Of a stretch of DNA of 64,000 nucleotides, positions 1 to 64,000 are shown piece by piece. Each line of letters starts with the position of its first letter. The stretch's first letter is position 1. Below the pieces are notes generated by a model. The model was given only the letters and a program-made list of their open reading frames with translations, ran no database searches and was not told where the DNA came from. The DNA comes from Glutamicibacter creatinolyticus. Its GTDB lineage: Bacteria > Actinomycetota > Actinomycetes > Actinomycetales > Micrococcaceae. A program made the position numbers and the translations under genes. The stretch is from contig NZ_CP034412.1 in the NCBI RefSeq assembly GCF_006094275.1, positions 2,914,001 through 2,978,000 of the forward strand. The letters are read 5' to 3'.

Positions 1-1
1 G

Positions 2-1486
2 ACCTACCGCCAGCTCGACGATGACGCGAACCGCCTGGCCTCGGCCCTGGGCGGGCTGGGCGTGGAGGCCGGCACCAGCGTGGCCACCCTGGCCAGCAAC
101 CGCGGGGAACTGGTTGTCACCGAATTCGCCCTGGCCAAGTGCGGGGCGGTCCGAGTGCCGCTGAGCGTGCGCCTGGCCCCCACCGAAATCGCCCACGTGC
201 TTTCCGACGCACAGGTGCGGGTCATCCTGGTGGATCCCGAGCAGCTGGCCACCGCCCGCGACGCGATCAGCGCCGCCGGGGCGGACTGCCAGGTCGTGGT
301 CTTTGACCCGGTGCCCGAGGCAAGGTCCGGAATCCTGGCCTACGAGGACCTGCTGTCCTCCGGCTCCACCGAGACCGTGGAGGTGGACGTTCCGGTGGAC
401 CACCCCGCGGTCCTGAACTTCACCTCCGGGTCCACCGGCACCCTGAAGGCCGCGGTGCAGACCGTGGGCAACCGGCTGGCCAACCTGCGCAAGATGACCA
501 TGAACCCGCAGGGCTCCATGTCCGCCGGCAGCATCTACCTGGTCACCGGGCCGATCACCCACGCCTCCGGGATGGGCGTGCTGGCGTGCGTGTTCCGCGG
601 GGTGAAGGTGGTGGTGCTGCCCAAGTTCAGCGCCGAGGAGTTCCTGGCCACCGTTGAGCGGGAACGGGTGCAGCTGACCTTCATGGTCCCGGTCATGCTC
701 AACCGCATCCTCAGCTTCCCGGAACGCGAGAAGTACGACATCTCCAGCCTCAAGGGCATCACCCTGGGCGGTTCGGCGATCTCCCCGGCCCGCCTGCGCG
801 AGGCCTACGAGGCCTTTGGTCCGATCGTGAACCAGGGCTACGGGCAGGGTGAAACCACCAGCGCCGTGCTGTTCCTGACCAATGACGACGTCAGGCGCGG
901 GGTGGAGGAGGACCCGCAGATCCTGCAGTCCTGCGGCCGGGCCGTGTACGACACGGAGGTGCGGGTCATCGACGAGGACGGCCAGCAGCTGCCGCCCGGC
1001 GAGGTGGGCGAACTGGTCGCCCGCGGCGCGGACTGCGTCACCGAGTACTTCCGCAGCCCCGAATCCACCGAGCAGACCTTCCGCAACGGCTGGGTGCACA
1101 CCGGGGACCTGGGCTACATGCGCGAGGACGGCTACTTCTTCATCGTGGACCGCAAGAAGGACATGATCATCTCCGGCGGCTTCAACGTGTACTGCACCGA
1201 GGTCGAAAGCGTGCTCTACGAACATCCCGACGTCTTCGAGGCCATTGTCATCGGCGCCCCGGACGAGCGCTGGGGCGAAACCGTCAAGGCGTTCGTGGCC
1301 CTGCGCCCGGGCGCCAGCCTGACCCAGGAGCAGCTGCAGGAATTCTGTGCCCGCTCCCTGGCCAAGTACAAGGTGCCGCGCCTGGTCCAGTTCGTTGACG
1401 AGCTGCCCAAGAACCGCAACGGCAAGCCCGACCGCCGTGCCCTGCGCGAAGGCGAATGGGCGGCCAGCGACCGGAAGGTGGGTTAG
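2..1486 (+). CDS. Acyl-CoA ligase (class I adenylate-forming enzyme), 5' truncated by window edge
   Basis: The enzyme activates a carboxylic acid with ATP and CoA through an acyl-adenylate. The reading frame is open to base 2, so the true start lies upstream. The phosphate-binding loop reads TSGSTGTLK, followed by the aromatic/adenine motif YGQGETT, the hinge region TGDLGYMREDGY, then DRKKDMIISGGFN and, near the end, the catalytic-lysine motif KNRNGKPDRR. This order is typical of the fatty-acyl/long-chain CoA ligase family. The stop is 4 bases before the start of the next gene, so it is translated as part of the catabolic operon. In context it probably feeds a carboxylic acid into the beta-oxidation genes downstream. 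Chain-length specificity cannot be read from sequence. Confidence 0.93.
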   Translation, partial: TYRQLDDDANRLASALGGLGVEAGTSVATLASNRGELVVTEFALAKCGAVRVPLSVRLAPTEIAHVLSDAQVRVILVDPEQLATARDAISAAGADCQVVVFDPVPEARSGILAYEDLLSSGSTETVEVDVPVDHPAVLNFTSGSTGTLKAAVQTVGNRLANLRKMTMNPQGSMSAGSIYLVTGPITHASGMGVLACVFRGVKVVVLPKFSAEEFLATVERERVQLTFMVPVMLNRILSFPEREKYDISSLKGITLGGSAISPARLREAYEAFGPIVNQGYGQGETTSAVLFLTNDDVRRGVEEDPQILQSCGRAVYDTEVRVIDEDGQQLPPGEVGELVARGADCVTEYFRSPESTEQTFRNGWVHTGDLGYMREDGYFFIVDRKKDMIISGGFNVYCTEVESVLYEHPDVFEAIVIGAPDERWGETVKAFVALRPGASLTQEQLQEFCARSLAKYKVPRLVQFVDELPKNRNGKPDRRALREGEWAASDRKVG

Positions 1487-1490
1487 CGAA

Positions 1491-2696
1491 ATGACCTTCT
1501 CACTGCGACCCAGCTACCGCGGGAACCCGGCCCTGGCCGAACTGGTGGCCAGCCTGCGTGACTACCTGAACGGGGAACTGGCCGACTACGAGGCCGAACT
1601 GGGCATCAACCACGAATCCGTGCTGCAGCGCAGCATGCTGCAGCCGGTCTGGCGGCGCAGCGGCGAACTGGGCTTCTACGGCATCCACCTGCCGGCCGAA
1701 TACGGCGGACGCGGGCTGAGCTATGTGGAGCTGGCGGCCCTGAAGGAAGAGGTCGCCGCCTCCCGCCGGGTGCTGGCCACCAGCGTGCTCGGGGACATGG
1801 GCGGCCCGCTGCGGGTCGGGGCGATCTTCCAGATCGCCACCGAGCAGCAGCGCGAAAAGTACCTGCTGCCGGTGGTCGCCGGCCAGCGGGCCTGCTGCTT
1901 CTCCATGACCGAAACCGATGCCGGCAGCGACGTGAAGGCCATGAGCACCACGGCCACCGAGGTGGCCGGCGGCTACCGGATCAGCGGGCACAAGGTGTTC
2001 TCCACCGGCGGTCCGTTCGCGGACTTCAGTGTGCTGATCGCCCGGATGGCCGGCACCGAGAACGTCTACAGCGCCTTCCTGGTGGACCTGGACGCCCCCG
2101 GGGTGCGGGTGCTGCCGGGCCAGACCCCGCTCAGCGGCCAGCACATGGAGGCCGACATTGTGCTTCAGGACGCGTTCGTGCCGCAGGAGAACCTGCTGGG
2201 CGCGGAGGGTGAGGGCCTGAAGGTGGGACTGGGCCGCGTGGTGGTCAACCGGCTGCTGCACTGCCCCACCGCCCTGGGGGCGGCGCGCACCGCACTGGAA
2301 ATGGCGCTGGACTTCGCCGCCACCCGGATGATCGACGGTGAGCCGCTGATCCGCAAGCAGGCCATCGGCCACGAGCTGGCGCGCATGGCCACCGACTTCC
2401 AGGCCGCCCGCGCCCTGACCTATCAAAGCCTTGAGGCGCTGGACCGCGGGGAGGTGCCGGCCATCGACTCGTTCATGTGCAAGTACCTGGTGGCGGAGAA
2501 CTCGTTCAGGATCGCGGACGCCTCCCTGCAGATCCACGGCAAGGCCGGGATGGTCCAGGGTTCGCCCATTGACCAGATCTGGCGCAGCCTGCGGATGTTC
2601 CGGATGCTGACCGGTTCCTCGGAAATCCAGCTGAACGGGATCGCCCGCCAGCTGGCCAAGCAGGCCGGGCAGAAGAACCTGGAGGTGGCCAAATGA
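1491..2696 (+). CDS. Acyl-CoA dehydrogenase (first of two in the operon)
   Basis: This FAD flavoprotein (401 aa) introduces the alpha-beta double bond into an acyl-CoA. The ATG at 1491 is preferred to in-frame codons further upstream inside the ligase gene because a GGAAGGTGGG stretch lies just before it. The FAD/substrate motif MTETDAGSD and the C-terminal LTGSSEIQ block identify the family. At the position of the usual catalytic glutamate (YEGT in medium-chain enzymes) it has T in LTGS, so the base is either on another helix, as in isovaleryl-CoA-type enzymes, or absent. Its stop overlaps the next start (ATGA), implying translational coupling with the sulfatase. Confidence 0.92.
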   Translation: MTFSLRPSYRGNPALAELVASLRDYLNGELADYEAELGINHESVLQRSMLQPVWRRSGELGFYGIHLPAEYGGRGLSYVELAALKEEVAASRRVLATSVLGDMGGPLRVGAIFQIATEQQREKYLLPVVAGQRACCFSMTETDAGSDVKAMSTTATEVAGGYRISGHKVFSTGGPFADFSVLIARMAGTENVYSAFLVDLDAPGVRVLPGQTPLSGQHMEADIVLQDAFVPQENLLGAEGEGLKVGLGRVVVNRLLHCPTALGAARTALEMALDFAATRMIDGEPLIRKQAIGHELARMATDFQAARALTYQSLEALDRGEVPAIDSFMCKYLVAENSFRIADASLQIHGKAGMVQGSPIDQIWRSLRMFRMLTGSSEIQLNGIARQLAKQAGQKNLEVAK

Positions 2697-4540
2697 GCCC
2701 GCACACCGCCGTGGCGCACGATTCCCTGCGCGGCTTCATCGCCACCCGCAGCGATCCGCTGATCCGGGACGAGAACGGCGAGGTCGTGGTGGATCTGGCG
2801 GAATACGCGTTCCTGCAGCAGGACCCGGCGCCCAGCGCCGATGCGAAACTGTGGACGCATTCGCGGCACACCGCCGCCCACGGATTGTTTGAGATCTGCC
2901 CCGGCTTCTACCAGGTGCGCGGCTTCGACCTGGCGGCGATGACGCTGATTGAGACCACGCACGGGGTGCTGGTGCTGGATGTGCTTTCCTGCAACGCCAC
3001 CGCCGCGGCCGCCCTGGAGCTCTACTTCCAGCACCGCGGACGCCGCCCGGTCACCGCGGTGGTCATCACCCACCCGCACGCCGACCACTTCGGCGGGTTC
3101 GGCGCGGTGCGCGAACACCTGGCCGAGGACGCGGCGATCATCGTGCCGCGCGGCTTCCGGGAACACGCGATCAGCGAGAACATCCAGCTGGGGCCGGCCA
3201 TGAAGCGCCGGGCCGGGTACATGTACGGTTCGGCGCTTTCCGCCGGGCCCGAGGGGCACCTGGGCTGCGGCATCGGCCAGCGGGTCGCGGCCGGGCCGAT
3301 GAGCCTGCCCGAACCCACCGTGCTGGCCGAGGCCACCGGCGAGCGCTTCACCGTGGACGGGCTGGAATTCGAGGTGCAGCTGACCCCGGGCACCGAGGCC
3401 CCGGCGGAAATGAACCTCTACTTCCCGGCCGGGAACGTGCTGTGCATGGCGGAGAACGCCCTGCACAGCATGCACAACATCCTGACCCTGCGCGGGGCGG
3501 AGGTGCGCGACGCGCAGGCCTGGAGCCGCTACCTGGATGAGGCGCTGCGCCGCTACGGGGCGAAGGCCCAGGTGCTGTTCGCCACCCACCACTGGCCCAC
3601 CTGGGGCAACGAGCAGATCCGCGACTTCTTGAGTGTCCAGCGTGATCTGTACGGCTACCTGCACGACCAGACGGTGCGGCTGATCAACCTGGGGTGCACG
3701 CCGCGGGAAATCGCCGAGCAGCTGGTGCTGCCCCCGGCGCTGGAGGCCCGGGACTGCGCCCAGGGCTTCTACGGCTCGCTGAGCCACAACGTCAAGGGCA
3801 TCTACCAGCGCTACCTGGGCTGGTACGACGCGAACCCGGCGAACCTGTGGCCGCTGCCGCCGCAGGATGAATCCCGGCGCTGGGTGCAGCTGCTGGGCGG
3901 CGCCGAGGCGGCCCTGGCCACCCTGCGCGGCCAGCTGGGCGCACTGGGTGAACCCGGCGCGCAGCCTACCGAACAGGTGGACACCGGGCAGCTGCGCTTC
4001 GCCGCGACCGTGCTGAACCACATTGTGTTCGCCGCACCCCAGCTGGGTGCGGCCCGCGAACTGCTGGCCCGGGTCTACCGGCAGCTGGGCTACAGCTGCC
4101 GCAACGCCACCTGGCGCAACATCTACCTCACCGGGGCCGGCGAACTGCTGCACGGCCCGGTGAGGGAAACCGGGGGTTCACGCATCGGCACCGGGGTGGA
4201 TTTGTCCACCATGCTGGACGTGCTGGCCGTGCGCATCAACGCCCCGGAAGCCTGGGACCGGCCGCTGGGCATTGACCTGCACGCCACCGACACCGGAGCG
4301 CGGATCCACCTGCGCCTGTCCAACGGGGTGCTGCACCACCACGAGGTGGACAAAGCCGGAGACGCGGGCTGCTGCCCGCCGGCGCAGGCGGCCTTCACCG
4401 GCCCGGCCGCGGCCCTGCCCGGGGCGCTGCGCGGGAAGCTGGAGACCGTGCAGGCCAGCGGGGATGTGGCCGCCACGCTGCAGCGCCTGCAGCGCATCAT
4501 CCAGGCCCCGGACCCCGGCTTCGCCATCGTCATCCCGTAG
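2693..4540 (+). CDS. MBL-fold alkylsulfatase (SdsA1/BDS1 type)
   Basis: Group III alkylsulfatases hydrolyse primary or secondary alkyl sulfates to alcohol plus sulfate with a binuclear zinc centre. The 615-aa length fits. The zinc motif is THPHADHFGG (about residue 125); family blocks PAEMNLYFP, MAENALHSMHNILTLRGA, THHWPTWG, YLHDQT and SLSHNVKGIYQRYLGWYD follow in the usual order. The last about 120 residues (from VLAVRINAPEAWD) form the SCP2-like domain that closes these proteins. No signal peptide is visible, unlike periplasmic SdsA1. The start overlaps the preceding dehydrogenase by 4 bases. Its place inside a beta-oxidation operon suggests that the alcohol released is the carbon source. 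Confidence 0.93.
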   Translation: MSPHTAVAHDSLRGFIATRSDPLIRDENGEVVVDLAEYAFLQQDPAPSADAKLWTHSRHTAAHGLFEICPGFYQVRGFDLAAMTLIETTHGVLVLDVLSCNATAAAALELYFQHRGRRPVTAVVITHPHADHFGGFGAVREHLAEDAAIIVPRGFREHAISENIQLGPAMKRRAGYMYGSALSAGPEGHLGCGIGQRVAAGPMSLPEPTVLAEATGERFTVDGLEFEVQLTPGTEAPAEMNLYFPAGNVLCMAENALHSMHNILTLRGAEVRDAQAWSRYLDEALRRYGAKAQVLFATHHWPTWGNEQIRDFLSVQRDLYGYLHDQTVRLINLGCTPREIAEQLVLPPALEARDCAQGFYGSLSHNVKGIYQRYLGWYDANPANLWPLPPQDESRRWVQLLGGAEAALATLRGQLGALGEPGAQPTEQVDTGQLRFAATVLNHIVFAAPQLGAARELLARVYRQLGYSCRNATWRNIYLTGAGELLHGPVRETGGSRIGTGVDLSTMLDVLAVRINAPEAWDRPLGIDLHATDTGARIHLRLSNGVLHHHEVDKAGDAGCCPPAQAAFTGPAAALPGALRGKLETVQASGDVAATLQRLQRIIQAPDPGFAIVIP

Positions 4541-4600
4541 CCGGCTCCCGGCCCACGGCATTCAAACAACGTACAGAGCACCGCCAAGAAGGAGAAAACC

Positions 4601-5845
4601 ATGAGCGTCTCAGCCGCAACCGATTCCCAGAAGGACACCAAGCCGGCGTCGAAGAAGACCGCCCAGCTGCCCGACCACGACATCTTTCTGCTCGACGAGC
4701 GCGATGACGAGCAGGTGCGCCAGGTGCGCGAAAAGATCCGCGCGTTCAACACCGAACACGTCGAGCCGATCATCAACGACTACTGGGAGCGCGCCGAGTT
4801 CCCGTTCGAGCTGATCAAGCCGCTGGCCGCGCTGAACATTGCCGGGGGCACCATCACCGGCAACGGCTGCCCGGGGCTCTCGGTGCGCGCCTCCGCGGCG
4901 GTGTCGGTGGAGCTGGCCCGCTGCGACGGGTCGATCAACACCTTCTTCGGCGTCCACTCCGGCCTGGCGATGGGCTCGATCAACATGCTGGGCAATGCGC
5001 AGCAGCGGGCCCGCTTCCTGCCGGCCATGGCTAGGCTGGAGAGGATCGGCGCCTTCGCCCTGACCGAGCCGGAGCACGGCTCGGACTCCGTGGCCCTGGA
5101 GACCAGCGCCCGGCGTGAGGGTGACAACTGGGTGCTCAACGGCGCCAAGCGCTGGATCGGCAACGCCTCCTACGCCAACATCGTCATCATCTACGCCCGC
5201 GACGAGGCCGACGGGCAGGTCAAGGCGTTCGTGCTGGAGCGCGAACCGGGCACCGAGTTCCCGGCCGGGTTCGCCCCGACCGTGATCACCGGCAAGGTCG
5301 GCAAGCGCGCCATCCTGCAGCCGGACATCGTCATCAAGGACCTGGTGATCCCCGAGGCCAACCGCCTGGAGCACTGCAACTCCTTCAAGGACGTGAACAA
5401 GGTGCTGAACGCGACCCGCGCCGGGGTGGCCTTCGAGTCCCTGGGACACGCGATCTCCGTGTACGAGGACGCGGTGAAGTACACCGCGAACCGGGTGCAG
5501 TTCGGCAAGCCGATCGCCAGCTTCCAGCTGGTGCAGAACAAGCTGGCGAACCTGCTGGCCGAAGTCAGCGCCATCAAGCTGTATGTGGACCGGATCCTGG
5601 AACTGCAGGAATCCGGGCAGATGACCGGCACCATGGCCTCACTGGCCAAGATGTACTGCTCGCGCACCGCGCTGCAGGTGGCCAGCACCGCCCGCGACCT
5701 GCTCGGCGGCAACGGCCTGCTGCTGGAAAACCATGTGGCCCGCCACCTGACCGACATGGAGGTGGTCTACACCTATGAGGGCACCGACCACATGCAGTCG
5801 CTGATTGTCGGCCGGGCCATCACCGGCATCTCCGCCTTCGCCTAA
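4601..5845 (+). CDS. Acyl-CoA dehydrogenase (second; glutaryl-CoA dehydrogenase-like)
   Basis: A 414-aa FAD-dependent dehydrogenase. The start has GGAG six bases upstream. The motifs ALTEPEHGSDS (flavin binding) and TYEGTDHMQ near the C-terminus are present, the latter with the canonical catalytic glutamate that the other dehydrogenase of this operon lacks. The N-terminal segment of about 40 charged residues and the overall length resemble the glutaryl/short-chain subgroup. It lies 60 bases after the sulfatase stop and 26 before the thiolase. Two dissimilar dehydrogenases in one operon suggest two chain lengths or a branched and a straight intermediate. Confidence 0.92.
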   Translation: MSVSAATDSQKDTKPASKKTAQLPDHDIFLLDERDDEQVRQVREKIRAFNTEHVEPIINDYWERAEFPFELIKPLAALNIAGGTITGNGCPGLSVRASAAVSVELARCDGSINTFFGVHSGLAMGSINMLGNAQQRARFLPAMARLERIGAFALTEPEHGSDSVALETSARREGDNWVLNGAKRWIGNASYANIVIIYARDEADGQVKAFVLEREPGTEFPAGFAPTVITGKVGKRAILQPDIVIKDLVIPEANRLEHCNSFKDVNKVLNATRAGVAFESLGHAISVYEDAVKYTANRVQFGKPIASFQLVQNKLANLLAEVSAIKLYVDRILELQESGQMTGTMASLAKMYCSRTALQVASTARDLLGGNGLLLENHVARHLTDMEVVYTYEGTDHMQSLIVGRAITGISAFA

Positions 5846-5871
5846 CCACCACGAACCCCCAAGGACACCTC

Positions 5872-7086
5872 ATGAACGACGCCGTCATTGTCAGTGCGGT
5901 GCGCTCCCCGATCGGGCGCGCCCACAAGGGCAGCCTGCGCGAAATGCGCTCCGATGAAATGGCCCACCAGATCACCAGCGAAGCCATCGCCCGGGTGCCG
6001 GGGCTGCAGCCCGAGCAGATCGATGACCTGATCCTGGGCTGCGGCATCCCGGAAGGGGAAAACGGGTCGAACCTGGCCCGGGTGGTGGCCGTGCGCAACG
6101 GCTGGGACACGGTGCCGGGCACCACGGTCACCCGCTTCTGCGCCTCCAGCGTGCAAAGCACCCGGATGGCCCTTCACGCCATCCGGGCCGGGGAAGGGGA
6201 AATCTTCGTCTCCGCCGGGGTGGAGTCCACCAGCTCGCTCGGACGCCACCGCCTGGACTCCGATGTGCGCAACCCCTACTTCCGCGACGCATGGCAGCGC
6301 ACCGCGAAGCGGGCCCAGGGCGGCGCCCAGACCTGGAGCGACCCGCGCGGTCAGGGACTGGTCCCGGACATCTACATCGCCATGGGCCAGACCGCGGAGA
6401 ACGTCGCCCAGCTGCGCTCGGTCAGCCGCGCCGACCAGGACGCCTGGGCGCTGCTCTCCCAGCAGCGGGCGCAGGCCGCGGCCGAACGCGGGTTCTGGGA
6501 CAAGGACATTACCGCGCTGACCCTGCCCGACGGCAGCACCGTCAGCACCGATGACTCCCCCCGCCCGGGCACCACCGCCCAGGGGCTGGCAGAGCTTGAA
6601 CCGGTGTTCCGCCCGGACGGGACGGTCACCGCCGGCAACGCCTGCCCGCTGAACGACGGGGCCGCGGCCCTGGTGATCATGAGCTCGGCCAAGGCCGCCG
6701 AACTCGGGGTGCAGCCGCTGGCGCGGATCGTGTCCACCGGTCTCAGCGCCCTGTCCCCGGAAATCATGGGCCTGGGACCGGTCACCGCCACCCGCCAGGC
6801 GCTGCAGCGCGCCGGCATGGGCATCAAGGACATTGACCTGGTGGAGCTGAACGAGGCGTTCGCCGCCCAGGTGCTGCCCAGCGCCGAGGACTTGGGCATT
6901 GACCACGACCGGCTGAACGTCAACGGCGGGGCCATTGCCCTGGGCCACCCCTGGGGGATGACCGGGGCGCGGATCACCACCACCCTGATCAACTCGCTGA
7001 CCGAACGCGGCGCCGGCACCGGACTGGTGACCATGTGCGTGGGCGGCGGGCAGGGCATGGCCATGGTCATTGAACGCCTGGGCTAG
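5872..7086 (+). CDS. Acetyl-CoA acyltransferase (thiolase, FadA type)
   Basis: Thiolases cleave 3-ketoacyl-CoA with CoA to acetyl-CoA and a shortened acyl-CoA. The 404-aa protein has the nucleophile in RFCASSVQS (Cys90), the NEAFAAQ motif, GHPWGMTGAR (the usual GHPLGATGAR with two changes) and the second cysteine in CVGGGQG near the end. Start ATG follows AAGGA. It is placed between the second dehydrogenase and the SDR and supplies the last step of the beta-oxidation cycle. The Trp/Met substitutions in the GHP loop are unusual but do not remove a catalytic residue. Confidence 0.94.
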   Translation: MNDAVIVSAVRSPIGRAHKGSLREMRSDEMAHQITSEAIARVPGLQPEQIDDLILGCGIPEGENGSNLARVVAVRNGWDTVPGTTVTRFCASSVQSTRMALHAIRAGEGEIFVSAGVESTSSLGRHRLDSDVRNPYFRDAWQRTAKRAQGGAQTWSDPRGQGLVPDIYIAMGQTAENVAQLRSVSRADQDAWALLSQQRAQAAAERGFWDKDITALTLPDGSTVSTDDSPRPGTTAQGLAELEPVFRPDGTVTAGNACPLNDGAAALVIMSSAKAAELGVQPLARIVSTGLSALSPEIMGLGPVTATRQALQRAGMGIKDIDLVELNEAFAAQVLPSAEDLGIDHDRLNVNGGAIALGHPWGMTGARITTTLINSLTERGAGTGLVTMCVGGGQGMAMVIERLG

Positions 7087-7137
7087 CCCGCACCCTTCGC
7101 GCACCGAATCAACTTGCAACGAAAGAGAAGCCATTAC

Positions 7138-7893
7138 ATGAGCAACCAACGCACCGCCATCGTCACCGGGGCCGCCCGCGGCATCGGGGCGGCCATCGCC
7201 GCCCGCCTGGCCGCTGCCGGGATGAACATCGCCGCCGTGGACCTGCAGGAAGAGCACTGCCGGGACACCGTCGAGCAGATCAACCAGGCCGGCGGCACCG
7301 CGGCGGCCTTCGGCGCCGACGTCTCCGATGAGCAGTCCGTCGAGGAGCTGGTGCAGCGCATCGCCGAGCAGCTCGGCGCCCCCACCGTGCTGGTGAACAA
7401 CGCCGGGGTGCTGCGCGACAACCTGCTGTTCAAGATGAGCGCCAGTGACTGGGACACGGTGATGAACGTGCACCTGCGCGGGCACTTCCTGATGTCCCGG
7501 GCCGTGCAGCGCCACATGACCGAGGCCGGCTGGGGGCGGATCATCAACCTGTCCTCCACCTCGGCGCTGGGCAATCGCGGGCAGGCGAACTACTCGGCCG
7601 CGAAGGCCGGGATCCAGGGCTTCACCAAGACCCTGGCCATTGAGCTGGGCCAGTTCGGCGTCACCGTCAACGCGATCGCCCCGGGGCTGATCGAGACCGC
7701 GATGACCCGGGCGACCGCCGAACGCATGAAGGTGCCCTACGAGGTGTTCACCGCCAAGGCCGCCGAACGCATCCCGGTGCGCCGCACCGGCAAGCCGCAG
7801 GACATTGCCGCCGCGGCCGCGTTCTTCGCCTCCGAGGACGCCTCCTTCATTTCCGGGCAGATCCTGTACGTGGCGGGAGGACCCCATGCCTGA
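7138..7893 (+). CDS. SDR family oxidoreductase (FabG-like 3-hydroxyacyl-CoA/ketoacyl dehydrogenase)
   Basis: A classical short-chain dehydrogenase of 251 aa with cofactor motif TGAARGIG, NNAGV, the catalytic Ser in LSSTS and the Tyr-Lys pair in YSAAK. The start at 7138 (MSNQRT) is preferred to an in-frame ATG 24 bases upstream, since AAAGAGAAG lies just before it and the Rossmann strand begins at once. The stop overlaps the MaoC start by eight bases. Next to a MaoC hydratase the likely role is oxidation of (R)-3-hydroxyacyl-CoA to 3-ketoacyl-CoA; FabG-type reductases have this stereochemistry. NAD versus NADP preference: the aspartate in VDLQ after beta-2 suggests NAD. Confidence 0.92.
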   Translation: MSNQRTAIVTGAARGIGAAIAARLAAAGMNIAAVDLQEEHCRDTVEQINQAGGTAAAFGADVSDEQSVEELVQRIAEQLGAPTVLVNNAGVLRDNLLFKMSASDWDTVMNVHLRGHFLMSRAVQRHMTEAGWGRIINLSSTSALGNRGQANYSAAKAGIQGFTKTLAIELGQFGVTVNAIAPGLIETAMTRATAERMKVPYEVFTAKAAERIPVRRTGKPQDIAAAAAFFASEDASFISGQILYVAGGPHA

Positions 7894-8362
7894 GCAGAAC
7901 CTGACCGACTCCCCCACCCTGTTTCCCAGCCTGCAGGCCTTCGCCCAGGCCGCCGGCCAGCACCTGGGCCACAGCCCGTGGGTGCGGGTAACCCAGGAGC
8001 AGGTGAACCTGTTCGCCGACGCCACCGATGACCACCAGTGGATCCACGTGGATCCCGAGCGTGCGGCCAACGGGCCGTTTGGGGCCACCATTGCCCACGG
8101 GTTCCTCTCCCTGTCCCTGCTGCCCTCCTTCCTGCGCCAGATCTACACCGTTCAGGGCCTGCGGATGGGGGTGAACTACGGACTGAACAAGGTGCGCTTC
8201 CCCGCCCCGGTGAAGGTCGGGGCGCAGCTGCGGGCCGGCGCCGAGCTGGTCTCGGCCGAACCCACCGAGCGCGGGCTGCTGTCCACCATCAAGGTGACAG
8301 TTGAGGCCAAGGACGTGCCCGCCCCAGTGTGCGTGGCCGAGTTCCTGACCCTGCAGGCCTAG
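7886..8362 (+). CDS. MaoC family hydratase ((R)-specific enoyl-CoA hydratase-like)
   Basis: A single hot-dog domain protein of 158 aa. The hydratase motif is clear: FADATDDHQWIHVD followed by GPFGATIAHGFLSLSL, with the Asp/His pair used by (R)-specific enoyl-CoA hydratases (PhaJ family). The start ATG at 7886 lies inside the end of the SDR gene, behind GGCGGGAGG. It would hydrate the trans-2-enoyl-CoA made by the dehydrogenases. No crotonase-type hydratase or FadB-like protein is present in the operon, so this pair with the SDR is the only visible route from enoyl to ketoacyl. Confidence 0.92.
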   Translation: MPEQNLTDSPTLFPSLQAFAQAAGQHLGHSPWVRVTQEQVNLFADATDDHQWIHVDPERAANGPFGATIAHGFLSLSLLPSFLRQIYTVQGLRMGVNYGLNKVRFPAPVKVGAQLRAGAELVSAEPTERGLLSTIKVTVEAKDVPAPVCVAEFLTLQA

Positions 8363-8434
8363 CCGGAACCCAGCCGGGTGCGCCCCGGCACCGAATCACC
8401 GTCCACACCATGCATGAGAAGCGAAAGTAGCACC

Positions 8435-9499
8435 ATGAAGTCCTATGCGGCATTTGAAGACCTGAGCATCCGCGAGGTCATCAGCGAAGAGAAGGACCTG
8501 GCACCGCACGAGGTGCGCCTGTCCATCACCCACTGCGGGGTCTGCCACTCCGACATCCACCTGCGCGAGGGCCACTACGACCTGGGCAGCCGCGGGAAGC
8601 TGGAGCTGGCCAAGACCGGCATCACCTACCCGATGGTGCTCGGCCACGAGATCGTGGGCACCGTGAGCGCGGTGGGCAGCGAAGTGACCGGCGTGCAGCC
8701 CGGGGACAGCCGGATGGTCTACCCGTGGCTGGGTTGCGGCAAGTGCGCCACCTGCTTGGCCGGGGATGAGAACCTGTGCGCCTACAACACCTCCATCGGC
8801 CTGGTGCGCCCCGGCGGCTACGCCGAGGCGATCACCGTTCCGCATGAGAAGTACCTGCTCGGGCACACCGGCATCGACCCGCGCTGGGCGGCCACGCTCA
8901 GCTGCTCGGGGTTGACCGCCTACTCGGCGGCGCGCAAGGTGCTGCCGCTGGACCCGCAGGCCCTGGTCGTGGTCATCGGCGTCGGCGGGGTGGGCGGCAT
9001 GGCCGTGAACATCCTCTCCGCCCTGGGGCACCGCAACATCACCGCGGTGGACCTGAATCCGGAAAACCTGAAGCACGCGCAGGCGGCCGGGGCCAGCAAC
9101 ACCCTGCTGCTGCCGGGCAACGGCCAGCGGGCCGAGCAGCAGGGAGAACTGCGCGGCAAGGCCCGCGCGGTGATCGACTTCGTGAACAATGGGACCACCG
9201 CTGAGCTGGGCTTTGACCTGCTGGCCAAGGGCGGCACGCAGATCATGGTGGGCCTGTTCGGCGGAGAGCTGGTGGTGCCCACGGCCATCATGGCCACCAA
9301 GGCGCTGAACCTGCGCGGCAGCTATGTTGGCAGCCTGGGTGAGCTGAAGGAACTGGTGGAGCTGGCGGCCACCGGCAAGATCAAGCCGCTGCGCCTTAGC
9401 GCCGGGGAGCTCAGCGCCCCGGGCGTCAGCGCCGCCCTGCAGGACTTGTCCGATGGCAAGGTCACCGGGCGCCTGGTGCTCGAACCCGTAGGGGCCTAA
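8435..9499 (+). CDS. Zinc-dependent alcohol dehydrogenase
   Basis: A medium-chain dehydrogenase/reductase of 354 aa. Catalytic zinc ligands lie in CGVCHSD and GHEIVG, the structural zinc site is CGKCATCLAGDENLC, and the NAD-binding loop is VIGVGGVGGMA. A short insertion after the first zinc motif (YDLGSRGKLELA) is seen in several archaeal-type and bacterial MDR alcohol dehydrogenases. The start at 8435 is chosen because the MDR fold begins there; an in-frame ATG 57 bases upstream adds residues with no homology. Last gene of the operon, followed by a hairpin. Probable job: oxidation of the alcohol freed by the alkylsulfatase. An aldehyde dehydrogenase is not in view and may lie upstream. Confidence 0.92.
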   Translation: MKSYAAFEDLSIREVISEEKDLAPHEVRLSITHCGVCHSDIHLREGHYDLGSRGKLELAKTGITYPMVLGHEIVGTVSAVGSEVTGVQPGDSRMVYPWLGCGKCATCLAGDENLCAYNTSIGLVRPGGYAEAITVPHEKYLLGHTGIDPRWAATLSCSGLTAYSAARKVLPLDPQALVVVIGVGGVGGMAVNILSALGHRNITAVDLNPENLKHAQAAGASNTLLLPGNGQRAEQQGELRGKARAVIDFVNNGTTAELGFDLLAKGGTQIMVGLFGGELVVPTAIMATKALNLRGSYVGSLGELKELVELAATGKIKPLRLSAGELSAPGVSAALQDLSDGKVTGRLVLEPVGA

Positions 9500-9514
9500 C
9501 CCCTCCCACGCCCC

Positions 9515-9563
9515 GGCCGGTCCCGGCATCCCCGCCCCTGCGGCGCGGATGTCGGGACCGGCC
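9515..9563 (+). terminator. Terminator hairpin of the alkyl sulfate/beta-oxidation operon
   Basis: Bases 9515-9530 pair with 9548-9563 over 16 positions with one G-T wobble, 16 bases after the alcohol dehydrogenase stop. A short T run follows. Confidence 0.8.
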
Positions 9564-9618
9564 CGCTTTAACCCAGTTGTTTCATCGGTTGCCTGGAGAC
9601 CGCTGGAACAACTGGGCT

Positions 9619-9800
9619 GCGACGCAGTACAGAACCTGCGCCTATCCTCGGGTTCCAAAGGAGTTAAGGGTGAAGGCCGCGCGCTACTACGACCGCAAGA
9701 ATATTCAAGTTATGCACGGTCGTCCGGAACGAGGCTTCACACCGCCGGGGCGATCGCCGGAGGTCACACCACACTATGGTGCACTATTGACTCATGAGTT
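9619..9800 (+). pseudogene. Decayed 5' end of a 2,3-butanediol dehydrogenase gene
   Basis: Bases 9619-9700 match, by eye with about 8 mismatches, the leader and first codons of the butanediol dehydrogenase at the right end of the window (minus strand, about 63982 to 63900). The shared part includes the AAGGAGTTAAG ribosome site, the start (here GTG at 9670, there ATG) and the codons for KAARYYDRK. Beyond 9706 the similarity decays with indels (AACGAGGCTTC, ACTATGGTGC and CATGAGT can still be aligned to codons about 17-40), then stops. The reading frame runs on into non-homologous residues. It is a gene relic, not a functional gene. Confidence 0.8.
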
Positions 9801-10283
9801 TCGGGCTTTAAATCGAGTCAGCTGGAAAACCACCAGAAAAAGAACAAGGGCTACTAATAGATGGACAGATGATTCATTGCTGGCTTTGAGCAACCAACCC
9901 TTTATGCCAGGCATGGTTCCATCTGCAACGCTCTGCAACGGGTCACGTCCAGGTCCACTTGAAAAGTTGATAATCAGCAAAACACCGGAAAATACAACAA
10001 AACTAGTACTCAGCGCTGATCTGACTGGCAGCGAGAAATTTCGAGGAGCATAAGCGACAATGTACGCGGTTAGTACTCCCATGCACATGATTGCAGTCAT
10101 TTGGAGGGCCGGAATTTTCGGATCTTGAACCCCAACTACAATGTTGTTGAGATTAAGGACAGCGCCACTTCTGGTCGCTGTGGCCTGGACAGACAAGATG
10201 CCCACTACAGCCATATAGACGACCGATGTGAGGCACCCACCCACGGCAGCGATGAAAAGATTAGCCCACTTAATCTTTAACAT
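9792..10283 (-). CDS. Unrecognised small membrane protein in an AT-rich stretch
   Basis: A 163-aa protein with about four hydrophobic segments: residues 7-30 (FIAAVGGCLTSVVYMAVVGI), about 63-80 (ALQMTAIMCMGVLTAYIVAY), 92-107 (TSFVVFSGVLLIINF) and 141-156 (VHLLVALVLFLVVFQL). CTGAGGAAC precedes the ATG by a few bases, supporting translation. Base composition is clearly poorer in GC than the neighbours and codon use is mixed, which suggests foreign origin. The 3' end slightly overlaps the butanediol dehydrogenase relic. I do not recognise the family. Confidence 0.65.
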   Translation of the reverse strand: MLKIKWANLFIAAVGGCLTSVVYMAVVGILSVQATATRSGAVLNLNNIVVGVQDPKIPALQMTAIMCMGVLTAYIVAYAPRNFSLPVRSALSTSFVVFSGVLLIINFSSGPGRDPLQSVADGTMPGIKGWLLKASNESSVHLLVALVLFLVVFQLTRFKARNS

Positions 10284-10562
10284 TTAGTTCCTCAGAAATT
10301 TTCGCGCCCCTTAATGCACCCAACAATCTAGTTTAGCGTTTCCTCCTATATTCTAAAAAGACCAAGAACAGTTACTGCTAGCGTTTTTTGCCGCCTGGTG
10401 TCTTATATTATTAATCATTCCTGCGTTACCTGTAATGAAGGCTACAACCTGATATCCGGGATGCGGGTAATAAGTTCTGATGGTGTGGCTGCCGATGCCC
10501 AGGGCAACACTTGAAGAACCTCCAACGCCGTTAAGCCATCGCTGCGCCCGGCGCCAGCCGGA

Positions 10563-11906
10563 TCAGAGACCCAGGCGCATCCACTTGTCGGTGCGGGCCC
10601 GCACCCCCAGGGTGATCATCCGGGCCAGCATGTATCCCCCGGCGAAGGACACCCAGATCCAGATCATGGAGCTGAGCTGGTCCTGGGCAAGGACATCCAC
10701 TGCCCAGAGCATCGGCAGGTAGGCGGCCAGGTTCACCACGCCCACCAGTCCCAGGTAACGGGCGTCCCCCGCTCCCATCAGCACCCCGTCCAGCACGAAC
10801 ACCACGCCGCAGATCGGCTGCGAGATGGCCAGTAGCCACAGCCCCGGGGTGGCCAGTTCATGCACCGAGGAATCCGAGCTGAGCAGCACCGGCAGCACCC
10901 AGGACAGGGCGAAGATGAACAGGCCGGTGAAGATCCCGAAGTAGACGCCCCAACGGGTCATCACCCCGGTCAGCTTGGTGGCCTGCTCCTTGTCCCCGGC
11001 CCCCAGCTCCTTGCCGATCAGCGCCTGCGCGGCAATCGCCAGGGCGTCCAGGGCGAAGGCCAGGAAGGAGAAGAGGGTGAACACCAGCTGGTGGGCAGCC
11101 AGGGTCACCTCGCCGGCGTTCGTAGCCACCACCACCGTGGCCAACAAGGCAATGCGCATGGTGGCGTTGCGCAGCATCAGCCACGACCCCACGTGTCCGG
11201 TGGCCTTGAATCCCGCCCAGGTGGGAGCCAGCGGCAGCCCGGCCTGGCGGATTTGCGGAATGATCAGCCGGAAGTAGACCAGAGCCATGACCCACTGGGC
11301 GATCGAGGTGCCCAACGCCGCCCCGCTGACGGACATGTTGAACCCGTAGACCAGCGTGAAGTTCAGGACAATGTTCAACCCGAAACCGGCGGAGGCCACG
11401 ATCAGCGGGGTCTTGGTGTCCTGCATGCCGCGCAGCACGCCGGTGGCGGCAAAGACCAGCAGCATGGCCGTCACCCCGGGCAGGGAGTACATGATGTAAT
11501 CCACCGCGAACTGCTGCACGGCGCCCTCGGCCCCCATCAACCGCACCAATGGTTCGGCGCCAAAATACCCAATGACGGTCAGCACCAGGCCCAGGGCCAG
11601 GGCAAACCACATGCCGTCGCGCCCGGCAGCCATGGCCCGTCCAAACTGGCCGGCTCCGATGGCCCGGGCCACGGCGGGAGTGGTGGCGTAGGCCAAGAAG
11701 ATCATCAGCCCCACCGCGGTCTGGATGACCGTGGTCCCCAGGCCCGCACCGGCCAGTTCGGAGACACCCAGGTGCCCGATGATCGCGGTGTCGGCCAGCA
11801 GGAATAGCGGCTCGGCGATCAGCGCGCCGAGCGCGGGAATCGCCAGCGCCAGGATCTGGCGGGCCATGGAGCGGTTGGATTCGGTGGGTGCGGTGCGAGG
11901 CTTCAC
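10563..11906 (-). CDS. MATE family efflux transporter (DinF-like)
   Basis: A 447-aa protein with 12 predicted membrane segments and the MATE opening LALAIPALGALIAEPLFLLADTAIIGHLG. The repeat in the second half (MRIALLATVVVATNAGEVTLAAHQLV) is characteristic of the DinF branch, which exports cationic compounds with sodium or protons. The start is GTG at 11906; an in-frame ATG exists 13 codons later. Divergent from the chromate transporter. Substrate not predictable. Confidence 0.92.
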   Translation of the reverse strand: MKPRTAPTESNRSMARQILALAIPALGALIAEPLFLLADTAIIGHLGVSELAGAGLGTTVIQTAVGLMIFLAYATTPAVARAIGAGQFGRAMAAGRDGMWFALALGLVLTVIGYFGAEPLVRLMGAEGAVQQFAVDYIMYSLPGVTAMLLVFAATGVLRGMQDTKTPLIVASAGFGLNIVLNFTLVYGFNMSVSGAALGTSIAQWVMALVYFRLIIPQIRQAGLPLAPTWAGFKATGHVGSWLMLRNATMRIALLATVVVATNAGEVTLAAHQLVFTLFSFLAFALDALAIAAQALIGKELGAGDKEQATKLTGVMTRWGVYFGIFTGLFIFALSWVLPVLLSSDSSVHELATPGLWLLAISQPICGVVFVLDGVLMGAGDARYLGLVGVVNLAAYLPMLWAVDVLAQDQLSSMIWIWVSFAGGYMLARMITLGVRARTDKWMRLGL

Positions 11907-12041
11907 GGAACTACTCTACGAAGCCGGTCCGGGCATCTCCATTTCGGCGCTGCGGGCCGCGTCATGCTCGCCCCGAATACGTCACCGTGTCTTCACAAGA
12001 TATCCAGCTTCCCGTCAACTGGCGCCCCTACGATGGGCAGG

Positions 12042-13262
12042 ATGAACACCGCTGCCTCTTCCCCGAAACCAGCTGCCCCTGCCCGGGGCCCCTGGGAAGT
12101 GTTTGCCGTGTTCCTGCGCCTGGGCCTGACCTCCTTCGGCGGCCCGGTCGCTCACCTGGGCTACTTCCACAACGAGTTTGTGGTGCGCCGCCGCTGGCTG
12201 AAGGAAAACACCTACGCCGATCTGGTGGCCCTGTGCCAGTTCCTGCCCGGGCCGGCTTCCAGCCAGGTGGGCATGGCCGTGGGGCTGCAGCGCGCCGGGC
12301 TGCCCGGGATGCTGCTGGCCTGGGTTGGCTTCACCCTGCCCTCGGCGCTGCTGCTCTTTGGGTTCGCCCTGGGAGCTCCATGGCTGTCGGACACCCTGGG
12401 CACCGGCTGGATCAGCGGCCTGAAGGCGGCGGCCGTTGCCGTGGTGGCGCACGCGGTAGTTTCGATGGCCAGGATGCTGACCCCCGATGCACGCCGCGCG
12501 ACTCTTGCCGTAGCCACCATGGCCGTGGTCCTGTTGCTGCCCGGCCCGCTCACCCAGGTGTTGGCCATGCTCGGCGCTGCCCTGATCGGGCTGCTGTGGC
12601 TTCCGGTGCCGGAAGCGGCCGGCCAGCAGGAGGCGCAGCTGGAGCCGAAGGTGGCCCGGGCGATCTCGGTCACCTGTCTAGTCCTGTTTGTCCTGCTGCT
12701 GGCTTTGCTCCCGGTACTGCGCGCCCTGACCTCCACTGCCGTGGTGGCGCTGACGGATGTCTTCTACCGTACCGGCGCGCTGGTGTTTGGCGGCGGGCAT
12801 GTTGTACTGCCTCTCCTGGAATCTGAAATGGTGGGCAACGGCCTGGTTGACCAGGAAGTATTCCTGGCCGGATATGGAGCAGCGCAGGCGGTTCCCGGCC
12901 CTTTGTTCACCTTCTCGTCATTCCTTGGGGCCAGTGCACAGCTGCATTTGGCGTCTTGGGCCGGGGCGTTGATTGCCCTGGTGGCGATCTTCCTGCCTTC
13001 TGCACTGCTGGTGATCGGCGTGCTGCCATTCTGGGAAGGGCTGCGGCACAATGCGATCGTGCGCCGCGCCCTGGGCGGGGTGAATGCCGCCGTGGTAGGT
13101 CTGCTCGCCGCCGCACTGTATTCGCCGGTGTTCACTCACGGTGTGCCCAATACCGCCACGTTCGTGGTCGCCGCGCTCGCCTTCGTTGCCTTGTCCGGAT
13201 GGAAGGCCCCGGCCTGGGCGGTGGCAGTGGGTGCGGCGGTCCTTGGCGGCTTCCTGTTGTAG
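12042..13262 (+). CDS. chrA: Chromate transporter ChrA (two-domain CHR family)
   Basis: ChrA proteins export chromate. The protein (about 406 aa) contains two CHR domains: the first begins FLRLGLTSFGGPVAHLGYF and has LCQFLPGPASSQVGMAVG; the second has VFGGGHVVLPLLESEMV and YGAAQAVPGPLFTFSSFLG. This two-domain length is that of the long-chain CHR family. Start choice: ATG at 12042 (MNTAASS) or 12033; neither has a spaced ribosome site, but TACGAT at 12029-12034 could be a -10 box, giving a leaderless message at 12042. Divergent from the MATE gene; no ChrB regulator is seen. Confidence 0.9.
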   Translation: MNTAASSPKPAAPARGPWEVFAVFLRLGLTSFGGPVAHLGYFHNEFVVRRRWLKENTYADLVALCQFLPGPASSQVGMAVGLQRAGLPGMLLAWVGFTLPSALLLFGFALGAPWLSDTLGTGWISGLKAAAVAVVAHAVVSMARMLTPDARRATLAVATMAVVLLLPGPLTQVLAMLGAALIGLLWLPVPEAAGQQEAQLEPKVARAISVTCLVLFVLLLALLPVLRALTSTAVVALTDVFYRTGALVFGGGHVVLPLLESEMVGNGLVDQEVFLAGYGAAQAVPGPLFTFSSFLGASAQLHLASWAGALIALVAIFLPSALLVIGVLPFWEGLRHNAIVRRALGGVNAAVVGLLAAALYSPVFTHGVPNTATFVVAALAFVALSGWKAPAWAVAVGAAVLGGFLL

Positions 13263-13283
13263 TCACCGCCGGAGCGCGCTCCG

Positions 13284-13520
13284 TCAGCGCGTGCGGTACA
13301 ACACGGTGTAGGAGTATCCATTGCCGTTCTTGAAGCAGCAGCGATCGAGCCGAACAAAGGATCCAAAGCCGGGTTGTGCTTTGTTCAGCGCCGCCTGGCA
13401 CTGTGATTGGGTGTGAAACCAGTACATGTCGGCGCCTGCCTGGTTCACAGGCGCCGACACACCCCGTGGCCAGTGGGCAGAAGGCACCCTCCGCCCTTGG
13501 GCTTTAGTACTGTGAACCAA
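13284..13520 (-). CDS. Hypothetical small cysteine-containing protein, possibly a gene remnant
   Basis: A 78-codon frame ending at 13284. The C-terminal 45 residues (from DMYWFHTQSQC through FVRLDRCCFKNGNGYSY) look protein-like, with three cysteines and aromatic residues, while the first 30 residues look random. The only starts are a TTG without a ribosome site or internal codons. It may be the surviving C-terminus of a larger secreted protein. Convergent with chrA. Confidence 0.35.
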   Translation of the reverse strand: MVHSTKAQGRRVPSAHWPRGVSAPVNQAGADMYWFHTQSQCQAALNKAQPGFGSFVRLDRCCFKNGNGYSYTVLYRTR

Positions 13521-13522
13521 TC

Positions 13523-13551
13523 TTGACAGATGAGCCAGAGCGAGCTATTAA
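13523..13551 (+). promoter_or_regulatory. Sigma-70-type promoter of the 13.6-kb small gene
   Basis: TTGACA at 13523-13528 and TATTAA at 13546-13551 are separated by exactly 17 bases. This is close to consensus and stands out in GC-rich DNA. It reads towards the ATG at 13629. Confidence 0.7.
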
Positions 13552-13570
13552 TCTATATCAAACGGCACAG
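13550..13570. promoter_or_regulatory. Motif shared with the hsp20/hspR-like intergenic region
   Basis: AATCTATATCA followed after three bases by GG-ACAG. The same 11 bases and the same downstream GG-ACAG spacing occur at 15256-15276 between hsp20 and the HspR-like gene. It overlaps the -10 end of the promoter above, a suitable operator position. Confidence 0.45.
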
Positions 13571-13628
13571 GTCCTTGTTAACGTTGTGATACAGAAGTTT
13601 CGCTACCGGAGGCAGGGAGGTGAGAAGA

Positions 13629-14018
13629 ATGTCGAACACCCAGGAGCGTGTCGAGTCATGGCGGGCAGCGCCTGAAGTAGTCCCCTTCGCGGTTCTGACT
13701 GCGTCCACGCTCGACGAACATCGCGTGGCAGACTCACTCGAACGGGCCCTCACCCCAGCTGACCTTGTCTTTCTTCACCAACTGAGCCTTAAACTCGAGT
13801 ACTTTGCCAAGCGCTCGGACCCCCCGGGCACTAGAGGAAGAACGAGCACCACGAATGCAGACCTACCGGATCAAGTTTTGCTGCCGAGGGCTTTGCGGGT
13901 ATCTGGTACTTTAGGAGATTCGTACACTCGCGACATATTGCGCTTCAGAGCGCGCGCACCACCCCTGGCAGAAATCCACCTGGATGCAGTACAGAAAACA
14001 ACGGGCAGGGGCTTCTAG
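13629..14018 (+). CDS. Unrecognised protein with strong promoter and ribosome site
   Basis: The frame encodes 129 aa from ATG 13629 (MSNTQERVESW). GGGAGGTGAGAAGA just before it is an excellent ribosome site, and a near-consensus promoter lies about 80 bases upstream. The first 65 residues look like a soluble helical protein (STLDEHRVADSLERALTPADLVFLHQLSLKLEYF). From about residue 68 (DPPGTRGRTS) composition becomes random-like, so a frameshift or decay of the 3' half is possible. The shared motif with the hsp20 region suggests that it belongs to the same stress regulon. No family recognised. Confidence 0.55.
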   Translation: MSNTQERVESWRAAPEVVPFAVLTASTLDEHRVADSLERALTPADLVFLHQLSLKLEYFAKRSDPPGTRGRTSTTNADLPDQVLLPRALRVSGTLGDSYTRDILRFRARAPPLAEIHLDAVQKTTGRGF

Positions 14019-14239
14019 AGCACCTGCCCATAAATCTGCCTCAGTAACCGCAACCCTGTGCGCCGGCTACCAAGGGTTGAAATGAATCGCGGGCATGGAA
14101 TCGAGCCCAAATCATAGATGAACGCCCCCATTGCGAGTGGTCCTGCGCTTACTGCAGGGCAACCCCAAAAATTACACTTTGCCCTATCGATTCCCCTGCG
14201 ACTGCTGCAGGTTCCGTGGGTCGCCATGGCATGGGGCAG

Positions 14240-14512
14240 TTAGCTACATGCTTCGTAGAAGTCAGTGAAACTGGGAATTTTTCCACCGTCGACCAGCGAC
14301 GTTGCGAGCTGGGAACCGGAGGAGTTTACCGACTCAACAAGACATTGAATCGTGGACAGTTTGGAGCTCCAATAAGAGGAATTCCCTGCCCCTTCGAACT
14401 GATACGCGTCCTGCAACTGCTCCAGGACGTGTTCCCGGTAGAGGCACAACGCGTTCCGCAGTTCCTCCACTTGATCGTCATCAAAACGCAGGACTACCTG
14501 TGACTTACGCAT
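14240..14512 (-). CDS. Unrecognised 90-aa protein
   Basis: The start is supported by AAAGGAG seven bases before the ATG. The first half (SQVVLRFDDDQVEELRNALCLYREHVLEQLQDAY) has the look of an amphipathic helix pair. The C-terminal half is rich in Ser and Thr. No transmembrane segment. It lies downstream of hsp20 in the same direction but 270 bases away, with a perfect hairpin just before its ribosome site, so it is probably a separate unit. Function unknown. Confidence 0.6.
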   Translation of the reverse strand: MRKSQVVLRFDDDQVEELRNALCLYREHVLEQLQDAYQFEGAGNSSYWSSKLSTIQCLVESVNSSGSQLATSLVDGGKIPSFTDFYEACS

Positions 14513-14535
14513 TTCGGTTCTCCTTTGTCTCAGGG

Positions 14536-14572
14536 CTTGGGGTCAGCTCCGAAACTCGGAGCTGACCCCAAG
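14536..14572. repeat. Perfect 17-bp hairpin upstream of the 90-aa gene
   Basis: 14536-14552 is the exact reverse complement of 14556-14572, with a 3-base loop. No T tract follows on either strand. It sits 24 bases before the ATG of the minus-strand gene, so it could end hsp20 readthrough, sequester the leader, or be a mobile palindrome. Confidence 0.75.
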
Positions 14573-14780
14573 CGGGACCAAACGGCAGAGCGCCTTTAAC
14601 CGAAGATCGCTGGGGCAGGAATCATCACCACAGAGAGCTAACCGGCATCCACGGGGAAATGGCCTACTTCCTGCAAGGAATAGTCCAACAGGATCGTTTC
14701 TTCAACCCGGGATCTCTCTGGGAGCGCCCATACGATTCCGGCTTGTCGCCCACCTCAAGCCGAAGGATCGGCATTGCCTT

Positions 14781-15209
14781 CTAAGAGGTCAGCTCCTTTG
14801 AGCGATTACCCTTGGTGATGGCGATTCGCTTCGGCTTCGACTTCTCGGTGATCGGAATATCCAGGCGCAGCAGCCCGTCCTCGTAATGCGCGTGGATATT
14901 GTCCACATCGAGGTGATCACTGAGGATCAAGTCTCGACCGAACGCACCCCATGCCCTCTCCCGAACCAGCAACTGGTCATCAGTGGCTTGCTCTGGTCGA
15001 GTGGCGCGAATCTTCAGGACATTCCTTTCCACCGAGAGTTCAACAGCGTCCGGGTCAATCCCTGGAATCTCAAGCTCGGCATGGAAGCCTTGCTCATCCT
15101 TCCAGGCGTCCATCGGCATCAAATGTGCCCGGTCGAACCCCGGAGAACCATTGAACGCTTGTTTCACCATCCGATCAAACTCACGAAAGACGTCGTTGTC
15201 CAGCAGCAT
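14781..15209 (-). CDS. Small heat shock protein, Hsp20/alpha-crystallin family
   Basis: ATP-independent chaperone holding unfolded proteins. 142 aa, the usual size. The alpha-crystallin domain runs from about residue 33 (MDAWKDEQGFHAELEIPGIDPDAV) to GLLRLDIPI, followed by a tail with the PKRIAI segment, which carries the I-x-I-type anchor. Start ATG 15209 is preferred to GTG 15212, with GGGAG seven bases before it. It is divergent from an HspR-like MerR regulator, a known arrangement for HspR/HAIR-controlled small heat shock genes, although no classical HAIR repeat is visible. Confidence 0.92.
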   Translation of the reverse strand: MLLDNDVFREFDRMVKQAFNGSPGFDRAHLMPMDAWKDEQGFHAELEIPGIDPDAVELSVERNVLKIRATRPEQATDDQLLVRERAWGAFGRDLILSDHLDVDNIHAHYEDGLLRLDIPITEKSKPKRIAITKGNRSKELTS

Positions 15210-15255
15210 CACAGTTCTCCCTTCTCCTTTGGCTGTCTCCTTCCAGCTGCCCTAA

Positions 15256-15276
15256 AATCTATATCAGCTGGTACAG
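15256..15276. promoter_or_regulatory. Candidate operator between hsp20 and the HspR-like gene
   Basis: AATCTATATCA plus GG-ACAG, repeated at 13550-13570. On the minus strand the same bases give TATAGAT, a plausible -10 for hsp20, so a protein bound here could block hsp20 transcription. Confidence 0.45.
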
Positions 15277-15326
15277 TTTTTATAACACCAACCACGAGTT
15301 CACGCAACCTAAAGGGAGGAAAAAAT

Positions 15327-15632
15327 TTGGCACATAGACCACAAGCATCCGTAGTGCCAGAGAGGACATACTCGATCTCGGCGGCAGCGCAGTTGGCTGG
15401 CGCCGGTGTTCAGTCAGTGCGGCTATACGAAGCACGGGGGCTGGTGACACCCCGAAGAACTGCGGGCGGAACGCGGAAGTATTCGCCGGCGGATGTTGCC
15501 CGGATCGAAAGAATAGTCGTATTGCTCGATGCGGGACTGAATTTGGCCGGGATCGAGATGGTGTTACACCTCGAAGAAGAGAATCATAGGTTATGGTCAG
15601 CCCTCCATCCCATATCCCAAGAGCGAGGATGA
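15327..15632 (+). CDS. MerR-family transcriptional regulator, HspR-like
   Basis: HspR represses heat shock genes. The winged-helix segment YSISAAAQLAGAGVQSVRLYEARGLVTPRRTAGGTRKYSPADVARIERI is typical of HspR within the MerR family, followed by a short coiled coil (LNLAGIEMVLHLEEENHRLW). The TTG at 15327 is chosen because AAAGGGAGG stands seven bases before it; the protein is then 101 aa, shorter than the about 150 aa of Streptomyces HspR and without a long C-terminal tail. No dnaK operon is nearby, so this is probably a dedicated regulator of the divergent hsp20. Confidence 0.85.
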   Translation: MAHRPQASVVPERTYSISAAAQLAGAGVQSVRLYEARGLVTPRRTAGGTRKYSPADVARIERIVVLLDAGLNLAGIEMVLHLEEENHRLWSALHPISQERG

Positions 15633-15948
15633 ACTAACGACGAACGCTGCCCAACCGGGCGACGAACCCCCAATTCCCCTTATCTTCAATACTCGCCGGC
15701 AAGCATCGCAGCAGAGTGCAGGCCGACCTTTAGTGCTGCTGCCTTTCCGGTCCGTGCCGGATGTGCCACACCTGCCTCTGGACTTCTCAGGGAATCATTT
15801 GTATCTTGTCGGCACAGACCAAAAAATCCGGGAGATCAGAGAGGTGCACCCCTAGCGAGGTTCCCAGAAGGCGTCGCCTGACTTCCGGCAATAATAGGTT
15901 CCAAACCTCAGCAGTCAGCCTCAGCACACGATGAGAGGGATGAGCGAT

Positions 15949-16146
15949 ATGACTTTCGAGCCCCTGCCTCCGGACACCGAAGTCTCCGAGGTGGATTTGG
16001 TCGACCAACGCCTAGAGGTGGATCCCGACATCGAAGATGAACAAATCCCTCCGCTGCACACAGCTAATGCACCTGTAAATGAGGCTGATTGGATTGACCA
16101 AAAGATCACCGTGCAGCTCGATGATCCCGGGGAAGAAGTTGTCTAG
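15949..16146 (+). CDS. Small acidic protein with internal repeat
   Basis: 65 aa from ATG 15949, with GAGAGGGA eight bases before it; ATGs at 15931 and 15940 are alternatives. It is strongly acidic. The motif E-x-D-x-x-D-Q occurs twice (SEVDLVDQRLEVD and NEADWIDQKITVQLDD), about 35 residues apart. Short acidic proteins with this kind of repeat occur in many actinobacteria without assigned function. No membrane segment or signal peptide. Confidence 0.65.
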   Translation: MTFEPLPPDTEVSEVDLVDQRLEVDPDIEDEQIPPLHTANAPVNEADWIDQKITVQLDDPGEEVV

Positions 16147-16531
16147 CCACCCCTCCCGTACCACGCTCGAAGCGGTTGGGGACCAGAAACTCAGGGCGAA
16201 CGCATCATAACGGCGCCGTCGGCGAATACGGCACCCTCCATAGCTACGTGACGGCATCCAAATAAAACTTTGCAATCCCCGTAACGGCTTTGCAGTAATG
16301 GGTATCCAAACCGACGAACCAGCAACTGAAGTCGCTAGAGATCTGATGCACGGCGCCAATCTCTACAGCGGTGCTGGCTTTCCCACCGCTCCCTCCTACT
16401 AGGACCAAGCGAAGCGCCTTCTCGTCTTTTGCCACATCACCGAATTCAGAACAAACCGTACCGGGTTCTGTCGCGCAGGCAGTGTTCAAAGTAGCGTGGT
16501 GGCTAATCGACCAGGAGGACAGGGACCAACC
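16147..16531. other. Intergenic stretch without a secure gene
   Basis: 385 bases between the acidic protein and the MBL-like gene. On the minus strand the segment ending at 16244 translates to about 70 protein-like residues (SGGKASTAVEIGAVHQ, CWFVGLDTHY, CKAVTGIAKFYLDAV) but lacks a ribosome site or a clear start. It may be a gene remnant. No promoter could be assigned with confidence. Confidence 0.4.
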
Positions 16532-17362
16532 ATGAACCCAGCAGATGCACCATGGCAATGCGCAGGATGCGCAGTGGAGTTCGAACCCTCGCGCACCCTG
16601 CCCACCCATTGCCCCATTTGCGAAGACGAGCGCCAGTACATCCCCGGTGGCACTCAACGCTGGACCTGTTCCGAAACACTTGAGCGCGAGGGCCACCAGA
16701 TCCAGGTGCGGGAGCTGGAGGAGGGTTTGACCGCCCTGCGGGCACCCGAGGTGGGAATCGGGCAAAGCGCACTGCTGATCCGTTCCGAAGACGGGAACCT
16801 GCTCTTTGACGTCCCCGGGATGATCAGTTCCCATGCAGTGGAGGTCATTCGGGAACTCGGTGGTATTGCGGCCATTGTGGCCAGCCACCCGCACATGTAC
16901 GGCGTGCAGGTGCAGTACAGCCAAGCCTTTGATGATGCACCGATTTATGTGGCCGAGGCCGACAAGCAGTGGGTGCAGCGCAGCAGCGATGCCATCCGCT
17001 ACTGGAGCGAGTCCTTTGAGGTGCTGCCGGGCATCCGGCTGCATCAAGTGGGCGGCCACTTCCCCGGAAGCACCGTGGCCGAGTGGGCCGCGGGAGCCCG
17101 GGGCGGTGGCGCGTTGCTGGCCGGGGACGCGGTCTTTCCCGTGGCCGATGGCAATGTCACCTTCCTGCGTAGCTATCCCAACCGGATCCCGCTCTCGGCG
17201 GCGGTGGTGCGGCGCATGGCCGCCCAACTGGACAGCCTGCGCTTTGACCGCCTCTACAATAATTTCGCCGCCTGCGTCCCGTCAGATGCCCACCGGGTCG
17301 TGCAGTTCTCCGCCGAACGCTACGCCAGGTGGGTTGGCGGAGACTACGACGAGCTGACCTAG
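16532..17362 (+). CDS. MBL-fold hydrolase-like protein with N-terminal zinc ribbon
   Basis: 276 aa from ATG 16532 (AGGGA six bases upstream). Residues about 8-35 form a zinc ribbon (CAGCAVEF then HCPICEDER). The rest follows a metallo-beta-lactamase layout: QSALLIRSEDGNLLFDVPG, then IAAIVASHPHMYG where catalytic enzymes have HxHxDH, then VGGHFPGSTV and LLAGDAVFPVADG. The motif keeps two histidines (SHPHMYG) but lacks the Asp-His pair, so metal binding would be partial. Similar proteins are annotated only as MBL-fold hydrolases. Convergent with the APC permease, 13 bases apart. Confidence 0.85.
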   Translation: MNPADAPWQCAGCAVEFEPSRTLPTHCPICEDERQYIPGGTQRWTCSETLEREGHQIQVRELEEGLTALRAPEVGIGQSALLIRSEDGNLLFDVPGMISSHAVEVIRELGGIAAIVASHPHMYGVQVQYSQAFDDAPIYVAEADKQWVQRSSDAIRYWSESFEVLPGIRLHQVGGHFPGSTVAEWAAGARGGGALLAGDAVFPVADGNVTFLRSYPNRIPLSAAVVRRMAAQLDSLRFDRLYNNFAACVPSDAHRVVQFSAERYARWVGGDYDELT

Positions 17363-17375
17363 CGGCATGGCGCGC

Positions 17376-18824
17376 TTATTTCCTGCGCGCCCTGACGATC
17401 TGCAGCACCTTTTCTTCGGCGTCTTCACCGGCCGGGATTCCGCCGGGAACCTTGACGAAGTACACGGCCCCAAGGACCCACCACAGCGCGAAGATCAGCC
17501 ACGGCTCCCAGCTCAGTGAGGCGGGCATGCCGGGCATGTACAGGCTAAACAGCGCGGCGGTGAGCAGCACCGAGATCCAACCGATGACCTCGCCGAAGCG
17601 CCCCCGACCACCGATGCGCAAGGGCCGGCTCATGTTCGGCTCCCGGCGGCGCAGCAGCAGGAATGTCACGGAGACCAGGAAGTAGGCGATGATGATGCTC
17701 GGTGCCCCGGAATCCACGAGCCAGCCAAGCATTTCCGCACCGAAGAACGGGGCCAGAAGTGAAATGCCGCCAATGAATATCAACGCGTTGCTCGGAGTCT
17801 GATACTTGGGGTGGACCCTGGCAAACCATTGCGGCAGCATCCCGGAACGTGCCAGTGAGAAGACCAGCCGGGAGGCGCCCAGCAGCAGTGAGTTCCAGGA
17901 GGTCAGGATCCCCGCGATTCCGCCGGCGATCAGGATCTTCGCCATGATCTGGGAGTTAAACAGCGCGCCGAAGGCATCGGCAGTGGCGATGTCCGCGTTG
18001 GCCAGTTCGCTGGCGGGCATTGCCGATGACGTTGTCAGGACGACCATGATGTACCAAACGGTTGCCATGAGCACCGAAACCACCACCAGCTTGCCGATCT
18101 GCCGGGAGGGGATCTTCACTTCCTCCGCGGACTGCGGGATCACGTCAAAGCCGATGAAGAGGAACGGGACCGCCACCAGCACCGCGAAGAAGCCGGACAT
18201 TCCGGGAGTGAACCAGGGTTCCATATTTGATGCTTCGCCGGAGGTCACCGAGCCGAAGATCATCATGGCGCCGACCGCCAGCAGGAAGAGCACTGTGAAC
18301 GTCTGAACGACGCTGGCCTGCTTCACGCCGCGCACGTTGATCCAGGTGATGAAAAGCCCGGCCGCCACACCCACCAACGCCCAGGTCAGGTTCACTTCGA
18401 ATCCGGCCACCGTCCATAGCGGAATCCGGCTCATGCCCGGGAAGATGTATTCCACGGTACGGGGGAAGGCAACCGCCTCGAACGCCACGATGGTCACGTA
18501 TCCACCGGTGATGGCCCATGAACCGATGAAGGACGGGCGGGGGCCAAGTGCGCGGAGGATGAAGTTGTGTTCGCCCCCGGCCTTGGGCATCGATGCGGTT
18601 AGTTCCGCATAGGTCAGGCCCACCACGGCCATGATGCCGCCGCCGACCATGATGGCGACCATGGCACCCAGGGTTCCGGCGTTGGAAAGCCAGCCGCCGG
18701 TGAGGACGACCCACCCAAAACCGATCATGGCGCCAAAGCCCAGCGCCAGGGCATCCCAGTTCCCCAGGGTCTTGGCCAGGGTCGTATACCCGTGGGGTGA
18801 TGTTGTATTCTGTGTCTTGCTCAT
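17376..18824 (-). CDS. APC family amino acid permease
   Basis: 482 aa with 12 predicted membrane segments. The first helix contains the substrate-site motif ALALGFGAMIGFGWVVLTGGWL, a form of the G-x-G-A-M-I-G-x-G-W signature of APC carriers, and TYAELTASMPKAGGEHNFILRALG is the conserved loop after helix 3. It imports an amino acid or amine with protons; the substrate is unclear. GTGACGTGCATCAA at 18911-18924, about 90 bases upstream, is a weak Crp/GlxR-like match. Confidence 0.92.
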   Translation of the reverse strand: MSKTQNTTSPHGYTTLAKTLGNWDALALGFGAMIGFGWVVLTGGWLSNAGTLGAMVAIMVGGGIMAVVGLTYAELTASMPKAGGEHNFILRALGPRPSFIGSWAITGGYVTIVAFEAVAFPRTVEYIFPGMSRIPLWTVAGFEVNLTWALVGVAAGLFITWINVRGVKQASVVQTFTVLFLLAVGAMMIFGSVTSGEASNMEPWFTPGMSGFFAVLVAVPFLFIGFDVIPQSAEEVKIPSRQIGKLVVVSVLMATVWYIMVVLTTSSAMPASELANADIATADAFGALFNSQIMAKILIAGGIAGILTSWNSLLLGASRLVFSLARSGMLPQWFARVHPKYQTPSNALIFIGGISLLAPFFGAEMLGWLVDSGAPSIIIAYFLVSVTFLLLRRREPNMSRPLRIGGRGRFGEVIGWISVLLTAALFSLYMPGMPASLSWEPWLIFALWWVLGAVYFVKVPGGIPAGEDAEEKVLQIVRARRK

Positions 18825-18974
18825 CGACGCCTTCCTGCGTGATCTCCACCCTTCTCCGTTGAAGGGCCGCAGAAAATCCTGCCGGATGTGTCGGCGCCGG
18901 GACCGGCCAAGTGACGTGCATCAAACCACGAATCCGGCGAACGGCGTCAAACAAGCCGACGAACGGTTACCGCG

Positions 18975-20147
18975 TCATTCAGTACTACGTTCGATGACGG
19001 GCTGTGGCTGGCGCGGCGGCCTGAGGAACCAGGCTGCCGCCGCGGCCACCAGCTGCAGGCCCACCACGCACCCCACCAGGGCGGACCAGCCGAAGTGCAT
19101 GAAGGGGATGCCCAGCAGCCACCCGAACAGCGAGGAGCCGATGTAGTAGCCCAGGTTGTAGAGGCTGGCAGCCTGCGCCCGGGTTTCCGGGGCCAACACC
19201 GGCACCCAGCCGCTGGCCACGGCGTGCGCGGCGAAGAACCCGGCGGTGAAGATCAGCATGCCAAGGATGATCACCCACAGAACCGCAGACAGGGTCAGCA
19301 GCAGCCCGGCCATCATCACCCCGGTGCCCAGCAGCAGTGAGGTGCGCCGGCCCACCCGGTTCACGATGCCGCCGCTGGCCATGGAGGACCAGGTCCCGGC
19401 AAGGTAGGCCAGGAACACCAGTGCGGCCAGCGCCGGGGGAATCATGAAGGGCGGGGCCTCCAGGCGGAACGCCAGATAATTGTAGGCGGCAACGAACCCG
19501 CCCATCAGCAGAAAGCCCTGAAGGTAGAGGATGGGGCGCCGCCCCTGCAGGCTGGCGCGAAAACGCCGCAGCACCGGGCGCAGGTGGACATCGGGCACGG
19601 GGGTGAAGCCCTGCGCCCGCGGTGCCTTGATAAAGAACACGATCATCGCCGCGGCCGCCAGCAGGCTGACCGCGGCAACGCCCCACCGCCAACCCAACGG
19701 CTGTGCGACCCAGGCGGCCAGCAGGCGGCCAACCAAGCCGCCGACCGTGGTGCCCGAAATGTAGATGCCGCTGGCGATGGCCACCGCCCGGGCGGAAAGC
19801 TCCTCGGCCAGATAGGCCAGGGTGGTGCCCGGAACCCCGGCGAGCGCCACGCCCTCCAGGAACCGGGCCGCCAACAACAGCTCCACGCTGGGGCTAACCG
19901 CCCCGGCCAGCCCCAGCACCACGGAGGAGACCAGCGCGATGCCGATAACCTGCCGACGACCCATCCGGTCCGAGGCAATCGCCCACGGGATCACCGCCAG
20001 GGCCAGGCCCAGGGTGGCGGCTGAAACGCTGAGCGCCGCCTGCGCCTCGCTGATGTTCAGGTTCCGGGACATCTCCGGCAGCAGGCCCTGCACCGAGTAC
20101 AGCTGCGAGAAGGTGGCCAGGCCGCTGGCAAACAGCGCCAACAGCAT
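18975..20147 (-). CDS. MFS transporter (DHA1-type drug/metabolite exporter)
   Basis: 390 aa, 12 membrane segments. Motif A between helices 2 and 3 is AIASDRMGRRQVIG; the first helix LLALFASGLATFSQLYSVQGLLPEM is typical of the YnfM/AraJ-like group. The ATG at 20147 lies directly at helix 1. The in-frame codons upstream encode HSRGYRG, which resembles the cytoplasmic N-terminus of relatives, but no start codon is available before the CPBP stop 45 bases away, so the native N-terminus may be shortened. Likely cotranscribed with the upstream CPBP gene. Confidence 0.88.
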   Translation of the reverse strand: MLLALFASGLATFSQLYSVQGLLPEMSRNLNISEAQAALSVSAATLGLALAVIPWAIASDRMGRRQVIGIALVSSVVLGLAGAVSPSVELLLAARFLEGVALAGVPGTTLAYLAEELSARAVAIASGIYISGTTVGGLVGRLLAAWVAQPLGWRWGVAAVSLLAAAAMIVFFIKAPRAQGFTPVPDVHLRPVLRRFRASLQGRRPILYLQGFLLMGGFVAAYNYLAFRLEAPPFMIPPALAALVFLAYLAGTWSSMASGGIVNRVGRRTSLLLGTGVMMAGLLLTLSAVLWVIILGMLIFTAGFFAAHAVASGWVPVLAPETRAQAASLYNLGYYIGSSLFGWLLGIPFMHFGWSALVGCVVGLQLVAAAAAWFLRPPRQPQPVIERSTE

Positions 20148-20192
20148 CCCCCGGTAGCCGCGGCTGTGTGGTTCATGGCCGGTAAACGTGGC

Positions 20193-20972
20193 TTACACCC
20201 CCGCGGCGGGCAGCAGCGGGGCCAGCGTGTAGAGCACCAGCAGGGCCATCCCGTTGTTGGCCACGTGCAGCATGTAGGCGTAGGCCAGCGACTTGCCGGT
20301 GAGGATGTAGGCCAGGGACATCATCAGTCCCAGCATCAGGTACGGCAGGATTTCCACCACGGAGCCGATCCCCCCGCCATTGGCGAAGTGGATCGAGGCG
20401 AACAGGACCGTGGAGATCAGGGCACATACCCAGATGTTGACCTTGCGGGAGAGCTTGCCGATCAGCAGGTGCCGGAAAATGTACTCCTCCACAAACGGCC
20501 CGAACAGTGCCGTGGTCACGAACATCACCGGGAACGGCACCGACTGGGTCATATCCTGCAGGGCCTGCTGGTTCATGCTGGTCTGGGGACCGCCGAAGAA
20601 CATGGTGATGAATGCGGAGATCATCACCGTCAGCAGCCAGCCGCCGGGCAGCATCAGCCATTTGAGCCACGGATAGTAGCGCATGGTGGCGAAGGATTCG
20701 AAGAACTGGGGCCCGCACTGGATCATGGCCAGGATGAAGAACACCGTGTACAGGATCATGTTCACCCCGAACAGCGCCGAGTCCTCATCCGGGAACGCGT
20801 GCATGTAGCCGGGGATCAGTGCGATCAGCATCGCCCCGCCGAGGATGAAGAACACAATGTACGCCGCGACGGTGAACAGGTCACCCTTCTTGACCGCCCC
20901 GGCCTCGAAGACGCGTTGCCGGCGCACCGGCGGCAACCCTGACTGGTGGTAATACGGCGGGGTGTGAGACAT
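20193..20972 (-). CDS. CPBP family intramembrane metalloprotease
   Basis: 259 aa with about seven membrane segments. The family motifs are present: FVEEYIFRHLLIGKL (EExxxR) at about residue 160 and FASIHFANGG with the second histidine further on. The N-terminal 20 residues are cytoplasmic and rich in Pro and Arg. CPBP (Abi) proteases resemble Rce1 and are used for peptide maturation or bacteriocin immunity; no prenylated or bacteriocin-like substrate gene is nearby. First gene of a pair with the MFS transporter. Confidence 0.9.
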   Translation of the reverse strand: MSHTPPYYHQSGLPPVRRQRVFEAGAVKKGDLFTVAAYIVFFILGGAMLIALIPGYMHAFPDEDSALFGVNMILYTVFFILAMIQCGPQFFESFATMRYYPWLKWLMLPGGWLLTVMISAFITMFFGGPQTSMNQQALQDMTQSVPFPVMFVTTALFGPFVEEYIFRHLLIGKLSRKVNIWVCALISTVLFASIHFANGGGIGSVVEILPYLMLGLMMSLAYILTGKSLAYAYMLHVANNGMALLVLYTLAPLLPAAGV

Positions 20973-21094
20973 GCTCCTAGCCTATCGACCGGATCCGGTC
21001 GACGCCCGACCCCTTGCAGCGAATCGGCTGTGTCTCACATCCCAGCGTCTCCTCGGCCACTTTCGTGGGCCGTTTCCTGGGCGGCACGCCTTGG

Positions 21095-22129
21095 TCAACT
21101 TGCTGTTTCCAGTACCCGCCGCCGCGGATCGACAATCCACGAGCCAACCAGCCCCGCCGTGACGCCCAGCAGGTTTCCTCCGGCGCGTTCCCACAGCTGC
21201 TGGGAGCTGGTCCCGGGCGCGGCCAGATCCAGCATCAGCATGATCAGTGGGGTGAAGAAGCTCAGCGCCAGCCCGTAGTTGCGGGTCATGTACGCCTCGG
21301 TGGGGAACATCAGCAGGATTACCGCAATGCCCAGCGCCGGCTGGTTCAGGTGCAGTTCAAAGAGCACCAGCAGCACACCCAACCCGGCCACGGTTCCGGC
21401 GACGCGATGTGCCGCCCGGCGCACCCGGCCGCGCGCATTCCCGGCGGCCAGCGGCACCACGGCACCGGCCAGCACCCACTGCAGGTGTTCAAAGCCGAAC
21501 AGGATCCCGGCCGCGCCCGCCAACAACACCACCAGCCCATAGCTTGAGGCGTGTCGTGCCGTGTACGTCCAGGTGGGAATCGGCACCGGAGCCTGCTGCC
21601 CGGAACACCGTCCCAGCTGACCCAGCAGCAGACTCACCAATACCGCCAGGGCGTACGCCGCCAGCCCGGCCAGGTCCGGTTGATCGTGTCCGGGCAATGT
21701 AGCCAGCGCGCCGAACGCGAACAGCGGGAAGAACGCCCCGTGCGGGCGCAGCGCGAACCGGTCGGCAATCACCAGGCTGGCCACCGCGCACCCCACGCTG
21801 ACCAGCACCAGTGACCAGCTCCGCAATCCCAGGGGCGCGGCAAGAATTCCGCCGAACCCGGCACCCAAGAGCATTCCGCCAGCCAGCAGCTGGTCACGCA
21901 GCCGCTGGCCCCGGTGTGGGCTGCGACCGTACATCCCGGTCACCGAGCCAAAGACCGCGTAGATCATCAGGTCGGCCCGCCCCACCAACAGCAGGGTGGT
22001 GCCTGGAATGGCCAGTCCCATCCCCACGCGCAGCGCTGGTCGCAGATCTGGGGACCTCCGCCAGTTTCCTGGCCCAAGACGCCCGACACCGGCTGGCCCC
22101 CGGGATGAGGCGGGCAGCGTCATCGGCAT
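21095..22129 (-). CDS. FUSC family / aromatic acid exporter-like membrane protein
   Basis: 344 aa from ATG 22129 (GGTGAGAAG upstream); a longer frame reaches 22285 but has no ribosome site. Membrane segments come in two groups separated by a linker: RVGMGLAIPGTTLLLVGRADLMIYAVFGSVTGMYG at the start is the usual FUSC opening, and a second bundle begins near HASSYGLVVLLAGAAGILFGF. The segment MFPTEAYMTRNYGLALSFFTPLIMLM is well conserved in the family. FUSC proteins export aromatic acids or similar anions. The substrate is unknown. Confidence 0.85.
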   Translation of the reverse strand: MPMTLPASSRGPAGVGRLGPGNWRRSPDLRPALRVGMGLAIPGTTLLLVGRADLMIYAVFGSVTGMYGRSPHRGQRLRDQLLAGGMLLGAGFGGILAAPLGLRSWSLVLVSVGCAVASLVIADRFALRPHGAFFPLFAFGALATLPGHDQPDLAGLAAYALAVLVSLLLGQLGRCSGQQAPVPIPTWTYTARHASSYGLVVLLAGAAGILFGFEHLQWVLAGAVVPLAAGNARGRVRRAAHRVAGTVAGLGVLLVLFELHLNQPALGIAVILLMFPTEAYMTRNYGLALSFFTPLIMLMLDLAAPGTSSQQLWERAGGNLLGVTAGLVGSWIVDPRRRVLETAS

Positions 22130-22364
22130 AAAGCGCTTCTCACCGGTCTGCATGAGGCAAGCGTGCGGAAGTCGGTTCGCTGGACATCGAGATTCCCTCT
22201 CACGAAAAGGCTGGATGAAGGGCCGGGAAGGGCCCACTATCCAGAGTTCCGCAAGCTCTTGATTACGTCCAAGACTTATATTCAATGAATCAATAGGCAG
22301 CTCTTATAGACCTGTAGGAAACAGCAGAAAACGGCATCATGCGGGGAAGCGCCCGTGGAAGGCG

Positions 22365-23246
22365 CTATGAATACACTTCCCGTGCGGTGCGCAACAGGGC
22401 GCGGGACATCAGCGGCATCGGCTCACTGGCGGTCAGGACGAGGCTGATCTGCGGGGAGAGCTCCGGCTCGCTCAACGCTGTCATCCGGATTCCCGGCAAC
22501 GGGCCCAGCGGGGCCAGCCATTGACGGGGCACGATGCTGGCCCACTGGCCGGTGGCCACATGGGAGAGCAGCGATACCACCGAATCGGTTTCGATGCGCG
22601 GTGAAGCGCTCATCCCGTGGCGTTCCAGCGCGGCATCCAATACCTGCCGTCCGCGCATCCTGGAATCGAGCAGGCACAGGGGCAGGTCCAGTGCCTGCCG
22701 CCACCCTGGGACCGCGGCTTCGGTGAGCATTCCCGGGCCGGTGATCAGCACGTGTTCCTCCGTGTACAGCGGGAGCACCACCAGATCCTGCGCATCCTCC
22801 GGTGCTGCGTAGATGATCCCGGCGTCCAGTTCGAAACCGCGCACCTGTTCAATGATGTGGGAGGAGTGCAGGCTGGTCTGCACCTGAATCGACACCCGCC
22901 GGTGGCTCGCGGCAAAGGGAGCGGTCAGTTCCACGACGGTGGAGCTGACCGCCGGCACGACGCCCAGGCGCAACCTTCCGCTCAGGGCCTCTTGCAGCCC
23001 CTCCACTTCCTGGCGCAATGCCTCATGGTCCAGCAGCATCCGCCGGGCCCACGGCAGCACCTTCTTCCCCTCCACAGTGAGCCCCTGGAAGGAGTGGCCG
23101 CGGCGCACCAGCGGTACGCCGAGTTCGGCCTCCAGTTTTCGGATTGCCTCGGACAACGCGGGCTGCGAGACGTAGCAGGCGGCGGCCGCGCGGGCGAAAT
23201 GCTGTTCGCGGGCCAGCGCCACGAAGTATTCCAATTGCCGTAACAT
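22365..23246 (-). CDS. LysR family transcriptional regulator
   Basis: 293 aa from ATG 23246 (MLRQLEYFVALA), the standard LysR opening; a GTG one codon upstream is possible. The N-terminal helix-turn-helix covers HFARAAAACYVSQPALSEAIRKLEAELG, and the periplasmic-binding-like effector domain follows. Its neighbours are an FUSC exporter-like gene downstream and a GH15 gene upstream in the same direction, neither clearly a target. The effector is not predictable. Confidence 0.92.
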   Translation of the reverse strand: MLRQLEYFVALAREQHFARAAAACYVSQPALSEAIRKLEAELGVPLVRRGHSFQGLTVEGKKVLPWARRMLLDHEALRQEVEGLQEALSGRLRLGVVPAVSSTVVELTAPFAASHRRVSIQVQTSLHSSHIIEQVRGFELDAGIIYAAPEDAQDLVVLPLYTEEHVLITGPGMLTEAAVPGWRQALDLPLCLLDSRMRGRQVLDAALERHGMSASPRIETDSVVSLLSHVATGQWASIVPRQWLAPLGPLPGIRMTALSEPELSPQISLVLTASEPMPLMSRALLRTAREVYS

Positions 23247-23326
23247 CACGCCCTTATTGCATCACGTGCCCGCCGCCAAAGGGCAGCTGGCGCTCGGGGA
23301 CGGAAGCACTGGGGCGCCAGCCGCTG

Positions 23327-25234
23327 CTAGACCCCGGACGTGCGCGGGGTGCCTTCCACCGCGTCCACTGCCCGGATGAAGCCCAAATGGCTGAAGGCCT
23401 GCGGGAAGTTCCCGGCGAGCCGCCCGCCCGCCGAATCGTATTCCTCCGCAAAGAGCCCCAGGTCGGTGGCGAAGCCGGCCAGACGGTCCAGCAGCTGCCT
23501 GGCTTCGTCGCTGCGTCCGGAGCGGGCGTATTGTTCCACCAGCCAGAAGCTGCACATCAAGAACGAGTACTCGTTGCCCGGCAGCCCGTCCATGCCGGTT
23601 TGGGTGCGGTAGCGGCGCACCATGCCCGCCTCGTCAAGCAGGTCCGCCTCGATTTTCGCCACGGTGCCCAGCATCTTCGGGTCCTCGGGGTGCAGCAGCC
23701 CGGTATTGGGCAGCTGCAGCAGTGAGGCGTCGACTTCCTTGTTCGAATAGGTCTGGGTAAAGGAATTCAGCTCCGCGTCGTAGCCGCGTTCCATGATTTC
23801 TTCCCGCAGCCTCTCGCGCAGGTGCCGCCAGCGTTCCACCGGCCCGCTCAGCCCGTGCTCCTCCACCGCCCGCACCCCCTGGTCGAACGCGGCGAACATC
23901 ATGGCCCTGCCGTGGGTGAAGAAGTCCGCGTTGCCGCGCATTTCCCAGATCCCGTGGCCCTTGCGTTCCATGTTGCGCTCCAGGAAGCTGAGCAGGTTGC
24001 GTTGCAGCGCCCAGGAGAACTCATCCTCCCCGTGCCCGGCATCACGCAGGGCCGCCAGGGCCAGCATCACCTCACCGACCACGTCGGACTGGTACTGCTC
24101 GAACGCGCCGTTGCCCACCCGCACCGGCCGGGACTGCTCATAGCCCTGCAGGTGGTCGAGCACTGATTCGGTCAGTTCGCGTTCCCCGGCGATCCCGTAC
24201 ATGATCTGGATATCGTCCGGGTCTCCGGCCACCGCACGCAGCAGCCAGTTGCGCCAGTGCAGCGCACCGTCGGTGAAATCGTGGGCCACCAGGGTGTCAA
24301 TGGTCAGCGAGGCATCCCGCAGCCAGGTGTAGCGGTAGTCCCAGTTGCGTTGCCCACCGAACTCCTCGGGCAGCGAGGTGGTCGGGGCGGCCACGATCCC
24401 GCCGGTGGCCTGGTCGGTCAGGGCCCGCAGCACCATCAGCGAACGCAGCACCTGGTTGTCATAGCGGTCGGTGACCTGCACCCGGGCCGACCAGTCGCGC
24501 CAGTACCTGACGGTGGCCTGCAGCGCCTGTTCGGCATCCAGCGGCTTGGGCGGCTGCAGATGGGACTTGTGCCAGGTCAGTACCCAGTCCTGGGTCTGCC
24601 CGGCCTTCAGGGTGAACCGTCCGGTCAGCCGGTCCGGGACCGCGCCCTGGTAGTCGGTGGGCCGGCCCTGGCCACGGTCCGCGCTGTCCTGCCGCTCACG
24701 GCGTTCATGGCGCTGGTTCCAGGCATGGTCGGGCTCCAGCTGCGGACCGGTCAGCAGCAGCGCGTCCGGTCCGGCCACGGAGAGCAGGCCGGTGGCGCCC
24801 TCCTTGGTCAGCGTGACCTTCCGGGTCCAGGGTTTGGCGCGGTTGTAGTCGAAGCGGATGCGCAAGTCATGTTCGATCTCGGCCTCCCCTTCCAGGCAGG
24901 TGACCCTGCGGATGACGTCGGCCTGCTCGATGCTCGGCGGCATGAAGTCCAGCACTTCCAGCGTGCCGGTGGCAGTGCGCCAGATGGTTTCCAGGACAAA
25001 GGTGCGCGGCAGGTAGCGGCGGGAGACCACGCTTCCCTCCGGAGCCCAGAGCCGCCAGCGCCCGTCGGCGGCCGAACCGAGCAGGGCGGAGAACACGGCC
25101 GGCGAATCGAATCTGGGAAAACACAGCCAGTCAATGCTCCCGTCCCGGCTGAGCAGCAGCCCGGTGCGCAGGTCCGAAAGCAGCGCGTAGTCTTCCAGCG
25201 GCGTGGATCCAGTGTTCTCATTCTCGCTAGCCAT
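23327..25234 (-). CDS. GH15 family glycoside hydrolase (trehalase-like)
   Basis: Inverting glycosidases of this group in actinobacteria are mainly trehalases; glucoamylase activity is the alternative. 635 aa from ATG 25234. The N-terminal beta-sandwich begins DYALLSDLRTGLLLSRDGSIDWLCFPRFDSP; the (alpha/alpha)6 barrel contains NWDYRYTWLRDAS, the first catalytic glutamate in GIWEMRG and the second in GLFAEEYD. Divergent from the G6PDH-like gene with about 75 bases between, so glucose released here could enter the same pathway. Confidence 0.9.
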   Translation of the reverse strand: MASENENTGSTPLEDYALLSDLRTGLLLSRDGSIDWLCFPRFDSPAVFSALLGSAADGRWRLWAPEGSVVSRRYLPRTFVLETIWRTATGTLEVLDFMPPSIEQADVIRRVTCLEGEAEIEHDLRIRFDYNRAKPWTRKVTLTKEGATGLLSVAGPDALLLTGPQLEPDHAWNQRHERRERQDSADRGQGRPTDYQGAVPDRLTGRFTLKAGQTQDWVLTWHKSHLQPPKPLDAEQALQATVRYWRDWSARVQVTDRYDNQVLRSLMVLRALTDQATGGIVAAPTTSLPEEFGGQRNWDYRYTWLRDASLTIDTLVAHDFTDGALHWRNWLLRAVAGDPDDIQIMYGIAGERELTESVLDHLQGYEQSRPVRVGNGAFEQYQSDVVGEVMLALAALRDAGHGEDEFSWALQRNLLSFLERNMERKGHGIWEMRGNADFFTHGRAMMFAAFDQGVRAVEEHGLSGPVERWRHLRERLREEIMERGYDAELNSFTQTYSNKEVDASLLQLPNTGLLHPEDPKMLGTVAKIEADLLDEAGMVRRYRTQTGMDGLPGNEYSFLMCSFWLVEQYARSGRSDEARQLLDRLAGFATDLGLFAEEYDSAGGRLAGNFPQAFSHLGFIRAVDAVEGTPRTSGV

Positions 25235-25308
25235 GACCTCATTCAAACAAACTGGGCGATAGCGCGAAAGGGTACAGTTCCCTCTTCACAGGGAGTAGGG
25301 TGCGGGGC

Positions 25309-26685
25309 ATGGACAGCATCAAGAATCTGGTAATTTTTGGCGCCACCGGCGATCTGGCATCCCGTCTGCTCCTCCCGGGCCTGGGCACCTTGCTGCGTGC
25401 CGACCCCGAGTGCCGGGTCACCGTCATCGGCGCCGACCGCAACGATGACGGCACCTGGAAGCAAACGGTGCAGCAGGCCTTTGACACTGTGGACAGCCAC
25501 GGTCCCGCCGCCGAGCACACGCTGAACACCACCCGCTTCATCACCTGTGACGCCACCAGCGCGCAGGATCTGCAGTCCCTGCTTGATGGCCTGGAGGAAC
25601 CGGCCTGCCTCTACTTTGCCCTGCCGCCCCAGGTGACCATGAAGTCCCTGGAGGTGCTGGACGGACTGCAGCTGCCCGAATCCCTGGTGCTGGCCCTGGA
25701 AAAGCCCATCGGCCACGACCTGGAGTCCGCCCGCAAGCTGAACCAGCTGGTGGCGCGGCTGGTTCCCGAGAAGCAGACGTTCCGGGTGGATCACTTCCTG
25801 AACCTGCCCGCGGTGCATTCCTTCGCCGGGCTGCGCTTCGCCAACCGGCTGCTGGAGCCGCTGCTGAGCCGGGAGCATGTGCAGTCCATCGAAATCACCT
25901 ACGACGAGACGCTCGGGCTGGAGGGGCGCGCCGGGTTCTACGACTCCAGCGGTGCGTTCCGCGACATGATCCAGTCCCACCTGCTGCAGGTGATGTCCCT
26001 GGTGATGATGGAGCCACCGGCCCGCATTGACCATGTGGAGCTTCCGGCGCTGACCGCGCACGTGCTGCGCTCGGCCCGGTTGTGGGGCAAGGACCCGGCG
26101 TCCTCGGTGGTGCGCGGGCGGTACACGGCCGGCAGCGTGGGCGGCAAGGACCTTCCCGACTACGTGTCCGAACAGGGGGTGGACCCGGTAAAGAACACCG
26201 AAACCTTCGCCCAGGTGACCCTGGAAGTGGACAGCTGGCGCTGGAACGGTGTGCCGGTGACCCTGCGTTCGGGCAAGGCCATTGGCAAGCCGCGCAAGGA
26301 AATCACCATCAATTTCCGCCGCCCGCCCCACGAGTACCCACAGTTCCCCCACGACGGCCGGGTGCCGCCGAATGTGATGCGCCTGCGTCTGGACACCGGC
26401 CAACTGGAGTTCGAGATGAACGTGGGCGGCCCCTTCGCCGTGCAGGGCATGGAGCGGGTGACTTTCCAGACCGACACCTCGGCCCCCAGGCTTTCGGCGT
26501 ACGGCAACGTGCTCAAGGGCATCCTGAGCGCCGATGCCACCTTCAGCGTGCGCGGGGACGCCTCCGAACAGGGCTGGAGGATTCTGGCGGACATCCAGAA
26601 GCTCTTCGATGACGGTTCGGTTCCGATGAGCGACTACGCCGCGGGCAGCCCAGGCCCCACGATCCCGCCGCTAAGCAGCAAATAA
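25309..26685 (+). CDS. zwf: Glucose-6-phosphate dehydrogenase family protein
   Basis: 458 aa from ATG 25309; GTG 25300 is possible. The NADP motif GATGDLASRLL opens the protein, EKPIGHDLESA is the conserved second block, and RVDHFLNLPAVHSFAGLRFANRLLEPLLS corresponds to the active site RIDHYLGKE. The histidine is kept but the lysine that binds substrate phosphate is replaced (LNLPAV). C-terminal blocks FRDMIQSHLLQVMSLVMMEPP and PVTLRSGKAI are normal. It may be a paralogue with altered substrate rather than the housekeeping enzyme; no gnd, opcA or tal lies beside it. Confidence 0.82.
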   Translation: MDSIKNLVIFGATGDLASRLLLPGLGTLLRADPECRVTVIGADRNDDGTWKQTVQQAFDTVDSHGPAAEHTLNTTRFITCDATSAQDLQSLLDGLEEPACLYFALPPQVTMKSLEVLDGLQLPESLVLALEKPIGHDLESARKLNQLVARLVPEKQTFRVDHFLNLPAVHSFAGLRFANRLLEPLLSREHVQSIEITYDETLGLEGRAGFYDSSGAFRDMIQSHLLQVMSLVMMEPPARIDHVELPALTAHVLRSARLWGKDPASSVVRGRYTAGSVGGKDLPDYVSEQGVDPVKNTETFAQVTLEVDSWRWNGVPVTLRSGKAIGKPRKEITINFRRPPHEYPQFPHDGRVPPNVMRLRLDTGQLEFEMNVGGPFAVQGMERVTFQTDTSAPRLSAYGNVLKGILSADATFSVRGDASEQGWRILADIQKLFDDGSVPMSDYAAGSPGPTIPPLSSK

Positions 26686-26700
26686 GACAGCACATGCATG

Positions 26701-26739
26701 ACGGCGGATCCAGTTCGCCTCAGGATTTGGATCCGCCGT
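26701..26739. terminator. Bidirectional terminator between the G6PDH-like and ureohydrolase genes
   Basis: 26701-26712 is the exact reverse complement of 26728-26739 (12 bp). It lies between two convergent genes. Confidence 0.75.
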
Positions 26740-26759
26740 TATGAGTGCGAGTAGTCTGG

Positions 26760-27755
26760 CTACTGCACCACTTGGCTCAGCGCGGTATTGCTTGCAATCT
26801 GTGCACTCATGGACTTGGTCATGAGGCTCATCATGTCGAAGACCACGGTTGCTGCAGCCAAGGACGTAACATCTGCATGATCATACGCGGGAGCAACTTC
26901 GACAACGTCGGCCCCAACTATATTGATGCCGTCAAGTCCTCGCAGTAGACGAAGAAGTTCCCTCGAGTGCAGCCCACCCATCTCTGGAGTACCAGTGCCT
27001 GGGGCGAATGCAGGATCCAGCACATCAATGTCAACAGAAAGATATACCGGGGTGTCCCCCAAGCGTTGACGGACTCGTTCAATCGCCGATTCAACGCCGA
27101 TACTGTCTATATCTGTGGCCCGGATGATTTGGAATCCGAATTCGTGATCCCTCAAAAAATCATCCTGATCATAAACCGGACCGCGAATGCCGATGTGCAT
27201 CGACTTATCCTCCAGCAACAGCCCTTCTTCGAAGGCCCGACGGAACATGGTTCCGTGGGTGATCGGCTCTTCGAAGTAGGTATCCCAGGTATCCAAATGC
27301 GCGTCAAAATGCAGCAGCGCCACCGGCCCGTGTACTTCGGATACTGCCCGAAGCATTGGCAATGCGATCGTATGATCACCACCTATAGCAATTACGCGTT
27401 TGGCCGCATCGAGCAAAGGCCTCACCTGTGACTGGATCTGCGACACTGCCTTGCCGATATTGTAGGGCGTGCACGCTACGTCGCCCGCGTCTACGACCTG
27501 CATTTCCCTCACGGGTGTGACATCAAGTTCAACGTGGTACCCCGGACGAAGTAGACGTGATGCTTCACGCACGGCTGATGGGCCGAACCGCGCGCCTGGA
27601 CGGAAGGACGTCCCTGTATCAAAAGGAACCCCCAGGATGGCGATGTCGTAATCCGGCACCTGACCGATTTGTGGGAGCCGGGCGAAAGTACCCAGACCGG
27701 CATACCGTGGAACTTCAGTTGCTTCTACAGGTCCCACCGGAACATGCGTGCTCAT
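26760..27755 (-). CDS. Agmatinase / guanidinobutyrase-like ureohydrolase
   Basis: Arginase-superfamily enzymes hydrolyse a guanidino group to urea with a binuclear manganese centre. 331 aa; ATG 27755 is preceded by AAGGAG. Metal ligands: GGDHTIALP, HFDAHLDTWD and SVDIDVLDPAFAPGTGTPE, all complete. THGTMFRRAFEEGLL is the agmatinase-type specificity loop. Product would be putrescine from agmatine or GABA from 4-guanidinobutyrate. It follows an MFS transporter in the same direction, 46 bases downstream, and GC content is lower than that of flanking genes. Both candidate products could reach succinate through the gabD enzymes elsewhere in the window. Confidence 0.9.
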   Translation of the reverse strand: MSTHVPVGPVEATEVPRYAGLGTFARLPQIGQVPDYDIAILGVPFDTGTSFRPGARFGPSAVREASRLLRPGYHVELDVTPVREMQVVDAGDVACTPYNIGKAVSQIQSQVRPLLDAAKRVIAIGGDHTIALPMLRAVSEVHGPVALLHFDAHLDTWDTYFEEPITHGTMFRRAFEEGLLLEDKSMHIGIRGPVYDQDDFLRDHEFGFQIIRATDIDSIGVESAIERVRQRLGDTPVYLSVDIDVLDPAFAPGTGTPEMGGLHSRELLRLLRGLDGINIVGADVVEVAPAYDHADVTSLAAATVVFDMMSLMTKSMSAQIASNTALSQVVQ

Positions 27756-27801
27756 GTAGAGATCTCCTTGTCGTATCTGTTGGGCGTTTGTTGTTGGGGT
27801 T

Positions 27802-29190
27802 TCAAAGTTCTGCCGACTTAGCCGGCACGACTTGCTGGTTGGTTTCGGAATGAGAGCTCGTGTAGCCGGTCGTTTCACTCAATGAGCGGTTTGCCGTTTC
27901 AGGCGCCAAGAACAGAGTTCCTAGGAAGCCTACGAGCGAGACCAGTGCACCGATCAGCAGTGCCCCGGCAGCCCCGAAGGTGATAATTGCTAATGGCATT
28001 AGGTAAGTGCTCACAGCCGAGCCAATACGGCTTATGGCCGTCCCGAACCCGACTGCCGTGGCACGAATTTCCGTTGGAAATAGTTCGTTGGGGTATACCA
28101 CCTCGAGAAAGCTGGAAGCGCCAGAGGCCAGAGCGAAAATGGCCAATGCTGTGAACAGTACGTTCGCAGTTACGCCGGGTATAAACACCGGGGCACCTAG
28201 AGCGAGCACAATGATGGCGAATGTCCACAACAGCAGCTTGCGTCTCCCGATCTTCTCCACGAGCCACAGACCTGGGATCCCACCGATAACGAATAAGAGC
28301 GAAATCAACAAGGATCCGCCATAGAGGTTCGCATCACCAGTCAGTCCGAATGAAGTTAAAAGTTCTGGCGCAAAGGTGTAAACGGCGAAAAGTGGGATCA
28401 CCTGAGCCGTCCAGAAGATCGCTACGAACAGCGTGCGCTTGAAGAACTTCCTGTTGAAGATGTCCGTAAAACGAGCCGTGATTGAAGTTTCCGCGCTATT
28501 TTCGCCAAGCGATTCGATGTCATAAGCCGGCCCAAAAACCTTCTTGATGACGTCTCGTGCCTCGTTTACTTTTCCCCGAGACAGGAGCCAACGGGGAGAC
28601 TCAGGCGTACCCAGCCGACATAGAAGCGTGATAATGGCGAAGATAGCCGGACTGGCCAACATGTACCGCCACGCTTCTGGGCCTACGTCTTTGAGAAGGA
28701 AACCAACCGCGAAGGCGGCAGCAGCTCCGACTGCCCATACGACAAAGGTCGCACCGAGCAGCCTGCCCCGAACCTTCCGAGGAAGAAACTCCGTCAGGAG
28801 AGAAGTGGCAATTGGGTAATCAGCACCGATTGCCACACCCAGCAAGAACCGCCAAAGCACCAATTGCCATATGTCCGTCGAAAATGCGCTGAGAATAGAA
28901 AAAGCGGCTAGCGCAATAAGGTCCAAAATGTACATCGTGTGACGGCCGACCTTGTCGGTCACCCAGCCGAAGATGCCGCCTCCAAAGAAGATGCCGATAA
29001 GGCTCGCTGCGCCGACCAAGCCAATCTCTGCAGGCTTGAGTCCTAACGCCGGTGTCATGGTGATAAAGGCAAGACCAATGATCGACAAAGCGTAGCCGTC
29101 AATGAATGGACCGCCCGAGGAGAACACCGTGAGTTTTACATGGAACTTGCTCAACGGTGCGTCATCGATGAGATTCGTACCTGTGCTCAT
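27802..29190 (-). CDS. MFS transporter (sugar porter/metabolite symporter type)
   Basis: 462 aa from ATG 29190 with 12 predicted membrane segments. Motif A: GWVTDKVGRHTMYI; after helix 6 PESPRWLLSRGKVNEA, the signature of the sugar porter branch; second-half repeat VEKIGRRKLLLW; PNELFPTEIRATAVGFG. It is the first gene of an apparent two-gene operon with the ureohydrolase and is divergent from a PucR-type regulator, so it probably imports the guanidino compound rather than a sugar. Codon use is less GC-biased than in the surrounding genes. Confidence 0.9.
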   Translation of the reverse strand: MSTGTNLIDDAPLSKFHVKLTVFSSGGPFIDGYALSIIGLAFITMTPALGLKPAEIGLVGAASLIGIFFGGGIFGWVTDKVGRHTMYILDLIALAAFSILSAFSTDIWQLVLWRFLLGVAIGADYPIATSLLTEFLPRKVRGRLLGATFVVWAVGAAAAFAVGFLLKDVGPEAWRYMLASPAIFAIITLLCRLGTPESPRWLLSRGKVNEARDVIKKVFGPAYDIESLGENSAETSITARFTDIFNRKFFKRTLFVAIFWTAQVIPLFAVYTFAPELLTSFGLTGDANLYGGSLLISLLFVIGGIPGLWLVEKIGRRKLLLWTFAIIVLALGAPVFIPGVTANVLFTALAIFALASGASSFLEVVYPNELFPTEIRATAVGFGTAISRIGSAVSTYLMPLAIITFGAAGALLIGALVSLVGFLGTLFLAPETANRSLSETTGYTSSHSETNQQVVPAKSAEL

Positions 29191-29251
29191 CGCGATACCT
29201 GCCTTAATGAGGGAAACCAAGGGAAGTGATGAACTTGCACCTCCACTATGA

Positions 29252-29265
29252 GTGAGCTAGATCAC
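29252..29265. promoter_or_regulatory. Crp/GlxR-like site
   Basis: GTGAGCTAGATCAC, a GTGA-N6-TCAC palindrome in the divergent region between the transporter and the PucR-type gene. The reverse complement shares 13 bases with the site at 49250-49263. Confidence 0.6.
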
Positions 29266-29304
29266 GACACTCAATAGACATATGTGTACAATCGCATCGC
29301 CTAG

Positions 29305-29318
29305 ATATACCGGTGTAT
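29305..29318. promoter_or_regulatory. Candidate operator palindrome of the PucR-type regulator
   Basis: ATATACCGGTGTAT is symmetrical around ACCGGT except for one pair. It lies 41 bases before the regulator start in the divergent promoter region. Confidence 0.4.
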
Positions 29319-29358
29319 GAAATGACCATTGCGACCAGGAGATCCACGAGGAACCAAA

Positions 29359-30876
29359 ATGCCAATGACTGTTCGAGAGCTCTTAGATGAACCCCATTTG
29401 GGTCTGCGCTTAATTGCTGGCGAAGCAGGAGTAGAACAACCGATTACCTGGTCTCACACGTCTGATCTGCCGAATTTGTGGGAATGGGTATCCGAGGGAG
29501 TACTGCTGTTGACAAATGGGCTTTCGATTCCAGAATCAGCTGAAGGGCAAGTGACTCTAGCAGAGCGGCTGGTTTCATCGGGGGCCGTGGGATTGGCTGT
29601 CGGCGACGAAATGCACGCCCCGAAATTCACCGAGGCCTTCTTGAATGCATGCAGCGAACTTCCACTGCCCCTACTCGCCGTTCCTTACCCGCTTCCTTTT
29701 ATTGCCATCTCTCGCTCAATCGCCGAAGCCTTGCTAATCGAAGAATCACGCCGAATTAAGCAAACGGCGCGGCTTTACGACATTCTGCGTCGCTCGAGTA
29801 CACCCGGCAACGCGTGGGACATCTTGTTGCACGATCTTTCTACTGAACTGGGTTCCTACCTATTTGTCATCGACGACTATTGTTTGCATCCGTGGAACCA
29901 TACGGACCCGATACCGGATGCGACAACCCAAATTGGCATCCTTCGCGCCCGTCAGGAAGCTGGTACAACATCGCGTCACTTTCATTGGACTAAGCACGAC
30001 GGGCGCTCGATCCTCCTGATGGACATCCCTACACACGCCAACGCCTTGCTCGCAGTGGCTCCCCACTCCGAGCATCCCCATCCTGACGGAGTCGTACTGC
30101 TGCATGCAGCCACAATTATTGGGCTTGCCATGTCACAACAAGCTCTCTACATCACAGAAAATCAACGGACCGCTGAAACCTTGTTCTCACAAGTAGTCCT
30201 TGGTGGAAGTTCTGAAACAATTGGTTCCCGCTACGGTTTAGTGAGCGATGACATCCGGGTTGTCTGCTACCAACCTCCCGCTGAAGGCGCCCCCGGTGAT
30301 TACGCTCAACGCCTGCGTCGCCACGGGGTTCCGACAATCGCTACCGTTCTTCACGGAACTGCGTATCTACTAGTTGCCGCCGATAGCTCTCTTGCAACCA
30401 TCAGACATATTTTAGGCCCTGAAGCTGTAGGCGGAATCAGTTCAAGTATGGATAAATTTCAAATATCGCGTGCGGTACTTGAGGCACGCTGGGCATGCGG
30501 TAAAGCAAAGCAAGAATCAGCGGGACTTCTTCAATATTCCGAAGACGAATCATGGCTGGGTTTCGCCAGCCTTCAAGAAGGCGAACAATTGGTATCCCGG
30601 ATGCTCGCGCCACTTCTTGAATACGACCAGCGCACAGGATCGGACCTGACCGGCACGTTGAGACTGTACCTACGCCTACAACGCTCGGCGCAAAGAGTTG
30701 CCACGACAACTTTTACCCACCGACAGACAGTGATTTCACGTCTAAAAAAGATTGGAAACCTCATCGATTCAGATCTATCTGAAACCCATGTTCTTGCGGT
30801 GCTATGGCTAGCTCTGCAGTTTCACGACGCGTTGTCCCCGGCGCAGGGGAATGCGCCGGGGCAATTCAGCGAATAG
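29359..30876 (+). CDS. PucR family transcriptional regulator
   Basis: 505 aa from ATG 29359, preceded by GAGGA. The N-terminal PucR domain (MTVRELLDEPHLGLRLIAGEAGVEQPITWSHTSDLP) senses purine- or amine-like ligands; the C-terminal helix-turn-helix (TLRLYLRLQRSAQRVATTTFTHRQTVISRLKKIG) is the PucR/CdaR type. Regulators of this family control allantoin, proline and polyamine use. Divergent position makes it the likely regulator of the transporter-ureohydrolase pair. Lower GC like those genes. Confidence 0.9.
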   Translation: MPMTVRELLDEPHLGLRLIAGEAGVEQPITWSHTSDLPNLWEWVSEGVLLLTNGLSIPESAEGQVTLAERLVSSGAVGLAVGDEMHAPKFTEAFLNACSELPLPLLAVPYPLPFIAISRSIAEALLIEESRRIKQTARLYDILRRSSTPGNAWDILLHDLSTELGSYLFVIDDYCLHPWNHTDPIPDATTQIGILRARQEAGTTSRHFHWTKHDGRSILLMDIPTHANALLAVAPHSEHPHPDGVVLLHAATIIGLAMSQQALYITENQRTAETLFSQVVLGGSSETIGSRYGLVSDDIRVVCYQPPAEGAPGDYAQRLRRHGVPTIATVLHGTAYLLVAADSSLATIRHILGPEAVGGISSSMDKFQISRAVLEARWACGKAKQESAGLLQYSEDESWLGFASLQEGEQLVSRMLAPLLEYDQRTGSDLTGTLRLYLRLQRSAQRVATTTFTHRQTVISRLKKIGNLIDSDLSETHVLAVLWLALQFHDALSPAQGNAPGQFSE

Positions 30877-32208
30877 CTATTTCCCCGTGTATTCGAAGTG
30901 CCAGGCCTCGGCGTAGGGGTTCTTGGAACCATCCGACCGGTACTCCTCCAGGTTCTTGCGGTGGGTCCAGTTGTACTTGTGGGAGTTGGCTTTCAGCCAC
31001 TTGTAGTACTTGCCGCGGAAGGAGTAGTCGTAGGTTTCGGGCACATCGATGGCAAGGCCCCAACCGTGGTTTGAGGTTCCGGGCTTCGCCGCAATGTAGG
31101 AACCCAGCTCGGCGTAGAGGTATTTCTGGGTATCCAGCGTCCGGTAGGCCAGGTCGATGTCCAGGTTCTTCCCGAACTGCTTCTTGAAGGCGGTGTTCAG
31201 CCGGGTCAGGTCCTTCACGGCCGGTGCGGCGATGAGGGTTTTCTCCTTGTCCCACGGCACTGCGGCCAGCATGGAGCTGGAAACCTTGCCGTTGGACTGT
31301 CTGAGCACCTGGGCGCGGGTGTATCCCTTCGAATTGGTGGTGCCCGCGTTGCTGCTGCGCTTCAGGTCGCTGGCCTTCATCCAGCCGTTCAGCCCCTGGG
31401 TGCGCACGAAGTACCAGCCGGCCACCTGCCCGCCTTCCTTCTCCCACTTCAGGTCCCGGTAGACGATGGAGTTCTTTGGAATATCCCCCACCCTCCGGGT
31501 CCCGCCGACGGCGGCATAGAGGTCGGTGCCGTTGGCCTTGGTGAAATACCGGTCGCTCAGCCCGGCCCGGTTGGTGGTGTAGTCGCCGGTATCGACCTGG
31601 CATCCCTTGGAGCAGGTCTTGACGTACTTGTTCGACACCCAGCCGGTCTTGTTCTTGTAGCTGATCTTGTACCAGCCGTTTGCGGCCCGTTCGGTCGCCT
31701 TGGCGACACTGTTCTTCGGCAGGGTACCCACTGAGGCGTGCCCGGTGCTGCTGCCCTTGCGGATATTCACGTTCGCGCTCGCCGTCACCCACAGTTTCAC
31801 CGTGCTGGTGCCCTTGGGGGCCGGCTGCTTGGGCGCGGTGCTCGCTGCGACCGTGGTGTACTTGTTCGAGATCCAGCCCGTCTTGCCCGCATAGCTGACC
31901 TTGTACCAGCCGTTGGAGGCGGTCGCCGAAACGTTGACCGTCTTGCCCTTGGGAATGGTTCGGACCACCTTGTGCTTGGTGCTTGAACCGGCGCGCAGGT
32001 TCAGGTTGGCGGTGGTCGTGACCTTGGTGACGACCTTCTTGGCCGCGGCCGGGGCGGCAGCCAGGTGCGGTGTGGAGAGCGCCGGAACACCGGAGGCCGG
32101 GGCGGTGAAGCCGGCCGCCGCGGTGGCGGCGGTGGCGCCGCCGGCAAGGGCAACCGCCAGGGCGCCGGCGCTCAGGGCGCGCAGTACGCGCGTACGGGGA
32201 ACAGGCAT
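30877..32208 (-). CDS. Secreted SH3-domain M15 (VanY-like) D-Ala-D-Ala carboxypeptidase
   Basis: 443 aa from ATG 32208. Signal peptide: RTRVLRALSAGALAVALAGGATAATAAAG (about residues 5-33). Two clear bacterial SH3 domains (ANLNLRAGSSTKH to GKTGWISNKY, then ANVNIRKGSSTGH to NKTGWVSNKY) and a third SH3-like segment ending GLNGWMKASDL precede the peptidase. Zinc motifs of M15 are complete: SNHGWGLAID and EAWHFEY. It would trim peptidoglycan stem peptides at the cell surface. Stands alone, tail to tail with the PucR-type gene. Confidence 0.9.
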   Translation of the reverse strand: MPVPRTRVLRALSAGALAVALAGGATAATAAAGFTAPASGVPALSTPHLAAAPAAAKKVVTKVTTTANLNLRAGSSTKHKVVRTIPKGKTVNVSATASNGWYKVSYAGKTGWISNKYTTVAASTAPKQPAPKGTSTVKLWVTASANVNIRKGSSTGHASVGTLPKNSVAKATERAANGWYKISYKNKTGWVSNKYVKTCSKGCQVDTGDYTTNRAGLSDRYFTKANGTDLYAAVGGTRRVGDIPKNSIVYRDLKWEKEGGQVAGWYFVRTQGLNGWMKASDLKRSSNAGTTNSKGYTRAQVLRQSNGKVSSSMLAAVPWDKEKTLIAAPAVKDLTRLNTAFKKQFGKNLDIDLAYRTLDTQKYLYAELGSYIAAKPGTSNHGWGLAIDVPETYDYSFRGKYYKWLKANSHKYNWTHRKNLEEYRSDGSKNPYAEAWHFEYTGK

Positions 32209-32392
32209 GGGGTGGGCCTTTCGTGGACACGAGGATGATAAAGCGACATGGTGCGCAGGCGAAGGCAGCACCCTCGGGGAACATGTTCTGTTTGAACAGT
32301 AGTGTCCCCTGTCCCAAAAGGTGAATTGCATCCAGTCATTTCAGAGTCTGCGCCCGTTTCCCGCACGCCCCCTGGCAGACTCCGGACAGTGC

Positions 32393-32431
32393 AAAGGGGC
32401 GCAAACACCCTGGTGGTGTCCGCGCCCCTTT
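32393..32431. terminator. Terminator downstream of the LLM oxidoreductase
   Basis: AAAGGGGCGC at 32393-32402 pairs with 32422-32431; an inner ACACC/GGTGT stem extends it. It lies 20 bases after the LLM stop on the minus strand. Confidence 0.65.
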
Positions 32432-32451
32432 ATTCCGCCGCTAACCCGCGA

Positions 32452-33495
32452 CTACTTCTTTTCCAGCAGCCGCTGGACGCGGGGCTTCACCTCGGTGGCC
32501 AGCAGCTCGATGGATTCGAGCAGCTGCTCCTGTGGGATGCCGCCGACGTCCATCTGCAGGAAGTGCCGCATGTGGCCCAGGTAACCGTGCAGGTGCACGA
32601 TGCGTTCGGCCACTTCGTCCGGGTCACCGACGTAGTAGGCGCCCGGTGCCTCGGCCTGGATGTCGTAGGCCCGCTTGTCCGGAGCCGGCCAGCCGCGCAG
32701 GCGCCCCATTTCCAGGTTCAGGTTGTACCAGCCCGGGTAGAAGCGCTCCAACGCCTCCTTCTTGGTCGGGGCGATCAGGCCCATGGCCGCCACGGAGACC
32801 TTCAGGGTTTCCGGTGCGTGCCCGGAGGCGGCACCGGCCTTGCGGTACAGGTCCGCCAACGGGGCGAAGCGGTGCGGTGCCCCGCCGATGATGGCGTAGG
32901 ACACCGGCAGGCCCAGCTGGCCGGCGCGGGCCGAGGAGCTCGCGTTGCCGCCGGTCGCCAGCCAGATCGGCAGCTTGCCTTGGGCCGGACGCGGCACCAC
33001 GGCCAGGTCGTTCAGGGCCGGGCGCTTGTTCCCGGACCAGGTGACCTCCGGTGCCTGCGAATCATTGATGGTCATCAGCAGATCCAGCTTGTTGGCGTAG
33101 AGCTCGTCATACTCCTCCAGGTCATAGCCGAACAGCGGGAAGGTTTCCACCGAGGAGCCGCGGCCCGCGGTGATCTCCACACGGCCGCCGCCGGAGATGA
33201 TGTCAGCGGTGGCGAACTGCTGGTAGATCCGCACCGGGTCATCGGTGCTGATGATGCTCGCCGCGCTGCCGAGCTTGATCTGCTCGGTGGCTGCGGCGGC
33301 CGCCGCGATGATGGCTCCGGGCGAGGAGGCCGGCATGCTGGTGGTGTGGTGCTCCCCCACCCCGAAGTAGTCCAGCCCGCTGCGGTCGGCCAACTTGATG
33401 GCCTCGAACAGGTTGGTGATGGCTTCCGAGGTGCTGCGCAGTGAATCGTCAGCGTTGCGCTGGGTGTCGCCGAAGCTGTAGGCGCCGAGTTCCAT
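32452..33495 (-). CDS. LLM class flavin-dependent oxidoreductase
   Basis: Luciferase-like monooxygenase (347 aa) using FMN or F420. Family marks: DYFGVGEHHTTSMPASSPG, ISTDDPVRIYQQFATADIISGGGRVEITAGRGS, and LPIWLATGGNASS. It lies downstream of a small F420-reductase-like gene on the same strand, 39 bases apart, and both are divergent from a MarR regulator. This suggests reductase-monooxygenase cooperation and induction by a small aromatic or electrophilic compound; the substrate is not evident. Confidence 0.9.
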   Translation of the reverse strand: MELGAYSFGDTQRNADDSLRSTSEAITNLFEAIKLADRSGLDYFGVGEHHTTSMPASSPGAIIAAAAAATEQIKLGSAASIISTDDPVRIYQQFATADIISGGGRVEITAGRGSSVETFPLFGYDLEEYDELYANKLDLLMTINDSQAPEVTWSGNKRPALNDLAVVPRPAQGKLPIWLATGGNASSSARAGQLGLPVSYAIIGGAPHRFAPLADLYRKAGAASGHAPETLKVSVAAMGLIAPTKKEALERFYPGWYNLNLEMGRLRGWPAPDKRAYDIQAEAPGAYYVGDPDEVAERIVHLHGYLGHMRHFLQMDVGGIPQEQLLESIELLATEVKPRVQRLLEKK

Positions 33496-33534
33496 GTCGT
33501 AGGTTCCTTGTCTTGGTGGGTAGCGGTGATGTGG

Positions 33535-34197
33535 TTAGCGGGAGACGCGGGCAGCGTTGAGCTGCTCTTCCATTTCCGCCGCGGTGAAGCGTCCATTGAA
33601 GATCGGCGTTCCGGGTTCGAACAGCCGCCCGGAGCGCAGGTCCCCGGCGATCACCGGGGCGAAGCCGACGCTGCTGATGAACTCGGCGACCTCCTGGACG
33701 GCCCGGGGGTCATCCCCGGCCAGGGCCAGGGCGCGGGCCTCGCCGTCCCCGGCTCCCCCGGCTTCCGGCTCCATGTCGTGGTAGCCGATGTGGTTGAAGG
33801 ACTTCACCAGGTTGGCTCCGGCCAGGTGCTGGGCGATGACCTCGCTGGAGGACTGGGTGGGGTCCTCGAATTCGGCGATCTCCCCGTCGGTGCCCGACCA
33901 GTAGTTCATGACGTCAATGACGGTCTTGTCCTGCAGCAGCGCCGGGTCCACGGTGCGGTACTTGTGCAGGGGCACGGCGACCACGATCATTTCCGCGTCG
34001 GCCAGGTCGCTGGCATTGACGGCCTCAGCGCCCGGGGTGACGATGTCCACGATCAGGCTGATCTCGCTGGCGGGCTTGGAGGTCGCGATCTTGACCCGGT
34101 AGCCGGCGTCCAGGGCCAGGCGGGCCACGGCGGTGCCGACCCGGCCGGCACCCAGAATCCCCACGGTCTTCTGGTCGCGCTGCTGAACTGAATCCAT
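33535..34197 (-). CDS. NADPH-dependent F420 reductase-like NAD(P)-binding protein
   Basis: 220 aa from ATG 34197. The Rossmann motif is GILGAGRVGTAVARLAL; the conserved downstream part TVIDVMNYW and LAGANLVKSFNHIGYHDME corresponds to the nucleotide and flavin-binding parts of F420H2:NADP oxidoreductases. Members of this family also act as general NAD(P)H reductases. With the LLM gene it would supply reduced F420 or a similar reductant. The start lies 80 bases from the MarR gene. Confidence 0.85.
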   Translation of the reverse strand: MDSVQQRDQKTVGILGAGRVGTAVARLALDAGYRVKIATSKPASEISLIVDIVTPGAEAVNASDLADAEMIVVAVPLHKYRTVDPALLQDKTVIDVMNYWSGTDGEIAEFEDPTQSSSEVIAQHLAGANLVKSFNHIGYHDMEPEAGGAGDGEARALALAGDDPRAVQEVAEFISSVGFAPVIAGDLRSGRLFEPGTPIFNGRFTAAEMEEQLNAARVSR

Positions 34198-34215
34198 CTG
34201 ACACACCCTTCAATT

Positions 34216-34250
34216 ATGTTGTAGTACAGACTATATTGATTACAGAACAT
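34216..34250. promoter_or_regulatory. Operator-like inverted repeats in the MarR/reductase promoter region
   Basis: TGTAGTACA at 34220-34228 is a hyphenated palindrome, nested in an outer ATGTT/AACAT repeat (34216-34220 and 34246-34250). The size fits a MarR dimer site covering both divergent promoters. Confidence 0.45.
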
Positions 34251-34277
34251 CTATGCAAGCGCATATATTCCGATAGA

Positions 34278-34799
34278 ATGGATGACATGAACACCGCACC
34301 GGACACCGTCACCGCTCCAGCCGCCGCCAGCACCCCCAATCCCGGGGACCTGGCCTGGCATATGGGCATGATCCTGCGCGGGCACCAGTCACGGTTCGCC
34401 GAGGCGGTCGCCGGGATCCCCTGTGGGGTGCGCGGCTTCCAGCTGCTGTCCACGGTGGTGCACCATGACCCGGCCAACCAGCAGGCGCTCGGTGGGCACC
34501 TGGGAATTGACCGCACCGTGCTGACCTACCTCATTGACGACCTCGTGCAGGCAAACCTGGTCGAACGCATCCCCGCCCCCTCCGACCGGCGGGCGCGCAA
34601 GATTATCGCCACCGCGCAGGGGCTGGAAACCCTGAAGCGGCTCGAGGGCAAGGTCGCGCAGGCGGAGCAGGAACTGCTCGCCCAGCTCGATGAGAGTGAA
34701 AGCCGCCAGCTGCAGGAGCTGCTGGCCAAGCTCTCCCTGACGGTGCGCAACCTGCAGCCGGGCACCAACCCCTGCGATGCCGTGGAACAGCTGGGCTAG
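34278..34799 (+). CDS. MarR family transcriptional regulator
   Basis: 173 aa from ATG 34278; ATG 34287 is an alternative. No ribosome site precedes either, but TATATT at 34264-34269 could be a -10 box giving a leaderless message at 34278. The winged-helix DNA-binding part is LGGHLGIDRTVLTYLIDDLVQANLVERIPAPSDRRARKIIAT with the MarR wing motif PSDRRAR. A cysteine (IPCGVRG, about residue 55) lies in the region where redox- or electrophile-sensing MarR proteins have theirs. Probably represses the divergent reductase-LLM pair. Confidence 0.88.
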   Translation: MDDMNTAPDTVTAPAAASTPNPGDLAWHMGMILRGHQSRFAEAVAGIPCGVRGFQLLSTVVHHDPANQQALGGHLGIDRTVLTYLIDDLVQANLVERIPAPSDRRARKIIATAQGLETLKRLEGKVAQAEQELLAQLDESESRQLQELLAKLSLTVRNLQPGTNPCDAVEQLG

Positions 34800-34812
34800 G
34801 AGCCAACACCCA

Positions 34813-34870
34813 AAAGACCCCGGGAACCGGCGGTCGGCCAGCAAGCCGATCACCCGTTCCCGGGGTCTTT
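34813..34870. terminator. Strong bidirectional terminator between marR-like gene and arcA
   Basis: 34813-34827 is the exact reverse complement of 34856-34870 (15 bp, A- and T-flanked), between two convergent genes. Confidence 0.85.
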
Positions 34871-34922
34871 GCGCGCCAGTGCCCCACCCCGTCAACGGCG
34901 GGGCACCCGGGGCAGGTGCGTG

Positions 34923-36170
34923 CTAGTACTGCACGGCGTCCCGCTCAATGGGGCAGGTCATGCAGTGCCCGCCGCCGCGTCCACGGCCCAGCTCGGCGCC
35001 GACAATCGGCAGCACCTCGATGCCGGCGGCACGCAGCGCATCATTGGTCTGGGTGTTGCGGTCATAGGTGTACACCACGCCGGGGCGCAGGGCCACGGCG
35101 TTGTTGCCGCTGTCCCACTGCTGGCGTTCGGAGTCATAGTTGTTCCCGGCGGTGGCCACCACCCGCAGCTTGGGCAGGTTCAACGCCTGGGCGACCACGT
35201 CGGTGAAGCTCTTGGTGCCATGGTCAATCACCCTGACCCCCGGGTCCTGATCGGAGGGACGCAGCGAGAAGGTGTGCACCTCGCCCATGATCTTGGGATA
35301 CAGGGTCACCACGTCATGGTCCACGAAGGTGAACACGGTATCCAGGTGCATCGCCGCACGCAGTTTCGGCATCCCGGCCACGATCACGTGCTCGGCCACC
35401 CCCTGGCGGAACAGTGAGGAGGCCAGCTGGGTAATGCCGTGGCGGGAGGTGCGCTCGCTCATGCCAATCAGCACCACCCCGTTGCCCACCGGCATCACAT
35501 CCCCGCCTTCCACGGTCACCTGGCCCCACTCCTGTTCGGGATCCCCCCACCAGATCGTCGAATCCCGGAATTCGGGATGGAACTTGTAGATCGCCTTCAT
35601 CAGCAGGGTCTCATCCCGGCGAGCATCCCAGTACAGCGGGTTCAGGGTCACTCCCCCGTAGATCCAGCAGGTGGTGTCCCGGGTGTAGAGGGTGTTGGGC
35701 AGCGGCGGCATCAGGTACTCATAGATGCCGCGGGATTCGCGGGCCAGGTTCACGTAATCGGTGCGGTAGTCCTCGGGCAGGTCGCTGGTGGCCATGCCGC
35801 CCAGCAGCAGTTCGGACAGGCGGCCCTCGTCCAGCGAATCCAGGTAGGCCCGGGTACCCTCGACCAGCCCGCCGCCCACCACGTTGGGCACCACCTTACG
35901 TTCCAGCAGCCACTGCCGGGCTTCGGCCTGGGCCATGGTCTGGGTGAGCACCTCCTGCAGCTCCAGCACCTCCACCCCGTTGCCGCGCAGGTTGGAGACG
36001 AAGTCTGCGTGGTCGCGCTGGGCGCTTTCCACCCACATCACGTCGTCAAACAGCAGGTCGTCACAGTTCGACGGGGTCAGCCTGCGGTGGGCCAGCCCCG
36101 GCGCGCACACCAGCACCTTGCGCAGCTGCCCGACCTCCGAATGCACACCCTTGCCCGTGGTTTCGCTCAT
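34923..36170 (-). CDS. arcA: Arginine deiminase
   Basis: Hydrolyses arginine to citrulline and ammonia, first step of the arginine deiminase pathway. 415 aa. Guanidino-group motifs: [34 protein letters not shown], and the nucleophilic cysteine in [15 protein letters not shown] at the C-terminus. The upstream gene in the same direction is the arginine/ornithine antiporter arcD, 84 bases away. No arcB or arcC is in the window, so citrulline processing must be encoded elsewhere, or the pair serves acid protection. Confidence 0.95.
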
Positions 36171-36254
36171 GGTCCGTGTTCCTTCCGTTCCTTGCGAATC
36201 GGACAGCCGCCCGACCCTGGTGGTTTCTCGTTGTGCAGTTCAGCGACTGTCGCC

Positions 36255-37703
36255 CTAGAAGTGGATCCACCCCGCGCCCAGGGCCACGACGCCCAGCAGG
36301 GCGCCGAGCAGGGAGAGGGCAAAGATCACCGGTTCGCGGCCTTCGAACGCCTTGCGTCCCTGCTCCCGGCGGGCCATGACGAACAGGATGGTGGCCGGGG
36401 CGTAGATGATGAAGGAGAGCAGCAAGAAGTGCCAGCCGGCGGCGAAGACCAGGAAGACGGTGTAGGCCACCGCCAGCACCGAGGTGAGAAGGTCCCGCCC
36501 GGAGGCCCGGCGCTCCCCCTGCCCGTGCCGGGCAGCGTAGGCCACCTTCACCGCCTACAGCGCGGCGAGCAGGAACGGGATCAGCGTCAGGGAGCTGGTC
36601 AAATCCAACGCCAGGTCCAGCGCGTCCTCGGCGAACAGCAGGATGACCAGCATGCCCTGTACCAGCACGGAGGTCAGCAGCACCGCGTTCACCGGCACGT
36701 CGGTGCGGTTCAGCTTGCCCAGGAAGCAGGGCATGTCCCGTTCGTTTGCGGCGACGCTGAGCACCTCGGCGGCCATCAGCGACCAGGCCAGGTAGGCGCC
36801 CAGCACCGAGATGATCAGCCCAATGCTCACAAACCAGCGGCCCCACGGGCCGACCGCGTATTCCAGGATCCCGGCCATGGAGGGCTGCTCCAGCTGGCTG
36901 ATCTGCTCCATCGGCATCACCCCGTAGGAGACGATGGTGACCGAGGCAAAGATCGCGAACACGGACAGGAACCCCAGGATGGTGGCCCGTCCCACGTCCG
37001 TCCGGCGCCGGGCGTGGCGCGAATACACGCTCGCGCCCTCCACGCCCAAGAAGACAAAGACGGTGACCAGCATCGTGGAGCGGACCTGCTCAAAGAGTGA
37101 TCCGGCGTAGTCCGCGCCGTACCAGTTCTGCCGCAACGCCTCCGGGTCCAGCACGAACAGGCAGATCAGGATGAAGATGATGATCGGCACCAGTTTGGCG
37201 ATGGTGACAATCTGGTTGACCAGGGCCGCGCTTTGCACGCCCCGGCGGATCAGCAGGAAGAAGACCCACAACCCGATCGAGGACAGCCCCACCGCCAGCA
37301 GGGTGGCTCCGGAACCCAGCCCGGCCACCCCCAGCCCGGAGAGGGTGGACATGATGAACACCCAGTAGAAGGTGTTGCCCGCGCATGCGCTGGCCCAGTA
37401 CCCGAAGGCGGCGAAGAATCCGAGGTATTCCCCGAATCCGGCCTTCGCATAGGCGTACACCCCGGCGTCCAGCTCGGGCTTGCGGTTGGCCAGCATCTGG
37501 AAGACAAAGGCGAGCATGAGCATGCCGGCCCCGGCGATGATCCAGGCGATGACCGCACCGAAGATCCCGGTTTCGCTGGCGAACCTGCCCGGCAGTGAGA
37601 AGACCCCGGCGCCCACCATGGAACCGACGACCACGCCGGTGAGGGTGAGCATGCTGAGTTTGGCTACGTGGCCCTGTGTCGCTTCCCCGGTCTCAGCTGC
37701 CAT
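36255..37703 (-). pseudogene. arcD: Arginine/ornithine antiporter arcD interrupted by an in-frame TAG
   Basis: APC-family antiporter exchanging arginine for ornithine. From ATG 37703 the frame gives VAKLSMLTLTGVVVGSMVGAGVFSLPG and the following typical ArcD helices, up to TLIPFLLAAL. Codon 383 is TAG (36555-36557). The same frame then continues, without shift, as AVKVAYAARHGQGER and two more hydrophobic helices to a TAG-independent natural stop at 36255. Total 482 codons matches full-length ArcD. A tyrosine codon (TAC) would restore the usual aliphatic-Tyr-x-Val-Lys sequence at this point. Without readthrough the product loses about 100 residues and its last two or three helices. Confidence 0.85.
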
Positions 37704-38030
37704 GCTTGGTTCATCTTTCCCTCGGCGTGCCACTGCGAACATGCATCCGGCCACTCATCGTGGTACCCGATGCCCGGGCCCCGGTTCGGGCCGCACGCTC
37801 CGGACGACGCAACGACGTTGGAAAACAGCCAAGTGGTCGGCGATCTGCTGTCAGTATCCAACTATCCAAAGCGGCCTGTCAACGCTCCCGGCGCGCTGCC
37901 AGGAAGCTGGATTTCCGCACGGACACCGGCATTCGCCCGTGCTGCCGAGCCCGTTCCACCCCCGGCATTACGGGGGTTGCCACCGCGGCATGGGCAACAT
38001 CACTGCGCGGGGTTGGCGCCTTAAATGCGT
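37704..38030. other. Intergenic region upstream of arcD
   Basis: About 330 bases between the divergently placed arcD start and the ABC-operon terminator. AGGGAAAG lies some 13 bases before the arcD start. No convincing ORF, operator palindrome or ARG-box-like repeat was found by eye. Confidence 0.4.
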
Positions 38031-38077
38031 CAGGGCCGCGATGGCGGGAAGGGGCGCTTCCCGCCGTCGCGGCCCTG
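38031..38077 (-). terminator. Terminator of the ABC exporter operon
   Basis: 38031-38051 pairs with 38057-38077 over 21 positions with one wobble, directly after the ABC stop at 38087 on the minus strand. Confidence 0.85.
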
Positions 38078-38086
38078 CGGACAGGA

Positions 38087-40168
38087 CTACCGTCCGGTCT
38101 CGGCCTGCTCCCCCGGGGTGGGGGAACCGGCGGCGGCCGGGGCGCCGGTCACCGGCACGGCGGCGGTGTCCGGGTTGGCGTCCACGTCCTCGGCCGGACC
38201 GGAGAACTGGGACTGGTACAGCCGGTAGTAGGCGCCCTCGGCGGCCAGCAGCTGCTCGTGGCTGCCCTGCTCCACGATCCGTCCGGCCTCCATCACCAGG
38301 ATGGTGTCCGCGTCGCGGATCGTGGACAGGCGGTGGGCAATCACGAAGCTGGTGCGGTCGGTGCGCAGCGCCGCCATGGCCTGCTGCACCAGCAGCTCGG
38401 TGCGGGTGTCCACCGAGCTGGTCGCCTCATCCAGGATCAGCAGCGAGGGGTTGGCTACGAACGCGCGGGCGATGGTGATCAGCTGCTTCTCACCGGCCGA
38501 GACGTTGGTGCCCTCCTCGTCGATGACGGTTTCATAGCCCTCGGGCAGGGCGCGGACGAAGCGGTCCACGAAGGTGGCCTTCGCCGCCTCGATGACCTCG
38601 TCATCGGTGGCGTCCAGCCGGCCGTAGCGGATATTTTCCATGATGGTCCCACCGAACAGCCAGGCGTCCTGCAGCACCATGCCCACCTTGGAGCGCAGGT
38701 CCGCGCGGGACAGGTGGGTGATGTCCACGTTGTCCACCAGGATCCGCCCGGAGTTCAGCTCGTAGAAGCGCATCACCAGGTTCACCAGGGTGGTCTTGCC
38801 CGCCCCGGTCGGCCCCACGATCGCCACCGTGTGCCCGGGATCCGCGTCAAAGGACAGGTTTTCGATCAGCGGCTGGTCCGGGTTGTAGGAGAAGCTGACG
38901 TCCTGGAAGGAGACGTGCCCGTCGGTGCGGGCCGGCAGCTGGGTGCGCGCATCCTCGGCCTCCTGCTCCTCGGCGTCCAGCAGCTCGAAGGTGCGTTCGG
39001 CGGAGGCCACACCGGACTGCAGCATGTTGGCCAGCCCGGCCATCTGCCCCAGCGGCTGGGTGAACTCGCGCGAGTACTGGATGAACGCGGTCGCATCCCC
39101 CAGGCTCATCGACCCGGAGGCCACGCGCAGCCCGCCGACCACGGCGATGCCCACATAGGAGAGGTAGGAGACGAAGTTCATCACCGGCATGATCATGCCC
39201 GAGACGAACTGGGCCCCGAAGCTGGCCTTGTACAGTTCGTCGTTGCGCTGGGTGAAGCGCTCCACCATGTCGTCCTCGCGCCCGAAGACCTTCATCAGCT
39301 CGTGGCCGGAGAAGGATTCCTCGATCTGCCCGTTCAGCGCACCGGTGTTCTTCCACTGGGCGGTGAACAGCTTCTGCGCCCGGGTGCCGATGATGCCGGC
39401 GGCCACCGCGGACAGCGGCAGCGCCACCAGTGCGATCAGCGCAAGCTGCCAGGAGACCACGAACATCATGATCACAATGCCCAGCACGCTCAGCGCGGAC
39501 TGCACCAGCTGGCTCAGCGCCTGCTGCAGCGCGTTTTGGATGTTGTCCACGTCGTTGGTCACCCGGGAGAGGATGTCCCCGCGCTGGCGGGTGTCGAAGT
39601 AGTTCAGCGGCAGTGCGTTGATCTTGTCCTCAACGTCCTTGCGCAGCCGGTACACCACCTTCATCACCAGGCGGTTCAGCAGCCAGCCCGAAAGCCACAT
39701 GAAGATCGAGGCGATGAAGTACATCGACAGCACGATCAGGATGAAGCGGGAGAGCTGGGTGAAGTCGATGCCCTGCCCGGGCACGAAGTCCACCCGGGAG
39801 AGCATGTCGGCCTGGGTGTCATCGCCGCTGTCGCGCAGCTGCTGGATCAGCACGTCGGCCGGGGTCCCGGCCGGGATGTTCTTGCCGATCAGCCCGGCGA
39901 AGATCACGTCCATGGCCCGTCCCAGCACCCGTGGGGCGGTGACCGAGAGGACCACGTAGATGCCGATCATCGCGAAGACGATGCTCATCCCCAGCTTGTA
40001 CGGGGCGAGCAGTCCGACCAGGCGTTTGGCCGAGGGCCAGAAGTGCTGGGCCTTGCGTACCGGGGCCTCGTCCCAGGTGTCGCTGCTGGCCGCGGCCGCG
40101 AATTCGTCGACCTCTTCCAGGCTCGCATCCACCTCGGGGGCCGAGGAGTTCTTCTTCTGATCCGCCAT
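38087..40168 (-). CDS. ABC exporter subunit (fused membrane and ATPase domains), catalytic NBD
   Basis: 693 aa, six membrane helices after a charged about 60-residue N-terminal tail rich in acidic residues, then the nucleotide-binding domain: Walker A GPTGAGKTTLVNL, signature VSAGEKQLITIARA, Walker B LLILDEATSSVD with the catalytic glutamate, and the H-loop histidine in VIAHRLST. Its start codon directly follows the stop of the upstream ABC gene (TAG then ATG), so the two are translated together and should form a heterodimer. Exports lipids, drugs or peptides; substrate unknown. Confidence 0.93.
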   Translation of the reverse strand: MADQKKNSSAPEVDASLEEVDEFAAAASSDTWDEAPVRKAQHFWPSAKRLVGLLAPYKLGMSIVFAMIGIYVVLSVTAPRVLGRAMDVIFAGLIGKNIPAGTPADVLIQQLRDSGDDTQADMLSRVDFVPGQGIDFTQLSRFILIVLSMYFIASIFMWLSGWLLNRLVMKVVYRLRKDVEDKINALPLNYFDTRQRGDILSRVTNDVDNIQNALQQALSQLVQSALSVLGIVIMMFVVSWQLALIALVALPLSAVAAGIIGTRAQKLFTAQWKNTGALNGQIEESFSGHELMKVFGREDDMVERFTQRNDELYKASFGAQFVSGMIMPVMNFVSYLSYVGIAVVGGLRVASGSMSLGDATAFIQYSREFTQPLGQMAGLANMLQSGVASAERTFELLDAEEQEAEDARTQLPARTDGHVSFQDVSFSYNPDQPLIENLSFDADPGHTVAIVGPTGAGKTTLVNLVMRFYELNSGRILVDNVDITHLSRADLRSKVGMVLQDAWLFGGTIMENIRYGRLDATDDEVIEAAKATFVDRFVRALPEGYETVIDEEGTNVSAGEKQLITIARAFVANPSLLILDEATSSVDTRTELLVQQAMAALRTDRTSFVIAHRLSTIRDADTILVMEAGRIVEQGSHEQLLAAEGAYYRLYQSQFSGPAEDVDANPDTAAVPVTGAPAAAGSPTPGEQAETGR

Positions 40169-41902
40169 CTAGGCCACCTCCTCCGCACTGTGCTGGGACG
40201 AAACGATTTCCTGGTAGGTTTCCGAGCTTTCCAGCAGCTCCTCATGGGTGCCGCGAGCCACGATTTCCCCGTGGTCCAGCACCAGGATCTGGTCGGCCCG
40301 GGTGATCGTGGAGACGCGCTGGGCCACGATGATCACCGCGGCGTCCTTCGTCGGCTCGGCCAGGGCGGCGCGCAGCTTCGCGTCGGTGGCCACGTCCAGT
40401 GCCGAGAACGAGTCATCGAACAGGTAGGTGCGCGGCTTGGCGGCCAGGGCCCGGGCGATGCACAGGCGCTGGCGCTGCCCGCCGGAGACGTTGGTGCCGC
40501 CCTGGGAGATCTTTGAGTCCAGCTGCCCCTCGCGTTCGGCGACGAAGTCCGCCGCCTGGGCAATGTCCAGCGCCTGCCACAGCTCAGCATCGCTGGCCCT
40601 CTGCGCCCCGAAGCGCAGGTTGCTGGCGATGGTGCCGGAGAACAGGTAGGGGCGCTGCGGGACGGCGGAGATGTTGCGCGAGATCGCATCCCGGCCCAGT
40701 TCATCCACCGGCACCCCGCCGATCAGAATCTGCCCGCGGGTCACGTCGTAGAGCCGCGGGATCAGGTTCAGCAAGGTGGTCTTGCCCGAACCGGTGGACC
40801 CGATGATCGCGGTGACCTTGCCCGGCTGGGCGGTAAAGGAAATGTTGTTCAGCACCGGGGCCTCGGCACCCGGGTAGCCGAAGCTGACGTTGCGGAACTC
40901 CACGGTGCCCGGGGTGGGCAGGTGCACCTCACGGTCCTCGGCCTCGGTCATGCTCGGCTTGGTGTCCAGCACCTCGCCGATGCGGTCGGCGGAGACCATG
41001 GCGCGCGGGACCATCATGGCCATGAAGGTGCCCATCATGACCGCCATCAGGATCTGCAGCAGGTACTGCAGGAATGCGGTCAACGCCCCGACCTCCACCT
41101 GCCCGGCATCCACCCGGTGCCCGCCGAACCACAGCACGGCGGCGGTGGACAGGTGCAGGATCATCGAGATCGCCGGGAACATGAGCACGAACAGGTTGCC
41201 GACCTTGACACCCAGGTCGGTCAGCTTCTGGTTCGCGTCCGCGTAGCGCTCGGTCTCGTGCTGTTCGCGCACGAACGCGCGCACCACGCGGATGCCGGTG
41301 ATCTGCTCGCGCAGCACCCCGTTGATCCCGTCAATGCGCACCTGCATCTGGCGGAAGAGCGGCATCAGCTTGATGACCAGGATGCCCACCACAATCAGCA
41401 CCACCGGCACCGACACCCAGACCAGCCAGGACAGGCCCGGATCCTCGCGGATGGCCATGATGACCCCGCCAATGGACATGATCGGGGCGGTGATCATGAA
41501 GTTCAGCAGCATCAGGGTGAGCATCTGCACCTGCTGCACATCGTTGGTGCCGCGGGTGATCAAGGTGGCGGCCCCGAACTTGTTCACGTCCTGCGCGGAG
41601 AACGTGGAGACCTGCTCGAACACGGCCTGGCGGATATCCCGGCCCAGGCTCATGGCGGTCTTGGCGCCAAAGTAGACGGCGCCGATCGCGGTGATCACCT
41701 GCACGAAGGCAACGACCAGCATGATCCCGCCGGTGCGCCAGATGTAGTCAATATCGGTGTTGACGACACCCACGTCAATGATCTTGGCGTTCAGGCTGGG
41801 CAGGAACAGCGTGGCCATGGTGGTGGCCAGTTGCAGGATGAAGACCGCAACGATCCACCCGGCATAGGGTTTGGAGTGTTTTAGGATGAGCTTCAGAAGC
41901 AT
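40169..41902 (-). CDS. ABC exporter subunit with degenerate ATPase site
   Basis: 577 aa with six membrane helices, Walker A GSTGSGKTTLLNL, a canonical signature VSGGQRQRLCIARA, but Walker B is TYLFDDSFSALD, with Asp instead of the catalytic Glu, and the H-loop has VAQRVST instead of the usual AHR. These two changes define the degenerate site in heterodimeric exporters such as TM287/288 and LmrCD. The catalytic partner is the next gene. Confidence 0.93.
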   Translation of the reverse strand: MLLKLILKHSKPYAGWIVAVFILQLATTMATLFLPSLNAKIIDVGVVNTDIDYIWRTGGIMLVVAFVQVITAIGAVYFGAKTAMSLGRDIRQAVFEQVSTFSAQDVNKFGAATLITRGTNDVQQVQMLTLMLLNFMITAPIMSIGGVIMAIREDPGLSWLVWVSVPVVLIVVGILVIKLMPLFRQMQVRIDGINGVLREQITGIRVVRAFVREQHETERYADANQKLTDLGVKVGNLFVLMFPAISMILHLSTAAVLWFGGHRVDAGQVEVGALTAFLQYLLQILMAVMMGTFMAMMVPRAMVSADRIGEVLDTKPSMTEAEDREVHLPTPGTVEFRNVSFGYPGAEAPVLNNISFTAQPGKVTAIIGSTGSGKTTLLNLIPRLYDVTRGQILIGGVPVDELGRDAISRNISAVPQRPYLFSGTIASNLRFGAQRASDAELWQALDIAQAADFVAEREGQLDSKISQGGTNVSGGQRQRLCIARALAAKPRTYLFDDSFSALDVATDAKLRAALAEPTKDAAVIIVAQRVSTITRADQILVLDHGEIVARGTHEELLESSETYQEIVSSQHSAEEVA

Positions 41903-42133
41903 GTGGTTTGTCCTCGCTAGCGTCAGCCCCGAAACCGCTGGGCGCGAACCGGTTTTTCGGCGCAGGGATTTGAGGGCGAAAGCCAGTCTAGTAGTCCCCG
42001 TTGGGCTTTGGAGTCATCCTTTTGATTGAATTGTGCCAATCACTTATGGCGTTCGACACGTTCCCCACCGCGCAGGACTACCCGCCAGGGCTGAAGTTGG
42101 CAGGAATCCGCGAATCGACGCGCAACAACGGGC

Positions 42134-42505
42134 TCAGGGCAGCGCGTCCGCGACCGCCTTGGCGGCGCGATGGCCGGTGACGGCGGCGGCCAACAGCCAG
42201 CCGATCACCAGCAGGTAGCCCGCCCCGGCCACCGCGAAGCCAACAGGGGGCCGAAAGAGCGCCGCGCACAGCACGGAAGCCGCCAGCAACAGCCATCCAC
42301 TGCGGGCTGCGCGGGCCATCTGCGGAACCGCGGCGGCGTGGCCCGTCAGCCAGGCCTCGTCCGAGGCCAGCGTGGCGCTGGTGCGAAGGCCCACCACGGC
42401 GTTGCGCCGCAGGCTGCCGCTGCGCATGGATCCAACCAGCAGCTGGCCGGTCAACGTGATGATTCCCAGTCCCGCCAGGAACGGGATCACCTCAACCCAG
42501 CCCAT
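42134..42505 (-). CDS. SdpI family membrane protein
   Basis: 123 aa from ATG 42505, preceded by AAGGGAAG. Three hydrophobic segments. The conserved SdpI motif RRNAVVGLRTSATLASDEAWLTGHAAA is complete. SdpI gives immunity to the SdpC toxin in Bacillus, but in actinobacteria most members are of unknown role; no sdpC-like gene is adjacent. Confidence 0.85.
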   Translation of the reverse strand: MGWVEVIPFLAGLGIITLTGQLLVGSMRSGSLRRNAVVGLRTSATLASDEAWLTGHAAAVPQMARAARSGWLLLAASVLCAALFRPPVGFAVAGAGYLLVIGWLLAAAVTGHRAAKAVADALP

Positions 42506-42809
42506 ACCCCTGCTTCCCTTGCCGCCTCTGCCACGGTTTGCCGCGGCTGCCTCCACGGTACCGCAGATCCCCGGCGCACCCGCGCCCGGTCTTCCCTGTA
42601 CGCACAAGCCGCAGGGGGTTCACTAGGGGTTTTGGCAAACGCCGCGTGACCGCCCGGCAACCAGCATGGACAAGAGGTGAACTCCGGCAGAACTTGTCCG
42701 AACAGGCCCGGTTTTTCATTGTCTGACGCCCGCCGGCGGGCCACCATGGTCATGGCCCGGCCAGTTCCGGGCGGATCATCCTTTTGAACTCTGACCATTG
42801 AGAACACCC
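42506..42809. other. Intergenic region between the SdpI gene and the phosphodiesterase
   Basis: About 300 bases containing no convincing gene. A GCCCGCCGGCGGGCC-type palindrome is present near 42730. Confidence 0.35.
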
Positions 42810-42961
42810 GTGAAATCATCCTCGCGCATCCGCGCATCCGTGGCCGCTTCCGCGCTGGCGCTGGCCGTAATTGCTCGGTCGCCGCCGAACCGGCCTCGGC
42901 CCCGCAACCCCAGCTGGCCGCCAAGAAGTCCACCGCGGCCCATGAGGGGCTGCCCTCGGGC
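42810..42961 (+). other. Out-of-frame signal peptide and N-terminus of the phosphodiesterase
   Basis: GTG 42810 opens KSSSRIRASVAASALALAVIA, a textbook signal peptide, in a frame that then ends as arginine/proline-rich nonsense. From 42878 a different frame, continuous with the phosphodiesterase, encodes VAAEPASAPQPQLAAKK, a normal mature N-terminus. One base is missing near 42871-42877 to join them. Confidence 0.75.
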
Positions 42962-44350
42962 GTGCACAAGAAGAAGACCCTGGTGATTGGGCTGGATGGC
43001 GCCTCGATGGCGCAGATCAACAAGCGCAACACCCCGAACCTGGCCAAGCTGTGGGCCGAGGGCATGCTCGCCAACTCCAACCTCTACGCCAACCCCATGG
43101 CGCCCACCGTCTCCGGGGCCGGCTGGTCCACCATTGCCACCGGCGCATGGCCGGACAAGCACCAGGTGCCGGACAACTCCTTCTCCAACCCCAACTATGA
43201 TCAATACCCCGATTACCTCACCCGCCTGGAGGCGGCCCGGGCCAAAAGCTCCACCCTGGTGGTGGGCACCTGGGGACCGATCCCGCAGCAGGTCTTCGCC
43301 CAGGGCGCGGACCTGTTGCTCGCCGGAGGCAATGACGCCGGCACCACCTCCACGGTGGTCGACTACCTGAAGAACGGGAACCCGGACAGCACCTTTGTGC
43401 ACCTGGATGAGATCGACGGGGCCGGGCACAGCAACGGCAGCGACTCGATCTCCTACACCCGTGCCCACGCGAAGGCGGATCAGCAGATCGGGGACATGCT
43501 GCAGGCCATCGATGAGCGCAGCACCCGGCACAAGGAGGACTGGCTGGTCATTGTCACCTCGGACCACGGCCACACCCCCGGTGGCGGGCACGGCGGCAGC
43601 AGCATCCGCGAACGGGCCACCTTCGTGATTGCCAACGGCAAGAAGTACGCCCCGGGCAGCACGCGGCATGATGTGAAGCTCACCGACATCGCCCCCACCG
43701 TCCTAAGGCACCAGGGCGTACGCATCGAGGACGACTGGGCCCTGGACGGGCAGGTCATCCAATCCATCAAGCCCGATGACTTTGACTCCCTGCGTCCGCA
43801 CCTGAAGAAGGCGAAGGACGAGTCGAAGCTCGGTGCGAAGACCAAGGGCTGGACCCACACCGCACCCAGCGGCTGGAGCATTGAGAACAAGGACATGCCC
43901 AAGGGCGGAGTGCGTGAATGGCGCGGCTGGTCCTTCACCACCGACGAGTTCTGGACCAATGCCGAGCTGAACCAGGGCCGGGAGACCAGCGTGCACAACC
44001 GCAACGTCTTCGCGGTGGCGGACTCCGATGAGTGGGATGACAAGTCCCACGCCGAGGGGCAGTTCGATTCGACCCTGGTCAGCCCCAGCTACAAGGTCAA
44101 GGGAGGCAAGCAGGCCACTTTGAGCTTTGCCTCGAACTACAAGGTGGACGGCCCGCAGAGCGCAGAAGTGTTCATCAGCTTCGACAATGGTGAGCCGGTA
44201 CTGGTCAAGTCCTATGAAAAGGACTTCAACGGGGTGGAGAAGCTCTCCATCGACGTGCCCAAGAAAGCCAAGCGCGCCCAGGTTTCCTTCCGGTATACCG
44301 GAACGAACTCCGCGTTCTGGACCGTGGACCAGGTGTCGTTGAAGAAGTAA
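42962..44350 (+). CDS. Alkaline phosphatase superfamily phosphodiesterase, secreted in its ancestral form
   Basis: The intact frame from GTG 42962 encodes 462 aa; ancestrally it began at 42810 with a signal peptide, now out of frame. Metal and catalytic motifs of type I phosphodiesterase/nucleotide pyrophosphatases: GLDGAS, the nucleophile region SGAGWSTIATG, DEIDGAGHSNG, SDHGHTPGGGHGG. A C-terminal beta-rich domain (SPSYKVKGGKQATLSFASNYK to TVDQVSLKK) resembles a carbohydrate- or surface-binding module. If translated only from 42962 the enzyme would stay in the cytosol. Its last 75 bases are duplicated at 52667. Confidence 0.82.
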   Translation: MHKKKTLVIGLDGASMAQINKRNTPNLAKLWAEGMLANSNLYANPMAPTVSGAGWSTIATGAWPDKHQVPDNSFSNPNYDQYPDYLTRLEAARAKSSTLVVGTWGPIPQQVFAQGADLLLAGGNDAGTTSTVVDYLKNGNPDSTFVHLDEIDGAGHSNGSDSISYTRAHAKADQQIGDMLQAIDERSTRHKEDWLVIVTSDHGHTPGGGHGGSSIRERATFVIANGKKYAPGSTRHDVKLTDIAPTVLRHQGVRIEDDWALDGQVIQSIKPDDFDSLRPHLKKAKDESKLGAKTKGWTHTAPSGWSIENKDMPKGGVREWRGWSFTTDEFWTNAELNQGRETSVHNRNVFAVADSDEWDDKSHAEGQFDSTLVSPSYKVKGGKQATLSFASNYKVDGPQSAEVFISFDNGEPVLVKSYEKDFNGVEKLSIDVPKKAKRAQVSFRYTGTNSAFWTVDQVSLKK

Positions 44351-45827
44351 GCGGCCCGGCACCAAAGCCCCACGGCCGGTGGCTTAACCACCAAGGGTGG
44401 CGCACGAGAACCGTGCGCCACCCTCACCTGTCCCCGGCCTGACGGCGAGGGGGTATGGACTAGCGTCCGGAGATCTTCACCAGCTTGTGGTTGACGAACT
44501 CATCCATGCCGTACTTGCCCAACTCGCGGCCGATGCCCGAGCGCTTTACGCCACCGAAGGGCAGCTCGGCGGCGGTGCCGGAGGGCTCGTTGATGGCCAC
44601 CATGCCGGTTTCCAGCTGGCGGGCAATGCGGTCGGCCCGCTCGGCGTCCTGGGTGTGGATGGAGGCACCCAGCCCGTAGTCGGTGTTGTTGGCCAGCTTC
44701 ACGGCCTCCTCCTCACCGTCCACCTTGTACAGCACGGCGACCGGGCCGAACAATTCCTCGCTGAAGGCGCGCATGTCCTCGGTGACCCCGGCCAGCACGG
44801 TCGGCTCAAAGTAGGCGCCGTCCCCGTCCACCGGCTTGCCGCCGGCCAGCACGGTTGCGCCCTTGTCCACGGCGTCCTTCACCTGGGCGGCCAACCCGTC
44901 GCGGGCCGCGGCCGAGGACAGTGGGCCGACGAAGTTCTCCGCCTCGGTCGGATCGCCCATCTTGATGCCGGACACCTGGTCCACCAGCGCCTTGGAGAAC
45001 TCGTCGTACACCGAGGAGTCCACGATGAAGCGCTTGGCGGCATTGCAGGCCTGGCCGGTGTTGCCGAAGCGGGCGCGCATGCCCAGCTTGGCGCTGCGGG
45101 CCACGTCCGCATCCTCCATGACCAGGAACGGATCCGAACCGCCCAGTTCCAGCACGACCTTCTTCAGGTTGCGCCCGGCGATCTCGGCCACCGCGGCACC
45201 GGCGCGCTCCGAACCGGTCAGCGAAACCCCCTGGATCCGGCGGTCGGCGATGATGTCGGCCACCTGGTCATTGGTGGCGAAGATGTTCACGTAGGCGCCT
45301 TCCGGGGCCCCGGCGTCCTTGAAGATCTGCTCCATGGCCAGCGCCGATTCCGGGCACTGCGGGGCGTGCTTAAGCAGGATGGTGTTGCCGTTCATCAGGT
45401 TCGGCGCCGCGAAGCGGGCCACCTGGTAGTAGGGGAAGTTCCACGGCATGATGCCCAACAGCACACCGACCGCTTCCTTGCGCACCAGCGCCTTGCCGCC
45501 GCTGGCGACCTCAAGCTCCTCGTCCTGCAGGAACTTCGGACCGTTCTTGGCGTAGTAGCGGTAGATGGAGGCGACAATGCTGATTTCGCCCTGGGCCTGG
45601 CGCACCGGCTTGCCCATCTCGCGGGTGATGATCGCGGCCAGTTCCTCCGCGCGTTCCTCGTAGATGTCGGCCACCCGCTCCAGCAGCGCGACGCGCTCGG
45701 AGATCTCGGAGGTGGACCAGGTGGTGAAGCCCTGGTGGGCCGCGCCAATGGCCTCCTGGATCTCGGCGTCGCTGGCGGTGGGGTAGGTTGCCTCTACGAC
45801 TCCGGTAGCGGGGTTGGTCACTGCATA
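44276..45827. repeat. Long direct repeat, copy 1 (3' end of phosphodiesterase plus gabD)
   Basis: About 1552 bases nearly identical to 52667-54216 in the same orientation. It contains the last 75 bases of the phosphodiesterase gene, the intergenic hairpin and all of gabD but its first few codons. Differences are a handful of substitutions, most in the intergenic part, and a net 2-base indel. Confidence 0.95.
44394..44424. terminator. Terminator between phosphodiesterase and gabD (copy 1)
   Basis: 13-bp perfect stem (44394-44406 with 44412-44424) between convergent genes; an identical copy lies at 52785-52815. Confidence 0.8.
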
Positions 45828-45836
45828 CATGCTCAT
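44460..45836 (-). CDS. gabD: NAD(P)-dependent succinate-semialdehyde dehydrogenase, copy 1
   Basis: Oxidises succinate semialdehyde or a related aldehyde. 458 aa from ATG 45836, preceded by GAGGAGGA. Family motifs: [57 protein letters not shown] (NAD site and catalytic Glu), and the nucleophile Cys in [11 protein letters not shown]. At the protein level it differs from copy 2 (52849-54225) at only two positions seen by eye (residues 3 and about 39). Its leader differs completely from copy 2 upstream of codon 3, and it lies 44 bases after the decarboxylase gene, making it the third gene of that operon. Confidence 0.93.
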
Positions 45837-45879
45837 GGGATTCCTCCTCGAAAATGGCGTCTTGCCGGTAATGTGGGGT

Positions 45880-47598
45880 CTATGGAAACAGGATGCCCTG
45901 ATCCACAATGACGTGTAGAAGGGCCGGGCGATGTTCTTTGAGCACCACATCCAGAGCACGCTGCACTGCTTCGGCGGCCTGAGCATCGCTGGTCACAGTT
46001 TCGCCGTGCCCCCCATAAGCGCGAGCCAACGCCGCAAAGTCCGGGTTTTGCAACTGGGTTCCCGAAACGCGGCCCGGGAAGTGGCCCTCTTGGTGCGCGC
46101 GAATAGTTCCGAACTGTCCGTTGTCCATTACTACGGTCAGCAACGCAGCACCGTGTTGGGTAGCACTGGCCAGTTCCTGCCCGTTCATTAAGAACTCGCC
46201 GTCACCGCAAATCGCCAGCACCAAGCGCTCCGGAGCCTCCAGGGAGGCAGCTACCGCAGCTGGAATAGAGTAACCCATGGATCCATTGCGGGTACCTAAC
46301 TGGGACGGGAAAATATTGGTTGGCACGTACCTCATGGGCCACGCACAGTGGTTGCCTGCCCCCATGGTAGTCACTACATCTTCGGGAAGACGCTGAACCA
46401 GCTCAGCAATCACCGCGCTCATGTGAGCGGTACCCTCGCGGGTTGGCGACAGCTCCTCGCGCTGTGGCAGCTTCGTGTATGCTTCTCGCGCTTCGCGCCC
46501 GGCAGCCCGCCAAGGCTCCCATTGAGTTTCCCGCTCCAGGCGCAATTCTTCTAGCGCTTCGGCAAAGACACCGGGAGTGGCCAAAATGTGACGGGTTATC
46601 GCCCCAGAGCGCCCACGCAATGAGGTGTCAATGTTTACAAGATAGTTGACTGCCCGCCGGTTCTGACGCAGGGTGAATCCATCGGTGGGTACATCGGAGG
46701 GTACCGCCCCAATTGCGACCAACACATCAGCTTCTTCGAACATCTGGGCCGCCTTATCGGTGCGCCCGTACCCCAGCTCGCCCATGTTCACTGGGGAATT
46801 GAACGGCACCCGATCCGCAGCGTGCCAATCATGTACCACCGGAATGTTGTTTGCCTCCGCAAAAGCCGTCACCCCTGCGGCAGCCTTCGCGCTCCAGCGC
46901 TGGCCACCGACAAACAGCAACGGTTTCTGAGCGTTGGATAGGGCGCTTGCCAGCTCCTTGAGTTCCCCGGTTGAGACAGCGCCCTCGGCCACGGTAAGCG
47001 GCTGGTGCAATTCACCGGCGAACTCATGGGCGACCACGTCCTCGGGAAGACCCACGATCACCGGGCCCGGACGACCTGACGCTGCCGCGAAAAAGGCCTC
47101 GGCCACGATCTCGGAAGCCCGCTCGGCTTCATCAATAACGAAAACGCGCTTGGCCTGACTGCCGAACCAGGCATAGGGGTCAAATTCCTGGAACGACTCG
47201 CGCATCCGGTCGGCTACCGGAATCAAACCCACGAACAGCACCATGGGAGTCCCATCCTGCCAAGCGGAGTGAACGGCCACGTACGCGTTGGCCGCACCGG
47301 GTCCGCGGGTCACCATGGCGACCCCGGGCTGTCCGGTGAACTTGCCGTGAGCCTCGGCCATGTAAGCGGCGCCTCCTTCGTGGCGCACTACTATGTTGTC
47401 GATATTCGCGTCGTGCAGACCGTCCAGCACAGCCAGGTAAGACTCTCCTGGAACCGTGAAGACGCGTTTGACACCGTGACGCGCAAGGGATTCGACGATT
47501 GCCGCTCCGGCGTGTGTTGGGCGGACCACGTGCGAACTGCGCCGCGAGGTGTCTGCCGACGAGGCGAGTTGGGTCGGAATGATGCTAGAGGTTTCCAT
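45880..47598 (-). CDS. Thiamine diphosphate-dependent enzyme (acetolactate synthase/2-oxoacid decarboxylase-like)
   Basis: 572 aa from ATG 47598. N-terminal Pyr domain with VPGESYLAVLDGL and the cofactor-activating glutamate in VVRHEGGAAYMAEA; central domain; C-terminal ThDP-binding motif ICGDGEFLMNGQELASATQHG to VVMDNGQFGTIR (GDG-x25-N). This layout fits acetolactate synthase relatives acting as decarboxylases or lyases. No small regulatory ilvN-like subunit or branched-chain gene is nearby. The start overlaps the amidohydrolase stop by 14 bases; gabD copy 1 follows. Inference: it decarboxylates a 2-oxo acid to an aldehyde that GabD oxidises. Confidence 0.85.
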   Translation of the reverse strand: METSSIIPTQLASSADTSRRSSHVVRPTHAGAAIVESLARHGVKRVFTVPGESYLAVLDGLHDANIDNIVVRHEGGAAYMAEAHGKFTGQPGVAMVTRGPGAANAYVAVHSAWQDGTPMVLFVGLIPVADRMRESFQEFDPYAWFGSQAKRVFVIDEAERASEIVAEAFFAAASGRPGPVIVGLPEDVVAHEFAGELHQPLTVAEGAVSTGELKELASALSNAQKPLLFVGGQRWSAKAAAGVTAFAEANNIPVVHDWHAADRVPFNSPVNMGELGYGRTDKAAQMFEEADVLVAIGAVPSDVPTDGFTLRQNRRAVNYLVNIDTSLRGRSGAITRHILATPGVFAEALEELRLERETQWEPWRAAGREAREAYTKLPQREELSPTREGTAHMSAVIAELVQRLPEDVVTTMGAGNHCAWPMRYVPTNIFPSQLGTRNGSMGYSIPAAVAASLEAPERLVLAICGDGEFLMNGQELASATQHGAALLTVVMDNGQFGTIRAHQEGHFPGRVSGTQLQNPDFAALARAYGGHGETVTSDAQAAEAVQRALDVVLKEHRPALLHVIVDQGILFP

Positions 47599-49225
47599 AT
47601 ACAAGTTCTCCTGCCACTACCGTGGCCTCGACTCGGGTATTAGCTATGTCTTCGGTGGGGATGTCGTAAATGTCCTGGGAAAGCACCACGAAGTCGGCCA
47701 GATGGCCGGGAACCAATTTGCCCTTGTAGCTCTCTTCGTGGACCGCGTGGGCGCTGCCCACGGTGTAAGCGTGCACCGCTTGAGCCACTGTGAGCTTCTC
47801 GCCATCGGTAAAGGGCGCGCCCGCCAACGTCGTGCGCTCTACCAGAGAGGCAATGTTCAAGAGTGGATCCGCACTGACCACGGGAGCATCGGTCGACCCG
47901 GGAATGACGAGGCCTGCGTCCAAGAAGGACTTCACCCGGTAGGCAAGCGGTTGTCGTTCGGCTCCCATAGCTACGGCAACCCCGTCACCTAGTTCGTGGA
48001 TGAAGCGGCCCTGTGGGACCGGAATGAGTCCTAACTGAACCATGCGCTGAATTTGCGCATCTGAGGCCACGGACGCATGCTCGATCCGGTGGCGCGCATT
48101 AGGACGGGGGGCGAGTTCCTGCGCCTGGGCGATGATGTCCATGACTACATCCAAGGCGGCGTCGCCTATAGCGTGTACCGCTAACTGCCAGCCCGCTAAA
48201 TGTGCTCCGATCAGCTTTTCTCGTAGTGTTTCCTGCGAAAACTGCAACAGGCCTCGGTTTCCCTCATCCGTGGCGTAGTCGCAGCACATGAAGGCGCTGC
48301 GGCCGATGAGCGAACCGTCGGAGAGGACTTTAGTCGGGCCGATGCGCAGCACTTCGTCGCCCATGCCGCTGCGCATGCCCAGGTCGAGACCGTAGCGCTG
48401 GTGACCCTTAAACGACTCCGTGTCCAGCGGGTGCAGGGTGGTCAGGTAGGGCATCAGTGTGGCGCGCACGCCAAGTTGACCGCGCTCGCGGGCCATTTGA
48501 TAGCCGGCTAGGTCCACTGAGCTCTGCCCGATGTGATCCGGCGCACCGATTCCCGGTTCGGTGATTGAGGTGACGCCCAACTTGAGCATCTCACGCGAAC
48601 CCGCCGCAACCAGATCAGCTACGTCCTGGATGGACTTAACCGGGATATGGTCCAGCACAATACTCCGCGCGGTTTCCTGCAATAGGCCCTCTGCGAGGCC
48701 ACGCGCGTCGCAGGGCACCGCTCCGCCGTCCGGCACTGGTACGTTACGGCGCTCTGGATAGCCGGAGAGCTCAAAGGCGCGCGTGTTCGCTACAGCCATG
48801 TGCCGCGACACGTGCCAGAGAAAGACCGGATGTCCGTGGCTAACAGAGTCCAGGGCCCGTGCGGTGGGGTGTTCATCGCCGAGGAAGTTCTGGTCATAGC
48901 CTGTGCCGATGACCCACGCACCGGGCTTAGCCGTGCTGGCCGCAGCATCTACTGCAGCGAGCAACTCCTCCATGGTCTTTACACTCTCCGGGCGCAAGTC
49001 CACTTGAGTCAGCGCGTCCCCAATGAAGGTGAGGTGAAGGTGGGCATCGTTAAAGCCGGGGACCACCGCTGCCCCACCGAGATCCACGACTTTTGCGAAG
49101 TGCCTGGGCTCGAGTTCATGGTCGAGACTAATGACTCGCCCGTGGTGAATTCCTAGCGCTTGAGCAAGCGGACGTTGGGGATCTTGGGTGTGGATGATCC
49201 CGTTGGTGTAAAGCACGTCGAACAT
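47585..49225 (-). CDS. YtcJ-like amidohydrolase (amidohydrolase family 3)
   Basis: 546 aa; ATG 49225 has AGGAGG five bases upstream. Metal-dependent hydrolase motifs: VVPGFNDAHLHLTFIG (HxH), HAIGDAALD, RIEHASV and GSTDAPV (the catalytic Asp). YtcJ/NfdA relatives deformylate or hydrolyse N-substituted amides. First gene of the island operon, with a Crp/GlxR-like site 25 bases upstream of the start. In this context it probably opens the pathway by removing an acyl or formyl group, giving the compound that the ThDP enzyme handles. The true substrate is unknown. Confidence 0.87.
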   Translation of the reverse strand: MFDVLYTNGIIHTQDPQRPLAQALGIHHGRVISLDHELEPRHFAKVVDLGGAAVVPGFNDAHLHLTFIGDALTQVDLRPESVKTMEELLAAVDAAASTAKPGAWVIGTGYDQNFLGDEHPTARALDSVSHGHPVFLWHVSRHMAVANTRAFELSGYPERRNVPVPDGGAVPCDARGLAEGLLQETARSIVLDHIPVKSIQDVADLVAAGSREMLKLGVTSITEPGIGAPDHIGQSSVDLAGYQMARERGQLGVRATLMPYLTTLHPLDTESFKGHQRYGLDLGMRSGMGDEVLRIGPTKVLSDGSLIGRSAFMCCDYATDEGNRGLLQFSQETLREKLIGAHLAGWQLAVHAIGDAALDVVMDIIAQAQELAPRPNARHRIEHASVASDAQIQRMVQLGLIPVPQGRFIHELGDGVAVAMGAERQPLAYRVKSFLDAGLVIPGSTDAPVVSADPLLNIASLVERTTLAGAPFTDGEKLTVAQAVHAYTVGSAHAVHEESYKGKLVPGHLADFVVLSQDIYDIPTEDIANTRVEATVVAGELVYGNL

Positions 49226-49249
49226 GCGGCCTCCTGAACTAGGAACTAA

Positions 49250-49263
49250 GTGATCTAGCTCAA
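49250..49263. promoter_or_regulatory. Crp/GlxR-like site before the amidohydrolase operon
   Basis: GTGATCTAGCTCAA, a GTGA-N6-TCA(C) palindrome with one change. Shares 13 bases with the reverse complement of the site at 29252-29265. Confidence 0.55.
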
Positions 49264-49334
49264 GTATCCGAAAAGCCTAGTATGCTGTCTAATACATATA
49301 AGTTCTTTATTCCATAACTCTATGGCATGAGAGG

Positions 49335-50267
49335 TTACTCTCCTCGCATGTCCAAAGCGGGTGCTGTACCTGCATCCAGTTGACCGCGCTCAACCCAAGG
49401 CCGCATCCGTCGCGCAATATCGCGGATTCGTTCTTCGGCATAGTGCCCCCGATGCCAGGCGAGGTGCAGGTTGAGAGTAGGCCGAACTGAGGGCTGCACC
49501 TCCCTGCTTTCAATGATGGCCACCCGACGGTTACCAAACGAGGGCAGCTCGGTACCGACCCCCACTCCTCTGCCGGAGGCCACTAATGCACTAATGGCCA
49601 ATCCGTCCTCGCATTCGATATATTGCGCCAAATGCACACCGTGTCGATTGAGCGCGTCATCGAGCACGTGGCGACTCACGCTATTGCGCGTGGGCAGAAT
49701 CAGGTGCTCCGAGCACAGCTCCCGAAGATCCACTTCTGCACGCCCGTCGGACACCCATGGGTGACTTGGCGGGCAAGAGGCCTTGAGAGCCACAACCCCC
49801 AGCGACTCTGAAGCTAAATCTCCACTGGGAACTTGCGGAGTAACCACGAAATCCAGATCGTGCAGTAGGGCCTGTTCCAAGTCGAAGTGGCTGACTTCGC
49901 GCACCACGATCATCGGGTCTCGCGGGGAAAGCGAGGCGATGAAAGGTGCCAAGAAACCGCGAATCGAAGCCGAAGTGGAGCCACAAGCGAACTTGGCAAC
50001 GTCCCCGGTACGCAGCACTGCTACCGCTTCTTGCAGATCCCTGGTTTGCAAGAGCAATTTTCGGGCCAAGGGGACGAAGGCGCGGCCACTGGAGGTGAGC
50101 ACCAGCCGGTTGCCCCGCGATTCAAAGAGCTTCAACTGCAGTTCCTGCTCAAGGGTTTTGAGTTGGCGACTGAGTGCCGGCTGGGCGATGTGCAGTTCTT
50201 CGGCGGCTGCGGTAACTGTCCCATAGTCGACGGTGCTCAGGAAATACTGCAAGCGGCGATAGTTCAC
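49335..50267 (-). CDS. LysR family transcriptional regulator of the island
   Basis: 310 aa from GTG 50267 (NYRRLQYFLSTVDYG), the usual LysR N-terminus; a longer frame to 50294 has no support. Helix-turn-helix in TVTAAAEELHIAQPALSRQLKTLEQELQ; effector domain with VVREVSHFDLEQALLHDLDF. It lies 109 bases upstream of the amidohydrolase in the same direction, and the MHS transporter is divergent on the other side. It is the obvious candidate regulator of the island genes. Confidence 0.9.
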   Translation of the reverse strand: MNYRRLQYFLSTVDYGTVTAAAEELHIAQPALSRQLKTLEQELQLKLFESRGNRLVLTSSGRAFVPLARKLLLQTRDLQEAVAVLRTGDVAKFACGSTSASIRGFLAPFIASLSPRDPMIVVREVSHFDLEQALLHDLDFVVTPQVPSGDLASESLGVVALKASCPPSHPWVSDGRAEVDLRELCSEHLILPTRNSVSRHVLDDALNRHGVHLAQYIECEDGLAISALVASGRGVGVGTELPSFGNRRVAIIESREVQPSVRPTLNLHLAWHRGHYAEERIRDIARRMRPWVERGQLDAGTAPALDMRGE

Positions 50268-50970
50268 GGCCCTACCATAGCAAGCCCCCGGCAATAGCTC
50301 GGATTACAGCGTCAAATTGATACCTTCCCAGGGTCTGGCCTGCGCTGCTTTGGAGCAGACGGTTCGGCCCTCTCCACCAAAAGCACGACGCGTCGCAGTT
50401 CCTCTAACGGGTCCTCCTGCAACGAGATGTTCAAGAGTTGCAACATTTCTACTCGGGGCAGCTGCACTCAGTTCTGTCCCCTTCTTTTTGCTGTCCTCGC
50501 TTGGGACCGTAACGGCCCTTGGGCGGGAAACATCCAAGGGGCATCACGCACTTCGTGGACGACGCGCCCGACCCGCCCAAAGCCCCGGTGAACGTATCAA
50601 CACACCTGGAACGTCACGAGCTTGATCGAGCTGACTTCTTCAGACTTTCCAAGGCAGATAAGCAGGACGCGTGCAACAGTGCCGGCATCGGTCTCCTCAC
50701 GCTCCGTTCCGCCTGTTCCTGCTACCGCTTCCCAACCTTCGGTTTCGCCCTGATCACTTCAAGGGCAAGGATACAACTAGCCCCACAGGCACAGCGGATT
50801 TCGCACGCACCGTCGCTCTGTGGAGAACTGCTGAGCATAACAAAAAAGCATGTATTCGCGGCCTAAGAGGTCTTGGACGCGATGTAGTTTGCGACGGGAT
50901 ACTGAAAGTGACGTACGACTATGGTGCGGATCACGGATCTCGGACCGCACGCCTCATAAGGAAGACGCAG
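50268..50970. other. Long intergenic region between LysR gene and MHS transporter
   Basis: About 700 bases. Reading frames of up to 115 codons exist on the plus strand, but none has a ribosome site or protein-like composition. It is probably a long divergent control region or decayed DNA from assembly of the island. No clear LysR T-N11-A box could be singled out. Confidence 0.45.
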
Positions 50971-52302
50971 ATGAAAACTCGCACCCTCACGCCGCAGCAG
51001 CGGCAAACCCGTGCCACAGCCGGCGCCTTCGTAGGCACCGCCATTGAATGGTATGACTTCTTCATTTTCGGAACGGCCGCGGCCCTAGTCTTTGGAAAAG
51101 TGTTCTACCCGGATATCGCAGCGGGAGCCGGCATCATGGCTTCTTTCGCCACTTTTTGGGTGGGTTTCCTGGCTCGCCCTCTAGGAGGCGTGCTCTTTGG
51201 GCATCTGGGAGACCGTTTCGGACGAAAGAACGTTCTAGTTGCCACACTGTTCCTGATGGGTGGTGCCACCACCCTGATTGGCCTGCTGCCAGGTTATGCC
51301 AGCATCGGCGTTGTAGCCCCAATTGCCCTGGTAATCCTGCGCGCAATGCAGGGACTTGCTGTGGGTGGCGAGTGGGCCGGAGCCACTTTGATGGCTACCG
51401 AATCTGCTTCTGAAAAAAAGCGCGGCATGGCAGGGGCCTGGGTTCAGCAAGGTTCACCCGCTGGCTCCATCATGGCTACGGTGATGTTTCTGCTGGTGGG
51501 CATGCTCGATGACGCGGCCTTCCTGTCCTGGGGGTGGCGTGTTCCGTTCCTCTTCTCCGCCCTGCTGGTCATCGTAGGGCTGATCATTCGTTCGAAAGTC
51601 GAAGAGTCTGCAGACTTCACGGCCTCGCGCGCCCAGCACGAGGTGGTCAAGGTACCAGTTATCGAGGTATTCAAGAAGGCTCCCGGATACGTGTGGCTGG
51701 GCGTGGCAGCTTCGGTGCTTGGTATCGCGATCGCATTTTTCAACAACACGTTCCTGCTGTCTTGGACGACAACAGCTGTCGATGCCGGGGGCATGGGCAT
51801 GGATCGACAGGTAATTCTGAATATCTTGCTGATCATGTCGGTTCTGCAGTTCCTCTGGCAGCCCATAGCAGCGAAAATCGCCGAACGCATCGGCGGGGTG
51901 CCCGTCATGCTCTGGGGGCTCGTGTTGAACCTGCTAATCATCGTTCCGCTCTTCCTGGCCATAATGAGCGCTAACGCGCTGATCATCGGTTTCGTACTGG
52001 GGGTCTCGATTCTAGGCGGCACGGCATACTACGCGATGCTCTCGTCTTTCCTGTCTCAAGCCTTCCCTGTCAACGTTCGCTTTACCGGCGTTGCCCTAGC
52101 GAACGGCCTATGTGCCTCCCTGATCGGCGGGTCTACCCCGCTACTCGCGCAGGCAATACTTGGCTCCTTCGGTCCATGGGGAGTTGCGGCTTTCTACGGG
52201 ATTATCGCCTTAGTAACAATGGCAGGAGTTTGGGGACTACATCGCAAAATGCGTGCACGTGATGTCTTTGCCGCCGATGCAGCCGCGGTCCTTCAGAAGT
52301 AG
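50971..52302 (+). CDS. MFS transporter, metabolite:H+ symporter (MHS/ShiA-like) family
   Basis: 443 aa from ATG 50971 (AAGGAAG upstream), 12 membrane segments. MHS marks: TAGAFVGTAIEWYDFFIFGTAAAL at the start, FGHLGDRFGRKN between helices 2 and 3, and AMQGLAVGGEWAGATLMATESASEKKRG. The family imports organic acids, shikimate, betaine and similar compounds. Divergent from the LysR gene, closed by a perfect hairpin; it is the uptake system of the island. Confidence 0.92.
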   Translation: MKTRTLTPQQRQTRATAGAFVGTAIEWYDFFIFGTAAALVFGKVFYPDIAAGAGIMASFATFWVGFLARPLGGVLFGHLGDRFGRKNVLVATLFLMGGATTLIGLLPGYASIGVVAPIALVILRAMQGLAVGGEWAGATLMATESASEKKRGMAGAWVQQGSPAGSIMATVMFLLVGMLDDAAFLSWGWRVPFLFSALLVIVGLIIRSKVEESADFTASRAQHEVVKVPVIEVFKKAPGYVWLGVAASVLGIAIAFFNNTFLLSWTTTAVDAGGMGMDRQVILNILLIMSVLQFLWQPIAAKIAERIGGVPVMLWGLVLNLLIIVPLFLAIMSANALIIGFVLGVSILGGTAYYAMLSSFLSQAFPVNVRFTGVALANGLCASLIGGSTPLLAQAILGSFGPWGVAAFYGIIALVTMAGVWGLHRKMRARDVFAADAAAVLQK

Positions 52303-52666
52303 CGTTTCTGGCCCTAAGTGAGTAAGTCCTGAATCTCAGAGGAACCAAAAGGTCTCCTGAACAGATTAAAGCATCTGCTCAGGAGACCTTTTCTTGGGTA
52401 GCGAAGAGTGTACAAAACTGTGACGTGAAAACAACCGGAACACCCCTCGTGTTCCTTGACGGCCACGTCATTCCGGCCCTGCTGGTTAGAACGAGTGGAA
52501 CTACCCTGGCTGCCCAGTCGCGCGCAGCAGCCATGTCTATACCTGGTCCAGTCCCGGCCGCATGCAAATTCCTGAGAAACGTGCTGGATCTGGCAACCCC
52601 GTACACATTTGAAGCCGATAATTTCGAGTATGTCGTCAATCTCGCCATGACCGGCCTAGCTCCACA
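52303..52666. other. Island right junction: terminator and unrecognised remnant
   Basis: After the transporter and its terminator come about 270 bases with protein-like translation in two frames (plus: GTPLVFLDGHVIPALL and PGPVPAACKFLRNVLDL) but no ribosome site. The sequence stops abruptly at 52667, where the long repeat begins. Likely a gene fragment carried in with the island. Confidence 0.5.
52347..52392 (+). terminator. Terminator of the MHS transporter
   Basis: 52347-52360 is the exact reverse complement of 52379-52392 (14 bp), ending in TTTT. Confidence 0.85.
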
Positions 52667-52741
52667 GCCCAGGTTTCCTTCCGGTACACCGGAACGAACT
52701 CCGCGTTCTGGACTGCGGACCAGGTGTCGTTGAAGAAGTAA
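52667..52741 (+). pseudogene. 3' fragment of the phosphodiesterase gene (duplicate)
   Basis: Matches the last 75 bases of the gene ending at 44350, including the stop codon, with three or so changes (RYTGTNSAFW to SLKK). Confidence 0.9.
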
Positions 52742-52784
52742 GCGGCCCGGCACCAAAGCCCCACTGCCAGTGGCTTAACCACCA

Positions 52785-52815
52785 AGGGTGGCGCACGAGA
52801 ACCGTGCGCCACCCT
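52785..52815. terminator. Terminator copy upstream of gabD copy 2 3' end
   Basis: Same 13-bp stem as at 44394-44424. Confidence 0.75.
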
Positions 52816-52848
52816 CACCTGCCCCCGGCCTGCTACCGAGGGTGTGGA

Positions 52849-54225
52849 CTAGCGTCCGGAAATCTTCACCAGCTTGTGGTTGACGAACTCATCCATGCCG
52901 TACTTGCCCAACTCGCGACCGATGCCCGAGCGCTTCACTCCACCGAAGGGCAGCTCGGCGGCGGTGCCGGAGGGCTCGTTGATGGCCACCATGCCGGTTT
53001 CCAGCTGGCGGGCAATGCGGTCGGCCCGCTCGGCGTCCTGGGTGTGGATGGAGGCACCCAGCCCGTAGTCGGTGTTGTTGGCCAGCTTCACGGCCTCCTC
53101 CTCACCGTCCACCTTGTACAGCACGGCGACCGGGCCGAACAATTCCTCGCTGAAGGCGCGCATGTCCTCGGTGACCCCGGCCAGCACGGTCGGCTCAAAG
53201 TAGGCGCCGTCCCCGTCCACCGGCTTGCCGCCGGCCAGCACGGTTGCGCCCTTGTCCACGGCGTCCTTCACCTGGGCGGCCAGCCCGTCGCGGGCCGCGG
53301 CCGAGGACAGTGGGCCGACGAAGTTCTCCGCCTCGGTCGGATCGCCCATCTTGATGCCGGACACCTGGTCCACCAGCGCCTTGGAGAACTCGTCGTACAC
53401 CGAGGAGTCCACGATGAAGCGCTTGGCGGCGTTGCAGGCCTGGCCGGTGTTGCCGAAGCGGGCGCGCATGCCCAGCTTGGCGCTGCGGGCCACGTCCGCA
53501 TCCTCCATGACCAGGAACGGATCCGAACCGCCCAGTTCCAGCACGACCTTCTTCAGGTTGCGCCCGGCGATCTCGGCCACCGCGGCACCGGCGCGCTCCG
53601 AACCGGTCAGCGAAACCCCCTGGATCCGGCGGTCGGCGATGATGTCGGCCACCTGGTCATTGGTGGCGAAGATGTTCACGTAGGCGCCTTCCGGGGCGCC
53701 GGCGTCCTTGAAGATCTGCTCCATGGCCAGCGCCGATTCCGGGCACTGCGGGGCGTGCTTGAGCAGGATGGTGTTGCCGTTCATCAGGTTCGGCGCCGCG
53801 AAGCGGGCCACCTGGTAGTAGGGGAAGTTCCACGGCATGATGCCCAACAGCACACCGACCGCTTCCTTGCGCACCAGCGCCTTGCCGCCGCTGGCGACCT
53901 CAAGCTCCTCGTCTTGCAGGAACTTCGGGCCGTTCTTGGCGTAGTAGCGGTAGATGGAGGCGACAATGCTGATTTCGCCCTGGGCCTGGCGCACCGGCTT
54001 GCCCATCTCGCGGGTGATGATCGCGGCCAGTTCCTCCGCGCGTTCCTCGTAGATGTCGGCTACCCGCTCCAGCAGCGCGACGCGCTCGGAGATCTTGGAG
54101 GTGGACCAGGTGGTGAAGCCCTGGTGGGCCGCGCCAATGGCCTCCTGGATCTCGGCGTCGCTGGCGGTGGGGTAGGTTGCCTCTACGACTCCGGTAGCGG
54201 GGTTGGTCACTGCATAGGTCGACAT
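52849..54225 (-). CDS. gabD: NAD(P)-dependent succinate-semialdehyde dehydrogenase, copy 2
   Basis: 458 aa, virtually identical to the first copy; same catalytic motifs ([20 protein letters not shown]). The start is ATG 54225 (MSTYAV) with AAGGAGCAGC shortly before it. This copy keeps a stand-alone leader of about 130 bases and ends facing the phosphodiesterase fragment. Its upstream neighbour is a pterin dehydratase read in the same direction. It most likely has the ancestral upstream region, while copy 1 was joined to the decarboxylase operon. Confidence 0.93.
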
Positions 54226-54357
54226 GCTGCTCCTTCAACGTTGGGGAATCCGCAAGGCCACCACGGGACGCGGATATATCCCCACCATTTCACGGATCGC
54301 GTCGGGAAAACAGCGGCAAAAGCCCAGAATGACGTGCCTTAGCGCAGGGCGAACGCC

Positions 54358-54672
54358 CTAGCCAAGGTCCGCCTGCGCGGCCAGCACCGCATGACTGATC
54401 TGCTGGGCCAGGGCCACATCCCGGGCGGTGATCTTCCCGCCCACGTCATGGGAGGTCAAGGCGATCAGCAGCTTGTCAAAACGCCAGTCCACGTCGGGAT
54501 GGTGCTCGGCCTGCTGCGCCAGTTCGGCGATTTCGGCAAACAGGTCAATCGCCTGCTGCGCGCTGGCACAGGCAACCCGGGTCCGCAGCGTGCCCGCTTC
54601 ATAGCTCCAGCCGGGCAGGCGCTGCAGGTTGCGCTCCAGCTCCTCGGTGTTCAGCACTTCGTCAGGGGACAT
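54358..54672 (-). CDS. Pterin-4-alpha-carbinolamine dehydratase
   Basis: Recycles 4a-hydroxytetrahydropterin for aromatic amino acid hydroxylases, or acts in molybdopterin-linked side reactions. 104 aa from ATG 54672, preceded by GAGGAG. The active-site segment is complete: EHHPDVDWRFDKLLIALTSHDVGG. No phenylalanine hydroxylase is in the window. A second dehydratase domain lies in the fusion protein at 58453. Confidence 0.92.
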   Translation of the reverse strand: MSPDEVLNTEELERNLQRLPGWSYEAGTLRTRVACASAQQAIDLFAEIAELAQQAEHHPDVDWRFDKLLIALTSHDVGGKITARDVALAQQISHAVLAAQADLG

Positions 54673-54894
54673 GGCTCTCCTCGGCTTCACAGTGAATCAG
54701 GCCAGGACGGTGTTCGGGCGGTCAGATGCTTCCAGTGTGCCACCGGATGTGCCCGGTGCGGGGAATAGACCCGCACCTGGAAGAACGCGGGCAGCCGGGA
54801 AAGCGGACGCAACATCGTTAACTTGCCCTAGAAAATGGAGAGACGTATCACTAGAATGAAAATAATTTCCCGCTAGATGAAAGTAGGTTTTCCC

Positions 54895-55371
54895 ATGGCT
54901 GCAGTCTCCACTCCCCTGCAGACCGGCGCGCAGGCTCCGGCGTTCACCCTGAAGAACAGCGAGGGTCAGGACGTCTCGCTCTCGGACTACGCCGGCAAGT
55001 CCGTCATTGTCTACTTCTACCCCAAGGCCGCGACCCCGGGCTGCACCACTGAGGCTTGCGACTTCCGGGACAACCTGAACTCGCTGCAGGGCGCCGGTTA
55101 CAGCGTGCTGGGCATCTCCCCGGACAGCCCGCAGGACATTGCCAAGTTCGCCGCCGATGAGTCCCTGACCTTCCCGCTGCTCTCCGACCCGGACAACGAG
55201 GTCGCCAAGGCCTACGGCTCGTACGGTGAAAAGACCGTCAACGGCAACACCTTCGATGGCACCCTGCGCTCCACCGTCGTGGTCGATGCCCAGGGGAACA
55301 TCAGCCACGCCGAATACGGCGTGGATGCCCAGGGCCACGTGGCCCGGCTGCGCGACACCCTCGGGGTGTAG
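54895..55371 (+). CDS. bcp: Thioredoxin-dependent peroxiredoxin (Bcp/PrxQ type)
   Basis: Reduces hydrogen peroxide and organic peroxides. 158 aa from ATG 54895; ATG 54877 is a possible longer start. Peroxidatic cysteine in PKAATPGCTTEACDFRDN, with the resolving cysteine five residues later (C-x4-C), the atypical 2-Cys PrxQ pattern. Closed by a strong hairpin before the convergent dsdA. Confidence 0.94.
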   Translation: MAAVSTPLQTGAQAPAFTLKNSEGQDVSLSDYAGKSVIVYFYPKAATPGCTTEACDFRDNLNSLQGAGYSVLGISPDSPQDIAKFAADESLTFPLLSDPDNEVAKAYGSYGEKTVNGNTFDGTLRSTVVVDAQGNISHAEYGVDAQGHVARLRDTLGV

Positions 55372-55411
55372 CACGGCCGCGCTTCCAGTAAATTGAAGCG
55401 CCTGAGCAACG

Positions 55412-55454
55412 ATGCCGCGGGTGGGCGAAGAATCCCTTCGCCCACCCGCGGCAT
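55412..55454. terminator. Bidirectional terminator between bcp and dsdA
   Basis: 18-bp perfect stem (55412-55429 with 55437-55454) and a 7-base loop between convergent genes. Confidence 0.88.
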
Positions 55455-55497
55455 TTGCGTTCCCTGCCCGGCAATCCCAGGGATGGTGCGCCCGAAC

Positions 55498-56847
55498 CTA
55501 GCCCAGCTGGACCTGCTCCAGCTCCCGGTGTCCCTCTAGGAGGTACCCGTCCATTTCCTTCTCCGGCACCATCGCCCCACCGGTGGACCACACCAGGTGT
55601 GTGGCGTTGGCCCACTGGGTTTCGCTCAGCCCGCTGGTTCCACGGAAATCGGGATCGCCCGCCACCCGCCAGGGCAGCAGCAGACCGGCCGTGGCCGAGG
55701 GTTCCACCCGAATGTCCTCGCAGTCAGCCAGCAGCGCGGTCAGGGCGAGCATCTTCTGGTCGGTGACCGTCGCATAGCCATCCACCACATCGGCGAGCGC
55801 CCGGCCCACCAGCTCGGAGGGACGCGCCACCGCCAGGCCGTCGGCCGCGGTCTTGCCGTCCAATCCCAGGTCGAACGCGCTGATCCGTTCATGCAGACCG
55901 GTCCGAACCCCCAGCGTCACCGCCGGGGAATGGGTGGGTTCGGCGAAGAAGCAACGCACCGCATCCCCAAATAGGTGCTTCAGCCCGAAGCTCACTCCCC
56001 CGGGGCTGCCGCCGACCCCGCACGGCAGGTACACCATCAGGGGATGTTCCTGGTCGACCCGCACCTCCAGCGCCCTGAGCTGACCGGCCAGCCGGTGCGC
56101 GGCCGTGGAATACCCGGCGAACAGGGCCATCGAGTTCTCATCATCCACAAAGTGCACGCTCGGATCGGCCTCCGCTTCGGCCCGCCCGGCGTCCACCGCC
56201 TCGGTGAAGTCCCCGGGATGTTCCACCACGCTCACGCCCCGGGAACGCAGCAGCTCCTTCTTCCAGGAGCGCGCGTCGGCGGACATGTGCACGGTGGTGC
56301 GCAGCCCCAGCGCGGCGGCCGCCACCCCGATGGAAAGACCCAGGTTTCCGGTGGAGCCGACCATGATTCCGTGATCCCCGAGCACCTGGCGCACGTCCGC
56401 GTCGGCGAACCGTGCGTAGTTGTCCGTGGGTTTGAGCACCCCGGCGTCCACCACGATCCGTTCGGCCACCTGCAGCACCTCGTGGATCCCGCCGCGGGCC
56501 TTGATCGAACCGGCCACCGGCAGCATGTCGTCCCGCTTCATCCACAACTTTCCCGGCAGCTGGCTTCCCTGCCGGTCATCCAGCTCGGCCTGCAGGTGGT
56601 GCAGTCCGTGCACCGGGGATTCGATGATGCCGTAGCTGATCGAGGTTTCCGGGAATTGGCGCACGAACCAGGGGGCAAAGCGCTCAAACCGCTGTCGGGC
56701 GTCCTCGATGAGATCGGCGTTCAGCCCGCTGGAGTCAAGGGCCTGCGCGGTCGGGGTGTGGCTCTGACGGAACCACAGTGTCTCCTTGCCCTGCGACATG
56801 GCTTCGACCACCGGGTCTTCCAGCAGCTTGTCGATGTTGAGTGTCAT
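55498..56847 (-). CDS. dsdA: D-serine ammonia-lyase (dehydratase)
   Basis: PLP enzyme converting D-serine to pyruvate and ammonia. 449 aa from ATG 56847, the length of DsdA. The PLP lysine lies in PVAGSIKARGGIHEVL; phosphate-binding glycines in GSTGNLGLSIG; the family block LPCGVGGSPGGVSFGLKHLFGD follows. The frame extends upstream to 56955 but into the terminator of the preceding gene. No D-serine transporter or dsdC-like regulator is next to it. Confidence 0.94.
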   Translation of the reverse strand: MTLNIDKLLEDPVVEAMSQGKETLWFRQSHTPTAQALDSSGLNADLIEDARQRFERFAPWFVRQFPETSISYGIIESPVHGLHHLQAELDDRQGSQLPGKLWMKRDDMLPVAGSIKARGGIHEVLQVAERIVVDAGVLKPTDNYARFADADVRQVLGDHGIMVGSTGNLGLSIGVAAAALGLRTTVHMSADARSWKKELLRSRGVSVVEHPGDFTEAVDAGRAEAEADPSVHFVDDENSMALFAGYSTAAHRLAGQLRALEVRVDQEHPLMVYLPCGVGGSPGGVSFGLKHLFGDAVRCFFAEPTHSPAVTLGVRTGLHERISAFDLGLDGKTAADGLAVARPSELVGRALADVVDGYATVTDQKMLALTALLADCEDIRVEPSATAGLLLPWRVAGDPDFRGTSGLSETQWANATHLVWSTGGAMVPEKEMDGYLLEGHRELEQVQLG

Positions 56848-56881
56848 CGGGTCCGTGGTCCTTTCCAGGGTTGGCACTAAG

Positions 56882-56919
56882 CGGTCCTGCTGCCAGTGTA
56901 ACCACGGGCAGCAGGACCG
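56882..56919 (-). terminator. Terminator of the AI-2E family permease gene
   Basis: 13-bp perfect stem (56882-56894 with 56907-56919) between the permease stop and the dsdA start. Confidence 0.75.
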
Positions 56920-56985
56920 TTCAGTGCCGTTTCCGGGCGTTCGGCGGACGCACATGTTGCTTTTTGGTCCCGCGAATAAATTAGG

Positions 56986-58302
56986 TCAGTCCCGGCCTTC
57001 GGGGCGCTCCGGCTGCTGTTCCCCGCTCAGCTCCTCGGCCTGCTCGGCAAGTTCGGCCGCTTCCTGCTTCTCCTGTTCGGCAGCGTTCGTTTCCTCTTCC
57101 TGCAGTTCCTCCACATGTTCAATGTCTTCACGGGCCTGGGGCACCGGATCGCTGGTTTCCCTGCCGGTCCACACCTTGACCACCCGCCATCCCGCCGCGG
57201 TCAACGGCACGGCCACCACCGCACCGACGATTCCGCCCAGCACGGTGCCGGCAGTCAAGGCCATCAACACCACCAGGGGATGCAGGCTCAGGGTGTGCGC
57301 CATGACCACCGGCTGCAGGAAGTGGCCCTCCAGCTGGTTCACCAGGATCACCGCGGCCAGCACGATCAGCGCGCTGACCGGACCGTTGGTCACCAGCGCC
57401 ACCAGGGTTGCCAGCACCCCCACCACGGTCGCGCCGACCAGCGGGATGAAGGAGCCGAGGAAGACAACCACCCCCAGCGGCAGCGCCAGCGGTATCTGCA
57501 AAATCAGCAGGGTGAGGGTGATGCCTGCGGTGTCCACGGCGGCCACGATCGCGGTGCCGCGAATATAGCCGCCAAAGGTGTGCAGCGCCCGGTCCCCGGA
57601 GAGAATCCAGGTGTGCCGGAAGTGGGCGGGCGTCCAGGAGACAAAGAACGCCCAGATCTTGTCACCGTCCTTGAGGAAGAAGAACAGGATGACCAGCAGC
57701 AGGATCGTTCCGGTGACCAGGCTGCCGGCGGCGGTGAGGGTGTGCAGCGCCCCGGTCCCGAATTCGGAGCTCGTGATGAACGCGGTCACCCGTTGCACCG
57801 CATCATCCAGCTGCTGCCCGTCAATGCTGAACGGCAGTCCGCCCACCACGTTTTGGACGGTGGAGTTCAGCTGGTTGAACCCCTCCACGGCCTGCTCGAC
57901 CAGGGTGGGCCACTGGTTGATGACCGAGAACACCAGCCCGGTGCCGATGCCTCCCAGGATCAGCAGCGCGCCAAGGAAGACGGTCCACGCGGCCAAGAGC
58001 GGGGACATGACCCGGCGCAGCCGAATCACCAACGGCCACAAGGCGCAGGAGAGGATCACGGCGATGAGGGTGGGGATCACGATCAGGGTCAGCCGCAGCA
58101 TCCCCAGGACCACCAGCCCCGCAATCACGCCGATGATCAGCAGCTGCAGGCACCGGGTGCCGAGCCTGCCCAGCGGGTCGGTCCACAATCCCTGGAAGGT
58201 CACCGCGGGGCGCTCAACCGAGGCCCACGCCTGTTCATCCAGCGGGGAGGACTCCACCCGTGTTTTCCTGCTGCCTGATGTACGCCTGCGAAAGAAAGCC
58301 AT
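56986..58302 (-). CDS. AI-2E family (PerM/UPF0118) transporter
   Basis: 438 aa from ATG 58302, preceded by TAGGAG. About eight membrane segments, with the conserved C-terminal family core LGVVVFLGSFIPLVGATVVGVLATLVAL and NQLEGHFLQPVVMAHTLSLHPLVVLMALTAG. The last 50 residues form an acidic Glu/Ala-rich tail (HVEELQEEETNAAEQEKQEAAELAEQ region), probably a coiled coil. Members export AI-2 or act as Na+/H+ antiporters; role here unknown. Confidence 0.92.
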   Translation of the reverse strand: MAFFRRRTSGSRKTRVESSPLDEQAWASVERPAVTFQGLWTDPLGRLGTRCLQLLIIGVIAGLVVLGMLRLTLIVIPTLIAVILSCALWPLVIRLRRVMSPLLAAWTVFLGALLILGGIGTGLVFSVINQWPTLVEQAVEGFNQLNSTVQNVVGGLPFSIDGQQLDDAVQRVTAFITSSEFGTGALHTLTAAGSLVTGTILLLVILFFFLKDGDKIWAFFVSWTPAHFRHTWILSGDRALHTFGGYIRGTAIVAAVDTAGITLTLLILQIPLALPLGVVVFLGSFIPLVGATVVGVLATLVALVTNGPVSALIVLAAVILVNQLEGHFLQPVVMAHTLSLHPLVVLMALTAGTVLGGIVGAVVAVPLTAAGWRVVKVWTGRETSDPVPQAREDIEHVEELQEEETNAAEQEKQEAAELAEQAEELSGEQQPERPEGRD

Positions 58303-58452
58303 GGTCGCTCCTACCATCGGCCAATAGTGGGTCGGGCAGCAGTCGCGCCCGGTAGGTCCTGCACTGCCGGTTCAGTCGAGCACCGTTCCCGTCGACATCA
58401 CCATTTCATCTTCGTGCCACGCAGATGCAGCGACGCTGCACCACGCAACCGG

Positions 58453-59109
58453 CTATTCGCGGCCGGACTCGGCCTCGGTGCAAATGCACAGCCGGTTGCC
58501 CTGCTTGTCCGTGACAATCACCCAACTTGGCGCGTACTCGTAGTCGAACTCCGCGTCGGTGGTTTTCAAGGTTTCCAGCAGGTCGCCACTGTGGCTATGG
58601 GGCACCGTTACATCAACGTGGAAACGATTCTGGTTCGGCGTCTGGGTCTCCTGGAACCAGATGGCCGGGCCACGGCCATGCGGGTCGGTCAGCGCACCGT
58701 CCGCCGCCTGTTCATAGCCCAGGGCCGCCTGCCAGATCTTGGAGATCTGTTGCGGGTTTTCGGTATCGATAGCGATTTCCACCGTCCTGACCAGGCCCAG
58801 GTCCACTTGGGCACCAAAGGTTTCGGCCTGGTCGGAGATCTGGGTGGCCAGGGTGAAGTCCCGTGACGTCACGCCGCCGACATCGTGGGACACCAGGTTG
58901 ACGAACACCGTGTCATAACGCCAGTCGACGTCCGGATGATGTCCGGCTTCCTCGGCCAGCGCGCCAATCGCCGACACGAGCTGAATCGCGGCGGCCGAGC
59001 TCGGGCACTTGAAAGCGGTCCGCAAGGACCCCAGCCCGTAGCGCCAGTGCGGCAATTGTGAGAGCCGTGCCTGGATTTCGTCTGTTGACAGCACATCTTT
59101 GCCTGACAT
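58453..59109 (-). CDS. Pterin-carbinolamine dehydratase-VOC (glyoxalase-like) fusion
   Basis: 218 aa from ATG 59109 (AGAGG upstream). Residues about 1-100 are a dehydratase domain with the active-site segment GHHPDVDWRYDTVFVNLVSHDVGG. From about residue 103 (VRTVEIAIDTENPQQISKIWQAALGYE) a VOC/glyoxalase-like domain follows, with NRFHVDVTVP and WVIVTDKQGNRLCIC as the second half. Such fusions occur in actinobacteria. The first histidine pair is intact, so the dehydratase may be active. No metal ligand set of a known dioxygenase can be assigned to the VOC half. Confidence 0.9.
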   Translation of the reverse strand: MSGKDVLSTDEIQARLSQLPHWRYGLGSLRTAFKCPSSAAAIQLVSAIGALAEEAGHHPDVDWRYDTVFVNLVSHDVGGVTSRDFTLATQISDQAETFGAQVDLGLVRTVEIAIDTENPQQISKIWQAALGYEQAADGALTDPHGRGPAIWFQETQTPNQNRFHVDVTVPHSHSGDLLETLKTTDAEFDYEYAPSWVIVTDKQGNRLCICTEAESGRE

Positions 59110-59278
59110 TGTTCTTGCCTCTCTGCGGATGGAGCCAACGACCGTGACCATGATGGCCACGGTCGTTCTCAGCTTGCCGCGCCCCTGGAAAAGAAAGAAG
59201 GCCCTTTAGCCAATTGCCAGCGTTGCGCGTCCAACGCGCCGTCGCTTGTCGAAGCAAGCCTCCGCCCCCTGTCCCGGT

Positions 59279-59977
59279 CTACATACCCAGCAGGAGGATC
59301 TTCTCCATCGCTACCGAGATCGGCAGGCGGACCAGCAGGCCCGGCAGGTCCTGCCAGTGCTCGGGGTTGAGGTTCGCGCCGTTCGCGCCGAGGCTCCCGC
59401 TGGAAAGATTCAGTTCGGCCAACCGGCCCTCGAACCAATCCTCACGCCTTGCCCACTTCGCCTTGCCCCGGCAGCGCTCCACGACGCTTTCAAGCTTCGC
59501 GTGCAGTAGACAGTACAGTTCCGGGGTAAACCCGGCGCGCATCCACTTGTGGATGTACCGTTCCGTGTCATACCCGCGGTACAGTTCGCCATCCAGCAGC
59601 ATTGTGGCCCGCTGGCTCTTGACGATGAGCCAATTTCCCTTCGGACGCGGGACGTACGGTGGAGCATACGGATCCTCCAACAGTGCGGCATCCCACCGCA
59701 GGTCCAGTTGTTCCCTTACCGTTGGTTCATTTCCCTTGACGCCTGCCGGCAGACCGTACTTGTCGACCGGAATCTCTAGCGGGCCTCCCCGAACCAGCTC
59801 GGCCCGGCCGTCGGCACGCAGCCTCATGGCCTGATAGATCTTCGCGGCCGATTCCGTGCCAACAACATCATCACCGTAAAGCTCCCGGCGCCAGGCCTCG
59901 AAGTCCTGCGCATGTTCCTTGTTGAAGTTCTCGTGCTGGCTGCGTCCGTTTTCAGACAATTGTTGTTCCCCTCGCAT
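59279..59977 (-). CDS. Unrecognised 232-aa protein
   Basis: The frame is open from 60145; ATG 59977 (RGEQQLSENG) is chosen because residues before it are Pro/Arg-rich and look non-coding, but the ribosome site is poor. The sequence is soluble and charged: DFEAWRRELYGDDVVGTESAAKIYQAMRL, a middle part LLEDPYAPPYVPRPKGNWLIVKSQR, and a C-terminal part with FTPELYCLLHAKLESVVERC. No signal peptide or membrane segment. I do not recognise a family; neighbours give no clue. Confidence 0.65.
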   Translation of the reverse strand: MRGEQQLSENGRSQHENFNKEHAQDFEAWRRELYGDDVVGTESAAKIYQAMRLRADGRAELVRGGPLEIPVDKYGLPAGVKGNEPTVREQLDLRWDAALLEDPYAPPYVPRPKGNWLIVKSQRATMLLDGELYRGYDTERYIHKWMRAGFTPELYCLLHAKLESVVERCRGKAKWARREDWFEGRLAELNLSSGSLGANGANLNPEHWQDLPGLLVRLPISVAMEKILLLGM

Positions 59978-60250
59978 GGGAGGACCCGGCGACGGAGGAT
60001 TTACCTCCGCCGCGGCATCCACCGACTTGCCCGGCGGCTGGTGCCGCGGACCGGTTCTTCCCCTGGGGCACCCCGCTCGGTTGAGGAGGGTTGCCGTGCA
60101 GCAAGCCAGGTACTTATCGCTGCAGCTCGTGAACCTGGGAATCATCCTATGCGTCCGGTCCGACGGTTTGGCGTCCGCGTAGGCCGCGATTGCTCACTGT
60201 GGATTGTTCATTATCGAAGGAACGGTCCACTTGTCACCTAATTCGTGTTT

Positions 60251-60904
60251 CTAGCGCTGCAGCCGAGGGTCTTCTGTCGGATCCGTGTACGGGGCGGGGC
60301 AGCCCTGGCTGACCGCTTCCGGGCGCAGCTCAAAGTGCCACGGCTCATTTTCGTACACCGTGCACAGTCCGTAGTAGCGACCGTGCTGGTCTAGCCACGC
60401 CCGCGCGTCATAGGATCCAATATCTATCGCGTTGCCGGAGACATGCGGTGAAGTCTGCGCAGTTGCAACCCACCGGGCGGCTTCACGCTTCGACCCGTAC
60501 CGGTCTACCGCTTCGTCCAGCAGCTGCTGCTGAAATGCTTCCGAGCGCCAGCCGCTGTTGACGATGAACTTGATGTCATCCTTGGCGGCGTCGACTGCTG
60601 CCTCATTCATCGCCTCGCGCAGGTCCGGACTCAAGTAGTGCACGGCTGGTACCTGGGACTTCAGGGTGGTTCCTGAAGGCACATCCCCACCAGCCACCCC
60701 TAACGCACCTGCCCTTGGCTCTTGTCCTCCCTGGACCACCGAAGTCACGGTTGCCGCCATGGATGAGGGACTCCAGTCACTTCGGGTTCCGAGCGTTAGG
60801 GCCAAGGCAAGCACCCACAGGGTGGTAAGCAGCGCCAGAAGCACCAGGATGATTTTGGTCAGGAGGGATTTCTTGCGGTGCTTGGCCGGTCGCATTTTTC
60901 TCAT
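60251..60904 (-). CDS. Membrane-anchored M15 family (VanY-like) D,D-carboxypeptidase
   Basis: 217 aa from ATG 60904. A basic N-terminus (RKMRPAKHRKK) and one hydrophobic helix (IILVLLALLTTLWVLALAL, about residues 18-36) anchor it with the catalytic domain outside. Peptidase motifs: SGWRSEAFQQQLLDEAV, SPHVSGNAIDIG and EPWHFEL, complete for the zinc site. It trims the terminal D-Ala of peptidoglycan precursors. Divergent from an OmpR-type regulator with 87 bases between, an arrangement reminiscent of VanY with VanRS. Confidence 0.88.
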   Translation of the reverse strand: MRKMRPAKHRKKSLLTKIILVLLALLTTLWVLALALTLGTRSDWSPSSMAATVTSVVQGGQEPRAGALGVAGGDVPSGTTLKSQVPAVHYLSPDLREAMNEAAVDAAKDDIKFIVNSGWRSEAFQQQLLDEAVDRYGSKREAARWVATAQTSPHVSGNAIDIGSYDARAWLDQHGRYYGLCTVYENEPWHFELRPEAVSQGCPAPYTDPTEDPRLQR

Positions 60905-60951
60905 GAAACCAGTCAAGGCGGCGTCCTGTTGCCGGGCCGTATCGAAATTTT

Positions 60952-60968
60952 GATATGCCCGCGATATG
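60952..60968 (+). promoter_or_regulatory. Direct repeat typical of an OmpR-type regulator site
   Basis: GATATG at 60952-60957 and again at 60963-60968, an 11-base period, in the divergent region between the peptidase and the response regulator. TACGAT at 60979-60984 may be the -10 box of a leaderless message starting at the regulator ATG. Confidence 0.5.
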
Positions 60969-60991
60969 TTCCGGCTCGTACGATTGGGGCT

Positions 60992-61687
60992 ATGCGTGTA
61001 CTGATCGTCGAGGACGAACTCCTGATGGCGGAGGCTATCTGTGACGGATTGCGCTTGGAAGCCATCGCTGCAGATATTGCCGGGGACGGTGATACGGCCT
61101 TGGAACTTTTGGAGATCAATGCCTACGACATCGCCATCCTCGACCGTGACATTCCCGGCCCCTCCGGCGATGAAGTAGCCCGTTCCATCGTGGCCTCCGG
61201 TACCGGTTTGCCGATCCTGATGCTGACCGCCGCCGACCGGCTCGATGAGAAGGCCTCAGGTTTTGAATTGGGCGCGGATGACTACCTGACGAAGCCATTT
61301 GAGCTCCAGGAACTGGTGATGCGCCTACGGGCATTGAGTCGGCGCCGGGCTCATCACCGCCCTCCGATCCGCGAAATAGCTGGAGTAAGGTTGGATCCCT
61401 TTCGCCGCGAGGTTTACCGAGAAGGCCGCTATGTGGCTTTAACACGCAAGCAGTTCGCGGTACTGGAAGTCCTCATAGGGGCAGAAGGTGGGGTGGTCAG
61501 CGCGGAGGAGCTGCTGGAACGAGCATGGGATGAGAATGCCGATCCATTCACCAATGCGGTGCGCATTACGGTCTCAGCCTTGCGGAAACGTCTCGGCGAA
61601 CGGTGGGTGATCGCAACAGTTCCAGGGGTCGGATATCGCATCGAAGCCCCGGACAGTGAAGTACCTATGGTGTTGGACAGTGAATAA
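60992..61687 (+). CDS. Response regulator, OmpR/PhoB family
   Basis: 231 aa from ATG 60992. Receiver domain MRVLIVEDELLMAEAI with the phospho-acceptor Asp in DIAILDRDIPGPSGDE, Thr in LMLTAAD and Lys in DYLTKPFE; the winged-helix DNA-binding domain follows (YVALTRKQFAVLEVLI, NAVRITVSALRKRLG, TVPGVGYRIE). The last eight bases overlap the kinase start. Likely controls the divergent M15 peptidase gene and its own promoter. Confidence 0.94.
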   Translation: MRVLIVEDELLMAEAICDGLRLEAIAADIAGDGDTALELLEINAYDIAILDRDIPGPSGDEVARSIVASGTGLPILMLTAADRLDEKASGFELGADDYLTKPFELQELVMRLRALSRRRAHHRPPIREIAGVRLDPFRREVYREGRYVALTRKQFAVLEVLIGAEGGVVSAEELLERAWDENADPFTNAVRITVSALRKRLGERWVIATVPGVGYRIEAPDSEVPMVLDSE

Positions 61688-62756
61688 GCCAAAAGGGCTG
61701 AGCGTGCGACTGAAGCTCACTTTAAGCTACGTCGGTTTTCTGATGTTGGCTGGCGCGCTGCTGCTCACCGCCGTCTGGGTTTTCCTGCTGCGTTATGTTC
61801 CCGAGGGGAACATCGACAGTGCTAGAGGTTTCGTCCCGAACCGCTCGGATCTACTTGATGCCTTTGGACCCGCGGCCACCGGCGTGCTGCTCTTCCTGCT
61901 GGGTTTTGGGCTCATTGGAGGCTGGTTCCTCGCCGGTCGAATGCTTGCCCCCTTGGATCGCATCACGCAAACCACCCGCCCCGTGGCCGAGGGCGACCTC
62001 GCACGTCGGATTCACCTCCCTGGTCGCAACGATGAATTCGGGGAGCTTGCTGAAGCCTTCGACACCATGCTGGAGGAAGTGGAAGCACACGTCGCGGAGC
62101 AGCAACGATTCGCCGCCAATGCGTCCCATGAATTACGTACCCCATTGGCCATCACCCAAACACTGTTGGATGTCGCCAGCAAAGAGACGGACATAGACAC
62201 CGGTGAGCTCCTCCAACGGTTGGGAACAGTCAACAAGCGGGCCATCGAACTGACCGAGTCGTTGCTGTGGCTGACCCGAGCCGGACAGAAGTCCTTTACC
62301 CCAGAAATAGTCGACCTGTCGTTGCTGGTCGAAGAAGCCACCGAAACCCTGCTGCCCCTGGCAGAAAAACGCGTCGTTGGTTTGGAAGTCGCCAATGAGG
62401 TTGCGACCACCCACGGCTCTCCCCCGCTGCTGCAACAGCTGATCATCAACCTGATTCACAACGCAATTGTGCACAATCTGCCTGAGAACGGAACGGTGTG
62501 GATCAGCACTGGAAACGCGGCAGGAAACGGCATTTTGACGGTGGAGAATACGGGCGAACACCTGCCGCCCGAGCTGGTGAACACACTGACAGAGCCATTC
62601 CAGCGCAGCGCCAAGCGCGCACGGTCAGACGACGGAGCCGGTGCCGGCCTGGGACTGGCGATCGCCGCCAGCATTGTCAAAGCCCACCACGGTTCGCTCT
62701 CATTGACGGCGCGTACTTCTGGCGGTCTGCGGATTGTCGTTGAGCTACCGGAATAG
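61680..62756 (+). CDS. Sensor histidine kinase
   Basis: 358 aa from GTG 61680, overlapping the regulator stop. Two membrane helices (LTLSYVGFLMLAGALLLTAVWVFLL and GVLLFLLGFGLIGGWFLAG) enclose a short extracellular loop of about 30 residues, then HAMP, the phospho-acceptor His in ANASHELRTPLAIT, N-box NLIHNAIVHN and G-box GAGAGLGLAIA. A small loop suggests sensing of an envelope or membrane signal, as in antibiotic-sensing kinases. Confidence 0.93.
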   Translation: MNKPKGLSVRLKLTLSYVGFLMLAGALLLTAVWVFLLRYVPEGNIDSARGFVPNRSDLLDAFGPAATGVLLFLLGFGLIGGWFLAGRMLAPLDRITQTTRPVAEGDLARRIHLPGRNDEFGELAEAFDTMLEEVEAHVAEQQRFAANASHELRTPLAITQTLLDVASKETDIDTGELLQRLGTVNKRAIELTESLLWLTRAGQKSFTPEIVDLSLLVEEATETLLPLAEKRVVGLEVANEVATTHGSPPLLQQLIINLIHNAIVHNLPENGTVWISTGNAAGNGILTVENTGEHLPPELVNTLTEPFQRSAKRARSDDGAGAGLGLAIAASIVKAHHGSLSLTARTSGGLRIVVELPE

Positions 62757-62797
62757 CGTTGCAGAGCCTGTCATTTGAAAGACCGTTTAAATGCATA

Positions 62798-62838
62798 AGA
62801 GGCACGGAAGCAAGGATTTCTCTTGCTTCCGTGCCTCT
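62798..62838. terminator. Bidirectional terminator between kinase and butanediol dehydrogenase
   Basis: 17-bp perfect stem (62798-62814 with 62822-62838) between convergent genes. Confidence 0.88.
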
Positions 62839-62869
62839 CTAAAGGGCCGGCTTAGTTGCCCGGTAGGGA

Positions 62870-63931
62870 CTAGGCCCGGGGGTTCACAATGATCTTCACG
62901 TGATGCTCATTGTTGTTGATGAGCTGGTCAAAGCCTTCGGAGACCAGTTCGTCCAGGCCAATGCGTCCGGTAATGAACGGAGCCAGATCGAGCTTGCCGC
63001 TGGAGACCAACTCGATGGTGTCCGGATGATCGTTGGCGTATCCGATGGTTCCGCGTAGATCGATTTCCTTCAGCACCAGGTTCGGCATATCGACCTCGGG
63101 CTTGCGACCCCAGATCGAGACGTTCACAATCACGCCCGCTGGCCGCACGGCGTCGATCAGCATGTCGAGCACCACCGGTACCGAGGAGCACTCGAAACCG
63201 ACGTCAGCACCCTTACCGCCGGTCAGTTCACGGATCTTTTCCGCAACATCCACCTCGCGGGGATCAAAGATCTCATCGGCAACGCCGGTTTCCCGCGCCT
63301 TGGCCTTGCGGGCTTCGGAGAGCTCGGAAATGTATACGGTCAGGCCTTCGGCCTTCAGCACTGCGGCGGTCAGCAGACCGATCGGACCTGCACCGCCAAC
63401 GATGGCGACCTGTCCCGCCTTTGCGCCGGAACGGACGAACGCGTGATGTCCCACAGAGAGCGGCTCGATCAAGGCTGCCTGATCCAGCGGAATGTCACCG
63501 ACTGGGTGTACCCAGCGGCGTTCCACCACGATCTTCTCTGCCAGACCACCACCGCGGCCACCCAAGCCAATGAAATTCATGTTCTCGGACAGCTGGTAGG
63601 GCTGACCCTCACTGGTATCTACATCGTCACCGATGATGTAGGGCTCAACAACCACATTCTGTCCCACTTCGAGGTCCGTGACCCCTTCGCCCAAAGCGGT
63701 AATCGTTCCCGAGAACTCGTGGCCCAGGGTGACTGGAGCCGACTCGCCGGAAATCGGATGCGGATGTCCTGCGGGAGGAACGAAAATCGGTCCTTCGAGG
63801 TACTCATGCAGGTCGGTACCGCAGATGCCGCACCATGCAACATCAATGGCTACAGTCCCCGGCTGCAGCGTCGGTTCATCGATATCCTCGATGCGGATAT
63901 CCTTGCGGTCGTAGTAGCGCGCGGCCTTCAT
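62870..63931 (-). CDS. 2,3-butanediol dehydrogenase (zinc MDR family)
   Basis: 353 aa from ATG 63931, preceded by AAGGAGTTAAG at proper spacing; the frame extends upstream to 63997 but that part is leader. Zinc ligands in VAWCGICGTDLHEYLEGP and TLGHEFSG; the NAD motif is VGGAGPIGLLTAAV. Motifs such as RKDIRIEDIDEP and WVHPVGDIPLDQAALIEPLSVGHHA are those of (R,R)-butanediol dehydrogenases. It interconverts acetoin and butanediol. A decayed copy of its 5' end lies at 9619-9800. Confidence 0.92.
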   Translation of the reverse strand: MKAARYYDRKDIRIEDIDEPTLQPGTVAIDVAWCGICGTDLHEYLEGPIFVPPAGHPHPISGESAPVTLGHEFSGTITALGEGVTDLEVGQNVVVEPYIIGDDVDTSEGQPYQLSENMNFIGLGGRGGGLAEKIVVERRWVHPVGDIPLDQAALIEPLSVGHHAFVRSGAKAGQVAIVGGAGPIGLLTAAVLKAEGLTVYISELSEARKAKARETGVADEIFDPREVDVAEKIRELTGGKGADVGFECSSVPVVLDMLIDAVRPAGVIVNVSIWGRKPEVDMPNLVLKEIDLRGTIGYANDHPDTIELVSSGKLDLAPFITGRIGLDELVSEGFDQLINNNEHHVKIIVNPRA

Positions 63932-64000
63932 TCTTAACTCCTTCGGAGCCGGAGGATGGGCGCAGATTTTGTACTGCGTCGCTGTCGTATTAGACACCGT

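Follow-up and report, generated by a model that had tools for sequence, protein, structure and literature searches.

The gabD locus of Glutamicibacter creatinolyticus was analysed within a window of 64,000 nt (the whole stretch of DNA under study), which belongs to a host chromosome assembled as one contig of 3.31 Mb. A segment of catabolic genes is found there between two long direct repeats that contain the gabD genes. The features of the locus are listed with their strands where these apply.

42962..44350, + strand: PDE, a phosphodiesterase / nucleotide pyrophosphatase-like gene at full length (Pfam PF01663); a second copy of its final 75 nt begins at 52667
44276..45827: left direct repeat, comprising the PDE tail, the intergenic region and gabD1 to codon 3-4
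44460..45836, - strand: gabD1, a native-type SSADH aldehyde dehydrogenase gene, third gene of the putatively foreign operon
45828..52666: putatively foreign segment, 6,839 bp, GC 59.0%
45880..47604, - strand: ThDP-dependent enzyme, PRK08199 subfamily, acetolactate-synthase-like (Pfam TPP enzyme; PRK08199 above cut-off)
47585..49225, - strand: amidohydrolase (Pfam Amidohydro_3)
49335..50294, - strand: LysR-type regulator (Pfam LysR)
50295..50970: spacer, 676 bp, GC 56.8%
50971..52302, + strand: MHS-like metabolite:H+ symporter transporter (Pfam MFS)
52303..52666: island tail, with a hairpin at 52347-52392 followed by a T-run; beyond these, an open remnant extends to the PDE-tail joint at about 52663-52667
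52667..54216: right direct repeat, comprising a 75-nt PDE remnant, the intergenic region and gabD2 to codon 3-4
52849..54225, - strand: gabD2, a native-type SSADH gene with a native-like 5' end (from Pfam, the tree and start-region matches)
54358..54672, - strand: pterin-4a-carbinolamine dehydratase gene, right flank
54877..55371, + strand: BCP-like gene, right flank, presumably encoding a peroxiredoxin (BCP)-like product, with 75% amino-acid identity to counterparts in the gabD neighbourhood of G. soli and of a second Glutamicibacter genome, G008

The repeats were recovered by comparing the window with itself by using blastn. They are direct repeats offset by 8,391 bp and are 98.39% identical over 1552 columns, with 23 mismatches and 2 gap columns. 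The bit score of 2684 rules out a repeat by chance, since shuffling the bases of the window 10 times gave no score above 40.1. These are exactly the near-identical, same-orientation copies that a first-pass annotation had placed at 44276-45827 and 52667-54216. As that annotation also said, they begin inside the phosphodiesterase gene and end at codon 3-4 of gabD; the starting point is 75 nt before the stop codon of the former. With a second aligner, these differences are counted as 19 substitutions and 6 gap columns. The near-identity holds overall but is not even along the length. Substitution divergence is 4.0% at 44276-44550 versus 0.63% at 44551-45827, and so uneven a spread was reached in 17 of 5,000 permutations. 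This suggests that the copies were partly homogenized or are of mixed ancestry.

Base composition marks the interval between the repeats as foreign. Its GC content is 59.0% versus 66.8-66.9% in the repeats, and the GC3 of its four genes is 0.64-0.69 versus 0.84-0.94 for six flanking genes and 0.91 for gabD1 and gabD2. Pfam bears out the amidohydrolase, ThDP enzyme and LysR regulator annotated earlier. The transporter called MHS is an MFS protein by Pfam; its score against the metabolite/H+ symporter model TIGR00883 is 356 bits, below the cut-off of 443. The amidohydrolase is 85% and the transporter 89% identical in amino acids to the G. soli proteins, and the closest ThDP enzyme among the named genomes is 73% identical. 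The 676-bp spacer corresponds to about 110 bp in G. soli. Two open remnants within the island spacers, and likewise 50671-50970, gave no Pfam match. The island tail has no Pfam or PHROG match and, among the compared loci, no nucleotide match except its own copy; across 197 family genomes, it gave a single weak match besides this genome (E 0.0075, two stops).

The cargo is a known type of module, in which a LysR regulator accompanies an amidohydrolase, a ThDP enzyme, an SSADH (gabD) and an MHS transporter. The same five genes occur in the same order in 8 of 39 mapped module loci, including G. soli, although in 2 of these 8 (L070 and L073) the transporter match comes in pieces. In 19 of the 39, the module's own gabD directly follows the ThDP gene. 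The present locus has this gene content and order, but the third place is taken by a native-type gene and not by the module's own gabD lineage. The module's usual gabD is 62-77% identical to native gabD in amino acids. PDB relatives are acetolactate-synthase-like or uncharacterised hydrolases, and the neighbours of ThDP-gabD pairs in Halomonas and Arthrobacter (10 proteins) vary, including an aminotransferase, a CobW-like protein, TRAP transporter parts and an M20 peptidase. On these results, no substrate is claimed for the module.

The G. soli operon (L058 12074-19394; L077) shares the five genes and their order with the present locus. Unlike the latter, it has its own divergent gabD, here called gabD', and host-like GC3, lies 10 kb from the native gabD, and has no flanking repeat beyond its gabD pair (76%). 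A search for near-identical gabD repeats found none, at the settings used, among loci of at least 12 kb (92 in the final set); the best gabD pair there, at 78.5%, is that of G. soli. In trees, the native Glutamicibacter gabDs have gabD' as their sister (98-99/96-97), although the ThDP enzyme of G. soli falls with those of other Arthrobacter operons (90/90, long branches).

Both gabD1 and gabD2 fall inside the native Glutamicibacter gabD clade (100/100), and the closest gabD outside this genome is 84% identical. Across codons 4-458 they differ by 11 synonymous changes and 1 replacement (pS 0.033, pN 0.001), which suggests that both copies are maintained. The start of gabD1 reads ATGAGCATG and that of gabD2 ATGTCGACC, with the common continuation TATGCAGTGACC. 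Over 46-50 nt, the gabD2 start matches native genes of three Glutamicibacter genomes (G006, G007 and G011) at 84-87%. The first three codons of gabD1 are found in 7 of 15 native gabDs of the genus and in 0 of 19 operon gabDs. Its start region matches native genes over 36-38 nt at up to 92%, and in G001 and G012 the match extends to 54-60 nt with 78-80% identity; the match to the G. soli operon spans 53 nt at 77%. Thus, the fit to native genes is no worse than that to the G. soli operon, and an operon origin is not favoured, which slightly weakens the integration reading given below. A hybrid gabD1 with operon-type patches was also considered and rejected: across codons 4-458, the 12 differences do not single out either copy consistently as the deviant one, and G. 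soli operon bases nowhere form a run.

The two joints differ in character. At the left joint, the two copies become identical abruptly at gabD codon 4, within the start motif YAVTNPATG that is common to nearly all such gabDs and provides about 20-25 nt of near-identity. On the right, island DNA abuts the last 75 nt of the PDE gene, with at most about 4 nt shared (GCCC). From its sequence, the right joint is illegitimate, made without extended homology. The genome encodes Ku. This illegitimate joint is absent from the first-pass annotation.

The neighbourhood is peculiar to this genome. A PDE gene adjoining gabD is seen only here; the two are 17-18 kb apart in G008 and G. soli, whose PDEs are 82% identical to the present one over 462 amino acids. 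None of 15 native gabD loci in other Glutamicibacter genomes has PDE or island genes within about 1.5 kb, and none among the 15 represents a relative with a single gabD, an adjoining PDE and no island. That neither the empty site nor a donor allele was seen reflects a set of comparison genomes without a close relative or conspecific strain.

Mobile elements do not appear to account for the arrangement. As noted in the first pass, no transposase or integrase is evident (0 of 10 ORFs from 40169 to 56955 in a Pfam scan), and no terminal inverted repeats were found: there are 0 inverted pairs of at least 40 nt in 40000-60000 and, among the 25 listed of 35 shorter pairs in 44000-54500, none with arms at both island ends. 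No tRNA gene is found in the window. An integrase-type genomic island or ICE was rejected, as the 10 scanned ORFs include no integrase and the window no tRNA gene. A composite transposon was likewise rejected, as the repeats contain a PDE tail and gabD without a transposase and the listed inverted pairs do not mark the island ends. Plasmid carriage of the module also was rejected: the amidohydrolase matched 89 plasmid records, all below 60% identity and the best at 41%, and the listed matches among 49 to 50295-52670 rest on generic MFS transporter sequence.

We consider it somewhat probable that an acquired catabolic operon integrated at the native gabD, by homology on one side and end-joining on the other, with duplication of the PDE-tail/gabD region. 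The foreign composition, the native type of both gabDs, the gene order and the positions of both joints are observed; the molecules involved and the sequence of events are inferred. The operon would have arrived by horizontal transfer, with the gabD native to the host as its point of entry. At the left joint, the native gabD body would have taken the place of the operon's own third gene; on the right, the foreign end would have been joined illegitimately 75 nt inside the neighbouring PDE. The resulting duplication would leave the native locus whole: PDE and gabD stay together on the left, while on the right gabD keeps its upstream gene and a native-like start. Two routes, both of known kind, agree with this. 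A linear donor that already carried a native-type PDE-tail/gabD/operon arrangement could have been circularized by end-joining and then integrated through a single crossover. Alternatively, one-sided homology at gabD could have been combined with illegitimate joining to the sister chromosome. The former is slightly preferred, because long, close repeats should not easily accumulate 4% divergence in place and because other Glutamicibacter species have native-type starts similar to that of gabD1. The gabD bodies probably then underwent gene conversion.

The first-pass annotation proposed that a segment with its own gabD recombined at the native gabD through a single crossover of a circle. Part of this stands: gabD is the joining site, the module has a gabD at other loci, and the insert is flanked by direct repeats of a homologous target, the expected product of Campbell-type integration. 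However, a circle with the module's usual divergent gabD should leave copies that differ by at least about 20%; they differ by 1.6%, both are native-type, and the usual gabD is absent. Such a circle must also have carried PDE-tail DNA to place it in the right copy, and it could be rescued only by extensive later gene conversion, so this plain form is improbable. A circular single crossover as such is possible, but with copies 1.6% apart, it requires a donor in which a native-type PDE-tail/gabD was linked to the operon beforehand. A vertical origin seems similarly improbable. From a G. soli-like ancestor, with native gabD and gabD' 10 kb apart, a crossover between the two would have linked the operon to native gabD, and illegitimate sister-chromosome exchange would then have restored the native locus. 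The order and single orientation of the two genes in G. soli agree with this, and it seems improbable by chance that the module would lie twice so near native gabD. Against it, G008 has the G. soli neighbourhood without the operon, so that G. soli seems to have gained it separately. Operon GC3 is 0.85-0.93 in G. soli (LysR 0.71) compared with 0.64-0.69 here, which makes a long shared history in such hosts unlikely, and the 28 kb to the right of the BCP-like gene have no G. soli protein match except the operon genes.

A native tandem duplication of PDE-tail/gabD that later received the foreign segment at its joint is permitted by the pS of 0.033 and the 4% divergence at one end, which allow an older duplication. 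It requires two independent events at one base, and no mobile element was found to explain the landing; we regard it as very unlikely. Long repeats can be misassembled, but the assembly consists of a single contig, 19-23 sites plus gaps distinguish the copies, and the flanks differ on all four sides, so that an assembly artefact is extremely unlikely. More speculatively, and with clear doubt, gabD might be the module's recurrent docking handle, by which it spreads among actinobacteria via its last gene and swaps in each host's gabD. The swap would be complete here, and gabD' and the ThDP enzyme of G. soli group differently.

The preferred reading, one-sided homology with end-joining, has parallels. 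In E. coli, the authors of one study read 56 of 60 clones as trimmed linear DNA that recircularized and integrated by single crossover, with partial target duplications (PMC3240628). Partial target duplication, one illegitimate joint and an insert without a recombinase are shared with the present locus; the repeats of those clones are 0.11-0.95 kb in 14 sequenced clones versus 1.55 kb here, and the present case is a natural event with a catabolic operon and an inferred donor molecule. Homology-facilitated illegitimate recombination, described in the same paper for pneumococcus, Acinetobacter and P. stutzeri, combines homology at one end with an illegitimate joint at the other (PMC3240628). The right joint here has at most about 4 nt shared; the left lies at the conserved gabD start, and the gabD1 start is of ambiguous origin. 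As outlined there, however, that process predicts deletion of host DNA, whereas here host DNA is duplicated. Host DNA is also duplicated, through sister-chromatid exchange, in merodiploids that arise on pneumococcal transformation, but these span about 100-900 kb and use existing repeats, in contrast to 1.55 kb and no known prior repeat here (PMC3784515).

This is ordinary gene acquisition, and the principle is already known. The locus would be a natural example in which a gene cluster without a mobile element enters a chromosome via a shared metabolic gene and end-joining. Repeat-mediated loss or amplification of the island, also anticipated in the first pass, is a fair prediction, for which the locus offers a testable case. 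The host gene would have been preserved by duplication, with its second copy now sitting in the newcomer's operon.

The first-pass annotation described two nearly identical direct repeats bracketing a catabolic island, and alignment of the window to itself recovers them at exactly the same positions, 8,391 bp apart, with 98.4% identity across an alignment of 1,552 columns. This match scores 2,684 bits, compared with at most 40 bits in ten base shuffles of the window. Apart from this pair, the sequence most similar to the repeat in the whole genome, a single contig of 3,309,128 bp, is a 69% paralogue located elsewhere. Each repeat contains the final 75 nt of a phosphodiesterase (PDE) gene, an intergenic stretch with a hairpin, and the SSADH-type aldehyde dehydrogenase gene gabD to codon 3-4.

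44276-45827: left direct repeat, with gabD1
44394-44424: hairpin in the intergenic part of the left repeat
52667-54216: right direct repeat, with gabD2
52785-52815: hairpin in the intergenic part of the right repeat

The genes between the repeats encode a ThDP enzyme, an amidohydrolase, a LysR regulator and an MHS-like transporter. This cargo has a GC content of 59.0%, versus 66.8-66.9% for the repeats, and GC3 is 0.64-0.69 in the four cargo genes, 0.91 in both gabD genes and 0.84-0.94 in six flanking genes. Composition marks the cargo, but not the repeats, as foreign. The low-GC spacer between the LysR and MHS genes (50295-50970) is 676 bp long, compared with about 110 bp in Glutamicibacter soli, and may be a decayed extra insert.

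A survey with the ThDP enzyme as query yielded 80 loci from named genomes, of which 39 were mapped. An SSADH-type gabD immediately follows the ThDP gene on the same strand in 19 of these 39, which shows that the usual module comes with its own gabD; all five genes occur in the order of the window in eight (the transporter being in pieces in two). The 19 operon gabD proteins are 62-77% identical to gabD1. The nearest module overall is that of G. soli (amidohydrolase 85%, MHS 89%, ThDP 68%, LysR 55%, gabD' 77%). GC3 in the G. soli operon is 0.85-0.93 (LysR 0.71), so independent acquisition of the module by the two species is most likely. A ThDP relative with 53-55% identity is located elsewhere in the other genomes of the genus.

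In a tree of 42 proteins, gabD1 and gabD2 group with the genus's 15 native gabDs in a single clade (support 100/100), and all 19 operon gabDs, including that of G. soli, fall outside it. A genus search gave some match in 18/18 genomes and a gabD of this type (at least 76% nucleotide identity) in 16; a single copy is present in 14 of these, G. soli combines a native copy with one in the operon, and the window's genome has two native-type copies. A native-type gabD thus occupies the place of the operon's own. For G. soli, the ThDP and gabD trees built from the same operons conflict: gabD' comes out as sister to the native Glutamicibacter gabDs (98/97), and the ThDP enzyme groups with that of locus L090 (90/90) and then with L079/L080 (94/96), where branches are long and support falls short of the starred level. 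This conflict hints that gabD was swapped repeatedly. In the opposite direction, an operon gabD may have given rise to the native one.

The annotation had further proposed that a segment carrying its own gabD region recombined at the native gene by a single crossover, which holds only in part. At codons 2-3, gabD1 and gabD2 differ at 5/6 positions, followed by 120 nt without differences, which places a joint or the end of a tract at codon 3-4. The stretch upstream of gabD1, adjoining the ThDP gene, differs from that of gabD2, whose start region matches the native genes of genomes G006, G007 and G011 (46-50 nt at 84-87%). The gabD1 start, ATGAGCATG, is present in 7/15 native gabDs and 0/19 operon gabDs. 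By blastn, its start region matches native genes over 36-38 nt at up to 92% and over 54-60 nt at 78-80% (G001, G012); the G. soli operon also matched (53 nt at 77%). These native-type features argue against the usual operon gabD as partner in a simple crossover, and the gabD1 start may be that of a donor's own native-type gabD. Its position at a conserved gabD start motif allows the left joint to be homologous. On the right, island-side CTCCACAGCCC and host-side AAGCGCGCCC precede the common AGGTTTCC, so that no more than about 4 nt are shared; this is an illegitimate joint. The 75-nt PDE remnant stems from a second copy of the gene; the left PDE is complete and has 82% identity over 462 aa to those of G. 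soli and genome G008.

Across codons 4-458, the gabD copies show 11 synonymous differences and one replacement (pS 0.033, pN 0.001). Divergence is uneven: the 275 nt up to a change point at 44550 carry 11 substitutions and the other 1,277 nt carry 8; 17 of 5,000 permutations, scored on the same grid as the data, reach the observed value. The high-divergence part covers the last ~91 nt of the gabD coding sequence, so relaxed constraint is not the sole cause. Either gene conversion homogenised the gabD bodies, or the ancestry of the segments differs. When polarised by relatives, the changes fall on both gabD copies.

The PDE and gabD lie 17-18 kb apart in G008 and G. soli. The G. soli operon (locus L058, 12074-19394) is 10 kb beyond native gabD, and no operon was found at the corresponding place in G008, which makes this a separate presence/absence site. 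DNA searches of the other genus genomes found no PDE except a 79-nt match in G017, and none of 15 native gabD loci has a PDE or island gene within ~1.5 kb. Of the 395 genomes covered by a family search, 186 gave a match at the cut-off applied; among the matches listed, no other genome reaches more than 3 nt into the intergenic or PDE part, and therefore an empty site was not seen among these matches or the genus loci.

Several other features of the window were recorded. An 86-bp inverted pair (9619-9704, plus strand; 63897-63982, minus strand; 89.5% identical) consists of the leader and opening codons of a zinc alcohol dehydrogenase gene (62870-63997) and their second occurrence at 9619-9704, where reading continues into unrelated sequence; this second occurrence has the look of a gene start that was duplicated and truncated. 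A SAM-IV riboswitch (60018-60134, minus strand, 84.3 bits) is overlapped by an ORF (59279-60145) with no match in a Pfam scan. An arginine deiminase gene (34923-36170, minus strand) adjoins an amino-acid permease gene (36555-37754).

As to the origin of this structure, known outcomes of one-sided homology are instructive. In an E. coli study designed to show homology-facilitated illegitimate recombination, 56 of 60 clones were duplications, not deletions, and the authors attribute them to DNA that was trimmed, closed into a circle and integrated through a single crossover (PMC3240628). In pneumococcus, merodiploids arise via exchange between sister chromatids (PMC3784515). The observed structure could be obtained by either route; the single-crossover route would require a donor already carrying a native-type gabD beside the operon. 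The genome encodes Ku, which could serve end-joining here. It also has a ComEC-type Competence domain, as do 10/14 control genomes, so this is little informative. The duplicated gabD with its island is a further case of an already known kind of event.
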